From positions 248,001 through 312,000 of the forward strand of contig NZ_BFBR01000001.1 in the NCBI RefSeq assembly GCF_003112735.1: 64,000 nucleotides of DNA, in the 5' to 3' direction. Positions 1-64,000 of the stretch are shown piece by piece (within the stretch, counting starts at the first letter, position 1; each line of letters starts with the position of its first letter). A program made the translations under genes and the position numbers. Source of the DNA: Candidatus Phycosocius bacilliformis. Lineage in GTDB: Bacteria > Pseudomonadota > Alphaproteobacteria > Caulobacterales > Aquidulcibacteraceae. The notes beneath the pieces were generated by a model. It was not told where the DNA came from. It saw only the letters and a list, made by a program, of their open reading frames with translations, and did no database searches.

Positions 1-617
1 ATGATGATCGACTGGGTTTCGGGGTCTGCCAAGAACATCTCCAGCACATCGATAAACTCTGTCCCCTTGACGGGGTCACCACCAATGCCGACCGCAGTTG
101 TCTGACCAAGACCAGCATTGGAAGTCTGGAACACGGCCTCATAGGTCAAGGTGCCCGAACGCGACACAATGCCAACATTGCCCTTCTTGAAGATCGACCC
201 TGGCATGATACCGATCTTGCACTCATCTGGGGTCAGAACACCCGGGCAGTTAGGCCCGATCAGACGGGACTTTGACTTTTCCAGTCGGCTCTTGACCTGC
301 ACCATATCGGCGACGGGAATGCCTTCGGTAATACAGACAATCAGCTCAATCTCGGCTTCAATCGCCTCAATGATGGCAGCCGCAGCACCGGGAGGCGGCA
401 CATAAATGACCGTAGCATCAGCGCCCGCGCCGTCTTTAGCTTCTGCGACCGAATTGAACACGGGCAAGCCCAAATGTGTCTGGCCGCCCTTACCGGGGCT
501 GACGCCACCGGTCATGCGGGTGCCATAGGCGATGGCCTGTTCGGAATGGAAGGTACCGTTCTTCCCGGTGAAACCCTGACAAATCACCTTGGTTTCTTTA
601 TTGATCAGGATCGACAT
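1..617 (-). CDS. sucD: Succinate-CoA ligase alpha subunit, 3' part missing (window edge)
   Basis: Forms, with the beta subunit SucC, the TCA-cycle enzyme converting succinyl-CoA to succinate with NDP phosphorylation. About 205 N-terminal residues are visible, starting [20 protein letters not shown]. The CoA-binding Rossmann region carries [10 protein letters not shown], and later GGVSPGKGG, a VPPPGAA turn and [10 protein letters not shown] are all diagnostic of SucD. Full-length SucD is about 290 residues, so the phosphohistidine region lies beyond the left edge. The start is the only good ATG. The gene reads in the same direction as the quinone oxidoreductase upstream, with a 172-bp gap that could hold its own promoter. 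Unusually, sucC is not adjacent but about 10.8 kb upstream. Confidence 0.95.
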
Positions 618-789
618 GAGGCCCTCGGTTCGCAGTAAAGATTGTGGCCGCCGTGTTAGCGCAGCCTGCTCCACTTGCAAACCGAAAGAGGCGGTAATCT
701 GGCAACGAATCTCACCTGAGACCCCGGACCAGATGTCGCACCACACAAACAAGACAGGCCAAGCGGCCAAGCACGGGGGTGATCGGCCC

Positions 790-1776
790 TTAACCTGCGA
801 CTTTCAGCATGATTTTGCCCGCATGGGCGTTAGCCTGCATTTTCGCTTGAGCTGCGTCGGCATCTTCAAGCTCAAACACAGAATCAATGAGCGGGCGGAC
901 CTGGCCGCCAGCCACCCAAGGCCAAACATGGGTTTCCACCGCACGCGCCAAACGTGACTTCTCCGCCACTGTTCGGGCGCGCAAAGTTGATCCAGTCAGG
1001 GTAAGCCGCTTGAGCATCAAGGCCATCAGATTCAGCTGGACTTGCGGGCCCTGTAAAAAGGCAATTTGCACACACCGGCCATCCAATTTCAGACAATCCA
1101 AATTCTGCTGAACATAAGGCCCGCCAACCATATCGAGAACAACATCGACCCCACCGTCGGCCTTGATAATCTCCACAAAAGATTGGGTCTGATAATCAAT
1201 CGCCACATCTGCTCCCAATGTGGTGCACAAAGCAGCTTTCTGCGCCCCACCGGCAGTGGCGTAGACTTTTGCGCCATGCGCCTTGGCCATTTGGATGGCG
1301 GTGGTGCCAATCCCGGAAGCCCCACCATGGACCAGAAAATGCTCTCCCGGCTGCAAGGCTGCACGCTCAAACACATTGGCCCAAACCGTCAGGACAGTTT
1401 CGGGGAGTGCTGCAGCTTCAAGCAAACTCAACCCGTCAGGTATGGCCATACAACAACCCTCATCCGCCCACGCGTAATCAGCATAACCCCCACCGGGCAG
1501 CAGCGCACAAACCAGATCACCCGGCTTCCAGCGCGTGACACCTGGCCCAATGGCAACAATTTCACCCGAACATTCCAGACCCATGGTCTGCGGTGCCCCC
1601 GGTGGTGGCGGATAGGCACCCATGCGTTGAATCAAGTCCGGCCGATTGATCCCGGCATAGGCAATCTTGATGAGCACCTGACCCGGCCCTGCGACTGCGC
1701 GATCAATCAGGGCAAGTTCGAGCGCAGCTCCAGCGGGTGCAACAACAGCGCGCATCTTGTCGTGGGGGACTGTCAA
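790..1776 (-). CDS. NAD(P)H quinone oxidoreductase, PIG3/MDR family
   Basis: A 328-residue medium-chain dehydrogenase/reductase of the quinone oxidoreductase (PIG3-like) branch, expected to reduce quinones with NADPH in the cytosol. Visible marks are the N-terminal GroES-like fold with [13 protein letters not shown] and YPPPPG, the glycine-rich cofactor loop [13 protein letters not shown] near residue 150, and the length typical of the family. It lacks the cysteine/histidine set of zinc-binding alcohol dehydrogenases. It is divergent from the DUF1192 gene, with 42 bp between the two starts, and lies upstream of sucD on the same strand. The exact substrate cannot be read from sequence. Confidence 0.88.
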
Positions 1777-1818
1777 AATTGGGACTCCGGTGCCAGAATG
1801 GGAATGAGGAGGCCAGTC

Positions 1819-2007
1819 ATGATCGACGATGATCCATTCGCCAAGTCCGTTCCCCAGTCTGTCCGGCTGGAGGATCTCTCCATTCGAGAGTTACAAGAGC
1901 GGATTTCAGACCTCGAGGCGGAAATTCGGCAGATAAATGACCTGATTAAGGCAAAAGAAGGCAGCAAAAAGGCAGCAGATTCCTTTTTTAAGACGCCCCC
2001 AGGCTGA
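1819..2007 (+). CDS. DUF1192 family protein
   Basis: A 62-residue protein of the DUF1192 family, common in alphaproteobacteria and of unknown function. The ATG at 1819 was chosen because a strong ribosome-binding site (GAGGAGG) ends six bases upstream; longer in-frame starts are poorly supported. The central part (SIRELQERISDLEAEIRQI) has the heptad spacing of a short coiled coil. It sits between the divergent quinone oxidoreductase and the DUF1465 gene, a grouping often seen in this class of bacteria. No enzymatic motif is visible. Confidence 0.82.
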   Translation: MIDDDPFAKSVPQSVRLEDLSIRELQERISDLEAEIRQINDLIKAKEGSKKAADSFFKTPPG

Positions 2008-2210
2008 GAACGGCACGCGCCTTGCTGTGAGGGCGCCAAGAAGCATGGTGCTTCGCTGGCCTGCGCGTTCTGCGTGCGTGTTCGGAACCCGGCCCAGCAG
2101 TGTCGAATAATATAGGGCTGACTGCCCCCAAAGGGGCGGATCGGACCAAAGACTTGGCCTGTGGAAAAATGCGGGCTAAAGTCAAAACCAAGAGAAGGGC
2201 GAGCAGCCGA

Positions 2211-2741
2211 ATGTTGACGGACGTTTCAAAACAAACTTCGGGTCAGAAAACAGCCTTTGACCGCATCGCCGACTTTGCCGAGTCGGATATTTTCGAGCGT
2301 ATGTTCCGCGAAGGCATGGACCTTGTGGAAGAAACAGCCGCCTATTTAGATGGCGACGGCCGTCAGGAAGCCAAAAATCTCGAGCGCGCCTCTGCCTTGG
2401 CCTATGCGTCGGAAAGCATGCGCTTGACCACCCGCTTAATGCAATCAGCGTCATGGCTCTTAGTGCATCGCGCTGTGCGTGAAGGTGAAATGTCAGCGCG
2501 TGACGCCCACGATCCAAAATATCGTTTGGGGGCACGCACCGTCTGTGCGGCCAACAATCCGCCCGCCGCACTCTTGCCAGAACGTCTGTTGGATCTGTTG
2601 GAGCGGTCGCGCCGTCTGTATGAGCGGGTCGACCGGATCGAAGCCAGCTTGTTTGATGCCGCCGACACCCCGCCAGAAAACCCTGTATCAGCGCAATTGA
2701 TGCGTCTTCAGGCCGCTTTGGCAGGACCACACGGCGCATAA
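2211..2741 (+). CDS. DUF1465 family protein
   Basis: A predicted 176-residue soluble protein of the DUF1465 family, conserved in alphaproteobacteria; the function is not established to my knowledge. Family hallmarks are the helical segment FAESDIFERMFREGMDLVEE and the motif YASESMRLTTRLMQ, followed by a C-terminal helix rich in Arg/Glu. The open frame extends upstream to 2100, but the ATG at 2211 follows a purine-rich AGAAGGG and gives the usual family length, so I prefer it; ATGs at 2169 and 2100 are alternatives. Its 3' end overlaps the convergent sensor kinase gene by 34 bp. Confidence 0.8.
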   Translation: MLTDVSKQTSGQKTAFDRIADFAESDIFERMFREGMDLVEETAAYLDGDGRQEAKNLERASALAYASESMRLTTRLMQSASWLLVHRAVREGEMSARDAHDPKYRLGARTVCAANNPPAALLPERLLDLLERSRRLYERVDRIEASLFDAADTPPENPVSAQLMRLQAALAGPHGA

Positions 2742-5035
2742 GCGCCGCCATTCTGCAACTCGCACAAGGAAATCGCACTCTCGATGGCTGCCAGCAAGGT
2801 GGGCAGATGGATCGGCTTTGGTGCGTGCGCATCCGCACCGGCTTCCAATTGGGAATCGACTTGATGCTGGAGGGCGTTGGCGGTCAAAGCCACGATGGGA
2901 ATGCGCATGCGCCCTTCAACCATTTCTTGGCCCCGGATCGCTCGGATTGCACTGGCTCCATCCATGACAGGCATTTGCATATCCATCAGAATGACCTCGT
3001 ATGGGCCATTCTGCCAGGCTTCCACAGCCTCCTTCCCATTGAGCACGAAATGGAGATCAATGTCGAAACTGCCCAATAGTGCCTGCAATACAGTTTGATT
3101 GGTCTGATTATCCTCGGCGACCAGAATGCGCATCGCTTTGGTGCGGGTTTCGGGATCGTCTTTAGCTTCCGCCAGTGCGAGTGAGCCCGCATCCCCCAGC
3201 AACGGAATATCCTCAGCGGGACTTGGAATGACTTTCAGCGGCAGAATACATGTAAAGACTGACCCGACATTGACCTTACTTTCCACCTCAAGACGGCCAT
3301 CCATCGCCTCCACCATGGCGCGGGCAATCGACAGACCCAAGCCTGTACCACCGTAAAGCCGGGTGTGCGATGAATCGGCTTGGGTGAATTTTTCAAACAG
3401 AAGGGCAAGACGGTCTTCGGGAATCCCAATCCCCGTATCGGCCACCTCCATGATCAGTTCCTGCCTCGGGCCTTGCCGGATACTGATTGCGACTTGGCCT
3501 TGCTCGGTAAATTTGATGGCATTGGAGACCAAGTTGAAGAGGACCTGACGCAAACGGCCAAGGTCGCCAACCCGCCAGTCCACGGCGAGGGGATCAATAT
3601 TGACCGTTAATTGAATATTCTTGGCGGTGGCTTGGGATTCAAACAAATCACGGGCTGAACTGACCAGCTTCTGGGGCGAGAAGGGGATGGCCTCCAACTC
3701 GATCTTTCCGGCCTCAATCTTGGCCATGTCGAGAATATCATTGAGCAACATCAGAAGGATTTCGCCGGAGTCGATCATGACCGACAGCATTCGGCGCTGA
3801 TCATCTTTCAGCTCAGTGGTGGTCAGCGCCTGGGCCATGCCAATCACGCCATTCATCGGGGTGCGGATTTCATGGCTCATCATCGCCAAGAAGTCTGATT
3901 TGGCCTTGGCAGCATGTTCGGCACGCACCCGGGCCAGGGCATTTTCCTTAAACACACTCAAAGCCCGCGCCATCCCGCCAATCTCGTCCGCGCGCCCTTG
4001 ATAGGGTGGGTCGATGGTGAAGTCGGCCTCGGCAACCTGGCGCATCGCTTTGGTCAATTGCCCCAAAGGATGGACCACGCCGTCGCGAACAAACATCAAA
4101 ACGCCCAAGAGAGCGATCAAAAACATCCCAAAAGCTGTGCCCAGCACACGATCCTGATCGGTTCGCAAACGAGCGATACGCACCTCAAGGCCGTGGATCA
4201 TTTCCTGGTTGGCAAGCTTGACTGTGCTCAAGACTGCGTCACGGGCCGCCTGCGCATGGTCATGTGCGCGGCTGGTCTCTGGATCGTTAACCAGAAGATC
4301 GAGCTTGGCCGCCATGTCGGCGCGACGCGCTGCCAGTTCAAGCTGACTTTTGCGCGCATTGGTCGATACCCGGATGGCATCATCCATCGACGCCTCAATC
4401 AATTTGGTCCGCGCGTCCAAATATCCCTGATGCTTGGCAACCAGCAGCGCAAATGAGCGATCGGGTCGTGGACTTGGCCGGTCGGAGAAGGCTTTTGCCG
4501 ACCCGAAATAGCTGATTTGCTCGATTAAGGGTGTCGCATTCAAGCCGACAGTTTGAATGAAGTAGAAAGTGCGCAGCTCTGTGTCGAGAATGAGGTTTGA
4601 GCCTTCAACAACGCGTGTGAAATGGCGCTGGCTGGCCCCAAGGGCGTCGCGGATCCGAGCAGGGTCGTAGGTCGACATCGCCTGCAACTCACCAACAGCT
4701 TGCTTGAGCGCGGCATAGTCATCGCCAAAGCGCAGATTGGGCGGTGCCCGCAGTCGTGCTTGTGAAACAGCATCAAGAGCCTTGCCGAGATCAGGCGAGA
4801 CGGGCTGGCCCGCGGCAATGGCCGCTGCTGTATCGGCCATTTCAGCATGCAAATCCAAAAGCGGATCAAGGAACACAGCGCCCGACAATTCAGCGCGGGT
4901 AAAGTCAATCTCTGCGTCCTGCCGGACCACCAATTGCCAGGTTACAAAACAAACCGGTAGCGCAAATAAAATGAACGCAAGCGCAAGTCTGCGTGCAATC
5001 GATGTCGATACAAATGAGAAAAGCGCCCGGAGCAT
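2708..5035 (-). CDS. Membrane-bound hybrid sensor histidine kinase
   Basis: A 775-residue two-component hybrid kinase. Domain order: transmembrane helix about residues 15-37, a long periplasmic helical sensor region to about 297, a second membrane helix about 298-317, HAMP to about 370, HisKA with phosphoacceptor His388 in SHEIRTPMNG, an HATPase_c domain (N-box NLVSNAIKFT, G-boxes DTGIGIP and GGTGLGL) and a C-terminal receiver with phospho-Asp685 in ILMDMQMPVMDG. No output domain follows, so phosphate must pass to a separate Hpt protein or regulator not seen here. The periplasmic domain matches no ligand-binding family I recognise. It is convergent with and slightly overlaps the DUF1465 gene, and lies downstream of rpmE on the same strand. 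Confidence 0.92.
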   Translation of the reverse strand: MLRALFSFVSTSIARRLALAFILFALPVCFVTWQLVVRQDAEIDFTRAELSGAVFLDPLLDLHAEMADTAAAIAAGQPVSPDLGKALDAVSQARLRAPPNLRFGDDYAALKQAVGELQAMSTYDPARIRDALGASQRHFTRVVEGSNLILDTELRTFYFIQTVGLNATPLIEQISYFGSAKAFSDRPSPRPDRSFALLVAKHQGYLDARTKLIEASMDDAIRVSTNARKSQLELAARRADMAAKLDLLVNDPETSRAHDHAQAARDAVLSTVKLANQEMIHGLEVRIARLRTDQDRVLGTAFGMFLIALLGVLMFVRDGVVHPLGQLTKAMRQVAEADFTIDPPYQGRADEIGGMARALSVFKENALARVRAEHAAKAKSDFLAMMSHEIRTPMNGVIGMAQALTTTELKDDQRRMLSVMIDSGEILLMLLNDILDMAKIEAGKIELEAIPFSPQKLVSSARDLFESQATAKNIQLTVNIDPLAVDWRVGDLGRLRQVLFNLVSNAIKFTEQGQVAISIRQGPRQELIMEVADTGIGIPEDRLALLFEKFTQADSSHTRLYGGTGLGLSIARAMVEAMDGRLEVESKVNVGSVFTCILPLKVIPSPAEDIPLLGDAGSLALAEAKDDPETRTKAMRILVAEDNQTNQTVLQALLGSFDIDLHFVLNGKEAVEAWQNGPYEVILMDMQMPVMDGASAIRAIRGQEMVEGRMRIPIVALTANALQHQVDSQLEAGADAHAPKPIHLPTLLAAIESAISLCELQNGGAYAPCGPAKAA

Positions 5036-5091
5036 ACCGAGCGCTTTAACAGAGTGAAGTAAGTATCCCGTTAAATCAGCCGGGAAAATGC

Positions 5092-5316
5092 CTATTTCTT
5101 GATAAAGCCGGCAAACTTGTCTTTGAAGCGCGCCACGCGGCCACCGCGGTCAAGCAACGTGTTGGTCGAGCCGGTCCAAGCAGGGTGCACGCTGGGATCG
5201 ATGTCCAGCGAAAGGCTCTTGCCTTCTCCGCCCATGGTTGAGCGGGTCTTGTAGGTCGTGCCATTGGTCATCACGATCGTGATGAAGTCGTAATTAGGAT
5301 GTGTGTCGGCTTTCAT
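5092..5316 (-). CDS. rpmE: 50S ribosomal protein L31
   Basis: A 74-residue ribosomal protein L31 of the large subunit. Diagnostic segments are [19 protein letters not shown] at the start and HPAWTGS and [10 protein letters not shown] near the end. It contains no cysteine, so it is the zinc-independent (C-minus) form and cannot act as a zinc reserve. A modest AAGGAC ribosome-binding site precedes the ATG. About 205 bp separate it from the divergent ABC transporter gene, and that gap presumably holds both promoters. Confidence 0.95.
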
Positions 5317-5522
5317 CGTCTTGTCCTTCGCGCAGGCCAGCCACTGGCGCGCGATGCTGAGGGCGGCTGTGAACCAAATAGAGCGGCGCGGTTAGAGGAA
5401 AATCGCTTCAGAGTCTAGTGCGCCAAGCAGGTTGTTCGCACTGATTGGTCGAACTGGAACTGGCTTCACTTTAACTGCTGAGTCTGTTTTCCCTGTGCCT
5501 CGCGCGTGCTAACTGCCTGCCC

Positions 5523-7373
5523 ATGACTGATACCCCCGCCAGCCGCGCCGCTGAGGATCGCCCCAGCCGCGGTGCCCTGCAAGCAGAATTGACCGCTGAT
5601 GCCGCCGCTAAACGCGGGCGCAGCTCTGACCTGCGCCCCTTGCTGCGCCTTTTGCCCTATATCCAACGCCGGAAGATGGATCTGGCTTTTGCGGCCCTGT
5701 TCCTGGTGTTGGCGGCAGCTGCGACCTTGGCTTTGCCTGTTGCCGCGCGCGCTTTGGTTGATCGTGGCTTTGCGACCGCGACACCTGAGGCCGTCAATCG
5801 ATGGTTTGTGCTCTTGGTCGGGGTGGCATTGTGCATGGCGATTTTTTCAGCCTCGCGCTTTTATTTTGTCACCAAATTGGGCGAGCGGGTCGTGGCAGAC
5901 CTGCGGGCGGATGTCTATGATCGGTTGATCAGTCTGTCGCCTGCCTATTTTGCCCGCGTGCGGACAGGCGAGGCCTTATCGCGTCTTACCGTAGACGCCA
6001 CATTGATCGAGTCTCTGGTGGGCTCGTCGGCATCCATTGCCGTGCGAAATCTCGTTATGCTGGCTGGCGGTCTGTCGATGATGGTCGTCACAAGCCTCAA
6101 ATTGACCTTCATGGTGCTCCTGATCATTCCCATCGTCTTGATCCCGCTGTTTACCATCGGGCGACGGGTGAGGGCTTTGTCCACCACTGCCCAAGACCGG
6201 GTAGCCGAAGCTGCCGCTGAGGCTTCTGAAAGTATTGATGCGGTTGAAACGGTTCAGGCTTTTGGCCGCGAGACCTATGCGCGCGATCGCTTTCGTCAAG
6301 CCGTGGAAGCAAGTTTTGCCGCTGCCCGACGCCGGATTGCTGCCCGCAGTTTCATGACGGCGGTCGCGATTGGGATCGTATTTTGCGGCATTTCCTTTGT
6401 GCTGTGGGAAGGCACCAACATGGTGCTGGCCAATACCATGACGCCGGGCGCACTGACGCAATTTGTCATTCTGTCAGTCCTCACCGGATCGGGTGTCGGC
6501 GCGCTGGCCGAAGTCTGGGGAGATGTGCAAAAGGCAGCCGGGGCAACCCAAAGATTGTCAGAAATCCTCGATGAGGTGCCCGAGATTGCTGCCCCTGCCA
6601 ATCCGGTGGACCTGCCCGAGAATGTACCGGGCTTGGTGGCGTTCAAAGATGTGGTTTTCTCCTACCCCAGCGATGGCGCGCGCAGTGCCCTCAAAGGTGT
6701 AAGCTTCGAGGTTAAGCCCGGCCAGACCGTGGCCATTGTCGGCCCGTCAGGGGCTGGCAAATCAACCCTGTTCAAGCTGCTCTTGCGTTATTATGACCCA
6801 GCCGCGGGATCCATCCATCTTGACGGCGTGGATGCGCGCGACACTGACCCCCACGCGTGGCGGCAGCGATTTGCCTATGTCTCTCAAAATCCTGACCTCT
6901 TCACCGGGACCGCGATGGACAACATATTGTTTGGGCAAGAGGGAGCAGGCAGTGACGCCGCCGAAGCTGCAGCGCGCCGTGCCGAAGCTGAGCCCTTTAT
7001 CCTGTCGCGGCTGGGCGGCTACGACAAACCGATTGGCGACCGCGGACGTGCTCTCTCGGGTGGAGAGCGTCAGCGTCTGGCCATTGCGCGTGCGCTGGTA
7101 CGAGAAGCCCCGGTTCTTTTGCTAGACGAGGCCACCAGCGCGCTCGATGCCGAAAACGAAAGGCTGGTCCAAAAGGCCTTTGATGAGGCCATGGCCAATC
7201 GCACGACTTTGGTAATCGCCCATCGTTTGGCCACCGTGTTGCGGGCCGATTGGATCATTGTGTTGGAAGATGGCCAAGTTGCCGAGCAAGGCACACATAA
7301 TGATCTTGTGGCCAAAGGCGGCCTTTATGCGAGGCTCGCGCGCTTGCAATTTGAAACCCAGATAGAGGCTTAA
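5523..7373 (+). CDS. ABC exporter, fused permease and ATPase
   Basis: A 616-residue half-transporter of the exporter class (MsbA/multidrug-like), expected to dimerise in the inner membrane. The N-terminal half has five to six membrane helices (about residues 45-320). The ATPase has Walker A GPSGAGKST, a Q-loop, signature LSGGERQRLAIARAL, Walker B VLLLDEAT and an H-loop AHRL. The substrate is not predictable; lipid or drug export are both possible. It lies divergent from rpmE, and the next gene starts 11 bp after its stop, suggesting cotranscription with the lactonase-like protein and the phosphoesterase. Confidence 0.92.
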   Translation: MTDTPASRAAEDRPSRGALQAELTADAAAKRGRSSDLRPLLRLLPYIQRRKMDLAFAALFLVLAAAATLALPVAARALVDRGFATATPEAVNRWFVLLVGVALCMAIFSASRFYFVTKLGERVVADLRADVYDRLISLSPAYFARVRTGEALSRLTVDATLIESLVGSSASIAVRNLVMLAGGLSMMVVTSLKLTFMVLLIIPIVLIPLFTIGRRVRALSTTAQDRVAEAAAEASESIDAVETVQAFGRETYARDRFRQAVEASFAAARRRIAARSFMTAVAIGIVFCGISFVLWEGTNMVLANTMTPGALTQFVILSVLTGSGVGALAEVWGDVQKAAGATQRLSEILDEVPEIAAPANPVDLPENVPGLVAFKDVVFSYPSDGARSALKGVSFEVKPGQTVAIVGPSGAGKSTLFKLLLRYYDPAAGSIHLDGVDARDTDPHAWRQRFAYVSQNPDLFTGTAMDNILFGQEGAGSDAAEAAARRAEAEPFILSRLGGYDKPIGDRGRALSGGERQRLAIARALVREAPVLLLDEATSALDAENERLVQKAFDEAMANRTTLVIAHRLATVLRADWIIVLEDGQVAEQGTHNDLVAKGGLYARLARLQFETQIEA

Positions 7374-7384
7374 ACGTCGCAATC

Positions 7385-8596
7385 ATGAAACCGTCGCAAA
7401 TCATCTTGCTCAGCGGAGTTGCCCTTGTTGGCATCCTATCCTTCACTTGGTTTCGCACGGCCGCCCGCTCAGGCGAATTCACCACATTGGTCCCTGTGTT
7501 TGACGGTTCTTGCCAAGACATATCCGGCATGCCCGGCGCTGAAGACCTGGCCATCGACCGCCAAGCTGGGCGTATCTATGTCTCATCCGATGATCGGCGT
7601 GCTGCGGCACAGGGTGCACCTGTCCGTGGCGCGATTTACGCCCTGTCGGCGGCTGATCCTGTCAAGGCGGTGGACCGCAAGGACTTAACGGGCGGCCTAC
7701 CCGCTGCCTTCCATCCGCATGGTCTATCACTTTACCGCGGCCCTGACGGCACATCGACTGTCATGGTGGTCAATCACCCTAAGGGCGCAACCGATTACAC
7801 GGGCACGCAAGTTGAAATTTTCGACGTGCAAAGCGACGGCATGCTGAAGCTGCGCCGGTCTGTGGCACTTCCTGGTGTCACACGAATTAATGACATTGCC
7901 GCCACGGGGCCCGACAGCTTTTACGCCACCAGTGAAAGCGATTTGGCGCGCGGCTCCTTTGCTGAAAGCCTTGGCTATATCCTTGGCAATGATCGGACCG
8001 GGGCCATCTGGTATTTCAACGGCAGCAAGGCCAGCAAACAAGATACGGGCTTAGGCTTTGCCAATTCGGTTGCTCTGTCCAATGATGGCCGCACACTTTA
8101 TGCCAGCGCCACGATCAGCCGCAGTATCTTTATCTATGACAGGGACCCCGCCACGGGGGCGCTGAAACGCCGCGACGGGGCTTTGCTGGGCACTGGCGTG
8201 GATAATCTGGATGTTGATCCTGAAGGCATTGTTTGGATTGGAGCGCATCCAAAAATGCTGACGTTCATTCAACATGCGGGCAATCCGGCAAAGGCTTCGC
8301 CAAGCCAGATCTTGATCCTTGAGCCTGCCGCCTCAGGCAAAGGCGGGGCGATTGACCAAGTCTATCTCAAGGATGGTAGTGATGGTTTTTCCGGCGCGAC
8401 CGTGGCGGTACGCACAGGCTCAACCATGGTGATGGGTAGTGTGTTTGAAAAGTCCGTTCGGGTCTGCCAATTGCCGAAAGTATGGCGTCAATCCCAATCT
8501 CATCCGGCCCAGCGTCTCCTGGATCCCGAACGGGACGAGTTGAAGAAGGAAGCCGAGAAAGCAACCAAGGCTGAGAGCGGCGGGGTCAGCAAATAA
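7385..8596 (+). CDS. Paraoxonase/SMP-30-like beta-propeller hydrolase
   Basis: A 403-residue protein with one N-terminal membrane anchor or signal segment (about residues 5-23) and a periplasmic beta-propeller. The opening GAEDLAIDRQAGRIYVSSDD, later PHGLSLYR and NDIAATGPDSFYAT, and the repeated pattern of acidic calcium-binding turns resemble the serum paraoxonase/arylesterase and strictosidine-synthase-like superfamily. Members hydrolyse lactones or esters using bound calcium; the natural substrate here is unknown. The tail is lysine/glutamate-rich. It lies 11 bp after the ABC exporter and 1 bp before the phosphoesterase gene, so the three probably form one operon. Confidence 0.8.
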   Translation: MKPSQIILLSGVALVGILSFTWFRTAARSGEFTTLVPVFDGSCQDISGMPGAEDLAIDRQAGRIYVSSDDRRAAAQGAPVRGAIYALSAADPVKAVDRKDLTGGLPAAFHPHGLSLYRGPDGTSTVMVVNHPKGATDYTGTQVEIFDVQSDGMLKLRRSVALPGVTRINDIAATGPDSFYATSESDLARGSFAESLGYILGNDRTGAIWYFNGSKASKQDTGLGFANSVALSNDGRTLYASATISRSIFIYDRDPATGALKRRDGALLGTGVDNLDVDPEGIVWIGAHPKMLTFIQHAGNPAKASPSQILILEPAASGKGGAIDQVYLKDGSDGFSGATVAVRTGSTMVMGSVFEKSVRVCQLPKVWRQSQSHPAQRLLDPERDELKKEAEKATKAESGGVSK

Positions 8597-8597
8597 G

Positions 8598-9305
8598 GTG
8601 GCACCGCTGACAGGTGGTCATCATTTCATCCTTCATGAAACCCCGGTTGTTGCCCTGCCGGATGCAGCGCTGTTCTTGCCCCGCAGCGCCACTCTGATTG
8701 TGTCAGATCTCCATCTTGAAAAAGGTTCAGCCTTTGCAGCCCGCGGAATGATGTTACCGCCCTTTGATACGGCCGAGACTCTGTCGCGGCTGGCGGTTCT
8801 AATCGATCAGCTCAAGCCCGCGACGCTGATAGCACTTGGCGATAGTTTCCATGATCTTGGTGCCGATCTACGCCTCAGTCTGGCGGATCGTGAACGGCTT
8901 GAAGAGCTGGTAAGCCGTGTACAGATGATCTGGATTGAAGGTAATCATGACCCAGCACCGCCTGACTGGATTGCGGGTTTGCGTGTCCAGGAATGGGGCC
9001 ATGACGGGCTCTATTTCCGTCACGAGCCCAGCGGGGAAGTTGCCGGTGAAGTGGCGGGCCATCTCCACCCTTGCGCGCGCGTCAATGGCAGGCGCGGCGG
9101 CAGTGTCAGGCGGCGTTGTTTTGTCACCGATGGCCGCAGTCTGATCATGCCAGCTTTTGGGGCCTTTACTGGCGGATTGAACCTGTTTGATCCTGCTTTT
9201 TCAGGGCTTTTCCAAGGCCCGATCCATGCACTGATGGCGAGTGGCGAGGGACCACGGGCCAAGGTTCACGCCATTCATACCAGCAAGTTAACGCCATCAA
9301 TCTAG
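8598..9305 (+). CDS. pdeM: Ligase-associated metallophosphoesterase PdeM-like
   Basis: A 235-residue calcineurin-like metallophosphoesterase. All metal-binding motifs are present: DLHLEKG, GDSFHD, GNHD and GHLHP. The overall layout matches the PdeM family (ligase-associated DNA-damage-response endonuclease), which usually travels with an ATP-dependent DNA ligase, an Lhr-like helicase and an exonuclease. None of those partners is next to it here. Translation starts at a GTG one base after the stop codon of the preceding gene, which implies translational coupling. DNA repair is therefore a family-based inference. Confidence 0.82.
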   Translation: MAPLTGGHHFILHETPVVALPDAALFLPRSATLIVSDLHLEKGSAFAARGMMLPPFDTAETLSRLAVLIDQLKPATLIALGDSFHDLGADLRLSLADRERLEELVSRVQMIWIEGNHDPAPPDWIAGLRVQEWGHDGLYFRHEPSGEVAGEVAGHLHPCARVNGRRGGSVRRRCFVTDGRSLIMPAFGAFTGGLNLFDPAFSGLFQGPIHALMASGEGPRAKVHAIHTSKLTPSI

Positions 9306-9344
9306 ATCGACCAAAACTGGCACAGGGTCTGCGACGCGCAGACC

Positions 9345-9656
9345 ATGAGCGCCCTACTTCCCTATGCAGCCAGCCCGGTTGTGCCATATCGGCACAGGGT
9401 AACGGCTGTTCCAGCAGTGGAACCTGTACAGGAAGCGCTTCACCGTGCGGGTCAAGATGACACAGGCCACCGGACACGATCAGCCAATGCCTCAGACCGG
9501 GTGCGCTACGATGCCAATAGCGCGGCAGCAGCCTTTGCCATTCATGTCCTGATGGAGGCAGGCTTGGCCGGAGAAGACCCCTTCGCCAATTTGCGCGGGT
9601 CCAAAGCCTATAAGCCGCGTCGTCTTCTTCCGCCGCGCTTGCGTTTGATTGCCTGA
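9345..9656 (+). CDS. Small hypothetical protein
   Basis: A 103-residue protein that I do not recognise. It is proline- and alanine-rich at the start, has a short helical stretch (AAAAFAIHVLMEAGLAGEDPF) and ends in a strongly basic tail (KPRRLLPPRLRL). There is no signal peptide or membrane helix. It has no convincing ribosome-binding site but keeps an open frame with typical codon use between two real genes. The stop lies 4 bp from the convergent stop of the helix-turn-helix protein. Confidence 0.55.
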   Translation: MSALLPYAASPVVPYRHRVTAVPAVEPVQEALHRAGQDDTGHRTRSANASDRVRYDANSAAAAFAIHVLMEAGLAGEDPFANLRGSKAYKPRRLLPPRLRLIA

Positions 9657-9660
9657 TCGC

Positions 9661-9990
9661 TCAGCGCAAGAGTGACTGCGCCTCAAGCGCCATTAATCGG
9701 GCTTCAAGCAAAGCAACCTTGCGCTCCAGAGCGTCGATCCGGGCCTGTTCGGCCAAGCGGGGTTGCGGCACGGGGGTCGAAATCCCGCAGCGATTGGCAA
9801 TCTCAACAGGATCAGCCTTGAGCAGAAGTGCCAAAATCTCGACCTCACGGGCGTCGACTTCACGCTGATCCTTGAAGACCAAAGCCAGATCTTGTGCGGA
9901 CAAACCCAGTGCGTGAGCCAGATCATCCGTAGACAGATTAAGTGCGGCTAGCCGCGCATTGAACCAGGCTGCATCAAAGAAAAGCGCCAT
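9661..9990 (-). CDS. Small XRE-like helix-turn-helix protein with coiled coil
   Basis: A 109-residue protein. Residues about 12-60 (LAALNLSTDDLAHALGLS, then a predicted recognition helix) look like an XRE/Cro-type helix-turn-helix, and the last 35 residues form a heptad-patterned leucine-rich coiled coil suited to dimerisation. This suggests a small DNA-binding regulator, but the regulated genes are unknown. The start at 9990 was chosen because the upstream extension reads into low-quality Trp/Arg-rich sequence shadowing the neighbouring gene. It is last in a co-oriented group with the small membrane protein (5-bp gap) and the glycosyltransferase. Confidence 0.72.
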   Translation of the reverse strand: MALFFDAAWFNARLAALNLSTDDLAHALGLSAQDLALVFKDQREVDAREVEILALLLKADPVEIANRCGISTPVPQPRLAEQARIDALERKVALLEARLMALEAQSLLR

Positions 9991-9995
9991 GGCGC

Positions 9996-10454
9996 TCAAT
10001 CTCCATAAGCATCCCCGCCCCCGCCGCCACGACCGCCCGATGGCGCATTGGCGATGTTGAAAATCACACCACCAATCATGTCGAGCCAACACATCAGTGT
10101 CAGCAAGAAGAAAGTCGACGTGGCAAAGGCCTCAAACACCAAGAACGCACCCGCACAACACAGCGCCAACAAGACCGCCAGCGTATGGTGGATGATGGCA
10201 TAACGGCTGACCCCCACCCCGCGCGTGAGCTCAAAGAACAGAATAAACAGACCCAGCATCAGCAACAGATCGCCACCCGACACAGCCCAAGGCGCGCCAG
10301 ATGGCATGGTCAGCACAAAAGCGCCTCTTTCCATGGCCTGTGTGAAGATATCTGGCCCGCGTGTGGCGGCGGTAATGGCCGCAAAGAAGGCGTAGATCAC
10401 GACCGGCACGGTCAGGATCGGCACCATCTCGAAAATCCGACGTAATACCATCAT
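9996..10454 (-). CDS. Small integral membrane protein, glycine-rich tail
   Basis: A 152-residue protein with about four predicted membrane helices (residues 9-30, 60-77, 88-106 and 110-132) and a short cytoplasmic or periplasmic tail made mostly of glycine. No domain family is recognised. It follows the dolichyl-phosphate-mannose-synthase-like glycosyltransferase by about 50 bp on the same strand and precedes the helix-turn-helix gene by 5 bp, so all three are probably cotranscribed. A role with the glycosyltransferase is possible but unsupported by any motif. Confidence 0.72.
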   Translation of the reverse strand: MMVLRRIFEMVPILTVPVVIYAFFAAITAATRGPDIFTQAMERGAFVLTMPSGAPWAVSGGDLLLMLGLFILFFELTRGVGVSRYAIIHHTLAVLLALCCAGAFLVFEAFATSTFFLLTLMCWLDMIGGVIFNIANAPSGGRGGGGGDAYGD

Positions 10455-10507
10455 CGCAGCGAATCACCCCGTCATCCATCGGCCGCGCGGGCAGAGTGAA
10501 CCCAAGC

Positions 10508-11266
10508 TCACCATTCGTCCACATGGCCGTAGTCACGTCGGCGCGTCCGCAGCCAAATCACACCGAAAAGATCCGTCAGGGCCGCCAGCAAGCGGCCGAG
10601 ATTTGTGTATTTCGACATGCCCGTCGACCGATGCCGATGGTTGACTTCAACAAACTCGGCCAGCGCCCCTTCCCGCTGCACCAATGCAGGCATGTAGCGA
10701 TGCATATGGTCGAAATAGGGCAGGCGCATAAACAGGTCGCGGCGCACGACCTTAATGCCGCAGCCGGAATCATCCGATCCATCTTTCAACAGGGCTTGGC
10801 GGACATGATTGGCCAGACGCGACGCGATCTTCTTGGCTTGGCTATCTTGGCGCTTGACCCGGCGGCCACCCACAAAGCCCAGTTCCTTTGGGGCGTCGGC
10901 CCGGTTGAGTTGCTGGAGCAACTTTGGCAGATCAGCAGGATCGTTCTGGCCGTCCCCATCTAATGTTCCGATCACCGGTGCCCGTGCAGCTATGACACCA
11001 TTCATGATCGCTCGGCTCTGGCCGGCATTCTTGCGATTGGCCAGGACACGTAGGGCTGGATATTCAGCTTTCAGTGCCTGCAATTTGGCGAGCGTGTCGT
11101 CACGAGAGGCATCATCGACAAAAATCATCTCATAGGCCCAGCCATCAAGGGCGGCCGCAATCTCGCCCACCAGACTGGCCACAGCCCCACTCTCATTGTG
11201 AACGGGGACCACGACGGAGATATCAAGGGGCTCTTTGGAAGATGGGGGTGGCTGTGATGAAGACAT
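10508..11266 (-). CDS. Glycosyltransferase family 2, DPM1-like
   Basis: A 252-residue GT-A glycosyltransferase resembling polyprenol-phosphate mannose/glucose synthases. Visible motifs: VVVPVHNESGAVASLV at the nucleotide-binding strand, FVDDASRDDT, and the metal-binding DGDGQNDP. There are no C-terminal membrane helices, so it is the short soluble type that acts at the membrane surface, presumably moving a sugar from a nucleotide donor to undecaprenyl phosphate. Donor and acceptor are not defined by sequence. It lies between sucC (188 bp upstream) and the small membrane protein. Confidence 0.9.
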   Translation of the reverse strand: MSSSQPPPSSKEPLDISVVVPVHNESGAVASLVGEIAAALDGWAYEMIFVDDASRDDTLAKLQALKAEYPALRVLANRKNAGQSRAIMNGVIAARAPVIGTLDGDGQNDPADLPKLLQQLNRADAPKELGFVGGRRVKRQDSQAKKIASRLANHVRQALLKDGSDDSGCGIKVVRRDLFMRLPYFDHMHRYMPALVQREGALAEFVEVNHRHRSTGMSKYTNLGRLLAALTDLFGVIWLRTRRRDYGHVDEW

Positions 11267-11453
11267 GAACGGGCTTTAGCGCGGCACGCCGCCGAGGGCT
11301 AGGTGGCACCTCATGAAAGGCATGGGGTTCGCGCGGCGCTTGGGCCATAGGGCTGACCAATGGTCAGAGCGGCAGAGCCGACTTTGGACACCACGCAAGA
11401 TGACGCAGGGAGGCCACCGCCCCCCTTGCTGCTCATCATGGCACAGTCGATTG

Positions 11454-12656
11454 TTAAGCCGCTTTACGGACGGCTGCGACGATCTTCTGGGCGGCATCGG
11501 CCAGATCATCAGCAGGAACAACTGCCAGACCGCTGTCGCGCAGGATTTTCTTGCCCAACTCGACATTGGTGCCTTCCAGCCGCACCACCAGCGGGACTTT
11601 CAAGCCCACGTCGGTTACGGCTGCCACCACGCCTTCTGCAATCACGTCACAGCGCATGATACCGCCGAAGATATTGACAAGAATGCCCTTCACGGCCGGA
11701 TCAGCCGTGATGATTTTGAACGCGGCGGTCACCTTCTCGCGGGTGGCACCCCCGCCCACGTCGAGGAAGTTGGCAGGCTCTTCGCCATAGAGCTTGATGA
11801 TGTCCATGGTCGCCATCGCCAGACCTGCACCATTGACCATGCAGCCGATTGTGCCGTCGAGCGCAATATAGGCCAGATCATATTTGGAGGCCTCAATTTC
11901 CTTATCGTCTTCTTCCGACAGGTCGCGCATGGCGGCCCATTCGGGGTGACGGAATTCCGCGTTGGAATCAAAGCTCATCTTGGCATCTAGGCAGACGAGC
12001 TTGCCAGTACCTTTTTCAACGATCAGCGGGTTGATCTCGCACATCTCCATGTCGCCCTTGGTGAAGGCGGTATAGAGCTTCACGCACAGATCATGGCATG
12101 CGTCTGCTTGGTCTGAGTTAAGATTCAGCGCTTTTGCCACCGCGGCGCTATTGGCAGGGGTCACCCCGGTCGCCGGATCGATGACGATGGTTGAGATTTT
12201 TTCAGGCGTGTCATGGGCGACGGTTTCAATGTCCATACCGCCGGCTTCGGACGCCACAAAAGCGACCCGGCCTGTGCCACGGTCAACCAGAACCGAGAGA
12301 TATAATTCCCGATCAATATCTGCGCCGCCAGCGATATAAAGCCGCTGGACTTGCTTACCGACCGGGCCGGTTTGGACAGTCACCAAAGTATTCCCCAGCA
12401 TATCCTTGGCATGGGCAGCGACTTCATCGAGATTAAAAGCCAGTCGCACACCGCCCTTGGCTTCTGGTGGCAATTCTTTGAACTTGCCCTTACCGCGGCC
12501 ACCGGCATGGATCTGGGACTTCACCACCCACATCGAACCACCCAGCTTTTGAGCAGCGGCCTTGGCTTCATCTACCGAGAATGCGGCAATACCTGGTGGC
12601 ACGGGCAAGCCATACTGGGCGAGGACTTCTTTGGCCTGATGTTCATGGACGTTCAT
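11454..12656 (-). CDS. sucC: Succinate-CoA ligase [ADP-forming] beta subunit
   Basis: The 400-residue beta subunit of succinyl-CoA synthetase, carrying the ATP-grasp nucleotide site. It opens with [20 protein letters not shown], as SucC proteins do, and contains AGGRGKGKF, the metal-site region [16 protein letters not shown] and the C-terminal [15 protein letters not shown]. The start at 12656 matches the family N-terminus; the longer open frame upstream is not real. It is usually followed directly by sucD, but here sucD lies about 10.8 kb further along the same strand. It is divergent from a cellulose-synthase-like glycosyltransferase, with a 219-bp shared upstream region. Confidence 0.96.
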
Positions 12657-12875
12657 GGATGGATTGCCCCTTGTGCCGTGCAAAACTACTGGCCCGCTTC
12701 TAGCCAGCCCTGCGCAGCCGCGCAACCGCCTGATCCACCCCAGAGGGTGGCAATCCCAGCGCCAGTCACCGCAACCATAAATTACTAGACAGGTATTGGT
12801 TTGATTCGGTTTTCTGGCTTCGGCGATCTTGTATCGTGACGGAGTTGTGTCTGTCGCCGCATGAGGTGAGACACA

Positions 12876-14333
12876 ATGACGCTCAAAGCTTGCGCCAATC
12901 CAGACCCACAGGCCGTCCAACAGGCTGTGGCCAAGGCCTTGGTTGCACTCGCCAAACTGGACCCAAATTTGTCATCGGCCCGGCCAGCCGGACGAACCGT
13001 GTCGACCTTGATCATTTTGTGTCTTGTCCTGGCTCTTCTCGGCCTACTCAAGCCACTGAATTTGAGTTGGATTTCCACCATTTTATTGGGTCTAGGGGTA
13101 CTCATGGCTCTGTTCCGCCTTTGGGCCTGCCTTCAGCCAATAGCCGAGCTCTCACAGCCAATAACTGACCCGAAACAGAACTGGAAAGACACGCACATAC
13201 CGATCTGGACGGTTCTGATTGCCCTTTATCGCGAAGCCAGCAGCGTTCCCGATCTCGTCAACGCGCTCATGGCGCTTGATTGGCCACCAGAGAAGCTGGA
13301 AATCATCTTTGCCTGCGAAAGCGACGATTGGGCCACTCACCGTGCCCTGAGCAAATGCAGCCACTTGCTGTCATTTCGCGTCATAAGCCTTCCACCGGGA
13401 GGACCACGCACAAAGCCACGTGCCTTGCAAACAGCCCTTCCCTTTTGCCAAGGGCGCTTTGTCACAGTTTATGACGCCGAAGACCGGCCGGATCCGGCCC
13501 AGATACGGGCTGCTTTTCAGGCATTCCAGACAGGGCCAAGAAATCTGGCTGTCGTTCAGGCCCCTTTGGTGGTGTGGAACGCAAGCGAAAGCTGGATCAG
13601 TCGACAATTTGCCCTTGATTATGCGGTCTGGTTTCGTGTTGTGTTGCCTGCTTTGAACAAGCTCTCAGGCCTCCTTTTGCTGGGCGGAACCTCCAATCAT
13701 TTCAAGATTGCGCATTTGCGCGCGGCGGGCGGATGGGACCCTTTCAATGTCACGGAGGATGCCGACCTTGGTATTCGGCTGGCGCGCCTTGGTTTTTGTG
13801 CCAGCCTGATTGCACCGCCGACGCTTGAGGAGGGCACACCGACGCTGAGCGGCTGGGTACGTCAAAGGGGCCGCTGGATCCAAGGCCATATTCAAACCTT
13901 CAGCTTGCATCTGCGACAGCCGATAAAACTGACACGGCAATTGGGAGTCCGCGGCTTGCTGGGCTTCTATCTCGGCTTAGCAACCGGGCCACTGCAAGCT
14001 GTCATCTGGCTCATGGCGGGTTCAATGACACTCAGCCTGTCTTTGCAAATCGGCCCGCAACAAGCCTTTATGTGGCATGGGCTGATGTGGCTGATCCAAG
14101 TCCTTGTCAGTGCTGTCGCGATCCAGCGCGATGGAAGGATGGGCCTGTGGTGGGCTTGCCTGACCTGGCCACTTTACCAGCTCTGTCAGATTCCGGCGCT
14201 GTTTCGGGCGCTGTGGCGCATCTATCTTTCACCGTCATTTTGGGACAAAACCAATCATGGTCCCGAGGCACGATTGAAACGTGGCAACACCCCGGTCAAT
14301 CTTCCAGACGGCAAGCAACCCCAAACGGGCTAA
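12876..14333 (+). CDS. Processive-type membrane glycosyltransferase (GT2, BcsA/XagB-like)
   Basis: A 485-residue inner-membrane glycosyltransferase with two membrane helices near residues 45-85, a cytosolic GT-A domain and three or four membrane helices near the C-terminus (about 360-450). It carries the processive GT2 signature: a first Asp in CESDD, the metal-binding DAED, the catalytic TEDADLG and QRGRWIQG (the Q/RXXRW motif). These are the hallmarks of cellulose-, chitin- and hyaluronan-synthase-like enzymes. No PilZ domain or cellulose partner genes are present, so the polymer is unknown. It is divergent from sucC. Confidence 0.86.
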
Positions 14334-14354
14334 ACACCGACCGCGACATTTGGC

Positions 14355-14573
14355 ATGGACTGGACACCCACCCTTATCCTGCTTGCCATCGGCATGGCAG
14401 GTTTTGCTTTTGCTTCTTGGCGCGCGTCCAGACCTGCCGTCTTCGGCAAGGTCCGCCTTATCCCGTGGACGACCCTTTCACTCATCTTTGCTGTGCTGAG
14501 CTTGTTCATGCTGGTGCATGTCGTGAACTTGTTGGGCTTTACCACCGGCTCTCAGAACATGGGCTTTCGCTAA
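14355..14573 (+). CDS. Small two-helix membrane protein
   Basis: A 72-residue protein with two hydrophobic helices (about residues 5-21 and 37-58) joined by a basic loop containing SRPAVFGKVRLIPW. It resembles short conserved membrane proteins found in other alphaproteobacteria that share a WRASRP segment, as far as I recall, but I cannot name a family. It starts 21 bp after the stop of the processive glycosyltransferase and could be cotranscribed with it. No catalytic residues are apparent. Confidence 0.68.
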   Translation: MDWTPTLILLAIGMAGFAFASWRASRPAVFGKVRLIPWTTLSLIFAVLSLFMLVHVVNLLGFTTGSQNMGFR

Positions 14574-14669
14574 AGCTGACAGCCTGCGAGGGCTAGCCAG
14601 ACTTGGCCTGCCACACTAAGACTATGGTAACGCCCGTCAGAGGCGACCCTACAGGTGAGCGGAGGCATC

Positions 14670-15860
14670 ATGACAGATCTCGAGACGTTCCGGCTGGAAA
14701 CCCGTGCTTGGCTGGAAGCCAATTGCCCCCCATCCATGCGTACCCCTATGCCAGAAGGTGAAGCCGTCTGGGGCGGACGCAATGCCACGTTTAAGAACCC
14801 CGATGCCAAAGCCTGGTTGGATGCCATGGCATCAAAAGGCTGGACTGCACCGACTTGGCCCAAGGCCTATGGCGGTGGTGGCCTCAACAATGATGAAAAC
14901 CGCATCCTGCAGGATGAGTTACGCCGCATTCAGGCCCGCCCGGCCCTGTTGTCATTCGGGATTTGGATGTTTGGGCCTGTGATCCTGGAATTTGGTACAG
15001 AAGAGCAGAAACAAACTTATCTGCCTGACATGGTTCATGGTCGGACCTGGTGGTGCCAAGGCTATTCCGAGCCCGGCGCGGGCTCAGACCTTGCAGGCCT
15101 GCAAACGCGTGCCGTCTTGGATGGCGATGATTATGTTGTGGATGGTCAAAAGGTGTGGACCTCCTACGCCAATCATGCCGATTGGATGCTGTGTCTTGTG
15201 CGCACCGAACCCAATGCGCCAAAACATGAGGGGATTTCGGTTCTCTTGTTCGACATGAAGACGCCTGGTGTCGAGGTGCGCCCGATCAAGCTGATCTCAG
15301 GGGCATCGCCATTTTGCGAAACCTTCTTGACCAATGTACGCGTGCCCAAGTCCCAGATGCTGGGCCCGCTCAACCGGGGTTGGGATGTCGCCAAGCGCAT
15401 CCTGCAATTTGAACGCACCAATATCTCGGCCTCGGGTTTTGGCAGCGGAGCCGGGCTTGATCTGGTGGAGGCCGCCAAGGACTCAATTGGGCTTGATAAT
15501 GGTAAGCTCGCCAATACCGATCTGCGATCGCGCATCACCCGCCAGCGCATGTATGAGCGCGCCTTCCACCTCACCATGCGGCGCGGCCAAGAAGAGGCCA
15601 AGGCCGGGGCTGAAGTTTCCCATTATGCTTCTGTCCTGAAGATTGCGGCAGCCAAGCTTAATCAGGATAAGACTGAATTATTGGTCGAAGCTCTGGGTAT
15701 GGGGGGGCTTGGCTGGGAAGGCGAGGGCTATCGTCCGGAGGCACTGAAAGCCACGCGCGACTGGCTGCGTGCCAAGGCCAATTCAATTGAAGGTGGCACG
15801 TCCGAAGTCAATCTCAATATCGTGGCCAAGCGCGTACTTGGCCTGCGCGACCATCAATAG
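14670..15860 (+). CDS. Acyl-CoA dehydrogenase, catalytic subunit of a heteromeric pair
   Basis: A 396-residue flavoprotein dehydrogenating an acyl-CoA at the alpha-beta bond. It has the family FAD/substrate loop WWCQGYSEPGAGSDLAGLQT, the QKVWTSYAN strand, and a C-terminal SIEGGTSEVNLNIVAKRVLGL region holding a likely catalytic glutamate. The ATG at 14670 follows GGAGG by seven bases. The second acyl-CoA dehydrogenase starts 9 bp after its stop. Such tandem, unequal pairs form alpha2-beta2 enzymes acting on bulky substrates such as steroid side chains (established for ChsE4-ChsE5); the substrate here is unknown. Confidence 0.92.
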   Translation: MTDLETFRLETRAWLEANCPPSMRTPMPEGEAVWGGRNATFKNPDAKAWLDAMASKGWTAPTWPKAYGGGGLNNDENRILQDELRRIQARPALLSFGIWMFGPVILEFGTEEQKQTYLPDMVHGRTWWCQGYSEPGAGSDLAGLQTRAVLDGDDYVVDGQKVWTSYANHADWMLCLVRTEPNAPKHEGISVLLFDMKTPGVEVRPIKLISGASPFCETFLTNVRVPKSQMLGPLNRGWDVAKRILQFERTNISASGFGSGAGLDLVEAAKDSIGLDNGKLANTDLRSRITRQRMYERAFHLTMRRGQEEAKAGAEVSHYASVLKIAAAKLNQDKTELLVEALGMGGLGWEGEGYRPEALKATRDWLRAKANSIEGGTSEVNLNIVAKRVLGLRDHQ

Positions 15861-15869
15861 GGGGAAGAC

Positions 15870-16982
15870 ATGGCTTTTGCATTAAACGAAGACCAGACCC
15901 TGTTGAAAGATGCCGCCGATGGCTTCTTTGCTGACAAAGCACCCGTTTCGGCTTTCCGGAAATTGCGTGATGGAAAACAGACCTTAGCCCCTGATTTGTG
16001 GGATGAAATCGGTGCCATGGGCTTTACCGGCGCGCTGATCCCTGAGGCGCATGGCGGCTCAGACATGGGGCTTCGGGCGATGGGGCTGATTTTGGAAGCC
16101 CAGGCGAGAACTTTGGGGACCTCACCTTTGTTCCAAACTGGCCTGATGGCGGCTATGGCGGTGAAATTGGCGGGTACAGAGGCGCAGAAAGCGGCCTATC
16201 TGCCAAAGATCGCCAGTGGCGAGGTCAGTTTCGCGTTTGCCCTCGATGAGGGTGCCCATCACGCCCCCGACAAGATTGCCACCACAGCGGTAAAGGCTGC
16301 CCAAGGCTGGACCCTGTCAGGGACAAAGCGCTTTGTTCCAGATGGCAGCCATGCGGCTATCCTCATCGTGCTGGCCCGCCTCGATGACGGTCTTGCGGCT
16401 TTCCTGGTGCCCGCAGACGCCCAGGGTATTAGCAGAAAGCCACTTTCTGGGGTGGATTCCCGCGATCTGGCAGATATTGATTGCGAAGCCGTCTCTGTCG
16501 ATGCCGACGCCTTGCTGGGTGGCGGGCCGCTAGACCCAGCCACACTTGACCTCATCTTGGACTATGGCCGCGTCGGCATTGCGTGTGAGATGATGGGCCT
16601 TATTGGCGCAGCCTTTGACATGACCCATGATTATCTCAAGACGCGGACCCAATTTGGCCAGCTGATCGGCTCGTTCCAAGCCCTTCAACATCGGGCCGCC
16701 ACAATGTTGGTGGAGATTGAATTGACGCGCTCCTGTGTGGTTGCTGCCATCGACGCAATCGAACGCGGCAAGGGTGTCGGTGAGGCCGTCAGTTTGGCCA
16801 AAGCCCGTGCGGGCGATACGCTCCAACTGGTGACCAATGAGACCATCCAGATGCATGGCGGCATTGGCATGACGGATGCCCATGACAGCGGTCTTTATCT
16901 GAAGCGGGCACGGGTTCTTGAAGCCGTCTACGGATCAAGTGCCTTTCACCGCGATCGGTGGGCCAAACTGAACGGCTACTAG
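15870..16982 (+). CDS. Acyl-CoA dehydrogenase, partner subunit lacking the usual C-terminal glutamate
   Basis: A 370-residue acyl-CoA dehydrogenase-fold protein with the N-terminal helical domain (LNEDQTLLKDAADGFF), a middle beta domain and a C-terminal domain with TRTQFGQLIGSFQALQHR and QMHGGIGMTD, both expected in the family. At the end, where catalytic subunits carry the EGGTSE-type segment, it has VYGSSAFHRDRWAKL, with no glutamate at the expected place. This fits the non-catalytic half of a heterotetrameric enzyme with the preceding gene. A GGGGGAAG ribosome-binding site lies between the genes, and cotranscription is near certain. Confidence 0.9.
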   Translation: MAFALNEDQTLLKDAADGFFADKAPVSAFRKLRDGKQTLAPDLWDEIGAMGFTGALIPEAHGGSDMGLRAMGLILEAQARTLGTSPLFQTGLMAAMAVKLAGTEAQKAAYLPKIASGEVSFAFALDEGAHHAPDKIATTAVKAAQGWTLSGTKRFVPDGSHAAILIVLARLDDGLAAFLVPADAQGISRKPLSGVDSRDLADIDCEAVSVDADALLGGGPLDPATLDLILDYGRVGIACEMMGLIGAAFDMTHDYLKTRTQFGQLIGSFQALQHRAATMLVEIELTRSCVVAAIDAIERGKGVGEAVSLAKARAGDTLQLVTNETIQMHGGIGMTDAHDSGLYLKRARVLEAVYGSSAFHRDRWAKLNGY

Positions 16983-17091
16983 AGATTACCCCGACCAAAG
17001 ATGGTTTCTGACCGAGTCCCGCAACGAAATATCAATGTGTTTCGGGTATTAAGTGTACAGATTTTGCATCAGGTCACGTCAGGGGTGAAAC

Positions 17092-18216
17092 ATGCGCCAT
17101 CAGGTTCTGCACTTTGAAAATGGCAGCTGGCAACTTCCAGAGGACTTCGAAAGTCAGGCTTACGAAGTCGCATTTGTTTTCCTTGATCCAGAGATAGCTC
17201 GGTCAACTGAGGCGTTTTCAACGCTCAGCGCCTTGATGCCGAATACGCAAGTTATCGGCTGCACCACCGGCGGGGAGATTGCCAATCGCCAAGCCTATGT
17301 TGGGGGTGGCTTCGCGGCCTGCTTGGGTTTCGACAATGTGAGCGTGCAAGTCGTGGAAGCCGATATTGGGGCAGCCAGTGAAAGCGCAGCCCTGGGCGAA
17401 AAGCTGGCCGCCAGCTTTACCGGTGGCGATTTGGCTGGGGTCTTCATTGTCTCAGACGGCGCACGGGTGAATGGATCGGCTTTGGTGGAAGGGTTCCGAA
17501 AAATCCTAGGGCCACATGCATCCATTAACGGCGGCCTGGCCGGAGATGGCGATCGCTTCGGGGAGACACTCGTGGGCTATCGCGGTGCCTTGGCACCGGG
17601 CAAAGTTGTCGCGGTTGGCTTCTTCGGTAGCGGGCTAAGATTGCGGACCGGCTCATTCGGTGGCTGGGAAGTTTTTGGCCCGATGCGCAAAATCACCAAA
17701 TCTGATGGCAATACGCTTTACCAGCTCGACAACAAGTCTGCTCTTGAGCTTTACAAACGCTATCTGGGCGATGAGGCCGACAAGCTGCCTGGATCGGCTC
17801 TCTTTTATCCGCTCCAAGTCAGCAATCCCGCAAACCCCGCCGACACAGTGGTTCGCACCATCTTGGGAATTGATGAGACGACAGGTGCCATGACCTTTGC
17901 CGGCGACATGCCCGAGGGTTGGACCGCGCAATTGATGGTCGGCGAAACCAATGGGCTGATCGAAGGGGCTGGCAAGGCAGGCCTTGCTGCCGCTGGCGGC
18001 AGCGCAGATAGCTTTGCCATGTTGGTGTCCTGTATTGGACGGCGACTGCTTTTGGGCCAACGGGCAACTGAGGAAGTACGGGCCGTGGTTGACGCTCTGG
18101 GCGGTATCGCCCACGCAGGCTTTTATTCCTATGGAGAGATTTCACCCAATGGGTTCCAAGGCACTTGCAATCTGCACAATCAAACCATGACCGTGACGGT
18201 GTTTGAGGCAGCCTAA
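17092..18216 (+). CDS. FIST-domain sensory protein, NosP-like
   Basis: A 374-residue soluble protein made of FIST_N (about residues 25-220, with VIGCTTGGEI near residue 55 and INGGLAGDG) and FIST_C (about 225-355, with YPLQVSNPA and SCIGRRLLLGQR). FIST proteins are small-molecule sensors; the NosP group binds haem and nitric oxide and controls an adjacent histidine kinase. Its TAA stop overlaps the ATG of the next gene, which is a hybrid histidine kinase, exactly the NosP/NahK arrangement. NO or haem binding is inferred from family and context, not from a residue I can point to. A GGGGTG ribosome-binding site precedes the ATG. Confidence 0.85.
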   Translation: MRHQVLHFENGSWQLPEDFESQAYEVAFVFLDPEIARSTEAFSTLSALMPNTQVIGCTTGGEIANRQAYVGGGFAACLGFDNVSVQVVEADIGAASESAALGEKLAASFTGGDLAGVFIVSDGARVNGSALVEGFRKILGPHASINGGLAGDGDRFGETLVGYRGALAPGKVVAVGFFGSGLRLRTGSFGGWEVFGPMRKITKSDGNTLYQLDNKSALELYKRYLGDEADKLPGSALFYPLQVSNPANPADTVVRTILGIDETTGAMTFAGDMPEGWTAQLMVGETNGLIEGAGKAGLAAAGGSADSFAMLVSCIGRRLLLGQRATEEVRAVVDALGGIAHAGFYSYGEISPNGFQGTCNLHNQTMTVTVFEAA

Positions 18217-19934
18217 TGCATAGCCTGCTGGCGCGCCAAATCGAACTGTGCACGGGCCCGGATGGCACACTGGATCAGGAACGTTTCTACGCCCTGGTCT
18301 CGTCTGCCTATGACGACGATGCACGCGCGCGCCACAGACTGGAACGCTCCATCACGCTGATGTCGGAAGAAATGGCTGAACTCAATGCCCAGATTGCATT
18401 GGAAGCACGCCAAACCCTGACACGCTATATTCTGGAGTCCCGTGACGCCCTGATCACATTGGATGACGACAATTGCATCGCTTTGATGAACGGGCCCGCT
18501 GCGCACGCATTTGGGATCGAGAATCCCCGCACTGTTATGGGTCTGCCGATTGATCGCTTTTTGGACCCTAAGGAGCTGCGCGAGGGGCAAGTCAGCAATT
18601 TTTCTGGCCGCCATTCTGCAGGCCATGACGTGCCTTTCTCGGCAACATTCAGTGTTGGCCGGGTGGATGGCAGCGTCTTCCGTATCATTGCTCTGCGCGA
18701 TGAAACCGAAAGGCGCGCCCGCGAAGCTGCCCTTGAAGTGGCCAAACAAACAGCCGAACATGCCAATGAGGCCAAATCGAGCTTCTTGGCGATGATGAGC
18801 CATGAATTGCGTACCCCGCTCAATGCGCTGCTGGGGTCTGCTGAATTGATGGCCCGGACCAAACTGGACGAAACCCAAGCCAATTATGTCCGCATGTTCA
18901 ATGAAGCCGGGCGCTTGATGATGGCGATGGTCAATGATGTGCTGGATTATGCCAAGATTGAGGCCGGCCAACTTGAGATCGAGCAGCATCCCACCAGCCT
19001 GCGCCAAATGGCCCGCGAGATTGAGACTTTGTGGGGGCCTCATGCGGAAACCAAGGGCCTAACACTGACGATTGACGCCGCCGGGCTTGATCAGGACATG
19101 GTGATTGGCGATCCCACGCGACTGCGCCAAATCGTGTTCAACCTGGTGTCCAATGCCGTGAAATTCACAGTCACCGGCGGCGTGACGATCCGGCTGCGCA
19201 GCAAGACTGAGGCCCGGAAGTGTCATGTCATTATCGAGGTGATTGATACTGGCGTAGGCATACCTGCCGACCGACAAACATCGATCTTCAAAGCCTTCAT
19301 CCAAGCCGACAGCACCATTACGCGCCGTTTTGGAGGCACGGGACTCGGCCTTGCGATCGCCAAGTCCCTAGCCCAGCAGATGCAGGGTGATCTGACTGTG
19401 ACGTCCCAGCCTGGACAGGGTTCAACCTTCCAGTTTGAGGCGCATTTTGAGGCCTCCGATGAACAGGAATTGGTGATCTATGAAGCAAATGGCCCAAACG
19501 AGATCGCCCGTCCGCTACAAGTCCTTGCTGTCGACGACAATGACCTGAACCGTCAAATCCTGGCTGCCATGCTGGATTTGTGGCCGGTGGAAACAAGTTG
19601 GGCCACCAATGGTGTGGAAGCCTTGGAAGCCATGGCGCTGCGCGCCTTTGATGTTGTGCTGATGGATGTGCAGATGCCTGTGATGGACGGCCTGACTGCA
19701 ACCCAGCGGGTTCGGGCTGGCAGCGGGCCAAACCGGGACACCCCCATCATCGCCTTGACCGCCAATGCGCGTCAGGAAGATCGGACCCAGTGCATGGCTG
19801 CTGGCATGACGGACTTTGTCACCAAGCCGATTAGTGCGGAATCTTTGGCCAATGCATTGATCCGCGCAACCCATGCCCCAGAGGCTGCACATGCCGACGC
19901 AGGCACACAACCCTACCTGCACGCATTGGCATAG
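18216..19934 (+). CDS. Cytosolic hybrid histidine kinase paired with FIST sensor (NahK-like)
   Basis: A 572-residue soluble kinase without membrane helices. Residues 1-60 are an acidic/helical segment typical of FIST-associated kinases, followed by a PAS-like domain (about 70-165), HisKA with His196 in MSHELRTPLN, HATPase_c (N-box NLVSNAVKFT, DTGVGIP, GGTGLGL) and a receiver with Asp484 in LMDVQMPVMDG. Its start overlaps the FIST gene stop (TAATG), so the two are translationally coupled. By analogy to NosP-NahK it would be inhibited or activated by the ligand-bound FIST partner and feed an Hpt/response-regulator pathway outside this window. Confidence 0.9.
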   Translation: MHSLLARQIELCTGPDGTLDQERFYALVSSAYDDDARARHRLERSITLMSEEMAELNAQIALEARQTLTRYILESRDALITLDDDNCIALMNGPAAHAFGIENPRTVMGLPIDRFLDPKELREGQVSNFSGRHSAGHDVPFSATFSVGRVDGSVFRIIALRDETERRAREAALEVAKQTAEHANEAKSSFLAMMSHELRTPLNALLGSAELMARTKLDETQANYVRMFNEAGRLMMAMVNDVLDYAKIEAGQLEIEQHPTSLRQMAREIETLWGPHAETKGLTLTIDAAGLDQDMVIGDPTRLRQIVFNLVSNAVKFTVTGGVTIRLRSKTEARKCHVIIEVIDTGVGIPADRQTSIFKAFIQADSTITRRFGGTGLGLAIAKSLAQQMQGDLTVTSQPGQGSTFQFEAHFEASDEQELVIYEANGPNEIARPLQVLAVDDNDLNRQILAAMLDLWPVETSWATNGVEALEAMALRAFDVVLMDVQMPVMDGLTATQRVRAGSGPNRDTPIIALTANARQEDRTQCMAAGMTDFVTKPISAESLANALIRATHAPEAAHADAGTQPYLHALA

Positions 19935-20035
19935 GCCTTTCGCGTAGGGCCTGAGCGCAGATTAAAGCCTTGAAGGCCCACCCCGCCCCCTCTACACAGA
20001 AGACCTGCTCGATCGGGCTCACTTAGGGGCGGTTC

Positions 20036-22795
20036 ATGACAATATCTCGAATGCTTTTGGCTTGGCTTGCGACCAGCGCATTGGTTCCAGCAACCGCCTT
20101 AGCCCAGTCCTATGCCATTCCCCATGAAGAGTTGGGGGCAGTTGGACATGTCGCCAAGATTGACCCAGAATTCTATTGGCCCGGTGCCAATTATGATCCC
20201 CAAGTGCCTTCGCCAAAATCGGTGTTAGGCTATCAATTGGGCGAAGCAATTACCCCCCACGCCGGCATTCTCCGCTATTTCGAAGCGCTGGCAGCCTATG
20301 CGCCTGACCGGATGAAGATTTTTGACTATGGTCGCAGCTGGCAGGGGCGGCGGCTGATTTACGCAACCATCGGCTCGCCGGACAAGATTGCCAATCTCGC
20401 CGCTATTCAGGCTGATGCTCAGAAGCTGGCAGATCCGCGCAAGCTGGGTCCTGGAGAAGCTGAGGCCATTATTGCCCGCCATCCCGCCATTGTTTGGCTG
20501 GCCTATTCGGTTCATGGTGATGAAATTGGACCCGCAGAATCAGCCTTGCAGCTGGCCTACCACCTGTTGGCTGCGCGCGGAGATCCCCGCCTGGAAGCGA
20601 TACGCGCCAACACTTTGGTGGTGATTGTGCCGATCCAGAACCCTGATGGCCGCGAGCGCTTTATCAATAGCAATCTGTCGGGCATGGGACTGCGTGCCAA
20701 TGCTGATAGTGCCTCGGCCGAACGTGATCAGCCTTGGCCGGGCGGACGATCCAACCACATGATGTTTGACCTCAATCGTGACTGGTTCGCTCTGACCCAA
20801 CCCGAGACGCGGGGCCATACGGACGCCGTTTTGAAATTTTACCCAGTTGTGATGGTGGACAGCCATGAAATGGGCAGTGACCGCAGCTTCTTCTTCCCTC
20901 CTGAAGCCCAGCCGATCAACCCCAATGTCACCAGTGAACAGATGGCACTGAAGGCCTTATTGGGCCAAAACAATGGACGCTGGTTTGATCATTTCGGCCT
21001 GACCTATTTCACCCGGGAAGATTATGACCTGTTCTATCCCGGTTATGGAGATGGTTGGCCGACGACGCAGGGCACGATCTCCATGACCTTTGAACAAGGT
21101 TCGGCTCGCGGTCTTGTGGCGCGGCGGTCGGATGGCACCAGCTTTACTTTCGCCGACACGGTCCGCAGCCAATTCATCGCTGTAATGTCTACCTTGGAAA
21201 CAGCCTCGCGCGAGCGGGGCCGTTTTGTGCGCTCCTTTTATGATTTCCGCCGCAGTGCAATTGCCGAAGGCCGGTCTGAACCGATCAAATCCTATATCCT
21301 GCCTGCCCAAAAGGATCAGGCCAGTACCGACAAGCTGGCTGCCGTCCTGACCCGGCAAGGCATCGACATTGGTCGCGCGACAACCAGTTTCTCGGCCTGC
21401 GGGCGAACATTTGCCCCAGGCTCTTATGTGATTTCTGCTGCCCAGCCGACCAAAAGGCTTATCCGCAACCTGCTCGAGCCTGACACCGCGATGGACCCCA
21501 AGTTCGTGGCTGAACAACAAAGGCGGCGGCGGGCCGGATTGGGTGACGAGATTTATGACGTCACGGGCTGGTCTCTTCCCTTATTGTACAATGTCGAGAC
21601 GGTAGGCTGCACGCTCGATCCCGTGGTGACGACTGTGCGCGCAGACCCCACCATGATCCAACCGGGTAAAGTGACGGGCAGTGAGGCGAAAGCTGCGTTT
21701 GTGCTGGCCTCGGGCTCGGCTGCGACGTCCCGCTTCATGGCGCGCGCACTGGCAGAGGGGCTGGTGGTGCGAGCCATGGAAGGCGGCTTCACATTGGAAG
21801 GCCGCGCCTTTCCGGCTGGCAGTCTGGTGATTAACCGTGGTGAGAATGGGCCAGATGTAGCTGAAAAAGTAGCCAACCTGGCTGCGGCGACGGGAGCAGT
21901 GGTTTCAGGCTTTGATTCCTCTTGGGTGACACAGGGACCCAGCCTGGGATCTGATAAGGCTGTGAAATTGCGTGACCCCCGCATTGCTTTGGCGTGGGAC
22001 AGCCCCGCAGACCGCAATTCAGCCGGGGCAACGCGCTATGTGCTGGAGCGCAAGTTTGCCGTTCCTGTCACCCCGGTCCGGGTCAGCCGGCTCGCACGAC
22101 TGCCGCTCAACCAATATGACGTGCTGATCCTGCCCGATGGGGAAGGTAATTATGCCGCCAGCTTGGGCGAGGCCGGCATCCGCAATTTGCGCAATTTTGT
22201 GCAGAATGGCGGGGTTCTGATCTCGCTTGGCAGTGCAACATCCTTTTTGGCCGACCCCGACATTGATCTCATCGGCCTGCGGCGCGAACAAGCCACACTG
22301 ACAGAGGCCGAAGCCAAAGGCCGACCCGGGGAAGCCAAGGCCAAACCAGGCAGTGATGGGGTGGCGGGCATCAATATCCCCGATGAAGCCGCCTATCGTC
22401 AGGTGATTGCAGAACCAACCCGCGAGCCAACAGACTTAGACGGGGCGATCTTGCGCGGGTCAACCGATCCCGACCATTGGCTGACCGCTGGTCTGGCCCC
22501 CCGACTGCACATGATGGTCACCGGCAACCAAGTCTTCCGTCCAGTAACAGCTGATGTCGGTGCCAATGTGGTGCGGTTTGATGGGCCAGATGAGCTACGC
22601 GTGAGCGGCATTGTCTGGGACGACCTGCGCCAGCAATTGGCCTATAAGCCAGCGGTAAGTGTACAGCCGCGCGGGCGGGGGTATGTGGTGGCCTTTACCA
22701 TCGACCCCACATATCGCGGGATGGCTGACGGGCTCGATTCTCTGATGATGAATGCCATCTATTTCAGCGCCGCGCGGGCAAGCCCCATTCGATAG
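20036..22795 (+). CDS. Secreted M14-family zinc carboxypeptidase
   Basis: A 919-residue exported metallopeptidase. A signal peptide is visible (hydrophobic residues 6-20, probable cleavage after ALA near residue 23). The peptidase domain has zinc ligands His160 and Glu163 in SVHGDEIGPAES and His277 in DSHEMG, with a plausible catalytic Glu353 in TFEQGSARG. The C-terminal 500 residues include a class-I glutamine-amidotransferase-like fold region (VLILPDGEG), as in other large M14 proteins of proteobacteria. Likely location is the periplasm or outside the cell; the peptide substrate is unknown. It appears monocistronic. Confidence 0.88.
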   Translation: MTISRMLLAWLATSALVPATALAQSYAIPHEELGAVGHVAKIDPEFYWPGANYDPQVPSPKSVLGYQLGEAITPHAGILRYFEALAAYAPDRMKIFDYGRSWQGRRLIYATIGSPDKIANLAAIQADAQKLADPRKLGPGEAEAIIARHPAIVWLAYSVHGDEIGPAESALQLAYHLLAARGDPRLEAIRANTLVVIVPIQNPDGRERFINSNLSGMGLRANADSASAERDQPWPGGRSNHMMFDLNRDWFALTQPETRGHTDAVLKFYPVVMVDSHEMGSDRSFFFPPEAQPINPNVTSEQMALKALLGQNNGRWFDHFGLTYFTREDYDLFYPGYGDGWPTTQGTISMTFEQGSARGLVARRSDGTSFTFADTVRSQFIAVMSTLETASRERGRFVRSFYDFRRSAIAEGRSEPIKSYILPAQKDQASTDKLAAVLTRQGIDIGRATTSFSACGRTFAPGSYVISAAQPTKRLIRNLLEPDTAMDPKFVAEQQRRRRAGLGDEIYDVTGWSLPLLYNVETVGCTLDPVVTTVRADPTMIQPGKVTGSEAKAAFVLASGSAATSRFMARALAEGLVVRAMEGGFTLEGRAFPAGSLVINRGENGPDVAEKVANLAAATGAVVSGFDSSWVTQGPSLGSDKAVKLRDPRIALAWDSPADRNSAGATRYVLERKFAVPVTPVRVSRLARLPLNQYDVLILPDGEGNYAASLGEAGIRNLRNFVQNGGVLISLGSATSFLADPDIDLIGLRREQATLTEAEAKGRPGEAKAKPGSDGVAGINIPDEAAYRQVIAEPTREPTDLDGAILRGSTDPDHWLTAGLAPRLHMMVTGNQVFRPVTADVGANVVRFDGPDELRVSGIVWDDLRQQLAYKPAVSVQPRGRGYVVAFTIDPTYRGMADGLDSLMMNAIYFSAARASPIR

Positions 22796-22904
22796 CCACC
22801 TCTCACATTGACGGCGGCCCGCGCGCGACCAGTGCCAGTAGGCTGTGCGCTGGATGCTGGCCATCGTAAAATCGGGTGCCAAACCCAGGACCTCAAATAG
22901 CCGC

Positions 22905-22940
22905 TTGACAACCATGGTGTATTACATTACCAATACACCA
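22905..22940 (+). promoter_or_regulatory. Promoter with inverted-repeat operator for the GntR-ABC operon
   Basis: A consensus -35 hexamer TTGACA lies at 22905-22910. It is followed by a perfect inverted repeat, TGGTGTATT (22915-22923) and AATACACCA (22932-22940), with an 8-bp spacer. This covers the expected -10 region, about 40 bp before the regulator start at 22982. GTGTATT-type half-sites are what YtrA-subfamily GntR repressors bind, so the first gene of the operon is the obvious candidate to bind here and repress itself. Confidence 0.7.
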
Positions 22941-22981
22941 CAACGCTAGAACAGCACGTGCTAGCACATAAGGAGTTGTCA

Positions 22982-23347
22982 ATGACGCAAGCTTGGCGCG
23001 ACGATCAACCCATCTGGAGGCAGATCAAGGACCGCGTCCTAGCTGCCATCCTCGATGGCGGCATCAAGGAGGGCGAGCCCTTGCCCTCGGTACGGCAGGT
23101 TGCTTTGGATCTGCAGGTCAATCCACTGACCGTATCCAAGGCCTACCAAGAACTGGCCGATGAAGGCCTTGTTGAGCGTCGACGTGGGTTGGGCATGTTC
23201 GTTATTGATGGGGCACGCACGGGCTTGAGCGCCAGCGAGCGCACAACCTTTCTCAAGGAAGAATGGCCAATTGTCGTGACTCGCATTCGGCGGCTTGGCT
23301 TGAGTGTGCAGGAATTATTGAAAGAAGTTGAGGGGAACGGGCAATGA
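22982..23347 (+). CDS. GntR-family transcriptional regulator (YtrA type)
   Basis: A 121-residue repressor with a winged helix at residues about 10-75 (DQPIWRQIKDRVLAAILDG, then LPSVRQVALDLQVNPLTVSKAY) and only a short C-terminal helical dimerisation tail. This is the layout of the YtrA subfamily, whose members usually control an adjacent ABC transporter. The ATG at 22982 follows AAGGAG by eight bases and is preferred over an upstream ATG at 22958. Its stop overlaps the start of the ATPase gene by 4 bp. Confidence 0.9.
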   Translation: MTQAWRDDQPIWRQIKDRVLAAILDGGIKEGEPLPSVRQVALDLQVNPLTVSKAYQELADEGLVERRRGLGMFVIDGARTGLSASERTTFLKEEWPIVVTRIRRLGLSVQELLKEVEGNGQ

Positions 23348-24192
23348 CGGATGTGTTGATTAGCGCCAAAGGTCTAGCCAAAAGCTATGGCCAGAAGCAG
23401 GCCCTTAAGCCAACAGACCTCGAGGTGCCAGCCGGCCGCATCGTCGGCGTGATTGGGGCCAATGGGGCCGGGAAATCCACCCTGCTCAATTGCCTGCTTG
23501 GCCTGTCCAATTATGACGGCGAGTTGCAAGTGATGGGGATGAACCCGCTGATGCAGCGCGCCAAGCTGATGGAACAAGTCTGTTTCATCGCCGATGTTGC
23601 CACGCTGCCACGTTGGGCCAAAGTTGCCGACCTATTGGACTGGGTTGCAGGCCTGCATCCCAAATTCGACCAAGCCAAGGCGATTGCCCGACTCAAGACC
23701 ACGACGGTGCAGCTCAATGCGCGGATAAAGGCTTTGTCGAAAGGCATGATCGTGCAAGTCCATCTGGCCATTGCCTTGGCGATCGACGCGCGCATCCTCG
23801 TGCTGGACGAACCAACATTAGGGCTGGATATCGTCAACCGCCGGGGCTTCTATGACGCCATTCTATCCGACTTTTTTGACGAGACCCGGACGGTCATCAT
23901 CACGACCCACCAAGTGGACGAAGTTGAGCCGATCCTGAGCCATGCGATCTTCATCCGCGATGGATCTGTCACTTTGGATGCGGCGATGGATGACATTGCC
24001 GAACGGTTCCTGGCGGTGGATGTGCTGGATAACCAAAAGGCAGAAGCCGAAGCCTTGAAGCCACTCTACAGCCGCTCACTGCTCGGCCGCACCACATATG
24101 TGTTCGACAATGTACCAGCGGACAAGTTGCGTGGCTTCGGCGAGCCTCGGCGGGTCGGCTTGGCTGACTTGTTTGTGGCCTTGGCACAGTAG
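23344..24192 (+). CDS. ABC transporter ATP-binding protein
   Basis: A 282-residue ATPase subunit of an ABC-2-type transporter. Walker A is GANGAGKST, Walker B is ILVLDEPTLGLD, and the H-loop is ITTHQVDE. The signature is degenerate (LSKGMIVQVHL, with K in place of the first G), as is common in YtrB/CcmA-like ATPases. It overlaps the GntR gene by 4 bp and is followed by a small membrane protein and the permease. The cargo is unknown; related GntR-linked systems respond to cell-envelope stress or antibiotics. Confidence 0.9.
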   Translation: MTDVLISAKGLAKSYGQKQALKPTDLEVPAGRIVGVIGANGAGKSTLLNCLLGLSNYDGELQVMGMNPLMQRAKLMEQVCFIADVATLPRWAKVADLLDWVAGLHPKFDQAKAIARLKTTTVQLNARIKALSKGMIVQVHLAIALAIDARILVLDEPTLGLDIVNRRGFYDAILSDFFDETRTVIITTHQVDEVEPILSHAIFIRDGSVTLDAAMDDIAERFLAVDVLDNQKAEAEALKPLYSRSLLGRTTYVFDNVPADKLRGFGEPRRVGLADLFVALAQ

Positions 24193-24201
24193 GAGGGTGG
24201 T

Positions 24202-24492
24202 ATGATTACTGGTCTACTTTTCACACTGACCCAGCGGCCTGCCGCGACCGAAGGTCAGGCTTTCCCCAACAAAACGGCGCGCTCTGAGGCCAAGTCCACC
24301 CAGAAAAAGGGCCCGGCCGGCGCAGCTGACACCGTGGTGAAGCTCGCCCGTGTTTCTGGCATGGCTCTCGCCCTCGTCGGTTTCATGCTGATGGGCGTCG
24401 GCGGGGTTGAATGGTCCTTCGACCCAGCAAGCGGTCTGAATGTACAGACAGCCGTGATCAACTTTACCCTTCCTGCGGGAGTGTTCTCATGA
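24202..24492 (+). CDS. Small single-pass membrane protein of the ABC operon
   Basis: A 96-residue protein with a basic N-terminal half (KTARSEAKSTQKKGPAG) and one membrane helix (about residues 51-69, MALALVGFMLMGVGG). No family is recognised. It has a good GGAGGGTGG ribosome-binding site, sits 9 bp after the ATPase, and its stop overlaps the permease start (ATGA), so it is a genuine operon member. It may be an accessory subunit of the transporter. Confidence 0.75.
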   Translation: MITGLLFTLTQRPAATEGQAFPNKTARSEAKSTQKKGPAGAADTVVKLARVSGMALALVGFMLMGVGGVEWSFDPASGLNVQTAVINFTLPAGVFS

Positions 24493-25547
24493 ACAAGTTT
24501 TTGACCCTCATTCGGCGGGATTTGGCCGATAATCGCGGTGCGCTGATCACCACGCCCATCGTTATCGCAGCAATCATGCTGGTGGTGACCCTATTTGCAA
24601 GCCTGACCGGCAATGCCCGCTTCGGCTTTGATCCCGAAGACTTTGCCAACGGCCGTAATGGTGCAGCCGTAGAAGGCAAGGCCTATATCGACACAGGGAG
24701 CGAGGCAGTCGCAGTTCGCCGCGGTCCCGATGGCAAAGTCACCATCACACGTCCAAACGGGGAAACCAAGACTTTGGACGAAACCATGGACGCCAAAGCC
24801 AAAGCGACGATCGAAACCGTCCTACCGGTCGGCACCGCCGCGGCATCCTTGTTGCCACTGGGGATTGCAGGCATTGCCATCTTGTTTGTGCTGGCCGGAG
24901 CTTTGCACGACGAGCGCAAAGATCGCAGCATCCTGTTCTGGAAATCCATGCCGGTGAGCGACCTGGAAACCGCCGCAGCAAAATTGGTCTCCATTGTCGG
25001 AATTGGGCTGTTCTTTGCCCTGGCGGTGACCATCGTGCTCAATGTCGCCATGACAACCATCGCGGTCATGACTTTGGGCAATGTCGGCATCACTGGGGTC
25101 AGTGCGAGCACGGTCTATCTCAACGGCGTCAAGCTGTGGGTGGTGATGGCCGTAGCTCTGCTCATCTATATCGGCTGGGCTTTGCCAGTCTATGGCTGGG
25201 TCAGCCTGGTGAGTGCTTGGGCACCCAAGGCACCCTTCATCGCCGCCTTTGCCCCTTTGTTTGTTGTCCCGCTCGTCTATATGGCCATCAGCTTCCGAGG
25301 TAACGAGCATGATCCGATCCTCAGCGCCTTGTGGGAACCTGCTGGCCGTCTGATCGGTGAGCCCATGTTCCACGAAATGACCGGCGTAGTCGAGAAAAGC
25401 CAGGACCATATCCCGACCATCCAAGTCGACGCCATGCTGGCCCATCTGGCAGCCAATCTGGGTCAACCTGGCTTCTGGGCAGGCTTGGTACTGGCAGCAG
25501 GCTTCATTTATGCCGCCAGCGAGATCCGCCGCCGCCGCGCGCTGTAA
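24489..25547 (+). CDS. ABC-2-type transporter permease
   Basis: A 352-residue permease. A first membrane helix is near residues 20-40, a soluble extracytoplasmic loop is at about 45-110, and five further helices span 118-350, ending in a basic RRRRAL tail. The start at 24489 overlaps the stop of the preceding small gene (ATGA); upstream in-frame starts lie inside that gene. With the ATPase and GntR regulator it forms a four-gene operon closed by a strong terminator. The transported substrate cannot be inferred. Confidence 0.87.
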   Translation: MNKFLTLIRRDLADNRGALITTPIVIAAIMLVVTLFASLTGNARFGFDPEDFANGRNGAAVEGKAYIDTGSEAVAVRRGPDGKVTITRPNGETKTLDETMDAKAKATIETVLPVGTAAASLLPLGIAGIAILFVLAGALHDERKDRSILFWKSMPVSDLETAAAKLVSIVGIGLFFALAVTIVLNVAMTTIAVMTLGNVGITGVSASTVYLNGVKLWVVMAVALLIYIGWALPVYGWVSLVSAWAPKAPFIAAFAPLFVVPLVYMAISFRGNEHDPILSALWEPAGRLIGEPMFHEMTGVVEKSQDHIPTIQVDAMLAHLAANLGQPGFWAGLVLAAGFIYAASEIRRRRAL

Positions 25548-25572
25548 CGCGACAAGGTGCAGACCGATCGAC

Positions 25573-25607
25573 AGGGCCATCGACCAGAGGTCGGTGGCCC
25601 TTTTTTT
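25573..25607 (+). terminator. Rho-independent terminator of the GntR-ABC operon
   Basis: The stem GGGCCATCGAC (25574-25584) pairs with GTCGGTGGCCC (25590-25600) across a 5-base loop with one G-U wobble, followed immediately by seven T residues. It begins 25 bp after the permease stop. This is the clearest intrinsic terminator in the window. Confidence 0.9.
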
Positions 25608-25637
25608 GACCTAACCTACTCTGCTGCGAGGTCCACC

Positions 25638-26339
25638 ATGCCCACCAAGACTTCCTTCTGGACCGCTGGCCGCCTGACAGGCCTCCTCTTACTGATCGTG
25701 ACCTTGACCCATATGGTGGGCTTTCAAATCACCAGTCGGTTTGTGCACCCAAATGACTTCGCCGCAACCAGCCAAGCCATTGCCGAGGCCGAAACGCTCT
25801 ATCGGCTTGGTCTGCTCAGCTATAGTGCATCCAGTCTGGCCACAATCGGGCTGGCAATTGGCTTTTTTGCCTTGCTTGCGCCCATCCATCGCATGTTGGC
25901 ACTTGTGGTGCTGTGCAGCCGACTGTTTGAAGCTGTACTGGCAAGCTCGGCTTGGGCGATCCGATTTGCCTTGGTCGACAACCATATCCAAGCCAATCCT
26001 TTAGGTCCCAACGGGGCACTGGCCTTGCATCAGATTTTGAGGGGGATTGCCAATGCTGGTTTTGATCTGGCGGCCATCGCCATGGCCATAGCAAACGTGA
26101 TCGGCTTCTGGCTGCTGTTCAAAGCGGCCAGCTTGCCACGCATCCTGTCCCTTATTGCACTTTCTGGAGGGGTGGTCGTGCTCATCAGCAGCTGTCTCAA
26201 TCTTGGCTGGCCGCATATGGCTCCGGCCAGCCCTCTGGCCTTTGCCATAACCCTCCTGAGCCAATTGGCGATTGGCGCGTGGCTATTTGTGTTTTCAAGC
26301 CGGTTGCCAGAACCGCTGCCCGCCGCAAACAGGTCTTGA
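25638..26339 (+). CDS. DUF4386 family membrane protein
   Basis: A 233-residue integral membrane protein with about six helices. It fits the DUF4386 family: an N-terminal RLTGLLLLIVTLTHMVGFQ helix, an extracytoplasmic loop with FAATSQAIAEAETLYRLGL, then helices ending near residue 225. The function of the family is not known. The ATG at 25638 lies 31 bp beyond the terminator T-run, so the open frame that begins earlier overlaps the terminator and is unlikely. It appears to be its own transcription unit. Confidence 0.78.
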   Translation: MPTKTSFWTAGRLTGLLLLIVTLTHMVGFQITSRFVHPNDFAATSQAIAEAETLYRLGLLSYSASSLATIGLAIGFFALLAPIHRMLALVVLCSRLFEAVLASSAWAIRFALVDNHIQANPLGPNGALALHQILRGIANAGFDLAAIAMAIANVIGFWLLFKAASLPRILSLIALSGGVVVLISSCLNLGWPHMAPASPLAFAITLLSQLAIGAWLFVFSSRLPEPLPAANRS

Positions 26340-26390
26340 CAGAGAATCCTATGTCTATAGCCCAGCGATCAATGACCGGAGGGGCGAGGC

Positions 26391-27728
26391 GTGGCGTTTG
26401 AAGCAAATTTCGATGGTCTGGTGGGGCCAACCCACAATTATGGCGGTTTGAGCACGGGCAATCTGGCCTCGGCGGCCAATGCCAGCGCCATCTCGCGCCC
26501 TCGTGAGGCGGCTTTGCAGGGCTTGGCCAAGGCCCGGAGGCTGGCTGAAGCGGGTCTGATTCAGGGCGTCCTGCCCCCGCACGACCGCCCGCATCTGCCC
26601 ACGCTGCGCGCATTGGGTTTTTCCGGAACAGATGCTGAAGTCCTGATCCAGGCTTGGCGAACGGATCCAGCCCTGGTGCGCAATGTCAGCTCATCAGCCC
26701 AGATGTGGGCGGCCAATGCGGCAACCATCTCACCCGCGGCCGATTGCGCTGATGGGCGGCTTCATCTCAGCCCAGCCAATCTGATGACCATGCCACATCG
26801 GGCATTAGAAGCCAGCCAAACCGAATTGAGCCTGCGGGCGATTTTTGCCGATCCAGTCCACTTTGCTGTCCATAAGCCCCTGCCCTATCAGCCTTTGTTT
26901 GCCGATGAGGGGGCTGCCAATCACATGCGCTTGTGCGCCAGCCATGGCGCAGCCGGGGTGGAAATTTTTGTCTGGGGTCGCGACGGCTTCGGCCAGCAAG
27001 AGACTCGCTTTCCTGCCCGTCAAACCCTGCAGACTGGTCAAGCCATCGCCCGCCGCCACGGATTGGCAGAGGCCCGCGTGCTGCACCTGCAGCAAAGCCG
27101 GACGGCCATCGAGGCCGGAGCCTTCCATAATGATGTGGTCGCGGTTGCCAGCCTGAATGTGCTGTTCTGTCATGAATTGGCATTCGAGAATCAAGCAGAG
27201 GCCTATGAGGCAATCAAACAGGCCTGTGACGGCCTGTTGGAGCTGGCAATTGTTGAGGTGCCTGCCGCCGAGGTGCCACTTGCTGATGCAATCAAGTCCT
27301 ATTTGTTCAATACCCAATTGCTGAGCATGCCCGGGGAAGACCGCTTGGTGTTGATTGCGCCAGAAGAATGCCGCGAGAATGAACCAACCCGGCATTATCT
27401 TGACAAGCTTGTCGCGCGTAATGGGCCGATCGGGCGGGTCCAGTTTGTCGATGTGCGCCAATCCATGCGCAATGGCGGCGGACCGGCCTGCCTGCGCCTG
27501 CGCGTGGTGATGAATGAGGATCAATTGCATGCACTGGGGGCGCGGGCCATCTTGGACGCGGACCTCTATCGCGATCTCACTGACTGGGTCAGTCGCCATT
27601 ATCGTGAGACGCTCGGCCCCGATGATTTGGCCGATCCTGCTTTGATGCTGGAAAGCCGTGCAGCACTGGATGAACTCACCCGCATCATGAAGCTGGGAAC
27701 CGACTTTTATCCCTTCCAGCGGGGCTGA
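26391..27728 (+). CDS. astB: N-succinylarginine dihydrolase
   Basis: A 445-residue enzyme of the arginine succinyltransferase pathway, converting N2-succinylarginine to N2-succinylornithine, ammonia and CO2. It opens with FDGLVGPTHNYGGLS, unmistakable for AstB. The catalytic triad expected from the E. coli enzyme aligns as Glu173, His246 and Cys367 (in GGGPACLRLR). Translation starts at a GTG preceded by GGAGGGG. No other ast genes are nearby, so the pathway must be completed elsewhere or the enzyme has been retained alone. It is convergent with the AbgT transporter, 9 bp apart. Confidence 0.95.
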   Translation: MAFEANFDGLVGPTHNYGGLSTGNLASAANASAISRPREAALQGLAKARRLAEAGLIQGVLPPHDRPHLPTLRALGFSGTDAEVLIQAWRTDPALVRNVSSSAQMWAANAATISPAADCADGRLHLSPANLMTMPHRALEASQTELSLRAIFADPVHFAVHKPLPYQPLFADEGAANHMRLCASHGAAGVEIFVWGRDGFGQQETRFPARQTLQTGQAIARRHGLAEARVLHLQQSRTAIEAGAFHNDVVAVASLNVLFCHELAFENQAEAYEAIKQACDGLLELAIVEVPAAEVPLADAIKSYLFNTQLLSMPGEDRLVLIAPEECRENEPTRHYLDKLVARNGPIGRVQFVDVRQSMRNGGGPACLRLRVVMNEDQLHALGARAILDADLYRDLTDWVSRHYRETLGPDDLADPALMLESRAALDELTRIMKLGTDFYPFQRG

Positions 27729-27737
27729 TCGCCCAGC

Positions 27738-29357
27738 TTATTGGCTTCCCGGCAGCGCATAGGTCACTTGCGCACCCGGCCCCAATGGCCAGTCGAAATA
27801 GACCCAAGCTGCGGTCATGGTCGTTCCGGCAATCAGGAAGCCAAAGGCGAAGGGCAGCATCATGGCCAATAATGTGCCGACGCCGACATTCTTGTCCCAG
27901 CGGCGGCAGAAGGCCAAGACCAGCGGGAAATAGGACATGAGCGGGGTGGCGATATTGGTATAGCTATCGCCCATACGATAGGCCGCTGTGGTCATTTCCG
28001 GCGAGATCCCCAACAGCATGAACATCGGCACGACAACAGGGGCCATCGCACTCCATTTGGCTGATGCCGATCCGATGAAGAGATCGAGAATGGATGAAAA
28101 AACTTGCACACAAACCAACAAGAAGGGCGCAGGCAGACTGAGGGCCTTAAGCGCTTCAGCCCCATTAATGGCTGCAATCGGGCCCAAGTTCGACCAATTG
28201 AACATGGCGATGAAATGGGCTGCAAAAAAGGCGAACACAATGTATGGGGCAAGCGACCTTATGCCATCGGCCATCATGGTGACAACGTCTGTTGAGGTCT
28301 TGATCGATTTGACCGCGATCCCATAGCTAATGCCAGCTGCCAGGAACATCAGCGAAAAAGCTGCAATCAGACTTTGATAGAAGGGTTGCAATTGCGCGGT
28401 TCCCTTCTGGCTTTCGTCAATGAGTGGGGTAAAGCCGGGCCAGAGCGACAAAGCCGTGAACAGAGCGATGATCACCAAGGCCGACAAACCAGCCAATCCC
28501 AGGCCGCGCTTTTCATCCTTGGTGACTTCTGATTTGGCCAGCTCCGCCTTCAGATCGGCGTCGGGTTCTCCGCCCCAAGGGCCTAGACGCGGTTCTAGCA
28601 CCCGATCGGTGATGAACCAAATGATCGGGGTGAATACCACCACAATCGCTAAAATGAACCACCAATTGCCCAATGGATTCATCGTCCAGGTCGGATCGAT
28701 AATGCGGGCAGCCTCCTGGGTGAAGCCAAACAAGAGCACATCAAGCTGCCCGGGTGTGATATTGCCAGCAAAACCGCCCGAGACAGCAGCAAAGGCTGCC
28801 CCAATCCCGACAAGCGGGTGCCGACCTGCTGCCGCATAAACCAATCCGGCCAGCGGAATGAAGACAACATAGCCCGCGTCCGACGCATGGTGGCTCATCA
28901 TTCCGATAATGCAAACCACGGGCGTCAAAAGATGACGAGGCAGACCGGTCAGGCTGTTGCGGATCAGGGCGCTGAAAAGGCCCGCGCGTTCGGCCACCGC
29001 CGCGCCCAGCATGACAACCAACACGGTTCCCAGCGGGGCAAAGCCCGTCAATGTCCGGGGCATGTCGACAAATAGCTTTTTGAGATTGTCCTCTGTGAAC
29101 AGACTGGTCGCTTCAAATGTCAGGACCCCGTCTTTCAATACACCCCCAGCCGGAGGCTTGTCGCCGGTGAAGGGCAAGGACGCCTGCCAGCCCAAGCCCG
29201 CGCCGATAACAGACAACAGCATGAGAAAGCCGATCAGCCAGACAAAGATCATCACTGGATCAGGCAAAAGATTGCCGACCCGTTCAATCCAGGCCAGGAC
29301 GCCGCGCTGGTTGTCGGTTGTGGGCTTGGCGGGAGGCGTGGCTTGGGTCATAGACAT
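27738..29357 (-). CDS. AbgT-family transporter
   Basis: A 539-residue inner-membrane transporter of the AbgT family, named for E. coli p-aminobenzoyl-glutamate uptake; other members export sulfonamides. About eleven to thirteen hydrophobic segments are visible. Family features include WIERVGNLLPDPVMIFVWL at the start, MMSHHASDAGYVVFIPL in the middle and GDSYTNIATPLMSYFPL near the end. No abgA/abgB hydrolase genes adjoin it, so it may handle peptides or an antimetabolite rather than folate breakdown products. A second Met at 29351 is an alternative start. Confidence 0.92.
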   Translation of the reverse strand: MSMTQATPPAKPTTDNQRGVLAWIERVGNLLPDPVMIFVWLIGFLMLLSVIGAGLGWQASLPFTGDKPPAGGVLKDGVLTFEATSLFTEDNLKKLFVDMPRTLTGFAPLGTVLVVMLGAAVAERAGLFSALIRNSLTGLPRHLLTPVVCIIGMMSHHASDAGYVVFIPLAGLVYAAAGRHPLVGIGAAFAAVSGGFAGNITPGQLDVLLFGFTQEAARIIDPTWTMNPLGNWWFILAIVVVFTPIIWFITDRVLEPRLGPWGGEPDADLKAELAKSEVTKDEKRGLGLAGLSALVIIALFTALSLWPGFTPLIDESQKGTAQLQPFYQSLIAAFSLMFLAAGISYGIAVKSIKTSTDVVTMMADGIRSLAPYIVFAFFAAHFIAMFNWSNLGPIAAINGAEALKALSLPAPFLLVCVQVFSSILDLFIGSASAKWSAMAPVVVPMFMLLGISPEMTTAAYRMGDSYTNIATPLMSYFPLVLAFCRRWDKNVGVGTLLAMMLPFAFGFLIAGTTMTAAWVYFDWPLGPGAQVTYALPGSQ

Positions 29358-29474
29358 CTCTGAAATCGTGGAAGGCGCGACTTGTGCCGATTTCTACTGG
29401 GTTATGCACCTCACAATGTTGGCACTTGTCCACTCTCTGTTCTGGTGAACGCCCCTGATTGGAGTTTTGAATTG

Positions 29475-30116
29475 GTGTCGGATCGTCCAAAAGCCCGTCT
29501 TTATGTGATCAGCCCGCCGCGTCTGGATGAGGTTGAGGCCTTTGCCCGCGATCTGGACGCGGTCATCGCTGCTGGGGATGTGGCATGCCTGCAATTACGT
29601 CTCAAGGAAGCCAGTGATGGCGATGTTTTGGCGGCGGCTGGCCTCTTATTCCCGCGAGCGCAAGCCCAAGGCGTGGCTTGCCTGATTAATGATCGGCCAG
29701 ATCTTGCCCGACAGGCGAAGGCCGACGGTGTCCATATCGGGCAAAGTGATGGGACGGTGGCCGCAGCACGCAAGGCTGTTGGACCGGATGGCATTGTCGG
29801 GGTGACGTGCCATGATAGCCGCCATCTGGCGATGGAAGCCGCTGAAGCCGGTGCCGATTATGTCGCCTTTGGTGCCTTTTTCGATACCGCCACAAAAGTG
29901 GCCCCAACCCGCGCCAATCTCGACATATTGTCATGGTGGCAGGAAATGATGGAAATTCCCTGCGTGGCCATAGGTGGCATCACCCCCAATAATGGCGCTG
30001 ATCTGGTCAAAGCCGGGGCAGATTTCTTGGCAGTGTCTGCTGGTATCTGGGCCTGGCCAGAGGGACCGGCAGCTGCAAGTGCCGCCTTCAAGGAGTTGTT
30101 TGACACATGCGCTTAA
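29475..30116 (+). CDS. thiE: Thiamine-phosphate synthase
   Basis: Joins HMP-PP and HET-P to thiamine phosphate. The 213-residue TIM barrel shows [41 protein letters not shown] and IGGI, all expected positions for ThiE. There is no ATG at the family N-terminus; a GTG at 29475 with an upstream GGAG fits, giving [15 protein letters not shown]. No TPP riboswitch is visible upstream and no other thi genes are adjacent. Its 3' end overlaps the Sel1-repeat gene by 10 bp, so the two are probably cotranscribed. Confidence 0.88.
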
Positions 30117-31033
30117 TCCCCATCATGTCGGCCTTGGCATTGGGGCTGATGGCACCCAGCGGAATTTGGGCGCAGCCGGCACCACAGCTCAGCCCGGCTG
30201 CTGCCCAGGCCGATGCCGATCAGCGTGCGCTCGACGCGGCTTTGGCAACCCTGCGGGCTGGCAATTATCGGGAGGCATTGGGACAAGCCGAAAATCTGGC
30301 ATCGCGCGGCAATCCGCGGGCGGCTGCACTGGCAGGATCCATCCATGAACAAGGCCTGACGGGAACACCCTCTCCCGAGGCTGCCGTGCGCTGGTATCGC
30401 CGAGGCGTTTTAGGGGGCAATAGCGACGCGATGTTGGGCCTGGCCCGACTGGGTGTCGCCAGCAAGGGCGGGGCCAGCCCCGGCGAAGCCATGACCATGT
30501 TGCAGCGCGCGGTCGCGGCGGGCCGTCGAGATGCCTTAGCCCCGCTGGGAGACTTGTTTCTATCCGGGCTTGCCGGTCCGCGCGACCGTAGCAGGGCGGC
30601 AAATCTGTATGCGCAAGCTGCAGCGAGCGGCGATGCTGAGGCCGCTTATGCAGCCGCCATTCTTTATGCGGACGGCGACCCTGATCCCACCGATGACCCT
30701 TTGAAGGCAATTGGCTTTTTAAGGCAGGCCGCCCAAGCGGGGCGGGCAGATGCCGCCGCCGATTATGGCTTAATGCTGTATCAGGGCCGGGGCGTCGCCC
30801 GCGATCTGAAGGCTGCTGCCCAATGGTTCAAAACCGCCGCCGACGGTGGCGATAAGGACGGGGCCTTCTATTGGGCCTTGGTCAATGCACGCGGCGAAGG
30901 TACACCGCAGAACCTCGAGCTGGCGATACAATGGGCACGGGTAGCGCAAGGCTCCTCACCCGATGCAGACCGCTTGCTGGCTCTCCTTGAAACCCAAGCC
31001 ACCCGTCCTGCACCGACCGGCTCGAAACCATGA
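30107..31033 (+). CDS. Exported Sel1-like repeat protein
   Basis: A 308-residue protein with a signal peptide ([22 protein letters not shown], cleavage near 22) followed by about six Sel1-like helical repeats, recognisable from spaced units such as [40 protein letters not shown] and AIQWARVAQ. Such alpha-solenoids mediate protein-protein contacts in the periplasm. It overlaps thiE by 10 bp and has an AAGGAG ribosome-binding site inside the thiE end. No specific partner is evident. Confidence 0.88.
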
Positions 31034-31036
31034 AAG

Positions 31037-31052
31037 TCCAACCGAGGTTGGA
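31037..31052 (+). terminator. Possible weak terminator hairpin
   Basis: TCCAAC and GTTGGA form a 6-bp stem around CGAG directly after the Sel1-repeat gene. No T-tract follows, so termination is uncertain. Confidence 0.3.
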
Positions 31053-31088
31053 TTCACAAAACTGACGGGCTTGTGCTAGACCAAAGTC

Positions 31089-33506
31089 GTGCTCGCTCCA
31101 ACAACGCCACCGCCTGCAACCCGCCGCGCGCTGCGCCAGACGATACGTCGTCATGCGCTTGTGTTGGGCTTACGCAGCTTGTGGCTCCCCCTTTTCATTC
31201 TCACAGCTATGGGGGCAACAGGTTGGCTAACGCAGAATTGGCCAGCCGCCATGGTTTCTGCATGTGCTGGGCTGGCTTGGATCGCAAGTTTGGTCGCGTT
31301 CTGGCGGGCTTGGCAGCACTTTCATCCGATGGACGAACATGCCGCCGGTCTGGCCCTTGAACGGGCTGCAGGGCTGGAAGAGCTTGCCCCCCTCACTGGT
31401 CGGGATGATCGGCGTATCAGCGGGGACGATGCCCTTTGGTCTTGGCACCAACGACAGCTGATTGAGGCTGCCGGCAAACTATCCACCCCGGTCAAGCCGC
31501 CTTTATTTTGGCATGATGGTGTCAAGGCCTTGGCCTTAGCCGCCGCCTTGGTCCTGTGTTTGGCGCGTCCAGAAGCGGCGGGTCGAGCACTTAGCTTTGA
31601 TCTCTCCCCCTTGGTCGGCGACGCGGATCTTGTGGTCGAAGTGTGGGCCGAACCACCTGCTTATACTGGCCTGCCGCTCATTCGACTTGACCGTCTGCAG
31701 CCAGACGTCAAGCTGCCAGCTGGCTCTCGCGTCACTGCCCGCGTGGATGGACCACGCGGTGCACCAATTCTCAAAGGCCCGTCCGGCGCGGCCCGTTTGT
31801 CCCGGCTTGAAGGTGGGAGCTGGCAAGGTAGCATCACCATCAGCAAGTCGGGCAGTTTGACGCTGGACCGATTGGGCACACGGGCGCACTGGCAGGTTGA
31901 GGCGCTGATTGATCAGAAGCCAGTTTTGACCTTGACCCAACCAGTCAGGATTGACCCCCGCGGGCGGCTCGACATCGCGTTTCAAGCCAGTGATGATTAT
32001 GGATTGAGCGATGCCTTTGTGCGGATACGACCTGTCCGTGTACCGGAGGGCTTGCGCGGACATGAGGTATTTGAAACCCCCATTGCTTTGGAAACTGGTG
32101 CCGATGCGGATGGCGCACGCCGGGTCTTTGTTGATGTGGCCGATCATCCCCTCACTGGACTTGACGTGACTGTCGAGGTTGGTGTGCGTGACGGGGCTGA
32201 CCAGGCCAGTCTGTCGCAGCCCCAGAAATTGATCCTGCCGCAGCGCAATTGGACAAATCCGCTGGCCGCTGCCTTGCAGGAGATCCGGCTCTTGATCCTG
32301 CGCGAGGCGCGCCCCTTCCGCCGGCCACTACCCCGCTTTGCCACGCTGTTTGCACCACAGGATACCGGACCCGTAGCCATTGATGTGGCAAGCTTGGGCC
32401 CAATCAGGCTTGACCTCACCGAGCCGAGTATCGGCGCGCCGCCAGGTATTGCCGAAGCACGTGCCAAACTCACAGCTGTGTCCCAGACGATGGCACAGAT
32501 GGGCTTAAGCGACCTTGGTCAGCTTAGCCTGCATTATGCCGTGCAATTGCTTAGTCTTGCGCGCACTGTCGAGGACGCCCATGGCGTGGCGCCGATCCTG
32601 TGGCAGATGGCGGTTCAGATCGAAGCCAGCAGCCAAACTCCGGCTCAAGAGAAAATTGCCGCGGCGCGCGATGCCCTCAAGCAGGCCTTGGAACAAGGTG
32701 CGTCGCCGGAAGAGATCCAGCAATTAACCCAAGAGTTGCGCGAAGCCGTAGGGGAACGCCTGCAAGAACTTGCCGAGCAAGGGGCCTCTGGACAGGGCGG
32801 CGGGAGCGACCCTTCCGGTCCCTCCATCACTGCCGGTGATCTGGAGGATCAGCTCAAACAATTGGAAGAATCGGGTTCGGGAGGTCAGCGCCAGGATGCC
32901 CTGACCCAATTAGACCAGCTCGATCAATTGCTGGAGAACCTGCAACCTGGATCGCCCAGCGCTGGCAGCCAGGCTGACGGCTCCGGTCAAGGCAGCGGTC
33001 TGGACCGCCTCATGCAGGAGCAACGGGCCCTGTCGGATGAGACAGGCGATTTGGCCAATAGCCCGCCTTCGTCCAACACAGATCGCAACAGAGAAGATTT
33101 GGCCAACCGACAAGATGGTCTGGCGGATTTACTCGAGGGGGAACCTGCGAGCGGGGAAGCCGAAGGGCAGAACCGGCAACAAGCCGCACAAGCCATGCGC
33201 GAGGCAGCCCGCGCCCTGCGGGAGGGACGGCCGGAAGAGGCCCAAGAGGCGCAAACCCGTGCCTTGCAGGCTTTGCGACAGGCCGCTGCCAGTGCCCCTC
33301 AAAGTCAAGCCGGTACCGGGCAAGATGAAGACCCAATAGGCCGCCCACTGCCGCAACGGGATGATGGCAAGGCAACCAAGGTTCCTGATGGGGTGGAAAA
33401 GCGACGCGCACGTGACGTCCGCGATGAATTGCGTCGCCGCCAAGCAGAGCCTGATCGCAGCCCGCAAGAACGCGACTATATCGACCGACTTCTGCAAGAT
33501 CGCTGA
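31089..33506 (+). CDS. TIGR02302/DUF4175 family membrane protein
   Basis: An 805-residue protein of the alphaproteobacterial TIGR02302 family. Two or three membrane helices lie in the first 150 residues (about 28-75 and 140-160), followed by a beta-rich extracytoplasmic region with EVWAEPPAYTGLPLI. A long glutamine/glutamate-rich, coiled-coil and low-complexity region runs from about residue 490 to the end (runs of QL, QGSG and QAA), finishing with RDVRDELRRRQAEPDRSPQE, a typical end. It starts at GTG. Relatives often lie near lysA, which is not seen here. The function is unknown. Confidence 0.85.
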   Translation: MLAPTTPPPATRRALRQTIRRHALVLGLRSLWLPLFILTAMGATGWLTQNWPAAMVSACAGLAWIASLVAFWRAWQHFHPMDEHAAGLALERAAGLEELAPLTGRDDRRISGDDALWSWHQRQLIEAAGKLSTPVKPPLFWHDGVKALALAAALVLCLARPEAAGRALSFDLSPLVGDADLVVEVWAEPPAYTGLPLIRLDRLQPDVKLPAGSRVTARVDGPRGAPILKGPSGAARLSRLEGGSWQGSITISKSGSLTLDRLGTRAHWQVEALIDQKPVLTLTQPVRIDPRGRLDIAFQASDDYGLSDAFVRIRPVRVPEGLRGHEVFETPIALETGADADGARRVFVDVADHPLTGLDVTVEVGVRDGADQASLSQPQKLILPQRNWTNPLAAALQEIRLLILREARPFRRPLPRFATLFAPQDTGPVAIDVASLGPIRLDLTEPSIGAPPGIAEARAKLTAVSQTMAQMGLSDLGQLSLHYAVQLLSLARTVEDAHGVAPILWQMAVQIEASSQTPAQEKIAAARDALKQALEQGASPEEIQQLTQELREAVGERLQELAEQGASGQGGGSDPSGPSITAGDLEDQLKQLEESGSGGQRQDALTQLDQLDQLLENLQPGSPSAGSQADGSGQGSGLDRLMQEQRALSDETGDLANSPPSSNTDRNREDLANRQDGLADLLEGEPASGEAEGQNRQQAAQAMREAARALREGRPEEAQEAQTRALQALRQAAASAPQSQAGTGQDEDPIGRPLPQRDDGKATKVPDGVEKRRARDVRDELRRRQAEPDRSPQERDYIDRLLQDR

Positions 33507-33522
33507 ACCGACAGTTTCTGAT

Positions 33523-33559
33523 TGACAGTTATACTGTCATCATGACAGTATAACTGTCA
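33523..33559 (+). promoter_or_regulatory. Perfect 37-bp palindromic operator of the TetR gene
   Basis: Two 18-bp arms at 33523-33540 and 33542-33559 are exact inverse complements around a single central C. Each arm itself contains a smaller palindrome (TGACAGTTATACTGTCA and TGACAGTATAACTGTCA), so the site reads as two adjacent TetR-type operators. The right arm ends on the A of the TetR start codon, leaving no space for a ribosome-binding site. Autorepression by the following gene is the natural inference. Confidence 0.85.
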
Positions 33560-34149
33560 TGAGTCATCCGGCACCGAAAACCCACCGTGACCGCCAGCGC
33601 AATGCGACCGCAGAGCTGATTGTGGAGGCTGTTGGTCAGTGTCTTGAAAATGTTGAGCTGACCGAATTGACCTTTGCCCAAGTCGCCGAAAAAGCTGGCT
33701 TGGGGGAACGCACGGTCTATCGCCACTTCCCCAATAAGGATGCCCTGCTAGACGGCTGGTGGCGGGCCCATAAGGCCAAGCTCGAGCAGGACCAGTTTCC
33801 AGATACATTTGAGGCGTTGCAAACCTTTCCCCTGCGCGCCTTCCCGACGTTTGACTCCGAGGCCGAAGTCATGCGCGGAGCGGTTTTATCCCCGCAGGGG
33901 CGGGCCATGACCTTGGCGCGCAACGCCGACCGCAAAGCCGCCATTCGCCGCGCCGTTGTGGGCGAGCTTGGGCCTGATGTTGATGACGACACGATCCAAA
34001 CGGTCTGCGCGTCCGTGCAATTGCTTCAGTCGGCCACCGCATGGCTGACCATGCGTGACTATTGGGACTTGGCTGGGGATCAATCGGGCCAGATCGCCCA
34101 ACGCGCTATCCGTGCCATTTTTGACGCCGCCCGGCAGGGCCGCTTGTAG
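33559..34149 (+). CDS. TetR-family transcriptional regulator
   Basis: A 196-residue regulator with an N-terminal helix-turn-helix (about residues 12-60: LTFAQVAEKAGLGERTVYRHFPNKDALLDGW) and a helical ligand-binding domain. The only plausible ATG coincides with the end of a perfect palindromic operator, so the mRNA may be leaderless or start inside the operator. It is followed at 11 bp by a small unknown protein and then a membrane protein, which are the likely regulated genes. The inducer is unknown. Confidence 0.9.
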   Translation: MSHPAPKTHRDRQRNATAELIVEAVGQCLENVELTELTFAQVAEKAGLGERTVYRHFPNKDALLDGWWRAHKAKLEQDQFPDTFEALQTFPLRAFPTFDSEAEVMRGAVLSPQGRAMTLARNADRKAAIRRAVVGELGPDVDDDTIQTVCASVQLLQSATAWLTMRDYWDLAGDQSGQIAQRAIRAIFDAARQGRL

Positions 34150-34160
34150 GAGCTTTCGTG

Positions 34161-34625
34161 ATGATCTTGCACGCCTCGATTTCCGCCCATGCCCCAGAGC
34201 ATGTTGCCCGCGTGTTGAGCGAGCTATGGGACGGGGAGGCCCTGCCCTTTGCGCCGGTGCCCGGCGCGTGGATTGCCATGGCCGGGGACAGTATAGGCTC
34301 TGGCATCGAAGTGTATCCTAAGGCTTGCGCATTGGTGCCGGGGCCGGGTGAGGCGATGTTTGAAACCCGCATGCTGGATGTGCCACCCAGCCATGGCCCA
34401 ACCCATCTGGCCATCAGGTGTCATCGCAACCAGGCCGAGATTGAAGGCTTGGCCAAGCGCGAGGGCTGGCGCGCCGTACGCTGTTCACGCGGAGGGCTGT
34501 TCGATGTCATCGAGTTCTGGATTGAAAACCAGACCATGATCGAAATTCTCACCGATGAGATGCAGCGCGATTATCAAGCCACGTCCTCGATTGAGGCTTG
34601 GCGGCAGGCCATTGGCACCACCTAG
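34161..34625 (+). CDS. Hypothetical protein downstream of TetR
   Basis: A 154-residue soluble alpha/beta protein that I cannot assign. The sequence has alternating strands (APVPGAWIAMAGDSIGSGIEVYP, THLAIRCHRNQAEIEGLAKREG, FDVIEFWIENQTMIEILT), somewhat reminiscent of a VOC/glyoxalase-like beta-alpha-beta fold but without the full metal-ligand set. AGGAG lies eight bases before ATG 34161; a GTG one codon earlier is an alternative. Its position between the TetR gene and a membrane protein suggests one operon. Confidence 0.7.
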   Translation: MILHASISAHAPEHVARVLSELWDGEALPFAPVPGAWIAMAGDSIGSGIEVYPKACALVPGPGEAMFETRMLDVPPSHGPTHLAIRCHRNQAEIEGLAKREGWRAVRCSRGGLFDVIEFWIENQTMIEILTDEMQRDYQATSSIEAWRQAIGTT

Positions 34626-34654
34626 GAGCCATGGCGATTGGAGGGGGGACGAAG

Positions 34655-35401
34655 ATGACAACAGTGGATATGGCTCAACAGCCAAAGAGATTTTACCAGA
34701 TCATGGCCTGGATTTTTGTGGCCATCGCTTTTGGTGGGTTTATTCCGACCTATTGGCTGAAACTGCTGGATGGCAGTTTTGCCGGCAAACCAATCCTGCA
34801 CATCCATGGCATGCTCTTGTTCGGCTGGGTCTTATTCTACGCCATGCAAGTCCAGTTTGTTGCCCAGCGCAGCATTGCCCAGCATCGTAATTGGGGGATT
34901 GCTGGCGTCTCACTTATGACGGCTTTGTCCATTTCGGTTGTGCTGGCAGCCATCAATACCATCAAACAGGGTGCGCTAACCGGGTTTGAGACCCAGGCGG
35001 CGGCTTTCTCAATCGTCACCTTCTCAGGCATAGCCTTGATTGTGGGCTTTGTGGCGTTGGCGATCATGAATATCCATCGGACCGATTGGCACAGCCGCCT
35101 GATGACTTTGTCTTTTGTGCCCCTGCTGCAAGCCCCGATGGCGCGACCCTTTGCCGTTTTGATGACACCACCGGGTGCAGTGGGTCCACCACCCGTCTTT
35201 GTCACCCTGCCACCGGCGATCGTCATTGACCTCATTCTGGTCGCCATGCTGGTCTATGATCGCAGAACCACCGGCCGCTTCCACCCGGTCACCCTCTATG
35301 GGGCACTTGCCATCATTGCTGTGCAAGTCTTGTGCGTGCCGGTCTCGACCAGCCCCGCTTGGCTGGCCACCGCGCGATGGATCGCCAGCCTGGCGGGCTA
35401 A
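34655..35401 (+). CDS. Seven-helix membrane protein of unknown function
   Basis: A 248-residue protein with about seven membrane helices. The histidine-containing segments ILHIHGMLLFGWVLFY, AQHRNWGIAG and NIHRTDWHSRLM recur at helix ends, which hints at a haem- or metal-binding membrane fold, but no family name can be given. The start at 34655 follows a strong GGAGGGGGG with six-base spacing. It closes the presumptive TetR operon and ends 20 bp from the convergent aldolase gene, with a hairpin between them. Confidence 0.75.
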   Translation: MTTVDMAQQPKRFYQIMAWIFVAIAFGGFIPTYWLKLLDGSFAGKPILHIHGMLLFGWVLFYAMQVQFVAQRSIAQHRNWGIAGVSLMTALSISVVLAAINTIKQGALTGFETQAAAFSIVTFSGIALIVGFVALAIMNIHRTDWHSRLMTLSFVPLLQAPMARPFAVLMTPPGAVGPPPVFVTLPPAIVIDLILVAMLVYDRRTTGRFHPVTLYGALAIIAVQVLCVPVSTSPAWLATARWIASLAG

Positions 35402-35407
35402 GGGGAT

Positions 35408-35432
35408 TGGAGGCTTGTGACTTAAGCCTCCA
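35408..35432. terminator. Hairpin between convergent membrane-protein and aldolase genes
   Basis: TGGAGGCTT (35408-35416) pairs exactly with AAGCCTCCA (35424-35432) across a 7-base loop. It lies between two convergent genes and overlaps the aldolase stop codon. Neither strand has a clear T-run, so it may act as a bidirectional weak terminator or an mRNA 3'-end stabiliser. Confidence 0.45.
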
Positions 35433-36438
35433 GCTCTTCCTTCCACTGCCCCAACGAGGCCAACCCATTCATATGGGCGCGCTTATAGAAGGCTGCCTGA
35501 GCTGCAGGAATATTCTCATCCTTGCCGGCCCACGCCTTTTGCGGGGCGGCCTGTAAGGCCCGACCATAAGAGAAGGTGAGGTTCCAGGGCAGAGCATGCA
35601 TCGCATTCATCGCGTTGAGGTGGGCGGTAGCGGCAACGTCGGACTGCCCGCCAGACAAAAAGGCGATGCCAGTCACAGTCGACGGTACGGTGTTCTTCAG
35701 GCACTGCACCGTTTTCTCGGCGACCTCATCAACACTTGCCTGCGTTTTGCACTTGCGACCTGCAATCACCATATTTGGCTTCAACACGATGCCTTCCAAT
35801 TGCACCCGCATCTCATAGAGGGCTTGGAAGGTCATTTTCAGCACATATTCAGTGACCTCAAAGCAGCGATTAATGTCGTGGTCGAGATCCATCAACACTT
35901 CAGGCTCGACAATCGGAACGATGTTTTCTTCCTGACACATGGCTGCATAACGGGCGAGCGCATGGGCATTGGCCTTGACCGAGCCAGCACTGGGCCGACG
36001 CGCATCAATGTCAATCACGGCGCGCCATTTGGCAAAGCGGGCTCCGTGAACATAATAATCGCGCAGACGGTCGCGCAGATTATCGAGGCCGTCGGTGACA
36101 CGTTCACCGGGGAAGAAAGGCATTTCGCGCGGCCCCATATCCACTTTGATGCCGGGGATCGAGCCGTGTGACTTGATGATCTCCACAAGACGCGAACCGT
36201 CACGGGCAAACTGGCGAATGGTTTCATCATAGAGGATCACACCAGAAATGTGATCCTGCATGGCTTTTTCCGAGCGAAACAGCAATTCGCGATAATCCCG
36301 ACGCGTGTCTGGGGTGGATTCAACCCCGATCGCATCAAAGCGCGAGCGAATGGTGGCGGTGCTTTCGTCGGCCGCCAGAATGCCTTTTCCAGGCGCGACC
36401 ATCGCTTTGGCGGTTTCAACCAGTTGATCGAGATTCAT
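35422..36438 (-). CDS. Class I fructose-bisphosphate aldolase
   Basis: Cleaves fructose 1,6-bisphosphate to DHAP and glyceraldehyde 3-phosphate using a Schiff-base lysine. The 338-residue sequence has the class I opening (APGKGILAADESTATI) and GIVLKPNMVIAG, where the lysine is the probable Schiff-base residue. No class II zinc motif is present. The ATG at 36438 follows AAGGGGAACGCG; the frame continues upstream without a better start. It is the third gene after gap and pgk on the same strand, 26 bp downstream of pgk. Confidence 0.94.
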   Translation of the reverse strand: MNLDQLVETAKAMVAPGKGILAADESTATIRSRFDAIGVESTPDTRRDYRELLFRSEKAMQDHISGVILYDETIRQFARDGSRLVEIIKSHGSIPGIKVDMGPREMPFFPGERVTDGLDNLRDRLRDYYVHGARFAKWRAVIDIDARRPSAGSVKANAHALARYAAMCQEENIVPIVEPEVLMDLDHDINRCFEVTEYVLKMTFQALYEMRVQLEGIVLKPNMVIAGRKCKTQASVDEVAEKTVQCLKNTVPSTVTGIAFLSGGQSDVAATAHLNAMNAMHALPWNLTFSYGRALQAAPQKAWAGKDENIPAAQAAFYKRAHMNGLASLGQWKEELEA

Positions 36439-36464
36439 CGCGTTCCCCTTTTTGACAAACAAAC

Positions 36465-37661
36465 TTAGTTTTGGGTCTTGAGCGCTTCTACGCCCGGCAA
36501 AGCCTTGCCTTCCATCCATTCCAAAAATGCGCCGCCGGCTGTCGACACGAAGGTGAAATCCCCGGCAACCCTGGCTTGATTGAGTGCCGACACCGTGTCG
36601 CCGCCACCTGCAACCGCGATCAGGCGGCCCGATCGGGCCAGACCGGCCGCGGTGCGGGCCGCTTCCATCGTGCCCACATCAAAAGGTGACAATTCAAACG
36701 CGCCTAACGGACCATTCCAAACCAATGTCTTGGCAGTCTCCAAAGCCGCAGCCAGAGCGGCAACCGACTTCGGCCCGGCATCGAGGATCATCTCATGATC
36801 TTTGATATCGGCGATCTCACAGGTCCGATGCGGGGCATGGGCCGCAAAGGCTTCAGCGACAACCACATCGGTCGGCAGCAGAATTTGGCACGCATTGGCC
36901 TCAGCCTCCGCCAAAATGGCTCGGGCAATGTCCAATAGGTCATGTTCACACAGAGACTTGCCAACATGAGCCCCGCGCGCGGCTAAAAACGTATTGGCCA
37001 TGCCCCCGCCTACAGCCAGCATGTCCACCCGACCGACGAGGTTCTTCAACAAATCAATCTTGCTGGAGACCTTGGCCCCACCAACTACCGCCATCACTGG
37101 GTGCGTTGGATTGCCCAGCGCTTTATCGAGATAATCCAGTTCATGGGCCATCGACAAACCCGGATAACTCGGCAGGAGGTGGGCAATACCCTCAGTTGAT
37201 GCGTGAGCGCGGTGGGCCGCAGAAAAAGCGTCATTGACATAAAGGTCCGCCAACTTGGCAAATCCCTTGGCCAACTCAGGATCATTGGCCTCTTCACCGG
37301 GATGGAAGCGGGTGTTTTCCAAAAGCAGGATGTCGCCATCCTGCAAAGCTGCGACGGCTGTTTCAGCAACAGGCCCTACACAATCTGCAGCAAAACCAAC
37401 CGGCTTACCCAATAAAGCAGACAAGGCGGGAGCCACGCGCGCCAGTGACATGGCCGGAACGACCTTGCCCTTCGGACGGTCGAAATGGGCGGCAAGAATC
37501 ACTTTCGCGCCGTTCGACACCAAAAGCTCAATCGTTGGTATCGCCGCACGCAAGCGGGTGTCATCTGTGATGACGCCATCTTGCACCGGCACATTGAAAT
37601 CCACTCGGACAAAGGCGCGTTTGCCCGCCAAGGCCGCAGTCTTCAGCGAAGAAAAACTCAT
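36465..37661 (-). CDS. pgk: Phosphoglycerate kinase
   Basis: Transfers phosphate between 1,3-bisphosphoglycerate and ADP. The 398-residue protein has the N-terminal [31 protein letters not shown], the hinge and the nucleotide-site WNGPLGAFE and GGGDTVSAL, so it is complete. It lies 51 bp downstream of gap and 26 bp upstream of the aldolase, forming a gap-pgk-fda operon of lower glycolysis/gluconeogenesis. Confidence 0.97.
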
Positions 37662-37712
37662 GACACGTCCACTTATAGCAGCCCAACAGATGTCGGGCTG
37701 CGTCCGACACCC

Positions 37713-38720
37713 TCAGATCAGCTTGGCCATCGCGATGGCGGTATCGCTCATGCGCGTCGAGAAGCCCCATTCATTGTCGTACCAAGACAGGATACGCACC
37801 AGCGTTCCATCCATCACTTTGGTTTGATCAAGGGCAAAGGTCGAGGAATGGCTGTTGTGGTTAAAGTCGATCGACACATTGGGATCTGCCGTATAGCCGA
37901 GCACACCTTTCAGCGGGCCATCGGCAGCTGCCTTGATCGCGGCATTGACTTCCTCAATCGAGGTTGCGCGCTTGGCGACAAATTTGAGATCAACGCACGA
38001 CACGTTTGGTGTTGGCACGCGGATGGCAACACCATCAAGGCGACCAGCCAATTCGGGCAAGACAAGGCCGACGGCCTTCGCTGCGCCGGTCGACGTTGGG
38101 ATCATCGACAAAGCGGCGGCCCGCGCGCGGTACAAGTCCTTGTGCATGGTGTCTAAGGTTGGCTGATCTCCCGTGTAGGAATGGATCGTGGTCATAAAGC
38201 CCTTGTCGATTCCCACTGCGTCCTGCAGCACTTTAGCAACCGGTGCGAGGCAATTGGTCGTGCAAGACGCGTTGGAGACAATAACATCATCCTTGGTCAA
38301 CGACTGGTGGTTCACGCCATAAACCACGGTCTTGTCAGCCTGTTCGCCGGGAGCCGAGATCAGAACACGCTTTGCTCCGGCGGTCAGATGCGCGGTGGCC
38401 TTGTCGCGGGCCGTGAACAGGCCCGTGCATTCCATCGCGATGTCGACTTTGTTTTCGCCCCAAGGAAGGGCGGCAGGATCACGCAGAGCCGTGACTTTGA
38501 TCGGCTTGCCATTGACGACAATAGTATCGCCTTCCACGCTGACGCTGGCGGGGAAACGGCCATGAACGGAATCATATTTGAGCAGATGTGCATTGGTCGC
38601 AGCGGGGCCCAGATCATTGATCGCAACCACTTCAATATCGTCCCGTCCATGCTCGATGATGGAACGCAGAACCAGACGGCCAATCCGGCCAAACCCATTG
38701 ATCGCGACGCGCACGCTCAT
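37713..38720 (-). CDS. gap: Type I glyceraldehyde-3-phosphate dehydrogenase
   Basis: Oxidises glyceraldehyde 3-phosphate with NAD(P) and phosphate. The 335-residue protein starts [19 protein letters not shown] and has the active-site [12 protein letters not shown] with the catalytic cysteine and later [13 protein letters not shown]. It is the first gene of the gap-pgk-fda unit. A palindrome resembling a HexR operator lies about 10-25 bp upstream of its start. Confidence 0.97.
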
Positions 38721-38729
38721 ATCTATCTC

Positions 38730-38744
38730 CGTAGTAAAACTACA
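38730..38744 (-). promoter_or_regulatory. HexR-like operator upstream of gap
   Basis: On the coding strand of gap the sequence reads TGTAGTTTTACTACG, a near-perfect palindrome differing by one terminal base from the published HexR pattern TGTARTwwwAyTACA. HexR (RpiR family) controls gap and other central-carbon genes in many proteobacteria in response to KDPG. The site lies 10 bp before the start codon, a position that would suit repression. HexR itself is not in the window. Confidence 0.55.
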
Positions 38745-38910
38745 AAATCAGCGCCAGTTTTGGCCTGTTTTGCTGGCGGCGGACGGGTGTTGCTCCACCC
38801 TGCCGTTTGAACGGTGCCTATAGCCATCCTTGCTCGAATCGTCCACCCAATGGCAGTGTTTGCTAGGCTCAGATTTTGGGTTTTGGCAGGACTGCGATAA
38901 GAGATTTGTC

Positions 38911-39219
38911 ATGAGCATTGCAAAGCCACCCGGATTGGATGAGACCTTGGCCCGATTTAATGGTGCGCTATCGCGGCTGGAGACTGCGCTTGAAGCCTCA
39001 GTCCAGCGACTGGCAGATAGCCATCATAAGGCTGGTTATCTTGAGGGGCATGCCGCAGGAGTGCGCGAAGCCCATTCGACAAGCCGTCCAGATGCTGACC
39101 CAGCTGAATTGGAAGCAGCCCGCGTGCGCGAGGCCGATTTGTGTCGGGCTGTCGAAGAAGCTCGGGCCGCTCTCAAGGACGCCATGTTCGACATCAAGGC
39201 CGTTTTGGGCCCACTGTAA
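38911..39219 (+). CDS. DUF4164 coiled-coil protein, possible ZauP
   Basis: A 102-residue protein with two long heptad-patterned helices (about residues 10-45 and 65-92), fitting the DUF4164 family. Its best known relative appears to be ZauP of Caulobacter, a coiled-coil partner of ZapA that tightens the cytokinetic Z-ring; that link is from memory of the family and is inferential. The ATG at 38911 gives the family start (MSIAKPPGLDETLARFNGAL). It is divergent from gap. The usual zapA neighbour is missing and an SGNH hydrolase follows instead. Confidence 0.7.
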   Translation: MSIAKPPGLDETLARFNGALSRLETALEASVQRLADSHHKAGYLEGHAAGVREAHSTSRPDADPAELEAARVREADLCRAVEEARAALKDAMFDIKAVLGPL

Positions 39220-39243
39220 TGAGGATATGAAGAGGCCACCATC

Positions 39244-40374
39244 ATGCGCGCCATCGCCCTGAATGATCCAGCCCTTGTCATTCGCGGCGCGCTGGCGGTC
39301 GCGCAGTCACCGACCAGCTTGAAAACATGGCGGCTGCCAATTTGGACACAAGCTCAATCGCCTGATCCAACTGTTGATCTCATGGCCGGCATGACCAGCG
39401 GGGTGCGTTTGTGCTTTGTCACAGACGCAGACACCTTCACCCTTGATGTGCTGGAAACCGGCTTGCAATTGGCTGGAACGCCACGACGGCCCGTTACCTT
39501 CGATCTATATCTTGATGGCATTTTGAACCAGCAAGGCACCCTCCTTGCCGGCCATACCATTGTGGTGAAGCCTACCGGCCCGCGCTTTGAGGCTGGTAAA
39601 GCCTCTCAAATCCACTTCACCGGACTGGGTGCGCACATGAAGGTGGTGGAGCTGTGGTTACCCCAAACTGCGCAACTTGAAATCCTGGGGCTTTACGTCC
39701 CAGAGACCGCAACATTCGGCCCAACACCTTACGAAGGCAGATTGCGCTGGGCTCATTATGGCAGTTCGATCAGCCACGGCATGGAGGCAAGCGGTCCCTC
39801 AACCACTTGGCCCGCGGTGGCGGCACGCGCCTTGGGCTGCGACCTCACCAATCTGGGCCTCGCAGGGCAATGTCACCTCGACGGCTTTGTCGCCCGCGCG
39901 CTACGCGACGGGAAATTTGACGCCATCAGCCTGGAAGTGGGCATCAATATCATTGGGGCAGACACTATGCGCCGACGCGTCTTTGCCAGCGCGCTGCACA
40001 ATTTTCTCGATATCTTGCGCGAAGCCCAGCCAGAGGTGCCAATCCTTGTCATCTCGCCCATCTATTGCCCGCTGATTGAAGACCGGCCGGGGCCGCTGGT
40101 GCGGGACAATCTGGCGACCTATGCCGCCGCAGATCGCCCACTGGGTGCTGCCGATGGCGCGCTGTCCCTGATGCAAGGCCGCAGCATCATTGCCGATCTG
40201 GTGGCCCGCCGCCAAAATGGGGGCGACACACAGCTTACCTATCTTGATGGGTTGGCTCTGTTTGGGGCAGAAGATGTTGCCGATATGCCCGATAATCTGC
40301 ACCCCAATGCGGCCGGTCAGACGCGAATGGGCGATCGGTTCATCACGATTGGTTGGCCCGCCCTCTCCACCTAA
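39244..40374 (+). CDS. SGNH/GDSL-family hydrolase
   Basis: A 376-residue esterase-like protein with an N-terminal beta-sandwich accessory domain (about residues 30-165) and a C-terminal SGNH domain. The nucleophile block is HYGSSISHG, block II glycine is in LGLAGQCHLDG, block III is EVGINI (Asn), and the catalytic Asp-His pair is in PDNLHPNAAG. No signal peptide is visible. Such two-domain enzymes often deacetylate or de-esterify carbohydrates; the substrate is unknown. It lies 24 bp after the DUF4164 gene and 65 bp before galE. Confidence 0.85.
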   Translation: MRAIALNDPALVIRGALAVAQSPTSLKTWRLPIWTQAQSPDPTVDLMAGMTSGVRLCFVTDADTFTLDVLETGLQLAGTPRRPVTFDLYLDGILNQQGTLLAGHTIVVKPTGPRFEAGKASQIHFTGLGAHMKVVELWLPQTAQLEILGLYVPETATFGPTPYEGRLRWAHYGSSISHGMEASGPSTTWPAVAARALGCDLTNLGLAGQCHLDGFVARALRDGKFDAISLEVGINIIGADTMRRRVFASALHNFLDILREAQPEVPILVISPIYCPLIEDRPGPLVRDNLATYAAADRPLGAADGALSLMQGRSIIADLVARRQNGGDTQLTYLDGLALFGAEDVADMPDNLHPNAAGQTRMGDRFITIGWPALST

Positions 40375-40439
40375 GGCAGGATTGCCGCGTCAGGCCGCAG
40401 CGGTCTATAGCCAGACAGCCAAGGTGAGGAGTCGCGCAG

Positions 40440-41426
40440 ATGGCCAATATTTTAATCACCGGAGGTGCCGGATACATTGGCAGCCACGCCGCTTGGGCCT
40501 GTGTCGATCATGGCCATGAGCTTGTGGTGGTGGATAATTTATCGACTGGTGTGGCTCGCAATGTTCCCCCTGCCGCGACATTGGTTGAAATGGATATTGC
40601 CGACACTGCCCGTTTTGGCAGCCTACTGAGAGATCACAAGATCGACGCCATCATGCATTTTGCCGGATCGATCGTGGTGCCCGAATCCGTTGTCAATCCC
40701 GGCCTCTATTATCACAACAACACTGTCAAAAGCCTTGGGCTCATCCAGGAAGCCGTGAAGGCGGGCACCAAAGCCTTCATCTTTTCCTCAACAGCAGCAG
40801 TCTATGCGCCAGGCCAGTTTGAGCCTTTGCGCGAAGATGCCACCAAGGCCCCATTGAGCCCATATGGGCAGTCCAAACTGATGACCGAAACCATGCTGGC
40901 CGACATGTCGGCAGCACACGGCCTATCCTATGGCGTGCTGCGCTACTTCAACGTGGCGGGGGCCGACCCGAAGGGTCGTACCGGACAGAGCACACCAAAT
41001 GCGACCCATCTAATCAAAGTCGCCTGCCAAGTTGCAACCGGGCAGCGTGACCAGATGGAGGTATTCGGAGCAGATTATCCAACACCTGATGGCACATGCA
41101 TCCGCGACTATATTCATGTCAGCGATCTGGCTGATGCCCATGTCTTGTTGGCGCAACACCTTCTAAGCGGCGGAGCCAATGTCACAGCCAATTGCGGCTA
41201 TGGTAAGGGTGCATCGGTCAAAGAGGTGCTGGCCTCGCTCGAAAAGCAGCTGAACCACCCGATCAAGGCGATCATGTCGCCGCGCAGAGCCGGAGACGCC
41301 CCCTGCCTTGTCGCCAATTCGGCTCATCTTAAATCGCTTCTGCCCTGGAAACCAAAGTTCGAGAGCCTAGATGATATTGTGGCTGCAGCTTTGGCCTGGG
41401 AAAGACATCTGACGCTAACGAATTAA
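40440..41426 (+). CDS. galE: UDP-glucose 4-epimerase
   Basis: Interconverts UDP-glucose and UDP-galactose with bound NAD. The 328-residue extended short-chain dehydrogenase has the Rossmann motif [19 protein letters not shown], the catalytic FSSTAAVYA and YGQSKLMTE (Tyr-x3-Lys), and LRYFNVAGADP with the expected spacing for GalE. It is the last core-type gene before the IS-scarred zone that borders the polysaccharide cluster, and may supply UDP-galactose to it. Confidence 0.93.
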   Translation: MANILITGGAGYIGSHAAWACVDHGHELVVVDNLSTGVARNVPPAATLVEMDIADTARFGSLLRDHKIDAIMHFAGSIVVPESVVNPGLYYHNNTVKSLGLIQEAVKAGTKAFIFSSTAAVYAPGQFEPLREDATKAPLSPYGQSKLMTETMLADMSAAHGLSYGVLRYFNVAGADPKGRTGQSTPNATHLIKVACQVATGQRDQMEVFGADYPTPDGTCIRDYIHVSDLADAHVLLAQHLLSGGANVTANCGYGKGASVKEVLASLEKQLNHPIKAIMSPRRAGDAPCLVANSAHLKSLLPWKPKFESLDDIVAAALAWERHLTLTN

Positions 41427-42434
41427 TCCGCGGTTCCAAACTTGAGTGACAGAATTGTGGTGGCGCAAGAATTGTCGCATCCGCTATCTTTACAACTTAT
41501 TGGTACCTACCGTGATGGCTCATACCAAGAGGTGCATAATTTATGCTCATAGTTAATCGGTAATCATGTGGGACTGATGTTAGGTATTTCGGATCGAGCA
41601 TTTAAGGAGTAGCCAAGAAGGAATAGCCAAAATTGAGAATTTAGGTTCGAGAGATGATTTTCGCACAAAATACTCAAACCAAAAGCGACGGCTGGAATGA
41701 GCAATACTGCAAAGCGGTTTAGATTAGAAATATTTATCGGGCGTGGCCCAAGCACATTCACGGCGATTAGCTCTGATCTTCCATTTTCAAATTTAGGTAT
41801 CGGAGGTGAGATTTCGTGGATTGGTGATTAGGGCCAATTGATAACTCGAAAAATCAAATCCCTTGATAATACTTTTTGGTTAGTGAGCGATGGCCTAGTT
41901 TATCAAAAGAAAGCAGTTGTTCTCGCTTAGGCTGTCCATGCAGCGTAGGGTTAATATGGGCGATTTAGGCTGGGCAAGGTGATGAGCTGGACACCCGCAA
42001 AAACCCCTTGCTTCTAAGGCCTTGGCCTGCTTCATTCAAGGCATTGGACGGAGCGTTTTGATGCACCCACGCAGCCTGCTTTCGGTGGCGGAGTACATGG
42101 ATCGCCGTCCTTGCTCAGATGTTAGAATTTTAGCATGATCGAACGTTCGAAGTAGGATGCGATGAAGGCCCCCACGCGCGAAGACCACCGCGTATCGCAG
42201 CGCTTGTGACCCGCCATGCGCGCTATCAGTTGCTTCCTTAAAGCGCCGATTTTGAAAGGCTCTTAGGCAGTTGTGGCATATCAATCGAGCAACACAGTGC
42301 CGCCTGCCGGCTTCTTTGATCTGATCGGTCATGCTTGGGCTTTCATAGGTTTCATGGATGGTGAAGACCTAGGATCTGATATGGGCCAACACCACCATGT
42401 CATGGTGTTACCGCTGGCAAGGTTCACGACCTTG
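41427..42434. other. Gene-free AT-rich stretch
   Basis: About 1 kb with no supportable gene. The first 600 bp are visibly AT-rich compared with the flanks. Short open frames exist (for example 41564-41761 and 42036-42332, minus strand) but lack recognisable protein features or ribosome-binding sites. The stretch contains one copy of a 16-bp direct repeat (41985-42000) whose other copy lies beside an IS3 remnant. Confidence 0.6.
41985..42000 (+). repeat. 16-bp direct repeat, left copy
   Basis: AGCTGGACACCCGCAA here is repeated exactly at 42715-42730 in the same orientation, with four of the next five bases also matching. A 16-base match within about 1 kb is very unlikely by chance. It may mark an end of a decayed mobile element. 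Confidence 0.6.
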
Positions 42435-42737
42435 TTACGCATAAAACCCGCTCTCACTGACCTCTAATAACGCACAAGACCGCTTGATCGTCATGTAGGC
42501 CTTTTCCGCTTCAATGATCCTGAACTTCCTCTCATGGTGTCCCTCGCGGAAGAGGCGGCCGCTTTTTTGGAAAGTCGCGCTCTTGAGGCAATATCTCATC
42601 TTCTTTGCGAAGCCGGGCCAGTTCCTTGGCCGTGTCAGGATGTGGCCCTGACAGGAAATCAGCCTCCTGTTCCGCCCAAACCCACTTCCCACGCTTGGAT
42701 GGCCCCACACCCAAAGCTGGACACCCGCAACAACCAT
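42435..42737 (-). pseudogene. IS3-family transposase remnant (orfA end and orfB beginning)
   Basis: Two minus-strand frames carry parts of an IS3-type element. One (to about 42532) ends with ELARLRKEDEILPQERDFPKK, the classic OrfA leucine-zipper tail. The other frame then gives ERKFRIIEAEKAY and CALLEVSESGFYA, the start of OrfB. The orfB reading frame stops right after SGFYA, where intact proteins continue with tryptophan and the DDE domain, so the rest has been lost. The overlap of the two frames is the usual -1 frameshift layout. The element cannot move by itself. Confidence 0.72.
42715..42730 (+). repeat. 16-bp direct repeat, right copy
   Basis: Exact second copy of the repeat at 41985-42000, lying within the 5' part of the IS3 remnant on the opposite strand. 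Confidence 0.6.
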
Positions 42738-42798
42738 CGTTTTGACGAAGTAATTGGTCGGGCTGCGGGGATTGGCTCGAGCGTTACGACTTGAAGGG

Positions 42799-43530
42799 TC
42801 AGATTGACGGTTTTTCGTTTATGTTTGTTGTCTTTTGAGTGCGTTCTGCAGATTTCAGGCGCACCCATCCCATTGCTGCGCGCCCTTGGTGGAAGATCAG
42901 GCGATCAAAGTTATAGGTCAAACTGGCCAGCGTGAGTTTGGCCTGGGCGCGTGCAAAGCCGATAGTCTGGATGAAGAGCCCGTAGCGGTTCTTCTGATGC
43001 GCGAAGACATGTTCGACCCTGGCGCGGATCGCGGACTTTGCGGCATTGGCGCGCGCCATATGCTCGGGCATCGGCTTACCCTTGGGCTTCCTGCGATGGA
43101 CGCGGCTTTTGAGCATATTGGCCTTAAGCCATGCCTCGTTCTTGCTGCTGCAATAGGCGCTGCCTGCCCAGACATCGCCGGCGGTGTTGGCGGAGTCGAT
43201 TACCCGCCGCAACTGGCGACCGCCGCCATCGGCTGCCGAGGTCACCATCGCCTTGCGGATGATCCCGAACCGCCGATCGATGCTGATATGCGACTTGTAG
43301 CCGAACACCGGCGTTGCAATCTGCGGCAGCGGCGTGGCGTCAGGGCGATAGCGGATCTTGCCCCCGATCTTAAGGGTCCAGCACACATCGACATCCTTCT
43401 GGTACGCCTTGTTGGGTTTGTCGCGGCAATTCTGCTTGGCCGACTTGCCTGCCTTGATGGCGGCCTTCTCTTCCTCGGCATTGCGCTGCTTGGGTGCAGG
43501 TACCAGCGTGGCATCGACGATCTAACCGCG
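42799..43530 (-). pseudogene. IS5-family transposase, 5'-truncated with nonsense codon
   Basis: A minus-strand DDE transposase of the IS5 family. The readable part runs IVDATLVPAPKQRN, then YQKDVDVCWTLK, FGYKSHISID, AYCSSKNEAWLKANM and RVEHVFAHQKNRYGL, covering the second half of the catalytic region and the C-terminus. Just before IVDAT, where Gln is usual, the codon is TAG (complement of 43522-43524), and homology is lost beyond it, so roughly the first third is missing. It lies beside the IS3 remnant and appears inactive. Confidence 0.8.
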
Positions 43531-43925
43531 CATCGCCACCCTTGGTTCTTTCTGTCATGGAGACGTTCATTAGCATTCTCGTAAGAAACCGCTTTCCAGT
43601 TTCTCGGGGCAAGTCCAGTCCAGTTCACAACCCTAATTTGGACTCCGAATGTGTTCGATGTTCTATCGAGCCTTTATCAACTTCCGGCCAGTGGCCGGGG
43701 TGTCTTGGAAGTGGCACCCTATTATGCTCGGCGGCGCTGCGCCGCCACTATTCAAGTTTCAGTCTCAATATTGTATAAATAGACTTAAATGTTGCTGGGC
43801 AGCCAATCGCTGCGACTCATCCCCAACAACCCGACTTCAGGCGCTGGATTTTGGCAGAGGATGTGGCTATTGGGACCACTTCGCCATCGGCAACGACCGT
43901 CCTTCGAAGATTATAGGAATAAACA
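43531..43925. other. Intergenic stretch without recognisable gene
   Basis: About 395 bp between the IS5 remnant and the heptose kinase gene. Short overlapping open frames are present but none looks like a protein. The promoter of the polysaccharide cluster may lie here; an AGGAA ribosome-binding site precedes the kinase start. No clear terminator or operator was found. Confidence 0.5.
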
Positions 43926-44987
43926 ATGCCCTACATGACACGAACACCATTACGGGTGAGCCTTTTTGGTGGCGGTACGGATTACCCAGATTACTTTAGG
44001 AATAACCCCGGTGGTGTTGTCGGAATGGCGATCGATAAGCATATCTTTATCGCGGCGACGAGGCTTCAAACACCGCTGGAACATAGATATCGTATCGCCT
44101 ACTCCAAGCTCGAGTTGGTCGAAAATCTCAATAGTATTCAGCATCCAGTTGTTAGGTCCGTTCTTATGGACTACGGTGTCGAAGAGGCTCTGGACATCAG
44201 TATCTTGTCTGATCTTCCATCGAGCGGCGGGGGGCTTGGCTCTTCATCAGCCTTTACCGTGGGCTTCGTCAGCCTGATCCGTTCGATGGGCGGTCACCAC
44301 CTAACAAAAATTGATTTGGCACGCGAGGCCATTCGGTTTGAGCGCGACGTTCTGCAGGAAAACGTCGGTGTGCAGGATCAATTGCATGCCGCTTTTGGCG
44401 GCCTAAACCGATTTGACTTTGACGGCGGTAGATTCCGTATTTCGCCAGTCCAACTAACCAGCCACACGATGGAAACTTTGAACTCGTCTTTGTTGCTGAT
44501 TTATACCAACATTTCGCGTCGGGCCACGGATATCGTTGCGACACAATTGGAGGCGACCAAATCGAAGGCCATTGATAAGGACCTGCGTGAACTCTACGAC
44601 ATGGTGGGCGAATGTGTCTCCATTCTGGAGCATGGCGCACAAGTGGTCGAAACACTTGGCAAAATGCTCCATGAGAGCTGGTTGATCAAGCGCAATTTGA
44701 CGTCAAAGGTCTCTAACGACGCGATTGATGACATCTATAGCAAAGCACGCCAAGCCGGAGCCTATGGTGGGAAACTCTGCGGCGCAGGTGGGGGTGGCTT
44801 TGTCTTGGTCGTTGCGCCGCCGTCGAGCCACGAAGCCATCATTCAGGCCGTTTCCCCACTCCAAGTCATTCCCATTTCAATCGACACGCAAGGCTCAACT
44901 GTATTGATGAGCCAACAGAGTCGACCTAATGAGGCAGAAGTCAAGCTATTTGCAGGCTCACAAAAGCCTCCCGCAATGCACAACTGA
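43926..44987 (+). CDS. hddA: GHMP kinase, D-glycero-D-manno-heptose 7-phosphate kinase-like
   Basis: A 353-residue GHMP-superfamily sugar kinase. It opens RTPLRVSLFGGGTDYPDYF, has the ATP loop LPSSGGGLGSSSAFTVG and the C-terminal motif KLCGAGGGGFVLVV, the pattern of HddA, which phosphorylates heptose 7-phosphate at C1 on the way to GDP-D-alpha-D-heptose. Support comes from the HddC-GmhB fusion at the right end of the same cluster. It is the first gene after the IS scars. An L-fucose kinase-like role is a less likely alternative. Confidence 0.82.
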   Translation: MPYMTRTPLRVSLFGGGTDYPDYFRNNPGGVVGMAIDKHIFIAATRLQTPLEHRYRIAYSKLELVENLNSIQHPVVRSVLMDYGVEEALDISILSDLPSSGGGLGSSSAFTVGFVSLIRSMGGHHLTKIDLAREAIRFERDVLQENVGVQDQLHAAFGGLNRFDFDGGRFRISPVQLTSHTMETLNSSLLLIYTNISRRATDIVATQLEATKSKAIDKDLRELYDMVGECVSILEHGAQVVETLGKMLHESWLIKRNLTSKVSNDAIDDIYSKARQAGAYGGKLCGAGGGGFVLVVAPPSSHEAIIQAVSPLQVIPISIDTQGSTVLMSQQSRPNEAEVKLFAGSQKPPAMHN

Positions 44988-45980
<993 letters not shown>

Positions 45981-46092
45981 GCGAAAGTCAGCGGGGCGGG
46001 TTGGGTTCAGCCGCAACGTTCAAGAAGCGCTTTCCAGCCATAAAGCAATCTAGCGGTCACGCGAGAGGCCGTGTTTAAAGGGACACTAGGGT

Positions 46093-47358
46093 ATGAAAAT
46101 TGGTGATACACTAGATATGAAATGTCGGTTTTGTGGCGCACACGAAGTCGAACTCTTCCTCGACCTTGGCGACCAGCCGCATTGCAATCGTCTGGTCCCA
46201 CCAGAACTTGAGAGCGTGAAAGAACCTCATTTTCCACTCCGCGTAGGCTTTTGCCGCAGTTGTTCCGGCGTCCAGATCGATTACACAATTCCGAAAGAAA
46301 ACATGTTTTCGGATTACCCCTATGTGTCGGGCACAACCAAAACACTGCCAGCACATTTTGCGGAAACCTCTGCCAGATTGGTTGAGCGCTATGGTGTGGC
46401 AAGGGGCGCACTCGTCGTCGACATAGGCTCGAATGACGGCACGTGGCTTAAGCAATATGCGCCATATGGCTTGCAGACTTTAGGTGTAGAACCTGCTTCC
46501 AATGTTGCTAAATTGGCCAATGAAGCCGGAATCAACACGTGGAATAAGTTCTTCAACGAAGAAACTGCCGCCGAAATTGTGGCTCAGCATGGGAAGGCCC
46601 AGCTGATCACCGCAGCGGGCGTCTTCTTCCATTTGGAAGAACTCCACAGTGTGTGTAGGGGCATCAAGAATCTGCTGAATGATGATGGCGTGTTTTGCGT
46701 CCAGGCCATTTATCTGGGCGGTATGATTGAAAACATCGCGTTCGACCAAGTCTACCACGAGCACTTGTGCTACTACACACTTAAATCTCTGAATTTCCTA
46801 CTGAATCAACATGGCCTTGAAGTGTTCGACGTCAAGGTCGTTCCGATTCACGGTGGCTCTTTAGAGGCCCATGTGGGCCATATCGGTGCTCGCCAAATTT
46901 CCAACAGCGTCAACGAACTTGCCGCCGACGAAACCGCCAAAGGCCTCGGTAAAATCGAAACCTACCAAGCCTGGGCCAAGATGGTCTGGCAACTGAATCA
47001 TGACCTCGTTGACGAACTCAAAAAATACAAAGCCGAAGGCCGGACCGTTTATTGCTATGGTGCCCCAGCAAAGGGTGCGACCTTGTTGAACTCGTTCAAG
47101 ATCGGCTCTGACTTGGTGAGTTTGGCGGTTGAAAAATCTCCGCTGAAGTTTGGGAAAATGATCCCTGGTGTACGCATTCCAATCGTTGATGAGGCACAAG
47201 TCCCTCGCCCAGACGCTTACCTTGTGCTGTCGTGGAACTTCATCGACGAGTTTCTCATCAAAGAGGCCGACTATTTGAGATCGGGTGGCGAGTTCATCGT
47301 GCCAGTTCCAAAGTTGCGGGTCTATTCGGCAAACGACATCGCAAACATCGAAGCCTAA
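46093..47358 (+). CDS. SAM-dependent sugar C-methyltransferase-like protein
   Basis: A 421-residue three-domain methyltransferase. The N-terminus is a zinc-binding module (CRFCGAHEVELFLDLGDQP and FCRSCSGVQ, two Cys pairs), followed by the SAM domain (VVDIGSNDGTWLKQY, LGVEPASNVA) and a C-terminal Rossmann-like domain with YCYGAPAKGATLLN. This is the arrangement of NDP-hexose C-methyltransferases (TcaB9/TylCIII type), which make branched sugars. An ATG at 46117 (starting MKCRFCG) is an alternative start. The next gene begins 1 bp after its stop. Confidence 0.87.
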   Translation: MKIGDTLDMKCRFCGAHEVELFLDLGDQPHCNRLVPPELESVKEPHFPLRVGFCRSCSGVQIDYTIPKENMFSDYPYVSGTTKTLPAHFAETSARLVERYGVARGALVVDIGSNDGTWLKQYAPYGLQTLGVEPASNVAKLANEAGINTWNKFFNEETAAEIVAQHGKAQLITAAGVFFHLEELHSVCRGIKNLLNDDGVFCVQAIYLGGMIENIAFDQVYHEHLCYYTLKSLNFLLNQHGLEVFDVKVVPIHGGSLEAHVGHIGARQISNSVNELAADETAKGLGKIETYQAWAKMVWQLNHDLVDELKKYKAEGRTVYCYGAPAKGATLLNSFKIGSDLVSLAVEKSPLKFGKMIPGVRIPIVDEAQVPRPDAYLVLSWNFIDEFLIKEADYLRSGGEFIVPVPKLRVYSANDIANIEA

Positions 47359-47359
47359 T

Positions 47360-48286
47360 ATGCAAATCATCCTGTTTGGTGCATCGGGATTTATTGGCCG
47401 AAACCTAGTCCAGCGCTGGCGAGACGAGGATAAGACGGTTATTGCGGTCAACCAAACGGGCCAGGCTGTTGAAGGTGCAGCGCAGACTTTCTCAATAGAT
47501 CGGCTGCGCGACCTCAACTTTGATCCCGTCAAAACGATTGCCGTTCATGTTGCGGCATATCGCTATGACTCATCGCGGTTTGAGCTTAAGCAAAGCGACA
47601 TTTTTGTCCAAAATGTCGCCCTCAATAACAAGGTCTATCAGTTCTGCGCGGAGCGGGGCTTAGCTGAACTCAGAATGGCGAGTTCAGTTGCGGTTTACCC
47701 CGCACACCTCCCCATTATGGATGATGCGAATCCGATAGACCTGAATGCGGCACCCCATGCTGGTGAGGGTTTCTATGCTTGGTCCAAGCGCACCGCCGAG
47801 ATCATGTCTTACTGGTATGAAAAGCAATATGGACTCCATACACTTGGCTTCAGGTTTTCAAACCCATATGGCCCATTTGATAGCGTGGATCCGAATCGGG
47901 CCCATGTTGCACCAGCCTTTGTGATGAAAGCGCTGGATGATAACCCTGTTTTCCCGATCCGCGGTGATCCAGCCGTAGAACGTGACTTTGTTTATGTTGG
48001 AGATGTGGTGGAGGCGTTTGACAGAAGTTTGGCAGAGCGCGGCCGCACCGATTATTATAATCTATGCAGTGGCGGAACGACGACTTTACTCAATTTGGCC
48101 CAAAGAATCATGAAGGTCGCGCAAATAGAAAAGCCGATTGAATCAGGGGCTCCAGGCGCGTTTGGACCAACAATTCGGAAGTCTACCAATCTTCGTATTA
48201 TGAAGGATTTTGGCATGGAATTTAGTTCCCTAGAAGTGGGTATGGCCCCGACAATTGCTTGGTACCGCGAGAATTTTCGTGTTTAG
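47360..48286 (+). CDS. NAD-dependent epimerase/reductase
   Basis: A 308-residue extended short-chain dehydrogenase with GASGFIGRNLVQRW at the cofactor site, the catalytic Ser-Tyr-Lys set (SSVAVYP and YAWSKRTAE) and a C-terminal substrate domain. The ATG at 47360 follows the methyltransferase stop by one base, so earlier in-frame starts inside that gene are unlikely. It may be a C4-reductase or epimerase acting on a keto-sugar. Its end overlaps the next gene's probable GTG start. Confidence 0.85.
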   Translation: MQIILFGASGFIGRNLVQRWRDEDKTVIAVNQTGQAVEGAAQTFSIDRLRDLNFDPVKTIAVHVAAYRYDSSRFELKQSDIFVQNVALNNKVYQFCAERGLAELRMASSVAVYPAHLPIMDDANPIDLNAAPHAGEGFYAWSKRTAEIMSYWYEKQYGLHTLGFRFSNPYGPFDSVDPNRAHVAPAFVMKALDDNPVFPIRGDPAVERDFVYVGDVVEAFDRSLAERGRTDYYNLCSGGTTTLLNLAQRIMKVAQIEKPIESGAPGAFGPTIRKSTNLRIMKDFGMEFSSLEVGMAPTIAWYRENFRV

Positions 48287-49223
48287 CACCGCGCTCGTTG
48301 TCGGTTCGGACGGATTCTTAGGTCGGAATCTTGTCACCCATTTAGAGGCACGCAATGTGGCCGTGTTTCGTATTGGCCGTGATAAGGGTGACCTGAGTCT
48401 GCCTGGCGTTGCCGAGGCAGCGTTTGCAGCCGTCCCGAAAGTGGAGAAAATCTTCCACACAGTGACGCGGCAGCGGACCGGTCCCTCGCAATTCAAATTG
48501 CAGGCAGAGTTGATGCGCATCAACACGCTCCTGCACCTGAATATTCTTGAAGCATGGCAACAAAGCCAGCCACAGGCCAAAATGATTTCGATGGGTTCTT
48601 CGTGCACTTATCCAGAAAGCGATAGCCCGCTTAACGAATCCATGTTTGGTGGTGGCGGTGCCCATCCCTCCGTCTACGGATATGCTCACGGTAAGCTTAC
48701 CATCGCGACCGGAAGCCAAGCCTATGGGCAACAATATGGGTTGAAATGGCTTCACTGCGTCTTGGCAACCATGTTTGGTCCCCATGACAATAAGGCTGAG
48801 GATCGAAGCCATTTTATGGGGGCAATGATCGAGCGCGCCGTGAGAGAAAAGGCGCAGAATTTGCCGAAATTCACAGTCTGGGGCAATCACGAAACTGTCC
48901 GTGAGGTGCTCTATGTCGACGACCAGATCGAGGCGATTCTGGCGGCCGACTCAGCTTTCGAAAACCAGGTCCTTAATGTAGCAGCCAATACGCCTGTCAC
49001 CGTTAAGCAAAGCGCCGAAGCCATCCTTAAGGCGTTGGCGTGGGACGTCCCCATTTCCTCGCCTGAAGGAAGCTTCCAAGGCACGCATTATAAAATGTTA
49101 GACTCAAGTTCTTTCTTAAATACAACAGGTTGGACTCCTAAAATTCCGCTGATAGACGGTGTAAAAAGACTCTTGACGTGCGAATATGCATCCGCAAACA
49201 CAGGCCATAAGATGCCATTGTGA
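48279..49223 (+). CDS. GDP-L-fucose synthase-like reductase
   Basis: A 314-residue short-chain dehydrogenase of the Fcl/WcaG group. It has GSDGFLGRNLV, the near-diagnostic SMGSSCTYPE (compare SSCIYP of GDP-fucose synthase) and YGYAHGKL with the catalytic Tyr and Lys. Enzymes of this group epimerise and reduce GDP-4-keto-6-deoxy sugars; relatives in Campylobacter act on GDP-heptose, which fits this cluster. The GTG at 48279 overlaps the previous stop by 8 bp; there is no ATG at the N-terminus. Confidence 0.8.
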   Translation: MFSTALVVGSDGFLGRNLVTHLEARNVAVFRIGRDKGDLSLPGVAEAAFAAVPKVEKIFHTVTRQRTGPSQFKLQAELMRINTLLHLNILEAWQQSQPQAKMISMGSSCTYPESDSPLNESMFGGGGAHPSVYGYAHGKLTIATGSQAYGQQYGLKWLHCVLATMFGPHDNKAEDRSHFMGAMIERAVREKAQNLPKFTVWGNHETVREVLYVDDQIEAILAADSAFENQVLNVAANTPVTVKQSAEAILKALAWDVPISSPEGSFQGTHYKMLDSSSFLNTTGWTPKIPLIDGVKRLLTCEYASANTGHKMPL

Positions 49224-49384
49224 GATCGATTTTTTGAGCAAGTGCGGATGGTGAGCCCCGGGGTTGAGGTCTATGACCAACGCAGTTAGAAGACCGGAAG
49301 ATACGGCGGTCTAGGGTGGTGGGGGGCAGTCAGATAAGTTAGATCTGATGGTCGTAGTACACAGAAGGGCCAGCAAAAAGAGTT

Positions 49385-50167
49385 ATGATGAACGAAGCAC
49401 TGAATGATATCCGCGAGGGTGCCTTAAATTGGCGGGCATGGGGCGTATTGGCCACCGATGATCTGCAAGCACGCTATCGTCGCACAGTTTTAGGTCCGTT
49501 CTGGGTGACCATTGCCCATGCGTTTTTTGTTGCTGGCTATGCTTATTGGTCCTCGGCCGTCCTCAAACAGCCTTTGGCGGAAGCGTTTTTGTATGTGGCT
49601 GCAGGCTTAACCGTTTGGGCATTCATCGCGTCATCTTTGTGTGAAGCACCAGGTATTTTTCCGCGAACAGCAGGATTTATCACTTCTTATGACTTACCAA
49701 TCTCGCTTCAGATATTCCGAGTTGTCTTGGGGCAAGTTCTGACGCTTGGCCATAATTTTGTTGTCTATCTGGCAGCACTTGCCTTCGTGGGAACTTGGCC
49801 GGGCATGGTGGCCTTTATGGCAATCCCCGGACTGATTGTTGTCAGCCTTGCCTGTGTCAGTTGGTCTTTCTTCCTGTCGATCCTAGGCGCACGCTATCGC
49901 GACGTCGGCCCGCTCTTGAACAGCGTCGTGGGCATGTTGATGATCATGACGCCCGTGTTCTGGCGGAAAGCCGACATTGGTTCAGCCACTTGGCTGGCGG
50001 AGGCCAATCCAATTTACCACCTCATTGAGCTGATCCGAGCCCCCCTATTGGGTAACATGCCCACGGCGGTAAATTGGGCAGCATCTTTGACGGTGGTTGC
50101 CGTCTGCACCGTCATTTCCTTGGTCGCTTTTGTAAGACAGCGCCGCAACATTACCTATTGGTTGTAA
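49385..50167 (+). CDS. Polysaccharide ABC-2 exporter permease (Wzm/KpsM type)
   Basis: A 260-residue membrane protein with six predicted helices (from about residue 35), preceded by an amphipathic N-terminus with DDLQARYRRTVLGPFW, characteristic of Wzm/KpsM/TagG permeases. Near the end YHLIELIRAPLLG is also typical. It exports a finished polysaccharide across the inner membrane together with the ATPase that starts 4 bp downstream. The presence of an ABC rather than Wzx/Wzy system means the chain is completed in the cytosol. Confidence 0.9.
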   Translation: MMNEALNDIREGALNWRAWGVLATDDLQARYRRTVLGPFWVTIAHAFFVAGYAYWSSAVLKQPLAEAFLYVAAGLTVWAFIASSLCEAPGIFPRTAGFITSYDLPISLQIFRVVLGQVLTLGHNFVVYLAALAFVGTWPGMVAFMAIPGLIVVSLACVSWSFFLSILGARYRDVGPLLNSVVGMLMIMTPVFWRKADIGSATWLAEANPIYHLIELIRAPLLGNMPTAVNWAASLTVVAVCTVISLVAFVRQRRNITYWL

Positions 50168-50171
50168 GCCC

Positions 50172-51005
50172 ATGACCTCAAGCCTTATTTTGGACAGAGC
50201 AGCCGTCAGCTATCCTGTATTCACGGCAAGTCGGCACCAGTCGGTCTTAACAGCGGCAGCTGGTCTTTTGTCGTTTGGCAAAGTTCGTCGCGACGTCGAA
50301 GGCATAAAGGTCGTCGATGCCATCCGTGGCATATCCCTAAACCTAAGTGAGGGTGCGCGTGTTGGCCTGATTGGCCGCAATGGTTCCGGGAAGTCGACGT
50401 TGTTGCGACTTTTGGCAGGCATTCACCTGCCGACACGGGGCAAGCGGACAGTGAAGGGTAGAATTTCTACCGTGTTGTCGCACATAGCTGGTTTGGACGC
50501 CGAAAAGAGTGGGCGCGAAAATGTAGCCTTCATTTGCCGGATATTTGGCTTGAGCAGCGCGCAGTCGTCAAACATCATAAATGAGATCGAGACGTTTGTA
50601 GAGCTCGGCGAATTTTTCGATATGCCATTGCGGACCTATTCAGCGGGCATGCAAGTTCGTATCAGTTTTGCTTTGGCAACGACCATGCCAGGCGAAATTT
50701 TGCTGATCGATGAAGTGCTGGCCGCCGGGGATGCGCATTTCATGACCCGCGCGGCTGAACGCCTCCAAAAGCGAGCGGCGGAAGCTCGGATCATGGTGCT
50801 TGCCACCCATTCGCCAACCCAATTATTTGAGTTCTGCGACTTAGCTATCTGGCTTGATTCCGGTGAGATCGTGGCATGTGGCAAACCTGAAGAAGTCTGG
50901 GCGCAATATGCTGCGGCAGGTGAGGAGATTCCGCCACCTTTGAAACGAGCTGTCGTTACGTGGCCTAGCCCCTCTGCAGTACGGCAAGAAAGAAAAGTTG
51001 GCTAG
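50172..51005 (+). CDS. Polysaccharide ABC exporter ATPase (Wzt/KpsT type)
   Basis: A 277-residue ATP-binding subunit. Walker A is GRNGSGKSTLLRLLAGI, followed by the polysaccharide-specific LSHIAGLDAEKSGRENV, Walker B ILLIDEVLAAGD and H-loop ATHSP. The signature is RTYSAGMQVRISFAL. It lacks the roughly 150-residue C-terminal carbohydrate-binding domain of O9a-type Wzt, so it is the short KpsT-like form that does not read a terminal sugar modification itself. It is paired with the permease (4-bp gap). Confidence 0.92.
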   Translation: MTSSLILDRAAVSYPVFTASRHQSVLTAAAGLLSFGKVRRDVEGIKVVDAIRGISLNLSEGARVGLIGRNGSGKSTLLRLLAGIHLPTRGKRTVKGRISTVLSHIAGLDAEKSGRENVAFICRIFGLSSAQSSNIINEIETFVELGEFFDMPLRTYSAGMQVRISFALATTMPGEILLIDEVLAAGDAHFMTRAAERLQKRAAEARIMVLATHSPTQLFEFCDLAIWLDSGEIVACGKPEEVWAQYAAAGEEIPPPLKRAVVTWPSPSAVRQERKVG

Positions 51006-51134
51006 GCGCGATTCCCCTGGTGTGTCTCAGCGTTTGGATTGAAACGCCGACCAGCCGAATTTGAATCAAATCGGTTCGCTATTCAGCTCGGCGGCACCAT
51101 GTTAAAGTGAAGAAGAAAATTGAGGGTGGGACAC

Positions 51135-52064
51135 TTGTCGGAGACTCAATCCCAAGGCACTGAGTCACTTCTGCAAAGCCTGCAGGACCAGCTCAATCGT
51201 ATGGAAGCGCAGCTGGGTGAGCTTTACGCCCAGCGCCTACCGGATCGTGAAGCCATCATTCACCAAGTGAATTATACCAACCACAATCTATATCTTCACT
51301 TACGCGAGGCAATGCGGGTAAGGGAGCTCTATTATCGTGATACGATGATGATTTTGGACCGTCTCGCGCATTGGATACCCAAAACCAACGTGACCTTCCA
51401 AGCTGAGCGATCTGTGGCCTATGATACAGATGACCACAAAATCCCATGGGGCACGGCACAAGACAATACACGTTCACCACGATTTGTTGCGCGTTGTGAG
51501 GAGCTATTCAACCGTCCGCTAACCTATATGGACCTTGGTTGCTCGGGCGGTGGACTGGCGTTGGATTTCACACTGCGCGGCCATCGTGGGTTTGGCGTTG
51601 AAGGAAGCGACTATTCAAAGAAGGCCCAACGCGCCGAATGGCGCCTTTTAAGAGACTCCCTTTTCACGGCAGACATCACACGTCCATTTCATCTCAAAAA
51701 CCAAGATCAGTCGCATGTGTTGTGTGATGTTATCAGCGCGTGGGAAGTCATGGAACATATTGCGGATGAGGACTTGCCGGGCTTATTTGAAAATGTGCGC
51801 GCCCATCTGAAGCCCGATGGCATTTTTGTTGGGTCCATCGCGCTTGGGCCAGATGACGACCCGGTCACCGGTGCGCGCTATCATCGAACCGTGCAGCCCT
51901 ACGAATGGTGGGAAGCACGTTACCGCGAGCTTGGCTTTGCCTTCACCAGCGATCACCCATTTGAGTTCAGAGATTTCTGTCGTGGCACTTCAAACGGCCC
52001 AATTGATCCTGATTATAGTGTTGACCCTTCAGCAGGATTTCACTTTGTCGCACGGTTGGTTTAG
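51135..52064 (+). CDS. Coiled-coil SAM-dependent methyltransferase
   Basis: About 309 residues. The first 45 residues (ESLLQSLQDQLNRMEAQLGEL) form a coiled coil, then a linker and a class I methyltransferase with MDLGCSGGGLALDF (SAM loop), VEGSDYSKKAQ and ISAWEVMEHI. There is no ATG at the N-terminus. TTG 51135 gives MSETQSQ after a GAGGGTGG site; TTG 51120 and GTG 51126 are alternatives. In a cluster with an ABC exporter, such a protein could cap the glycan by methylation, as WbdD does through a coiled coil, but there is no kinase domain and this is inference. Confidence 0.75.
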   Translation: MSETQSQGTESLLQSLQDQLNRMEAQLGELYAQRLPDREAIIHQVNYTNHNLYLHLREAMRVRELYYRDTMMILDRLAHWIPKTNVTFQAERSVAYDTDDHKIPWGTAQDNTRSPRFVARCEELFNRPLTYMDLGCSGGGLALDFTLRGHRGFGVEGSDYSKKAQRAEWRLLRDSLFTADITRPFHLKNQDQSHVLCDVISAWEVMEHIADEDLPGLFENVRAHLKPDGIFVGSIALGPDDDPVTGARYHRTVQPYEWWEARYRELGFAFTSDHPFEFRDFCRGTSNGPIDPDYSVDPSAGFHFVARLV

Positions 52065-52266
52065 AGCCCAGTCCTCCAGCAGAAATGCCAAACAGTTTTA
52101 CCGGCCAATTGCACCACAAGTGAGCCAGAAGGTTTATCCTAGTTTTTCTTAAGCACTTGCTGAAGATAGCTTGGGAAGTTATGAGTGCGCCCAGTTCACC
52201 CCAATCTATCCCCCCATGAAAGCCTCCGTCTTAACGTAAGCCCCGTAACCCTGAGGAAACCTACGG

Positions 52267-53502
52267 ATGACGGATACGACTGCACATTTGGAACTGCCAT
52301 ACCTTTTGGCGTCGCAGGCTGACAAACATGTAACCATGAATGAAGCCTTGAACCGGATCGACGCTGTCACGCAAGCCGCCGTCATCAGTCGCACGATGAA
52401 GATTGAGCCCAATGATCCGGCTGTGGGGGATAGCTATCTCTTGCCAAGTGGTAAAACAGGCACACACTGGCAGGGCATGATGGATGGGGCTTTGGCTGTC
52501 TTTGATGCAGGCGGCTGGATGCAGGTGACGCCGCGCGACGGTTGGCAAGTCTATGTTCAGGACGAAGCTGACTTTTGTCACCATCAATCGGGCCAGTGGT
52601 ACCTTCGCGATGGCCGGCCCCCCAACCTCTTGATCAATGGCGCCTTTCAAATCTGGCAACGCGGTTTGACCTTTGCCGCCCCGGCAAATGGCGATTATCT
52701 CTGCGACCGTTGGTTTGTGCGCAGCCTTACTGGCACGGTTACAAAATCCTCTGACGGGCCGGGCCCGGGCCTATCAGCCCTAGAACTGACCCATGCCAAT
52801 GGAGCCATTGCGCAACGCATTGAGTCCGCAACGCTCAGCGCGTTTGCCCCGAGATTGGGGGTGCGCGTCTTGGCAAAATCCATCACCGGTGCCGCAAGTC
52901 TCACGCTGAAGCTGAGGCGCGCGCTGGCTCGCGATGATTTTGCCAATACTGAATTGGTTGCAAGCAAAACATTCGCACTCAGCTCCAATCAATGGACGAC
53001 GCTCGAATGGCATGATATCGAGCTACCACCACAAGGTGCGTTGGGTCTTGAGCTGGAAATTGCTTTCCAAGGCGCGGTGGCTGGCGGGCGACTTGCATGT
53101 GCGCAAGCCCATTTTAGAGGCTTGCCGAGCGGATTTAAGGTCACTCCAGACTATCTCGAATTTCGGGCTTGCGAGCGCTATTTCGAAAAAAGTGGCGCAC
53201 CCGATACATTGATCGGGCCTTTTGTGATCAATGGCGGGCAATCCTTTGGCTCTGTCCACCCATCGGGCGCACTGCGTGTGCTTGTACCGTTTCGCACTCA
53301 AAAGCTCAAACCGCCAGTCATCAAGACTTTTGCCTCAAATGGGACCGCTGGACGGATAACCTATTATGATGGAAACTGGCGAGATACCGGCCAATTATCG
53401 GTCGTAGTCCCGACACCATCTGTCAATGGCTTCTATTGTGGACACAATATACCTGGCTCCATCGAGACCCAGTTTGGCTGGACTGCTGAGGCGGAATTAT
53501 AG
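52267..53502 (+). CDS. DUF2793 domain protein, phage/GTA tail-spike-like
   Basis: A 411-residue protein. Residues 1-115 match DUF2793 (LELPYLLASQADKHVTMNEAL, DAGGWMQVTPRDGW), a module found mainly in phage and gene-transfer-agent structural proteins of alphaproteobacteria. The remainder is beta-rich, beginning with NLLINGAFQIWQRG, with an embedded ligand-binding-like beta sandwich. No signal peptide is visible. It is preceded by GAGGAAAC and followed by a terminator-like hairpin, so it is probably its own transcription unit within the glycan cluster. It may bind the cell's own polysaccharide; this is inference. Confidence 0.75.
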   Translation: MTDTTAHLELPYLLASQADKHVTMNEALNRIDAVTQAAVISRTMKIEPNDPAVGDSYLLPSGKTGTHWQGMMDGALAVFDAGGWMQVTPRDGWQVYVQDEADFCHHQSGQWYLRDGRPPNLLINGAFQIWQRGLTFAAPANGDYLCDRWFVRSLTGTVTKSSDGPGPGLSALELTHANGAIAQRIESATLSAFAPRLGVRVLAKSITGAASLTLKLRRALARDDFANTELVASKTFALSSNQWTTLEWHDIELPPQGALGLELEIAFQGAVAGGRLACAQAHFRGLPSGFKVTPDYLEFRACERYFEKSGAPDTLIGPFVINGGQSFGSVHPSGALRVLVPFRTQKLKPPVIKTFASNGTAGRITYYDGNWRDTGQLSVVVPTPSVNGFYCGHNIPGSIETQFGWTAEAEL

Positions 53503-53547
53503 TCTATCGCGGCATGTTGGTCTGGATAGGGGACAATCCTGAGGCGT

Positions 53548-53573
53548 GGGCTTTGCCCTAGCCCTTGTTTTAT
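53548..53573 (+). terminator. Probable intrinsic terminator after the DUF2793 gene
   Basis: GGGCT (53548-53552) pairs with AGCCC (53560-53564) across a 7-base loop, followed by a T-rich TTGTTTTAT. The stem is short, so the call is moderate. Confidence 0.45.
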
Positions 53574-53652
53574 CACTCTATCTTCTCGGCAAGCTCTGAA
53601 ACTGCTGGTAAGAGTGAGTCGGTGCCGCTTAGCATGCCTCAAGCCTTTGGAT

Positions 53653-54930
53653 ATGATCGTGAAGCCTCGCCTCTTTTTGGTAGACCCCTATTTGAGGAGC
53701 GGGCTTGGGCATACGGCAGACCTCGCACGGCTCTATCTTGATTTGGCAGAAGGAGATGGCCTAGCGCCTGTGATCGTCCTGCCGGCAGGTTCGCAGATGC
53801 GCGATGCATTTGGCGACTATCGTGTCGACATGCTAGCCCCTGATCCCGGCGAAGCGATACGCCCACCCGATCATCCTAACACCAGCAGGCACACCGATCG
53901 GCTGCCCCACTTCCTGCGCACGGCGATCCGCCGTGTGTCTCGGCATTGGTTTGGCGATAGGGCCCACGAAAATTTTTTGATCGAGCAATCAACCCAATTG
54001 TCGGATAAGGTGCAAGATTGGTTTGCCACAATCGACTTTCATCCCCGTGACCATCTGTTTTTCCCAACCCTATCCTGGGCCGAAGCCATGCGAGTGGCAG
54101 AGGCCTTCGAAGCACATCTGAGGCGGCGGCCGGTTGTTGATGTGCAATGCAGCCTGATGTTGCGTTTTGATCCGCCACGATACAGCAAGGGCCGCCGGTT
54201 TATGGCGCGCAAGGCACCTTTTAGCCCACAGATCCACTTTGTAAGCGACACGCGTCAATTGGCCGAAGCCTACTCGACGATCCTCAACAAGAAAGTGTCG
54301 CAAATCTTGATCCCGATCGAACCGACCCTTGTAAGTGGGGAGACGTCGCAGGCCAAAAGAAGACCAGCACGCATCGCTTTTCTAGGTGAATCGCGGACAG
54401 AGAAACGTTTTGACAAGCTTCCCGAGATCATTGAAGCGTTTCGCAGCCTGAAAACTCAAGAGCCCGTGCAATTCTATGTGCAACATGCACCCGTTGCTTC
54501 CCAAGATCAGGCAAAGTTAGCGAAGGTCGCCGACCGCCTGCGCGCGATGCAGGATGATGATCTGGTTGTTGTCAGCGGCACGCATTCAACCGAGGAATTC
54601 ATAGCCCTCCTCAAGTCTGCCAGCGTTGTTCTGGCACCTTATCGTGTGGCAAATTACCGAAGGCGTTCATCTGGGCTGGTGATTGGCGCACTCGCGGCGG
54701 GTGCAGTTGTGGTCGCCGAAGCTGGGCGGTCTTGGCTTAGTAGCTCTATAGACAAGGACGAGCAGACCAAGAGGCTGTCGCTGTTCCACGGCGGTTCAGC
54801 GAAACAAATTGCACGGGCCATAGCAAAGGCCCTTCAGTTGAAAGACGAAATCCATACGGGATATCAATTTCCTCCTCAGCCCAAGCCTTGGCCCGAGCCT
54901 GGAATTATGCCACCCACAAGTGACCTTTGA
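53653..54930 (+). CDS. GT-B-fold glycosyltransferase (GT4-like)
   Basis: A 425-residue protein starting MIVKPRLFLVDPYLRSGLGH. The C-terminal half has the GT-B nucleotide-binding layout: IAFLGESRTEKRFDKLPEII, VSGTHSTEEFIALLKSASVVLAPY and SGLVIGALAAGAVVVAEAG, like family 4 glycosyltransferases. No membrane helix is present, so it acts in the cytosol or at the membrane face. The ribosome-binding site is weak; a GTG at 53614 is an alternative start. It is one of three glycosyltransferases of the cluster. Confidence 0.75.
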   Translation: MIVKPRLFLVDPYLRSGLGHTADLARLYLDLAEGDGLAPVIVLPAGSQMRDAFGDYRVDMLAPDPGEAIRPPDHPNTSRHTDRLPHFLRTAIRRVSRHWFGDRAHENFLIEQSTQLSDKVQDWFATIDFHPRDHLFFPTLSWAEAMRVAEAFEAHLRRRPVVDVQCSLMLRFDPPRYSKGRRFMARKAPFSPQIHFVSDTRQLAEAYSTILNKKVSQILIPIEPTLVSGETSQAKRRPARIAFLGESRTEKRFDKLPEIIEAFRSLKTQEPVQFYVQHAPVASQDQAKLAKVADRLRAMQDDDLVVVSGTHSTEEFIALLKSASVVLAPYRVANYRRRSSGLVIGALAAGAVVVAEAGRSWLSSSIDKDEQTKRLSLFHGGSAKQIARAIAKALQLKDEIHTGYQFPPQPKPWPEPGIMPPTSDL

Positions 54931-55106
54931 CAAAATTTCCAAATCCACTCGACCTGAACCCCTTCCATCAGCCTCAACATGTGCACCGCATCCTCTCCCG
55001 AACTCCGATGGCTTGGTGCTGGCAAAATCTGAGGCACCGGGCTATCAGGACATAGGCCGGTCAATAGAATGGACAGACTCGGCTCCGCCCAGTTCAGGAA
55101 CTTTAA

Positions 55107-57977
55107 ATGCACATATTGCTGATTTGCGCCGGGCAGACATACAAAGCGGTAAGTGAAGCATTTTTATACGCATTGCGCTTGCGTGAAGACCCCGAGATAG
55201 AGCTGACCATTGTATCCAATGGTATAAAGCTGGCGCTTGAGTTATTCCCCGATTTCAAGCGAACACAGACCAAACTCATATCGGCTGAGCTGGATAATCC
55301 TTTTGCGTTAGGCCCGCCCTATCGAGCCGGCTCCTGCGTTGCGATGGCCAAGCGAAATGCGGCACGCATTGCTGCAGCTGTTGCCAACTGTAAATTTGAT
55401 AGGGTGGAGGTTTTAGACACCTGTTTGGTGGGCCCGTATCTCCAACCAGCCCTCAATTTCTATCAGGTTGGCTGGAAGCACCTTGTGCTTGCCTTGAAAG
55501 GTGGGCAATCATCATCGAGCCATCGCCTGCCTGAAAACGCGCAAAAAGAGCTTGAGTCTCTTCTGAACCAACAATTAGGGGCAGCTGACCATTATTATTC
55601 ACTCGACCCTGCCATCCGCGACGAAACGCATCGTGGCAAGACGATCTCTTGGATTGACCCTTGGTCCCAATTGCCCAGGCAGGCACAAAACCTCCGAAAC
55701 CATGGCGCACACAAACCCGACGTCCCTGTAACCATTCACCTTCACGACCCAATGGATCCGGTCTCGTTTGAGGCGATTAGATGGCTGCCAGTACCTAAAT
55801 CCGCGCGCGATCGACCACACTTTCGAACGACCTTCATATGTGAGGATCAGAGCCCATCTCGAAGTCAAATCGAACAGCAGGCCGCCTCACGCGACCTGAG
55901 CATCGAAGAAGTCCCTGCATCACCGTTTGAAGATGCGGTAAATGGCCTCAAATCAAACAGCCTTGTTCTCGCAACAAGGCATCTCGCGTCCATTGAATTG
56001 ACCTTGCTCAATTATGTGGCGGCCGGTGTACCGGTCTTGCTGGCAAAAGGATCCCCAACGGCTGATTTTCTTTGCAGGTCAAAAATTGGACATCTGATTG
56101 ACGTTTTCGACCCAGCTCACGCAGAAGATTGTGCCGATGCCCTTGTTTCCATTTTAGAGAATTGGGAAAGCAAGAAACAAAATGCCGCGGAGGCAGCAAG
56201 TCTCGTCGTCCAGGGATTGAAGCCAGGCTCCCCCCTCGCCTACGATCGTAAAATCCAATCGGAAGCCCCAAGCGATCCGGCCGCAGAAGCGCGTGAAGCG
56301 TTTGAGCACTATGCCCGCCTCGAGGCCAACTGGTTGCATGTCCTCAAGAAACAGGCGCGCCATTTTATCATGCGGCTGCCGCCGGAGGCACAAGTGCGCA
56401 AAATAGCCCGTAAGGCGCGTTCGATCTTGGCACCAAAATCCCGGCGGCCCCAATTTGAAACCTATCTCACAAGGCTTGGTGCGATCGGTGAGAACAATCT
56501 GCATGAGTTTGATCGAAGCCTTCTTCGAAGCGACGGCGATCTGGGATACGCTAAAGGCCGTTGCAAGGTTTGGGCGGAGTTGGCACGGCTGGAGCGCGCT
56601 TGTGGCAACCGTTTGACGGCTGCTGCCTATGATATTCGCATTATGCGGGCTGCGCATGCAGATCCCTATGGGCGTTTATCCCTCGTCCAAGGTGAATTGT
56701 CGGCAGCCAACCTCGGTCATATCGCAAAATCGCTCCCGCTCCTTGTTTCACAGCAACCCCATGACGCTTTAGAAGACCTGGTGCCACCTATTGATCCTAA
56801 GCAAGAGGACACGAACCCCGCGAGCTTTCAGATTTTCGATGACCGAATTGGAGACATCCGAAAAGTGGGGATTATTGTATCGCTCTATAAAGTTAGCCAA
56901 GATCGGCTCTTGTCATTTATCAAATTGCTTGGACGACAAACCCTTGTGCGCCGAGGGCAAGTCGAACTGATCCTGGTGGATGCAGGCGACAGCGCGGGTT
57001 CGCGCGACTTGGTTCAAGCACTGGATCAACAACTCGCCACGGGCCTAGTCTATGCTAAATCCGCGTGCCGTGTGACGATTCAAGCCGCTTGGAATGAAGG
57101 CATAAAGCTCGCGCGGGCACCCTATCTGTGTTTCCTCGGTGTGGACGAAGCGCTCTATCCGACCGCCCTTGAGGAGCTTAGTCAGAAGCTGGACCAGTCA
57201 CCGTCTCTCGACTGGGTTATGGCATCTAGCCTCGTTACCGAAGTCAATGAAAAAGGCCAACTCATTCAGGACAAGACATTTTTTTACCGTGGCGACATCT
57301 CTGCCGATACGACCTATCTTGAAACCTGCAGTGTCTCATGGGTTGGCGGGATGTATCGGCGCGCGATACATGACCGCGTCGGCTATTACGACGGCCGTTT
57401 TTATGCTGCCGGTGACACCGAGTTCAAAATGAGGACCTTAGGAGCCCTAAATGTTGGCTTTGTCCCGAAAACTCTCGGCGTCTTCCGTGACTATCCTGAA
57501 GCGCGCGCGAGCGGCGGCGTACTCGCAGAGCTTGAAGATACTTTGGCATGGTACGCCTATCGTTCATTGGGCGGCGCAAGCTTTACTTTTAGGAATGTTT
57601 CAAATGCACGACTTGAACATTTGATACATCAATGCGGCGGTTACCGAAAATGCTATAGCCAGAGCATAAGCACGGATGTCAATCTGGGCTTTGTGCTCTG
57701 CAATCTGCTCGCCTTGCGGCAATCAGACATGCCTGGACTGCCCAAGTTAAAAGACTTCTTCCACAAGCGGATGCTCGAGTTTCGCGACTATGACTTTGGC
57801 GGCCGTTTCGAACCCCATGCGGAAAGCCAATTACCGAATGCCTCACGGCTTTCTAGCATCAACAAGCAGTTCAAAGATCTCACAGGTGTCGAAGGACAAT
57901 TCTTTGGTCTGAATGACAACCGATACGAACAGCACAACTGGATTTGGCCAGCGGGCACCGAACCAAAGCCTTTTTAA
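55107..57977 (+). CDS. Large two-domain glycosyltransferase (GT-B-like plus GT2)
   Basis: A 956-residue soluble protein. The N-terminal 400 residues look like a divergent GT-B domain (HILLICAGQTYKAVSEAFLYAL; late motif SLVLATRHLASIELTLLNYVAAGVPVLLAKG). Residues about 410-585 are a helical linker with a repeat-like ERACGNRLTAAAYDIRIMRAA. From about 587 a GT2 domain begins (VGIIVSLYKVSQDRL, ILVDAGDSAGS, metal site FLGVDEALYP near residue 679, FYAAGDTEFKMR near 770). The end (LNDNRYEQHNW) is shared with the convergent 1055-residue enzyme. It probably adds two successive sugars in one polypeptide. Confidence 0.85.
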   Translation: MHILLICAGQTYKAVSEAFLYALRLREDPEIELTIVSNGIKLALELFPDFKRTQTKLISAELDNPFALGPPYRAGSCVAMAKRNAARIAAAVANCKFDRVEVLDTCLVGPYLQPALNFYQVGWKHLVLALKGGQSSSSHRLPENAQKELESLLNQQLGAADHYYSLDPAIRDETHRGKTISWIDPWSQLPRQAQNLRNHGAHKPDVPVTIHLHDPMDPVSFEAIRWLPVPKSARDRPHFRTTFICEDQSPSRSQIEQQAASRDLSIEEVPASPFEDAVNGLKSNSLVLATRHLASIELTLLNYVAAGVPVLLAKGSPTADFLCRSKIGHLIDVFDPAHAEDCADALVSILENWESKKQNAAEAASLVVQGLKPGSPLAYDRKIQSEAPSDPAAEAREAFEHYARLEANWLHVLKKQARHFIMRLPPEAQVRKIARKARSILAPKSRRPQFETYLTRLGAIGENNLHEFDRSLLRSDGDLGYAKGRCKVWAELARLERACGNRLTAAAYDIRIMRAAHADPYGRLSLVQGELSAANLGHIAKSLPLLVSQQPHDALEDLVPPIDPKQEDTNPASFQIFDDRIGDIRKVGIIVSLYKVSQDRLLSFIKLLGRQTLVRRGQVELILVDAGDSAGSRDLVQALDQQLATGLVYAKSACRVTIQAAWNEGIKLARAPYLCFLGVDEALYPTALEELSQKLDQSPSLDWVMASSLVTEVNEKGQLIQDKTFFYRGDISADTTYLETCSVSWVGGMYRRAIHDRVGYYDGRFYAAGDTEFKMRTLGALNVGFVPKTLGVFRDYPEARASGGVLAELEDTLAWYAYRSLGGASFTFRNVSNARLEHLIHQCGGYRKCYSQSISTDVNLGFVLCNLLALRQSDMPGLPKLKDFFHKRMLEFRDYDFGGRFEPHAESQLPNASRLSSINKQFKDLTGVEGQFFGLNDNRYEQHNWIWPAGTEPKPF

Positions 57978-58009
57978 CTCTGTTGTGGAGAGCTAATTGT
58001 CTTTTCTTC

Positions 58010-61000
58010 TCAAGAACTCCAAGAATGCCAGTGTTGTTCGAAACGGTTATCATTCACGATTTCATACCTAGGTCGATTTCCAAGACCAAATTTACTTTGA
58101 TCGGAGACTTCTTGTTTCTTTGCGGCTGCCAATATCTCTAAAACAGCCAATCGGCGCTCAGCAGGAGATAACCGCATGTCAATGTCGGTGATTGATCGGA
58201 TAAACTGGTTCATTCTGACGGTTGACGACACAGCTTCGCGCGCGAATTCAGGATTCTCATTACGCTCAACCATATACTGCGCAACAACTTCAGCCATCTC
58301 AAAGTCAGTGCTAAAGTGCCCGCAGAAGGACTTGCGATAGCCGAGACAGCTTTTAAAGAAAGCCTCTACTTCCTTGATAGGCTGATTATCCCAAACATAA
58401 GCAACGCCTGCTTTCGTGCGGTAAACATACCAAGCTCGCAAGTCCTCGATTTCTGCACGCGGGTGTTGAGTCGTCCTTTCCTCCGGGTAATTCAGGAACA
58501 AGCCAAGAGCGGCCTTGATACGTTTTGATTTCAAATGAGGCAGCATTCTTGACTTGAATTCAGTGTCACCGGCTGCACTGAAAGTTTCATCATACATACC
58601 AAATCGTTCGTGGATCGACCGACGATACAGTCCCCCCACCCAACTCAAGTAACACGTGTCGAGATAAACTAAGCCTTGATTATAGCCATCTCGATTATAG
58701 ATCATCACGTCAGACTTGAAAGTACCACGCCGATCAACCTCGGTCATGACGGTATCTGCCATGACCCAGTCAACTTCCTGGTCTTCATCAAGCTCCTTGG
58801 AGAGTATTTCAAAAGCGCGTGGATGAACGCCTTCATCCACTCCCAAGAAGCTCAAATACTCACCTTTTGCCAGAGCAATCCCGCGGTTCCAAGCCGACTG
58901 GATAGTTTCGCGGTTCTTTGTTCGCACGTATAATGCTGGTAATGGCAATTCTGCCATGAGTTCCTTAAAGACTTCGTACTCGTTTGTTGGGGATCCGCTA
59001 TCAACGAGGATAATTTCAATTTCATCAACTGCCATGAGAGTCTGCGCTGAAAGTTGGCGTAAGAACAAGGGCAGCTTTGATGCCGCATTATACAAAGACA
59101 CGATAACGCTCACGCGCGGACGATTCGAGCTTCGCCGATCGTCCTTGATCGCAAAGGAACCCGACTTTTTGATCTTTTGACTTTCAAACTGAGTTGCCAG
59201 TAGGGCTTGAACTCGTGCATTTGTTTGGCTTTGATCCTCAAAAAGAGCTCGCGCAACCTCTGCCACCTTTCCAAAGCCACCCTTCTCAAGTGCGCGCACA
59301 ACGAAGTCCAAATCGTTGTGGTGATCGACACCTGCCCAGCGCATCAGTCGCAGTGCATACGTCGCAGCCACAATGTCACCGCCGCTTCGCTTTCTCTCGA
59401 GGCGCATCAGTTCGCGGAATAACAAATTCCGTCCAACAAGCCGAGAAGGAATTTCGCTGGCGAGCGTCTTCAACTTGGTGACAATCTCCTTTTGAGTTCG
59501 TTCGGGCAGATGCAGGCTGCGATAGCGGGTTCCTTCTATGTCCTCAGCAGCAGGAACCATCTCTAAAGCACGATCGGACCGATCCGAAACTTCTTGGCTT
59601 AATTTAGCAATGAGGCCGTGAATTCGGTTAGGGTCATTGTAGCCAGGCTGTAATGCGACATCTTTTGGAGGAGGAAGTCGTTTTTGCTGGACTTTGCCCG
59701 TACGGAAATCATGATAGGCATAGGCGATACCCCGTAACGGAGACGTGAGAATAGCCTTCTTCCACGACGGTAATTCTGGCGAGAACCCGCGGTATCCTGG
59801 CGTATGAGGGAATGCGGATGAATCCGACTGTGGGCGGTCGTGGCTAATATCCCGGGGACGATTAAATGAATTTAGCCGGGCTTGAAGCATCGACCTATAC
59901 TCGCGCGCAGACTGACAAATTTTGTCGGCAGGCTGGTACATACTCGCCAAACTTTCCAGATTTGCTTGGAGGTTTGCCCGTTGAACAGCCTGAACCAGCC
60001 TTTCTCGTTCGCCATCGTAGTCGCTCAAAATTTGAATGAGCGCCTTATCTAAGGCACGTGCACCACCTAAATCAAAAACAAGATGGGACAACTCAGGTAG
60101 ATGCGTCTCAATCCATCTCGAGATACCTGCTCCTCTGCTAACAAGTACTGGAGCGCCTAATCTGATTGCCTCCAATGCAACCAAGTTAAACGTATCGGCG
60201 CGGCTTGGCACAACCACAACAGTTCGTTCAGAAAAAATTTCATCCAGCTTCGCGCGGGGCAAACTCTTAAGGATTTGAATATCTAACCCACGAAGCTTTG
60301 CCATGGCGGCAAGGCGTGGATCACCACTAACCCCACTATAGCCTGTTGATTCTGAACCAATTAGCATCGCCCGATTATACGATGCCCGATCCACTGACCA
60401 AAGGGCATCAACAAAAATGTCAGGGCCCTTGGTGCGTTCGCGACGCCCGATGAACGCCAAACTTGGCCGCTCGATACCGCAGGCAATTTTGGGATTCATG
60501 GGCCCAACCATCAATAGCGGGTCGATGTAATTGGCTTCGTACCCACCACTTTTCCTGGTCCACTCTTGACCGTAAGCTTCGCTCAGCGCGTAGCGGCTAT
60601 CAACAGATCGATACTGCAGATGCTCCCTAACACGTAACTCGGCCATAAATCTCTGCGGTGTTTTTTGACCCCATTCTTGAGAAAATGCGGACGAAATTGT
60701 TCCATGAAGAGCCAGACTTACGCTACCAACCCGGATGCCATGCATTTTCATGGCGTCTTCTATAAACAAGCCGGCGAGAGTATAATCTGGTGTATCAACA
60801 ACATCTATCTCGATATTCGCAAAATGCTCTGCAAAAGAGCGGGCGTACTGCCAAGCTTGAATATAATCAGAATAAAAATATCCGATCTCAGCGGGCAAGT
60901 CTCCGACATTGTAGCGATAATAATGATTAAACGGAATTATAGTGCAATTAGGAGGCCTAGTGGCCTTTTTTGTCTCTTTTTCCACAAAATAAAAGAAATG

Positions 61001-61177
61001 GACGTCAGGTCTGTTACGAATAATGGCTTGATAGGAAGTTTGCCCTCCACCAACGTCAGAAAAAATATCATTGGCAAGAATCAAAACATTAGAGTTGTAC
61101 TCTTTTTTTGCTTGTTTTTGCGTTCCCATCTTCTCGTTGGCCCCATCGGACGGCACAAGTAAAGCTTCGACTGTCAT
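58010..61177 (-). CDS. Large two-domain glycosyltransferase (GT4 plus GT2), paralogue of its neighbour
   Basis: A 1055-residue soluble protein. Residues about 28-420 are a canonical GT4 domain (FSDVGGGQTSYQAI, LAFIGRRERTKGPDIFVDAL, VVVPSRADTFNLVALEAI with the two conserved glutamate/aspartate positions). A helical middle with RLERKRSGGDIVAATYALRLM precedes a GT2 domain from about 686 (VSVIVSLYNAASKL, FLGVDEGVHP, FSAAGDTEFKSRM). The C-terminus ends VNDNRFEQHWHSW. The GT2 half is clearly homologous to that of the gene at 55107, but the N-terminal half is not. Base composition is visibly AT-richer than the flanks, suggesting recent acquisition. Tail-to-tail spacing to its paralogue is 32 bp. Confidence 0.88.
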   Translation of the reverse strand: MTVEALLVPSDGANEKMGTQKQAKKEYNSNVLILANDIFSDVGGGQTSYQAIIRNRPDVHFFYFVEKETKKATRPPNCTIIPFNHYYRYNVGDLPAEIGYFYSDYIQAWQYARSFAEHFANIEIDVVDTPDYTLAGLFIEDAMKMHGIRVGSVSLALHGTISSAFSQEWGQKTPQRFMAELRVREHLQYRSVDSRYALSEAYGQEWTRKSGGYEANYIDPLLMVGPMNPKIACGIERPSLAFIGRRERTKGPDIFVDALWSVDRASYNRAMLIGSESTGYSGVSGDPRLAAMAKLRGLDIQILKSLPRAKLDEIFSERTVVVVPSRADTFNLVALEAIRLGAPVLVSRGAGISRWIETHLPELSHLVFDLGGARALDKALIQILSDYDGERERLVQAVQRANLQANLESLASMYQPADKICQSAREYRSMLQARLNSFNRPRDISHDRPQSDSSAFPHTPGYRGFSPELPSWKKAILTSPLRGIAYAYHDFRTGKVQQKRLPPPKDVALQPGYNDPNRIHGLIAKLSQEVSDRSDRALEMVPAAEDIEGTRYRSLHLPERTQKEIVTKLKTLASEIPSRLVGRNLLFRELMRLERKRSGGDIVAATYALRLMRWAGVDHHNDLDFVVRALEKGGFGKVAEVARALFEDQSQTNARVQALLATQFESQKIKKSGSFAIKDDRRSSNRPRVSVIVSLYNAASKLPLFLRQLSAQTLMAVDEIEIILVDSGSPTNEYEVFKELMAELPLPALYVRTKNRETIQSAWNRGIALAKGEYLSFLGVDEGVHPRAFEILSKELDEDQEVDWVMADTVMTEVDRRGTFKSDVMIYNRDGYNQGLVYLDTCYLSWVGGLYRRSIHERFGMYDETFSAAGDTEFKSRMLPHLKSKRIKAALGLFLNYPEERTTQHPRAEIEDLRAWYVYRTKAGVAYVWDNQPIKEVEAFFKSCLGYRKSFCGHFSTDFEMAEVVAQYMVERNENPEFAREAVSSTVRMNQFIRSITDIDMRLSPAERRLAVLEILAAAKKQEVSDQSKFGLGNRPRYEIVNDNRFEQHWHSWSS

Positions 61178-61607
61178 TCAATTGCTCCAAAAAATTTGGG
61201 CCGGCACGGACAAACCTCTTTAACGCCATTCGTTGCGATTTCCACCCATAAGGAAATCATTTCAGTGCCCTTTTGCACAAAGCCGTTGAACAAAACTAGA
61301 GAGAAGAATCAACTTGTTTAGTGATTTACTGTATAGTAAAGTATGCGCCAGCAAAAGGTAATGGGTCCGCTGAGGCTTTTTGCTCAAACCCCAACCAGTT
61401 TAAGTTCAGCTCCATTTACAGCCTAATCGGAGGGCTTAAATCTAGTGGTCGTAAGGTAGTGAAACTTGACTTAAGGGGGCCTTAGACATACCCAGCGCTT
61501 GCCTAATGTGAAGGTATGGACAGACTCCCTTGACCACCATTGGCCACACGGGCAATACCGTCGCCGCGCATTGCCCCTTTTCTAACATGTCATGATTTTG
61601 GAACTCC
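61178..61607. other. 430-bp divergent intergenic region
   Basis: An AT-rich gap between the divergent 1055-residue glycosyltransferase and the FAD oxidoreductase; promoters for both must lie here. No open frame or RNA gene was recognised. The only evident structure is the inverted repeat at 61325-61340. Confidence 0.55.
61325..61340. promoter_or_regulatory. Inverted repeat in divergent promoter region
   Basis: TTTACT and AGTAAA form a perfect 6-bp inverted repeat around GTAT. It includes a TATAGT that could serve as a -10 element, but no matching -35 box was seen. A possible operator; function unproven. Confidence 0.3.
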
Positions 61608-62741
61608 ATGAGTATGGATCGATTTGAGACTGAAGTCGTGATTATAGGCGCGGGGGTAGTAGGCTTGGCCTGTGGTGCCGCGTTTGCACGTACTGGTGCT
61701 GAAACGATTGTCTTGGAATCTGAGTCTCATATTGGTTCCGGCATTTCTTCGCGGAATAGCGAAGTGATCCATGCTGGCATTTATTATCCAACCGATAGCC
61801 TTAAGCACCAAAGCTGCATTGAAGGACGTCGAGCGCTTTACCAATACGCCGACGAACGCGGCCTTTCGTATAAAAAGTGCGGCAAGCTTATTGTCGCGAC
61901 TTCAGAAGCCGAGGATATGGCCATTGAAAGCCTCGCTCAACGCGGATCCGCAAATGGCGTTGAAGGTTTGAACCGTCTTTCCCGCGACCAAGCCACGCGA
62001 CTTGAGCCTGAACTCTTTTGCACCAGCGCATTACACTCGACACAGACAGGCATTATCAACTCACATGGCTTTATGTTGGCACTCCAGGGCGAGATTGAAG
62101 ACAATGGGGGGCATGTCATTTGTCAGTCCAAGGTTGATCAGGTCACCATGCTTGCGGATGGTCGCTTTGAGCTGAGCGTGCTTGGCCCCACACCAGCAAA
62201 ACTGGTGTGCGAGAAGCTGGTAAATGCGGCAGGCTTGCACGCCCAGGATGTCGCGGGGCGGATGGAGTTTCTTCCAGCGTCCTTGATCCCGCGCCTCTTC
62301 CTCGCCAAGGGGTCATACTTTCAATGCACCACAAAGGCTGCATTCTCGAGATTGATTTACCCAGCACCGGTCGATGGCGGCCTTGGCGTCCATGTGACGC
62401 TAGACATGCAGGGTCGGATGAAGTTTGGCCCCGACGTTGAATGGTTAGACCACGCCGACCCTAGTCAGGTGACATATAACGTCGATTTGTCACGTGCGAG
62501 CCAATTTTATCAAGCTATCCGAAGATATTGGCCGGGTTTACCGGATGGGGCAATCGTCGCGGATTATGCTGGCTGCCGTCCAAAATTATCGGGGCCCGGC
62601 GTGCCAGCTGCGGATTTCATGATTCAAGGGCGCGACGCGCATTTTATCAATGGTCTCATCAATCTGTTCGGCATTGAGTCGCCAGGTTTGACTGCGAGTC
62701 TCAGCATCGCATCCCATGTCTACCAACAGCTGAAAACCTAA
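61608..62741 (+). CDS. FAD-dependent oxidoreductase, L-2-hydroxyglutarate oxidase (LhgO)-like
   Basis: A 377-residue flavoprotein of the D-amino-acid-oxidase fold. The FAD Rossmann motif is IGAGVVGLACGAAFARTG, followed by ISSRNSEVIHAGIYYP, which is characteristic of the L-2-hydroxyglutarate dehydrogenase/oxidase group, and a C-terminal NLFGIESPGLTASLSIA. LhgO oxidises L-2-hydroxyglutarate to 2-oxoglutarate. Similar proteins occur in surface-polysaccharide loci with unknown substrates, so the name should be taken at family level. It is 14 bp upstream of the heptose enzyme fusion, so cotranscribed. Confidence 0.82.
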   Translation: MSMDRFETEVVIIGAGVVGLACGAAFARTGAETIVLESESHIGSGISSRNSEVIHAGIYYPTDSLKHQSCIEGRRALYQYADERGLSYKKCGKLIVATSEAEDMAIESLAQRGSANGVEGLNRLSRDQATRLEPELFCTSALHSTQTGIINSHGFMLALQGEIEDNGGHVICQSKVDQVTMLADGRFELSVLGPTPAKLVCEKLVNAAGLHAQDVAGRMEFLPASLIPRLFLAKGSYFQCTTKAAFSRLIYPAPVDGGLGVHVTLDMQGRMKFGPDVEWLDHADPSQVTYNVDLSRASQFYQAIRRYWPGLPDGAIVADYAGCRPKLSGPGVPAADFMIQGRDAHFINGLINLFGIESPGLTASLSIASHVYQQLKT

Positions 62742-62755
62742 GTTGGACCAAAACC

Positions 62756-63982
62756 ATGCATGTAAAACAAGCGGTATTTCTGGTAGGTGGAAAAGGGACG
62801 CGCCTCGGCAGTCTTTCGCGCGACACGCCGAAACCACTTTTGGAAATTGATACAAACCTGCGCTTCATCGATGTCTTGCTTGAAGAAGCTGCCCGCCACG
62901 GTTTTACCGATCTTATCCTGCTCGCAGGGCATTTGAGCGACAAAGTCATTGCCGCCTATGACGGAAAGATCGTTCATGGTGCCAAAGTTCGTGTCCTGGT
63001 GGAGCCGAGCCCCGCAGGGACTGGGGGAGCTTTGCGTTGGGCAAATCCCGTGCTCGACCCATGGTTCCTAATGGCCAATGGTGACAGTCTGTTTGACATA
63101 AATCTGCGTGCATTTGCCACGCATGTTTCTGACGACTTTACCGCCCGTGTTGCCTTGCGTCGGGTAGACGATCCGGCGCGATATGGCGCTGTTCAACTGA
63201 AGAAAAATAAAATTACTGGGTTTTTGGAAAAGAACGCAAATCTTGTGGGGCCAACACTGATCAATGGCGGTGTCTACCTGATGTCACGCACGGTGCTGAA
63301 CTTGATCGACGGCCCCTGCTCTCTCGAGCAAGATATCTTTCCCCAATTGGTTGAACAAGGAAAGCTCGAAGGCGTTGAACATGAAGGTTACTTTCTCGAC
63401 ATGGGACTGCCCGAGACCTATGCAACAGCACGGGTAGAGATACCGCAACGTCGGCGTCGTCCAACCGTATTCCTAGATCGAGATGGCGTTCTCAATCACG
63501 ATGAAGGATATACGCATCGTGTGGCTGATCTGCATTGGATAGATGGAGCCAGGCAAGCCATTCGGGCTATCAATGATGCGGGCTATTTGGCCATCGTGGT
63601 CAGCAATCAGGCTGGCATCGCCCGTGGACTTTACGATGATGACGCTGTGATGAAATTTCATGCGGCGATGCAAGATCAATTAAGCGAAGTGGGCGCACAC
63701 ATCGATGCATTCTACTTCTGCCCGTACCATAAAGACGCTCAAATTGATCATTATCGAGCTGAAAATCATCCTGACAGAAAACCAAATCCAGGCATGTTGT
63801 TGCGCGCAATGGCCGACTGGCCGATTGATTGTGACAAGTCTTTCTTGATTGGCGACCAAGCAACAGACATAGCCGCAGCGGAAGCGGCTGGCATTCCGGG
63901 TCATCTCTTTGATGGTGGGAATTTAGAATCGACCGTGATGAAGCTCTTTGACCAAGGAAAACACAGCCGATGGGAAGCCTAA
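62756..63982 (+). CDS. Fusion of heptose 1-phosphate guanylyltransferase and heptose bisphosphate phosphatase (HddC-GmhB)
   Basis: A 408-residue bifunctional enzyme. Residues 1-225 are a nucleotidyltransferase (VFLVGGKGTRLGSLSRDTPKPLLEI, LMANGDSLFD, GGVYLM), like HddC, which makes GDP-heptose. Residues about 235-400 are a HAD phosphatase of the GmhB type (FLDRDGVLNHDEGY, VVSNQAGIARGLY, YFCPYHKD, RKPNPGML, GDQATDIAAAEAAG). Together with the HddA-like kinase this covers three of the four steps from sedoheptulose 7-phosphate to GDP-D-glycero-D-manno-heptose. The missing isomerase GmhA may lie just past the window edge. Confidence 0.88.
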   Translation: MHVKQAVFLVGGKGTRLGSLSRDTPKPLLEIDTNLRFIDVLLEEAARHGFTDLILLAGHLSDKVIAAYDGKIVHGAKVRVLVEPSPAGTGGALRWANPVLDPWFLMANGDSLFDINLRAFATHVSDDFTARVALRRVDDPARYGAVQLKKNKITGFLEKNANLVGPTLINGGVYLMSRTVLNLIDGPCSLEQDIFPQLVEQGKLEGVEHEGYFLDMGLPETYATARVEIPQRRRRPTVFLDRDGVLNHDEGYTHRVADLHWIDGARQAIRAINDAGYLAIVVSNQAGIARGLYDDDAVMKFHAAMQDQLSEVGAHIDAFYFCPYHKDAQIDHYRAENHPDRKPNPGMLLRAMADWPIDCDKSFLIGDQATDIAAAEAAGIPGHLFDGGNLESTVMKLFDQGKHSRWEA

Positions 63983-64000
63983 AGAACCAGGACCTAAAAG
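63970..64000 (+). CDS. Possible start of the next gene, cut by window edge
   Basis: An ATG at 63970 overlaps the end of the heptose fusion gene by 13 bp in another frame and reads MGSLKNQDLK to the edge without a stop. An AAGGA lies about 10 bases upstream. Overlap with the upstream gene would mean coupling. Too short to identify; GmhA would suit the pathway, but this is a guess. Confidence 0.35.
   Translation, partial: MGSLKNQDLK

Follow-up and report, generated by a model that had tools for sequence, protein, structure and literature searches.

WbbY of Klebsiella O1 is a dual-glycosyltransferase (GT) polymerase that works with a Wzm/Wzt exporter without a binding module; the available portions of PMC11231755 and PMC10629545, from which this description is taken, mention no degenerate partner, and those of the latter describe the E318A replacement as inactivating the alpha-1,3-Gal (GT4) module. 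WbbM of O2a is likewise a single protein with two GT modules, next to a Wzm/Wzt that has no binding module, and export of this kind in Klebsiella O2a is coupled to synthesis, according to the available portion of PMC11231755. The same portion describes ORF6 of Klebsiella O7, a large multi-module protein of the ABC pathway in which NxD replaces DxD in the second GT2; it differs from the proteins described here in having two GT2 modules plus a coiled-coil and a methyltransferase-kinase. Cj1432 of Campylobacter is a multidomain capsule protein of the ABC pathway with a GT4 N-module, and the capsule bears heptose, but its second part is a predicted ribose-5-phosphate transferase (PMC11800397, available in part). 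A GT2-GT4-GT4-GT2 entry in the available part of PMC9124407 was rejected as a precedent because it is a gene-cluster label and not a fusion.

In this study, we examined a 64,000-nucleotide stretch of DNA from Candidatus Phycosocius bacilliformis (the window), which contains two large ORFs, P0001 (55107-57977, plus strand, 956 aa) and P0002 (58010-61177, minus strand, 1055 aa). A preliminary description had placed them here as convergent genes 32 bp apart, and both were found so. Their features are as follows.

55107..56246, plus strand: P0001 degenerate GT4-like (GT-B) domain, residues 1-380 (Pfam Glycos_transf_1 E 0.002, below the cut-off; homology to the P0002 N domain, z 18.7; four changed active-site columns)
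55986..56012, plus strand: P0001 A294...N302, where the E-x7-E carboxylates have been lost (columns of WbbY E318/E326 and P0002 D328/E336)
56247..56855, plus strand: P0001 linker, with LERxxGxxxxAAxYxxRxMR at residues 495-514 (alignment; Pfam nothing above chance)
56856..57524, plus strand: P0001 GT2 domain, with the catalytic Asp in AAGDTEF and FLGVDE replacing DxD (Pfam PF00535, E 4.1e-11)
57525..57974, plus strand: P0001 C-terminal tail ending NDNRYEQH, 57912-57935 (alignment; no Pfam match)
59888..61099, minus strand: P0002 apparently intact GT4 domain, residues 27-430, with GGGQT, GRRERTKGPD and DTFNLVALEA (Pfam PF20706, 8.4e-15; PF00534, 1.3e-13)
59126..59887, minus strand: P0002 linker with LERKRSGGDIVAATYALRLMR (alignment)
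58463..59125, minus strand: P0002 GT2 domain (Pfam PF00535, 2.1e-18)
58013..58462, minus strand: P0002 C-terminal tail ending NDNRFEQH, 58031-58054 (alignment, codon-pattern search)

The genes are on opposite strands, and the layout gives no operon support for a partnership. The best 19-residue hydropathy mean was 1.56, just under the customary threshold of 1.6 for a membrane span, and hence no clear membrane span was recognized. AlphaFold models of both entire proteins, computed from alignments of two rows, had mean pLDDT values of 33.7 and 32.9 and were not usable.

The C-terminal parts of P0001 and P0002 were aligned by BLASTP over 477 aa with 36% identity (277 bits, E 9e-83), and this match spanned the LER linker, the GT2 domain, and the tail up to NDNR[YF]EQH. 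When GT2 plus tail was compared by the Smith-Waterman method, a score of 622 was obtained, whereas the maximum in 300 shuffles was 64; chance similarity was rejected on these two results. The C-terminal halves had earlier been aligned by eye, and this likeness, the GT2-plus-linker cassette common to both proteins, and all of the shared motifs were recovered in the alignment, except that the middle motif LERxxGxxxxAAxYxxRxMR, exact in P0001, has one extra residue in P0002. P0001 and P0002 appear to have diverged as two copies of a single bimodular glycosyltransferase with the order GT4-linker-GT2, a reading whose likelihood is given below jointly with that of the proposed function.

Subsequently, the pair was compared with relatives. 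P0003 of the genome G027 was the sole full-length relative found in another genome, and it has the GT4, linker, GT2, and tail in the same order. Both P0002 and P0003 were above the Pfam cut-offs for GT4 and GT2, whereas P0001 was above that for GT2 and below that for GT4. Only one such match was observed in G027, indicating that a pair is not obligatory there. WbbY was represented by its E. coli SMS-3-5 homologue ECSMS35_RS11410 (740 aa), which has, like P0002, an N-terminal GT4 (218-373) followed by GT2 (415-581) in Pfam and the same carboxylate columns; however, it matched P0002 with only 41 and 38 bits, and its interdomain gap is 41 aa, as against 291 aa in P0002, 229 aa in P0001, and 245 aa in P0003. 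The outgroup protein of the genome G940 is without the long linker. WbbM was taken as E. coli ECSMS35_RS11480, assigned by its position beside glf and the ABC genes, and consists of DUF4422 plus GT8, in contrast to GT4 plus GT2 in P0001 and P0002.

Pfam searches with linker and tail fragments gave nothing above chance, and NCBIfam matches of the whole proteins fell within the two GT domains, a few extending about 30 residues into the linker end. The preliminary description knew of no family with this layout; the GT4-then-GT2 order is already represented by WbbY, while no Pfam match covers the linker or the tail. The refuting condition set in that description, an existing family of this architecture, therefore applies in part. 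New here are the linker of 230-290 aa and the C-terminal tail without a covering Pfam match, plus the pairing of a catalytic with a pseudo-GT4. Within the source genome, the codon pattern for NDNR[YF]EQH was confined to the ends of the P0001 and P0002 genes; it occurred once in G027 and not in G940. When 190 genomes sampled from the class were searched, the source genome was the sole match. The string NDNRYEQH was not found in a literature search that lacked most subscription papers. Contig scans of genomes with P0001 and P0002 gave no relatives, although such scans depend on short peptides matching exactly and say little about rarity. In viral contigs, 78 stretches fitted a pattern and none encoded a relative by tblastn; in plasmids and phages, no site matched 80% of the query, and among the matches listed (20 and 60 of 90, 10 of 16, and 40 of 144) nearly all were generic GT2 and one was a GT4 (mshA).

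In the GT2 domain, the catalytic Asp of the (E)D motif is kept as AAGDTEF in P0001, P0002, and P0003, aligned to GHEDWEF of WbbY. The DxD metal motif position is GVD in both proteins of the pair, the first Asp being changed to Gly and the last kept. The best PDB match of the GT2 part was chondroitin synthase (2z86, 2z87; E 4.2e-12), a GT-A bimodular enzyme with two GT2-type modules, of which a segment lines up with AAGDTEF in the same way at a non-significant -1.3 bits.

The N-terminal domains had been described as different, a canonical GT4 in P0002 and a divergent GT-B in P0001. Pfam agreed with these two characterizations; however, the difference in kind was not borne out. The second BLASTP match joined the two N-terminal halves over 299 columns (22%, E 1e-9), and the shuffle test gave a score of 129 against a mean of 35 and a maximum of 59 in 300 shuffles (z 18.7), whereas a control comparison of the P0001 N domain with the GT-B-like protein at 53614 gave z 0.6. 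Furthermore, when 249 genomes of the order were searched with the P0001 N domain (E up to 1e-4), its only relatives were the N domains of P0002 and P0003; unrelated N domains were rejected on this evidence. A PDB search with the P0001 N domain gave one chance-level match (E 0.56). By these comparisons, P0001 and P0002 carry the same homologous domain at the N-terminus, and the P0001 version has diverged strongly.

The E-x7-E carboxylates and the R/K donor-phosphate residues have active-site roles in GT4 enzymes. The columns of WbbY R232, K237, E318, and E326 are occupied by R, K, D, and E, respectively, in P0002, P0003, and G940, and by H, M, A, and N in P0001; none of the four columns checked is retained in its GT4 half. 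The first carboxylate is D in P0002 (D-x7-E) and E in WbbY, and the family profile of the P0002 GT4 aligns to the solved GT 3c4q. In the Tajima test with G940 as the outgroup, unique changes in the N domain numbered 74 in P0001 versus 32 in P0002 (p 4.5e-5) and 72 versus 28 in P0003 (p 1.1e-5); those in GT2 were 15 versus 9 (P0002) and 16 versus 10 (P0003), not significant. With WbbY as the outgroup the asymmetry was less clean, with p 0.0008 against P0002 and 0.13 against P0003 for the N domain, and p 0.033 against P0002 for GT2.

An adjacent ABC exporter had also been reported, and Pfam and NCBIfam supported its presence and its assignment to the O-polysaccharide type. The neighboring genes are listed below.

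43926..44987, plus strand: HddA-like heptose-7-phosphate kinase (GHMP; NCBIfam NF049969, 127 bits, E 1.1e-36, below the cut-off of 600)
45048..49223, plus strand: sugar-modifying SDR, C-methyltransferase, SDR, and SDR genes (conserved beside P0003 in G027; identity 70, 75, 55, and 70%)
49385..50167, plus strand: Wzm-like ABC permease (NCBIfam galactan Wzm, 190.6 bits, below the cut-off of 380)
50172..51005, plus strand: Wzt-like ABC ATPase, 277 aa (best NCBIfam match galactan Wzt, 224.7 bits, below the cut-off of 400)
53614..54930, plus strand: GT-B-like glycosyltransferase (Pfam 1.8e-05, below the cut-off; 34-36% match in the G027 locus)
62756..63982, plus strand: HddC-GmhB-like fusion, nucleotidyltransferase plus phosphatase (NF049965, 100.9 bits, cut-off 300; NF006506, 144 bits, cut-off 178; TIGR01656, 118.6 bits, cut-off 84.15)

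The Wzt-like ATPase is 34% identical over 200 aa to a 246-aa Wzt-like protein of E. coli SMS-3-5 whose gene lies next to glf. It had no carbohydrate-binding domain match (Pfam, E up to 0.1) and, as in binding-module-less O-polysaccharide exporters, is without this C-terminal domain. Judged from sequence, the ABC pair resembles the binding-module-less galactan Wzm/Wzt, with matches below the curated cut-offs. The HddA, HddC, and GmhB matches of a GDP-heptose pathway were all below the equivalog cut-offs, and RmlC, RmlB, RmlD, and RmlA, 1.2-4.6 kb to the right of the window, were above theirs.

We consider it somewhat more probable than the opposite that both proteins are of duplicated origin, P0002 being a polymerase that forms two linkages and P0001 an enzyme that acts through GT2 and carries a dead, scaffold-like GT4. 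P0002 appears to retain both active sites in slightly altered form and would most likely be a WbbY-like dual polymerase, with one sugar added to a lipid-linked chain by GT4 (retaining) and another by GT2 (inverting). The D at the first GT4 carboxylate, the GVD of GT2, and the HddA, HddC, and galactan ABC matches below cut-off weigh against this reading. The earlier proposal of a disaccharide-repeat polymerase is plausible for P0002, whereas P0001 is unlikely to add two linkages because its GT4 active-site residues are gone; its apparently active GT2 would contribute one. The P0001 N domain is best regarded as a pseudo-GT4 that would position the chain or the partner protein. In GtfA/GtfB of serine-rich-repeat glycosylation, a non-catalytic GT4-fold partner stands beside an active one, although that system, unlike P0001 and P0002, serves Gram-positive protein glycosylation and has no GT2. 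No paired pseudo-GT4 polymerase was found among the titles and abstract beginnings searched, a set lacking most subscription papers. The surface polysaccharide would be built in the cytosol and exported by the neighboring Wzm/Wzt pair; since this pair is without a terminal-sugar-binding module, the chain is probably exported in step with its synthesis, as it is in Klebsiella O2a. It is likely to be assembled from dTDP-rhamnose and a GDP-linked sugar that derives from heptose and is C-methylated, and the product is presumed to be an O-polysaccharide carrying a heptose-derived C-methyl sugar. In this reading, homology, motif loss, rate asymmetry, and gene neighborhood are observed, and the activities, donors, partnership, and export mode are inferred.

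The preliminary description had instead ascribed the pair to domain shuffling, in which different N-terminal GT domains became attached to a conserved cassette of linker, GT2, and tail. The P0001 N domain is indeed only 21% identical to that of P0002, further than the G940 N domain (30%), though G940 is without the long linker, and in the N tree of five taxa with WbbY as the root, G940 falls within the P0001/P0002/P0003 trio, which it does not in the GT2 tree. However, four-taxon trees of the N and GT2 domains gave the identical split (bootstrap 66 and 84), the distance of the P0001 N domain is as expected for a rapidly evolving P0001 branch, the homology of the N domains is significant, and no nearer relative was found in the 249 genomes of the order or in the PDB. 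Taken together, the homologous N domains, the layout of P0003, the active-site loss, and the faster evolution of the P0001 N domain favor duplication plus decay, and shuffling seems improbable. The lost GT4 residues and the faster N domain might also be expected if P0001 were a decaying gene heading for loss, which we regard as very improbable: its frame is open over 956 codons, by which a frameshifted relic was rejected; the GT2, linker, and tail motifs are intact; and GT2 showed no significant rate excess with G940 as the outgroup, though p was 0.033 versus P0002 with WbbY.

Alternatively, both N domains could be catalytic: that of P0001 would be a GT-B put to a new use by another mechanism, perhaps an inverting one, and the pair would form four linkages. 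The frame of this domain is intact over about 380 codons, and some GT-B families are without E-x7-E; nevertheless, the donor-site R and K columns have been lost along with both carboxylates, and we consider this unlikely. A division of labor in which P0001 and P0002 act at different steps, for example in adaptor or side-chain addition, and are no polymerase pair, has a larger, though still minor, chance of being correct. The opposite strands, the single match in G027, and the further GT-B-like gene in the cluster are consistent with it, whereas the strong likeness of linker and tail suggests the same complex or acceptor.

On the duplication-plus-decay reading, we tentatively propose, as a possibility we ourselves doubt, that the pair is a catalytic/pseudo-catalytic polymerase complex in which the second copy's GT4 serves as a non-catalytic scaffold or chain binder, and that the LER linker and the NDNR[YF]EQH tail form a new docking module, between P0001 and P0002 or to the ABC exporter, that determines the length of the chain or the order of its repeats. 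Dual-GT polymerases have a central place in the ABC-dependent assembly of polysaccharides, and in the accessible literature the setting of repeat order and length without a terminator is not settled. The carboxylate replaced by mutation in WbbY is naturally missing from P0001, and such a natural pair would allow a direct comparison as to whether a dead GT module may act as a scaffold or chain binder.

The two genes, P0001 and P0002, run towards each other and are separated by 32 bp, and the coordinates and convergent arrangement in the preliminary description were confirmed.
55107-57977, + strand: P0001, 956 aa, degenerate GT4-like N-terminal half and GT2
58010-61177, - strand: P0002, 1055 aa, GT4 and GT2
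The proposed relatedness of their C-terminal halves was also upheld by pairwise alignment. BLASTP aligned these with 36% identity across 477 residues, starting at the LER motif and reaching the NDNR end (277 bits, E 9e-83). Region by region, the identities between P0002 and P0001 were 31/92 (LER cassette), 96/224 (GT2), and 35/145 (tail). GT2 plus tail gave a Smith-Waterman score of 622, whereas none of 300 shuffles exceeded 64.

The N-terminal domains had been described as different, which was not borne out. A second BLASTP match joined the N halves (299 columns, 22%, E 1e-9), and they scored 129 when shuffles gave a mean of 35 and a maximum of 59 (z 18.7, 300 shuffles). With the P0001 N domain, the shuffle test gave z 14.6 for that of P0003, the full-length relative in genome G027, and z 0.6 for a control, the glycosyltransferase at 53614. 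The pair of the P0001 N domain and that of the shorter GT4-GT2 protein of genome G940 was weak (score 86, z 8.3), as one shuffle reached 83. Pfam detected GT4 in P0002 at 8.4e-15 and 1.3e-13, and a sub-threshold GT4 trace of 0.002 in P0001. Judged from sequence, the two N domains are not different families.

Subsequently, active-site columns were compared by aligning P0001, P0002, P0003, the G940 protein, and the E. coli SMS-3-5 homologue (ECSMS35_RS11410) of WbbY, the Klebsiella O1 dual polymerase. At the columns of WbbY E318, E326, R232, and K237, P0002, P0003, and the G940 protein all carry D, E, R, and K, respectively; P0001 carries A, N, H, and M. The GT4 site of P0001 is apparently dead, that is, pseudo-catalytic. 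A profile of four N domains, P0001 included, matched PDB 3c4q (E 2.7e-12), and the blocks GRxxxxKGP and (D/E)-x7-E line up between the two. We take this solved glycosyltransferase to be MshA; its deposition title reads "predicted glycosyltransferases". According to PMC10629545, WbbY E318A inactivates the alpha-1,3-galactosyl module but leaves the beta module able to add a single residue. We regarded ECSMS35_RS11410 as the WbbY homologue because PMC4237132 gives 99% identity between WbbY and EcSMS35_2255 of this strain, a pyruvyl-transferase gene adjoins it, and its residue 318 is E, the first position of E-x7-E.

In the GT2 halves, the Asp of AAGDTEF is kept in P0001, P0002, and P0003 and aligns with WbbY GHEDWEF; a chondroitin synthase segment aligns likewise, at -1.3 bits, which is non-significant by itself. 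The metal motif is G-V-D, with Gly replacing the first Asp. A natural NxD occurs in the second GT2 module of the Klebsiella O7 polymerase, as described in PMC11231755; hence, a variant metal motif alone does not imply inactivity. The gap from the Pfam GT4 end to the GT2 start was 291, 229, and 245 residues in P0002, P0001, and P0003, longer than in WbbY (41) or the G940 protein (64). Linker and tail fragments matched no Pfam family above chance. In the AlphaFold models, helices run along the linker, but at a low-confidence pLDDT of about 33 these models prove nothing. The best 19-residue hydropathy mean, 1.56, lay within the P0001 N domain and was slightly below the customary threshold.

Of 60 same-family genomes, two matched the C-terminal cassette (E up to 1e-15), namely its own (both copies) and G027, which represents another genus; the same two were found among 398 genomes of the order (E up to 1e-30), and its own alone among 385 of the class (cassette profile, E up to 1e-20). 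A full-length profile matched 2/398 genomes of the phylum at E up to 1e-25, its own and G940, the latter confined to the GT4 part. These counts indicate rarity rather than prove it, because the samples overlap and at most four (order, class) or two (phylum) candidates were scored per genome. P0003 (970 aa) has the complete GT4-linker-GT2-tail layout. The G940 protein combines GT4 with GT2 without the long linker, possibly the ancestral layout.
L012:8794-11037 (G940), + strand: GT4-GT2 fusion, 747 aa, GT4 30% identical to that of P0002

Table. Unique changes in Tajima tests with G940 as the outgroup, then with WbbY, which is more distant and gave less clean results.
N domain, P0001 vs P0002: 74 vs 32 (p 4.5e-5); 52 vs 23 (p 0.0008)
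N domain, P0001 vs P0003: 72 vs 28 (p 1.1e-5); 38 vs 26 (p 0.13)
N domain, P0002 vs P0003: 46 vs 45; 24 vs 43 (p 0.02)
GT2, P0001 vs P0002: 15 vs 9 (p 0.22); 16 vs 6 (p 0.033)
GT2, P0001 vs P0003: 16 vs 10 (p 0.24); 9 vs 12 (p 0.51)
GT2, P0002 vs P0003: 12 vs 12; 2 vs 16 (p 0.001)

Four-taxon trees omitting WbbY joined P0001 with P0003 (bootstrap 66 for N, 84 for GT2), and this shared split is consistent with a duplication older than the separation of the two lineages. In five-taxon trees rooted with WbbY and drawn without support values, the GT2 tree kept P0001, P0002, and P0003 together and the N tree placed G940 inside the trio. The shared four-taxon split hints that both halves have one history, with the rooted N tree as a caveat. 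The domain shuffling suggested in the preliminary description is not favoured, since the N halves are homologous and the P0001 N domain alone, searched against 249 genomes of the order (E up to 1e-4), matched nothing beyond P0001, P0002, and P0003; the rooted N tree again tempers this. Duplication followed by decay is the simpler account of the pair.

Left of the pair lie genes for a permease resembling Wzm and an ATPase resembling Wzt (277 aa, with no Pfam binding-domain match); among curated families, both score best against galactan exporters, though below cut-off. The ATPase shows 34% identity across 200 residues to the Wzt-like protein adjoining glf in E. coli SMS-3-5, and the permease 24% to its counterpart there. 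The cluster also contains GalE (above cut-off), an HddA-like kinase, three SDRs, and one C-methyltransferase; RmlC, B, D, and A were found right of the window. Other features are as follows.
42799-43386, - strand: transposase DDE-domain ORF (PF01609, 2.1e-10), left edge of the polysaccharide cluster
52267-53502, + strand: DUF2793 protein (6.7e-24), between methyltransferase and glycosyltransferase
61608-62741, + strand: FAD oxidoreductase resembling L-2-hydroxyglutarate oxidase (NF008726, 2e-56, below cut-off), between P0002 and the HddC-GmhB-like fusion gene
62756-63982, + strand: HddC-like nucleotidyltransferase and GmhB-like phosphatase in a single ORF, by curated-family matches
The G+C content falls from about 57% left of the transposase ORF to about 52% over the cluster, and to 48% in P0002; this drop rightward of the edge transposase suggests an acquired island.

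In G027, the block adjoining P0003 holds relatives of the SDRs (70%, 55%, and 70%), the C-methyltransferase (75%), the glycosyltransferase at 53614 (36%), and part of HddA (54%). The HddC-GmhB fusion has a 53% relative away from this block, inside a longer open frame (819 aa). At about 6562-7022 of the G027 locus L006, the N-termini of the matches to the kinase and the C-methyltransferase are both missing at a common junction, which is an inversion or an assembly break. Within the family, the 53614-type glycosyltransferase occurred in 3/60 genomes (its own, G027, and weakly G052 at 9e-11); the C-methyltransferase family is common (15/60 at E up to 1e-60), G027 giving the sole close match (76%) and the others 31-39%. 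Mainly because this sugar cassette co-travels in G027, we infer that one donor may be a GDP-linked, C-methylated heptose-derived sugar.

The preliminary description knew of no family with this layout. The architecture is already known in kind, as the dual GT4-GT2 polymerase; the part of that claim that stands is the linker and tail, which lie outside Pfam coverage. These, together with an apparently pseudo-catalytic twin, are the new features of these putative polysaccharide-building enzymes.
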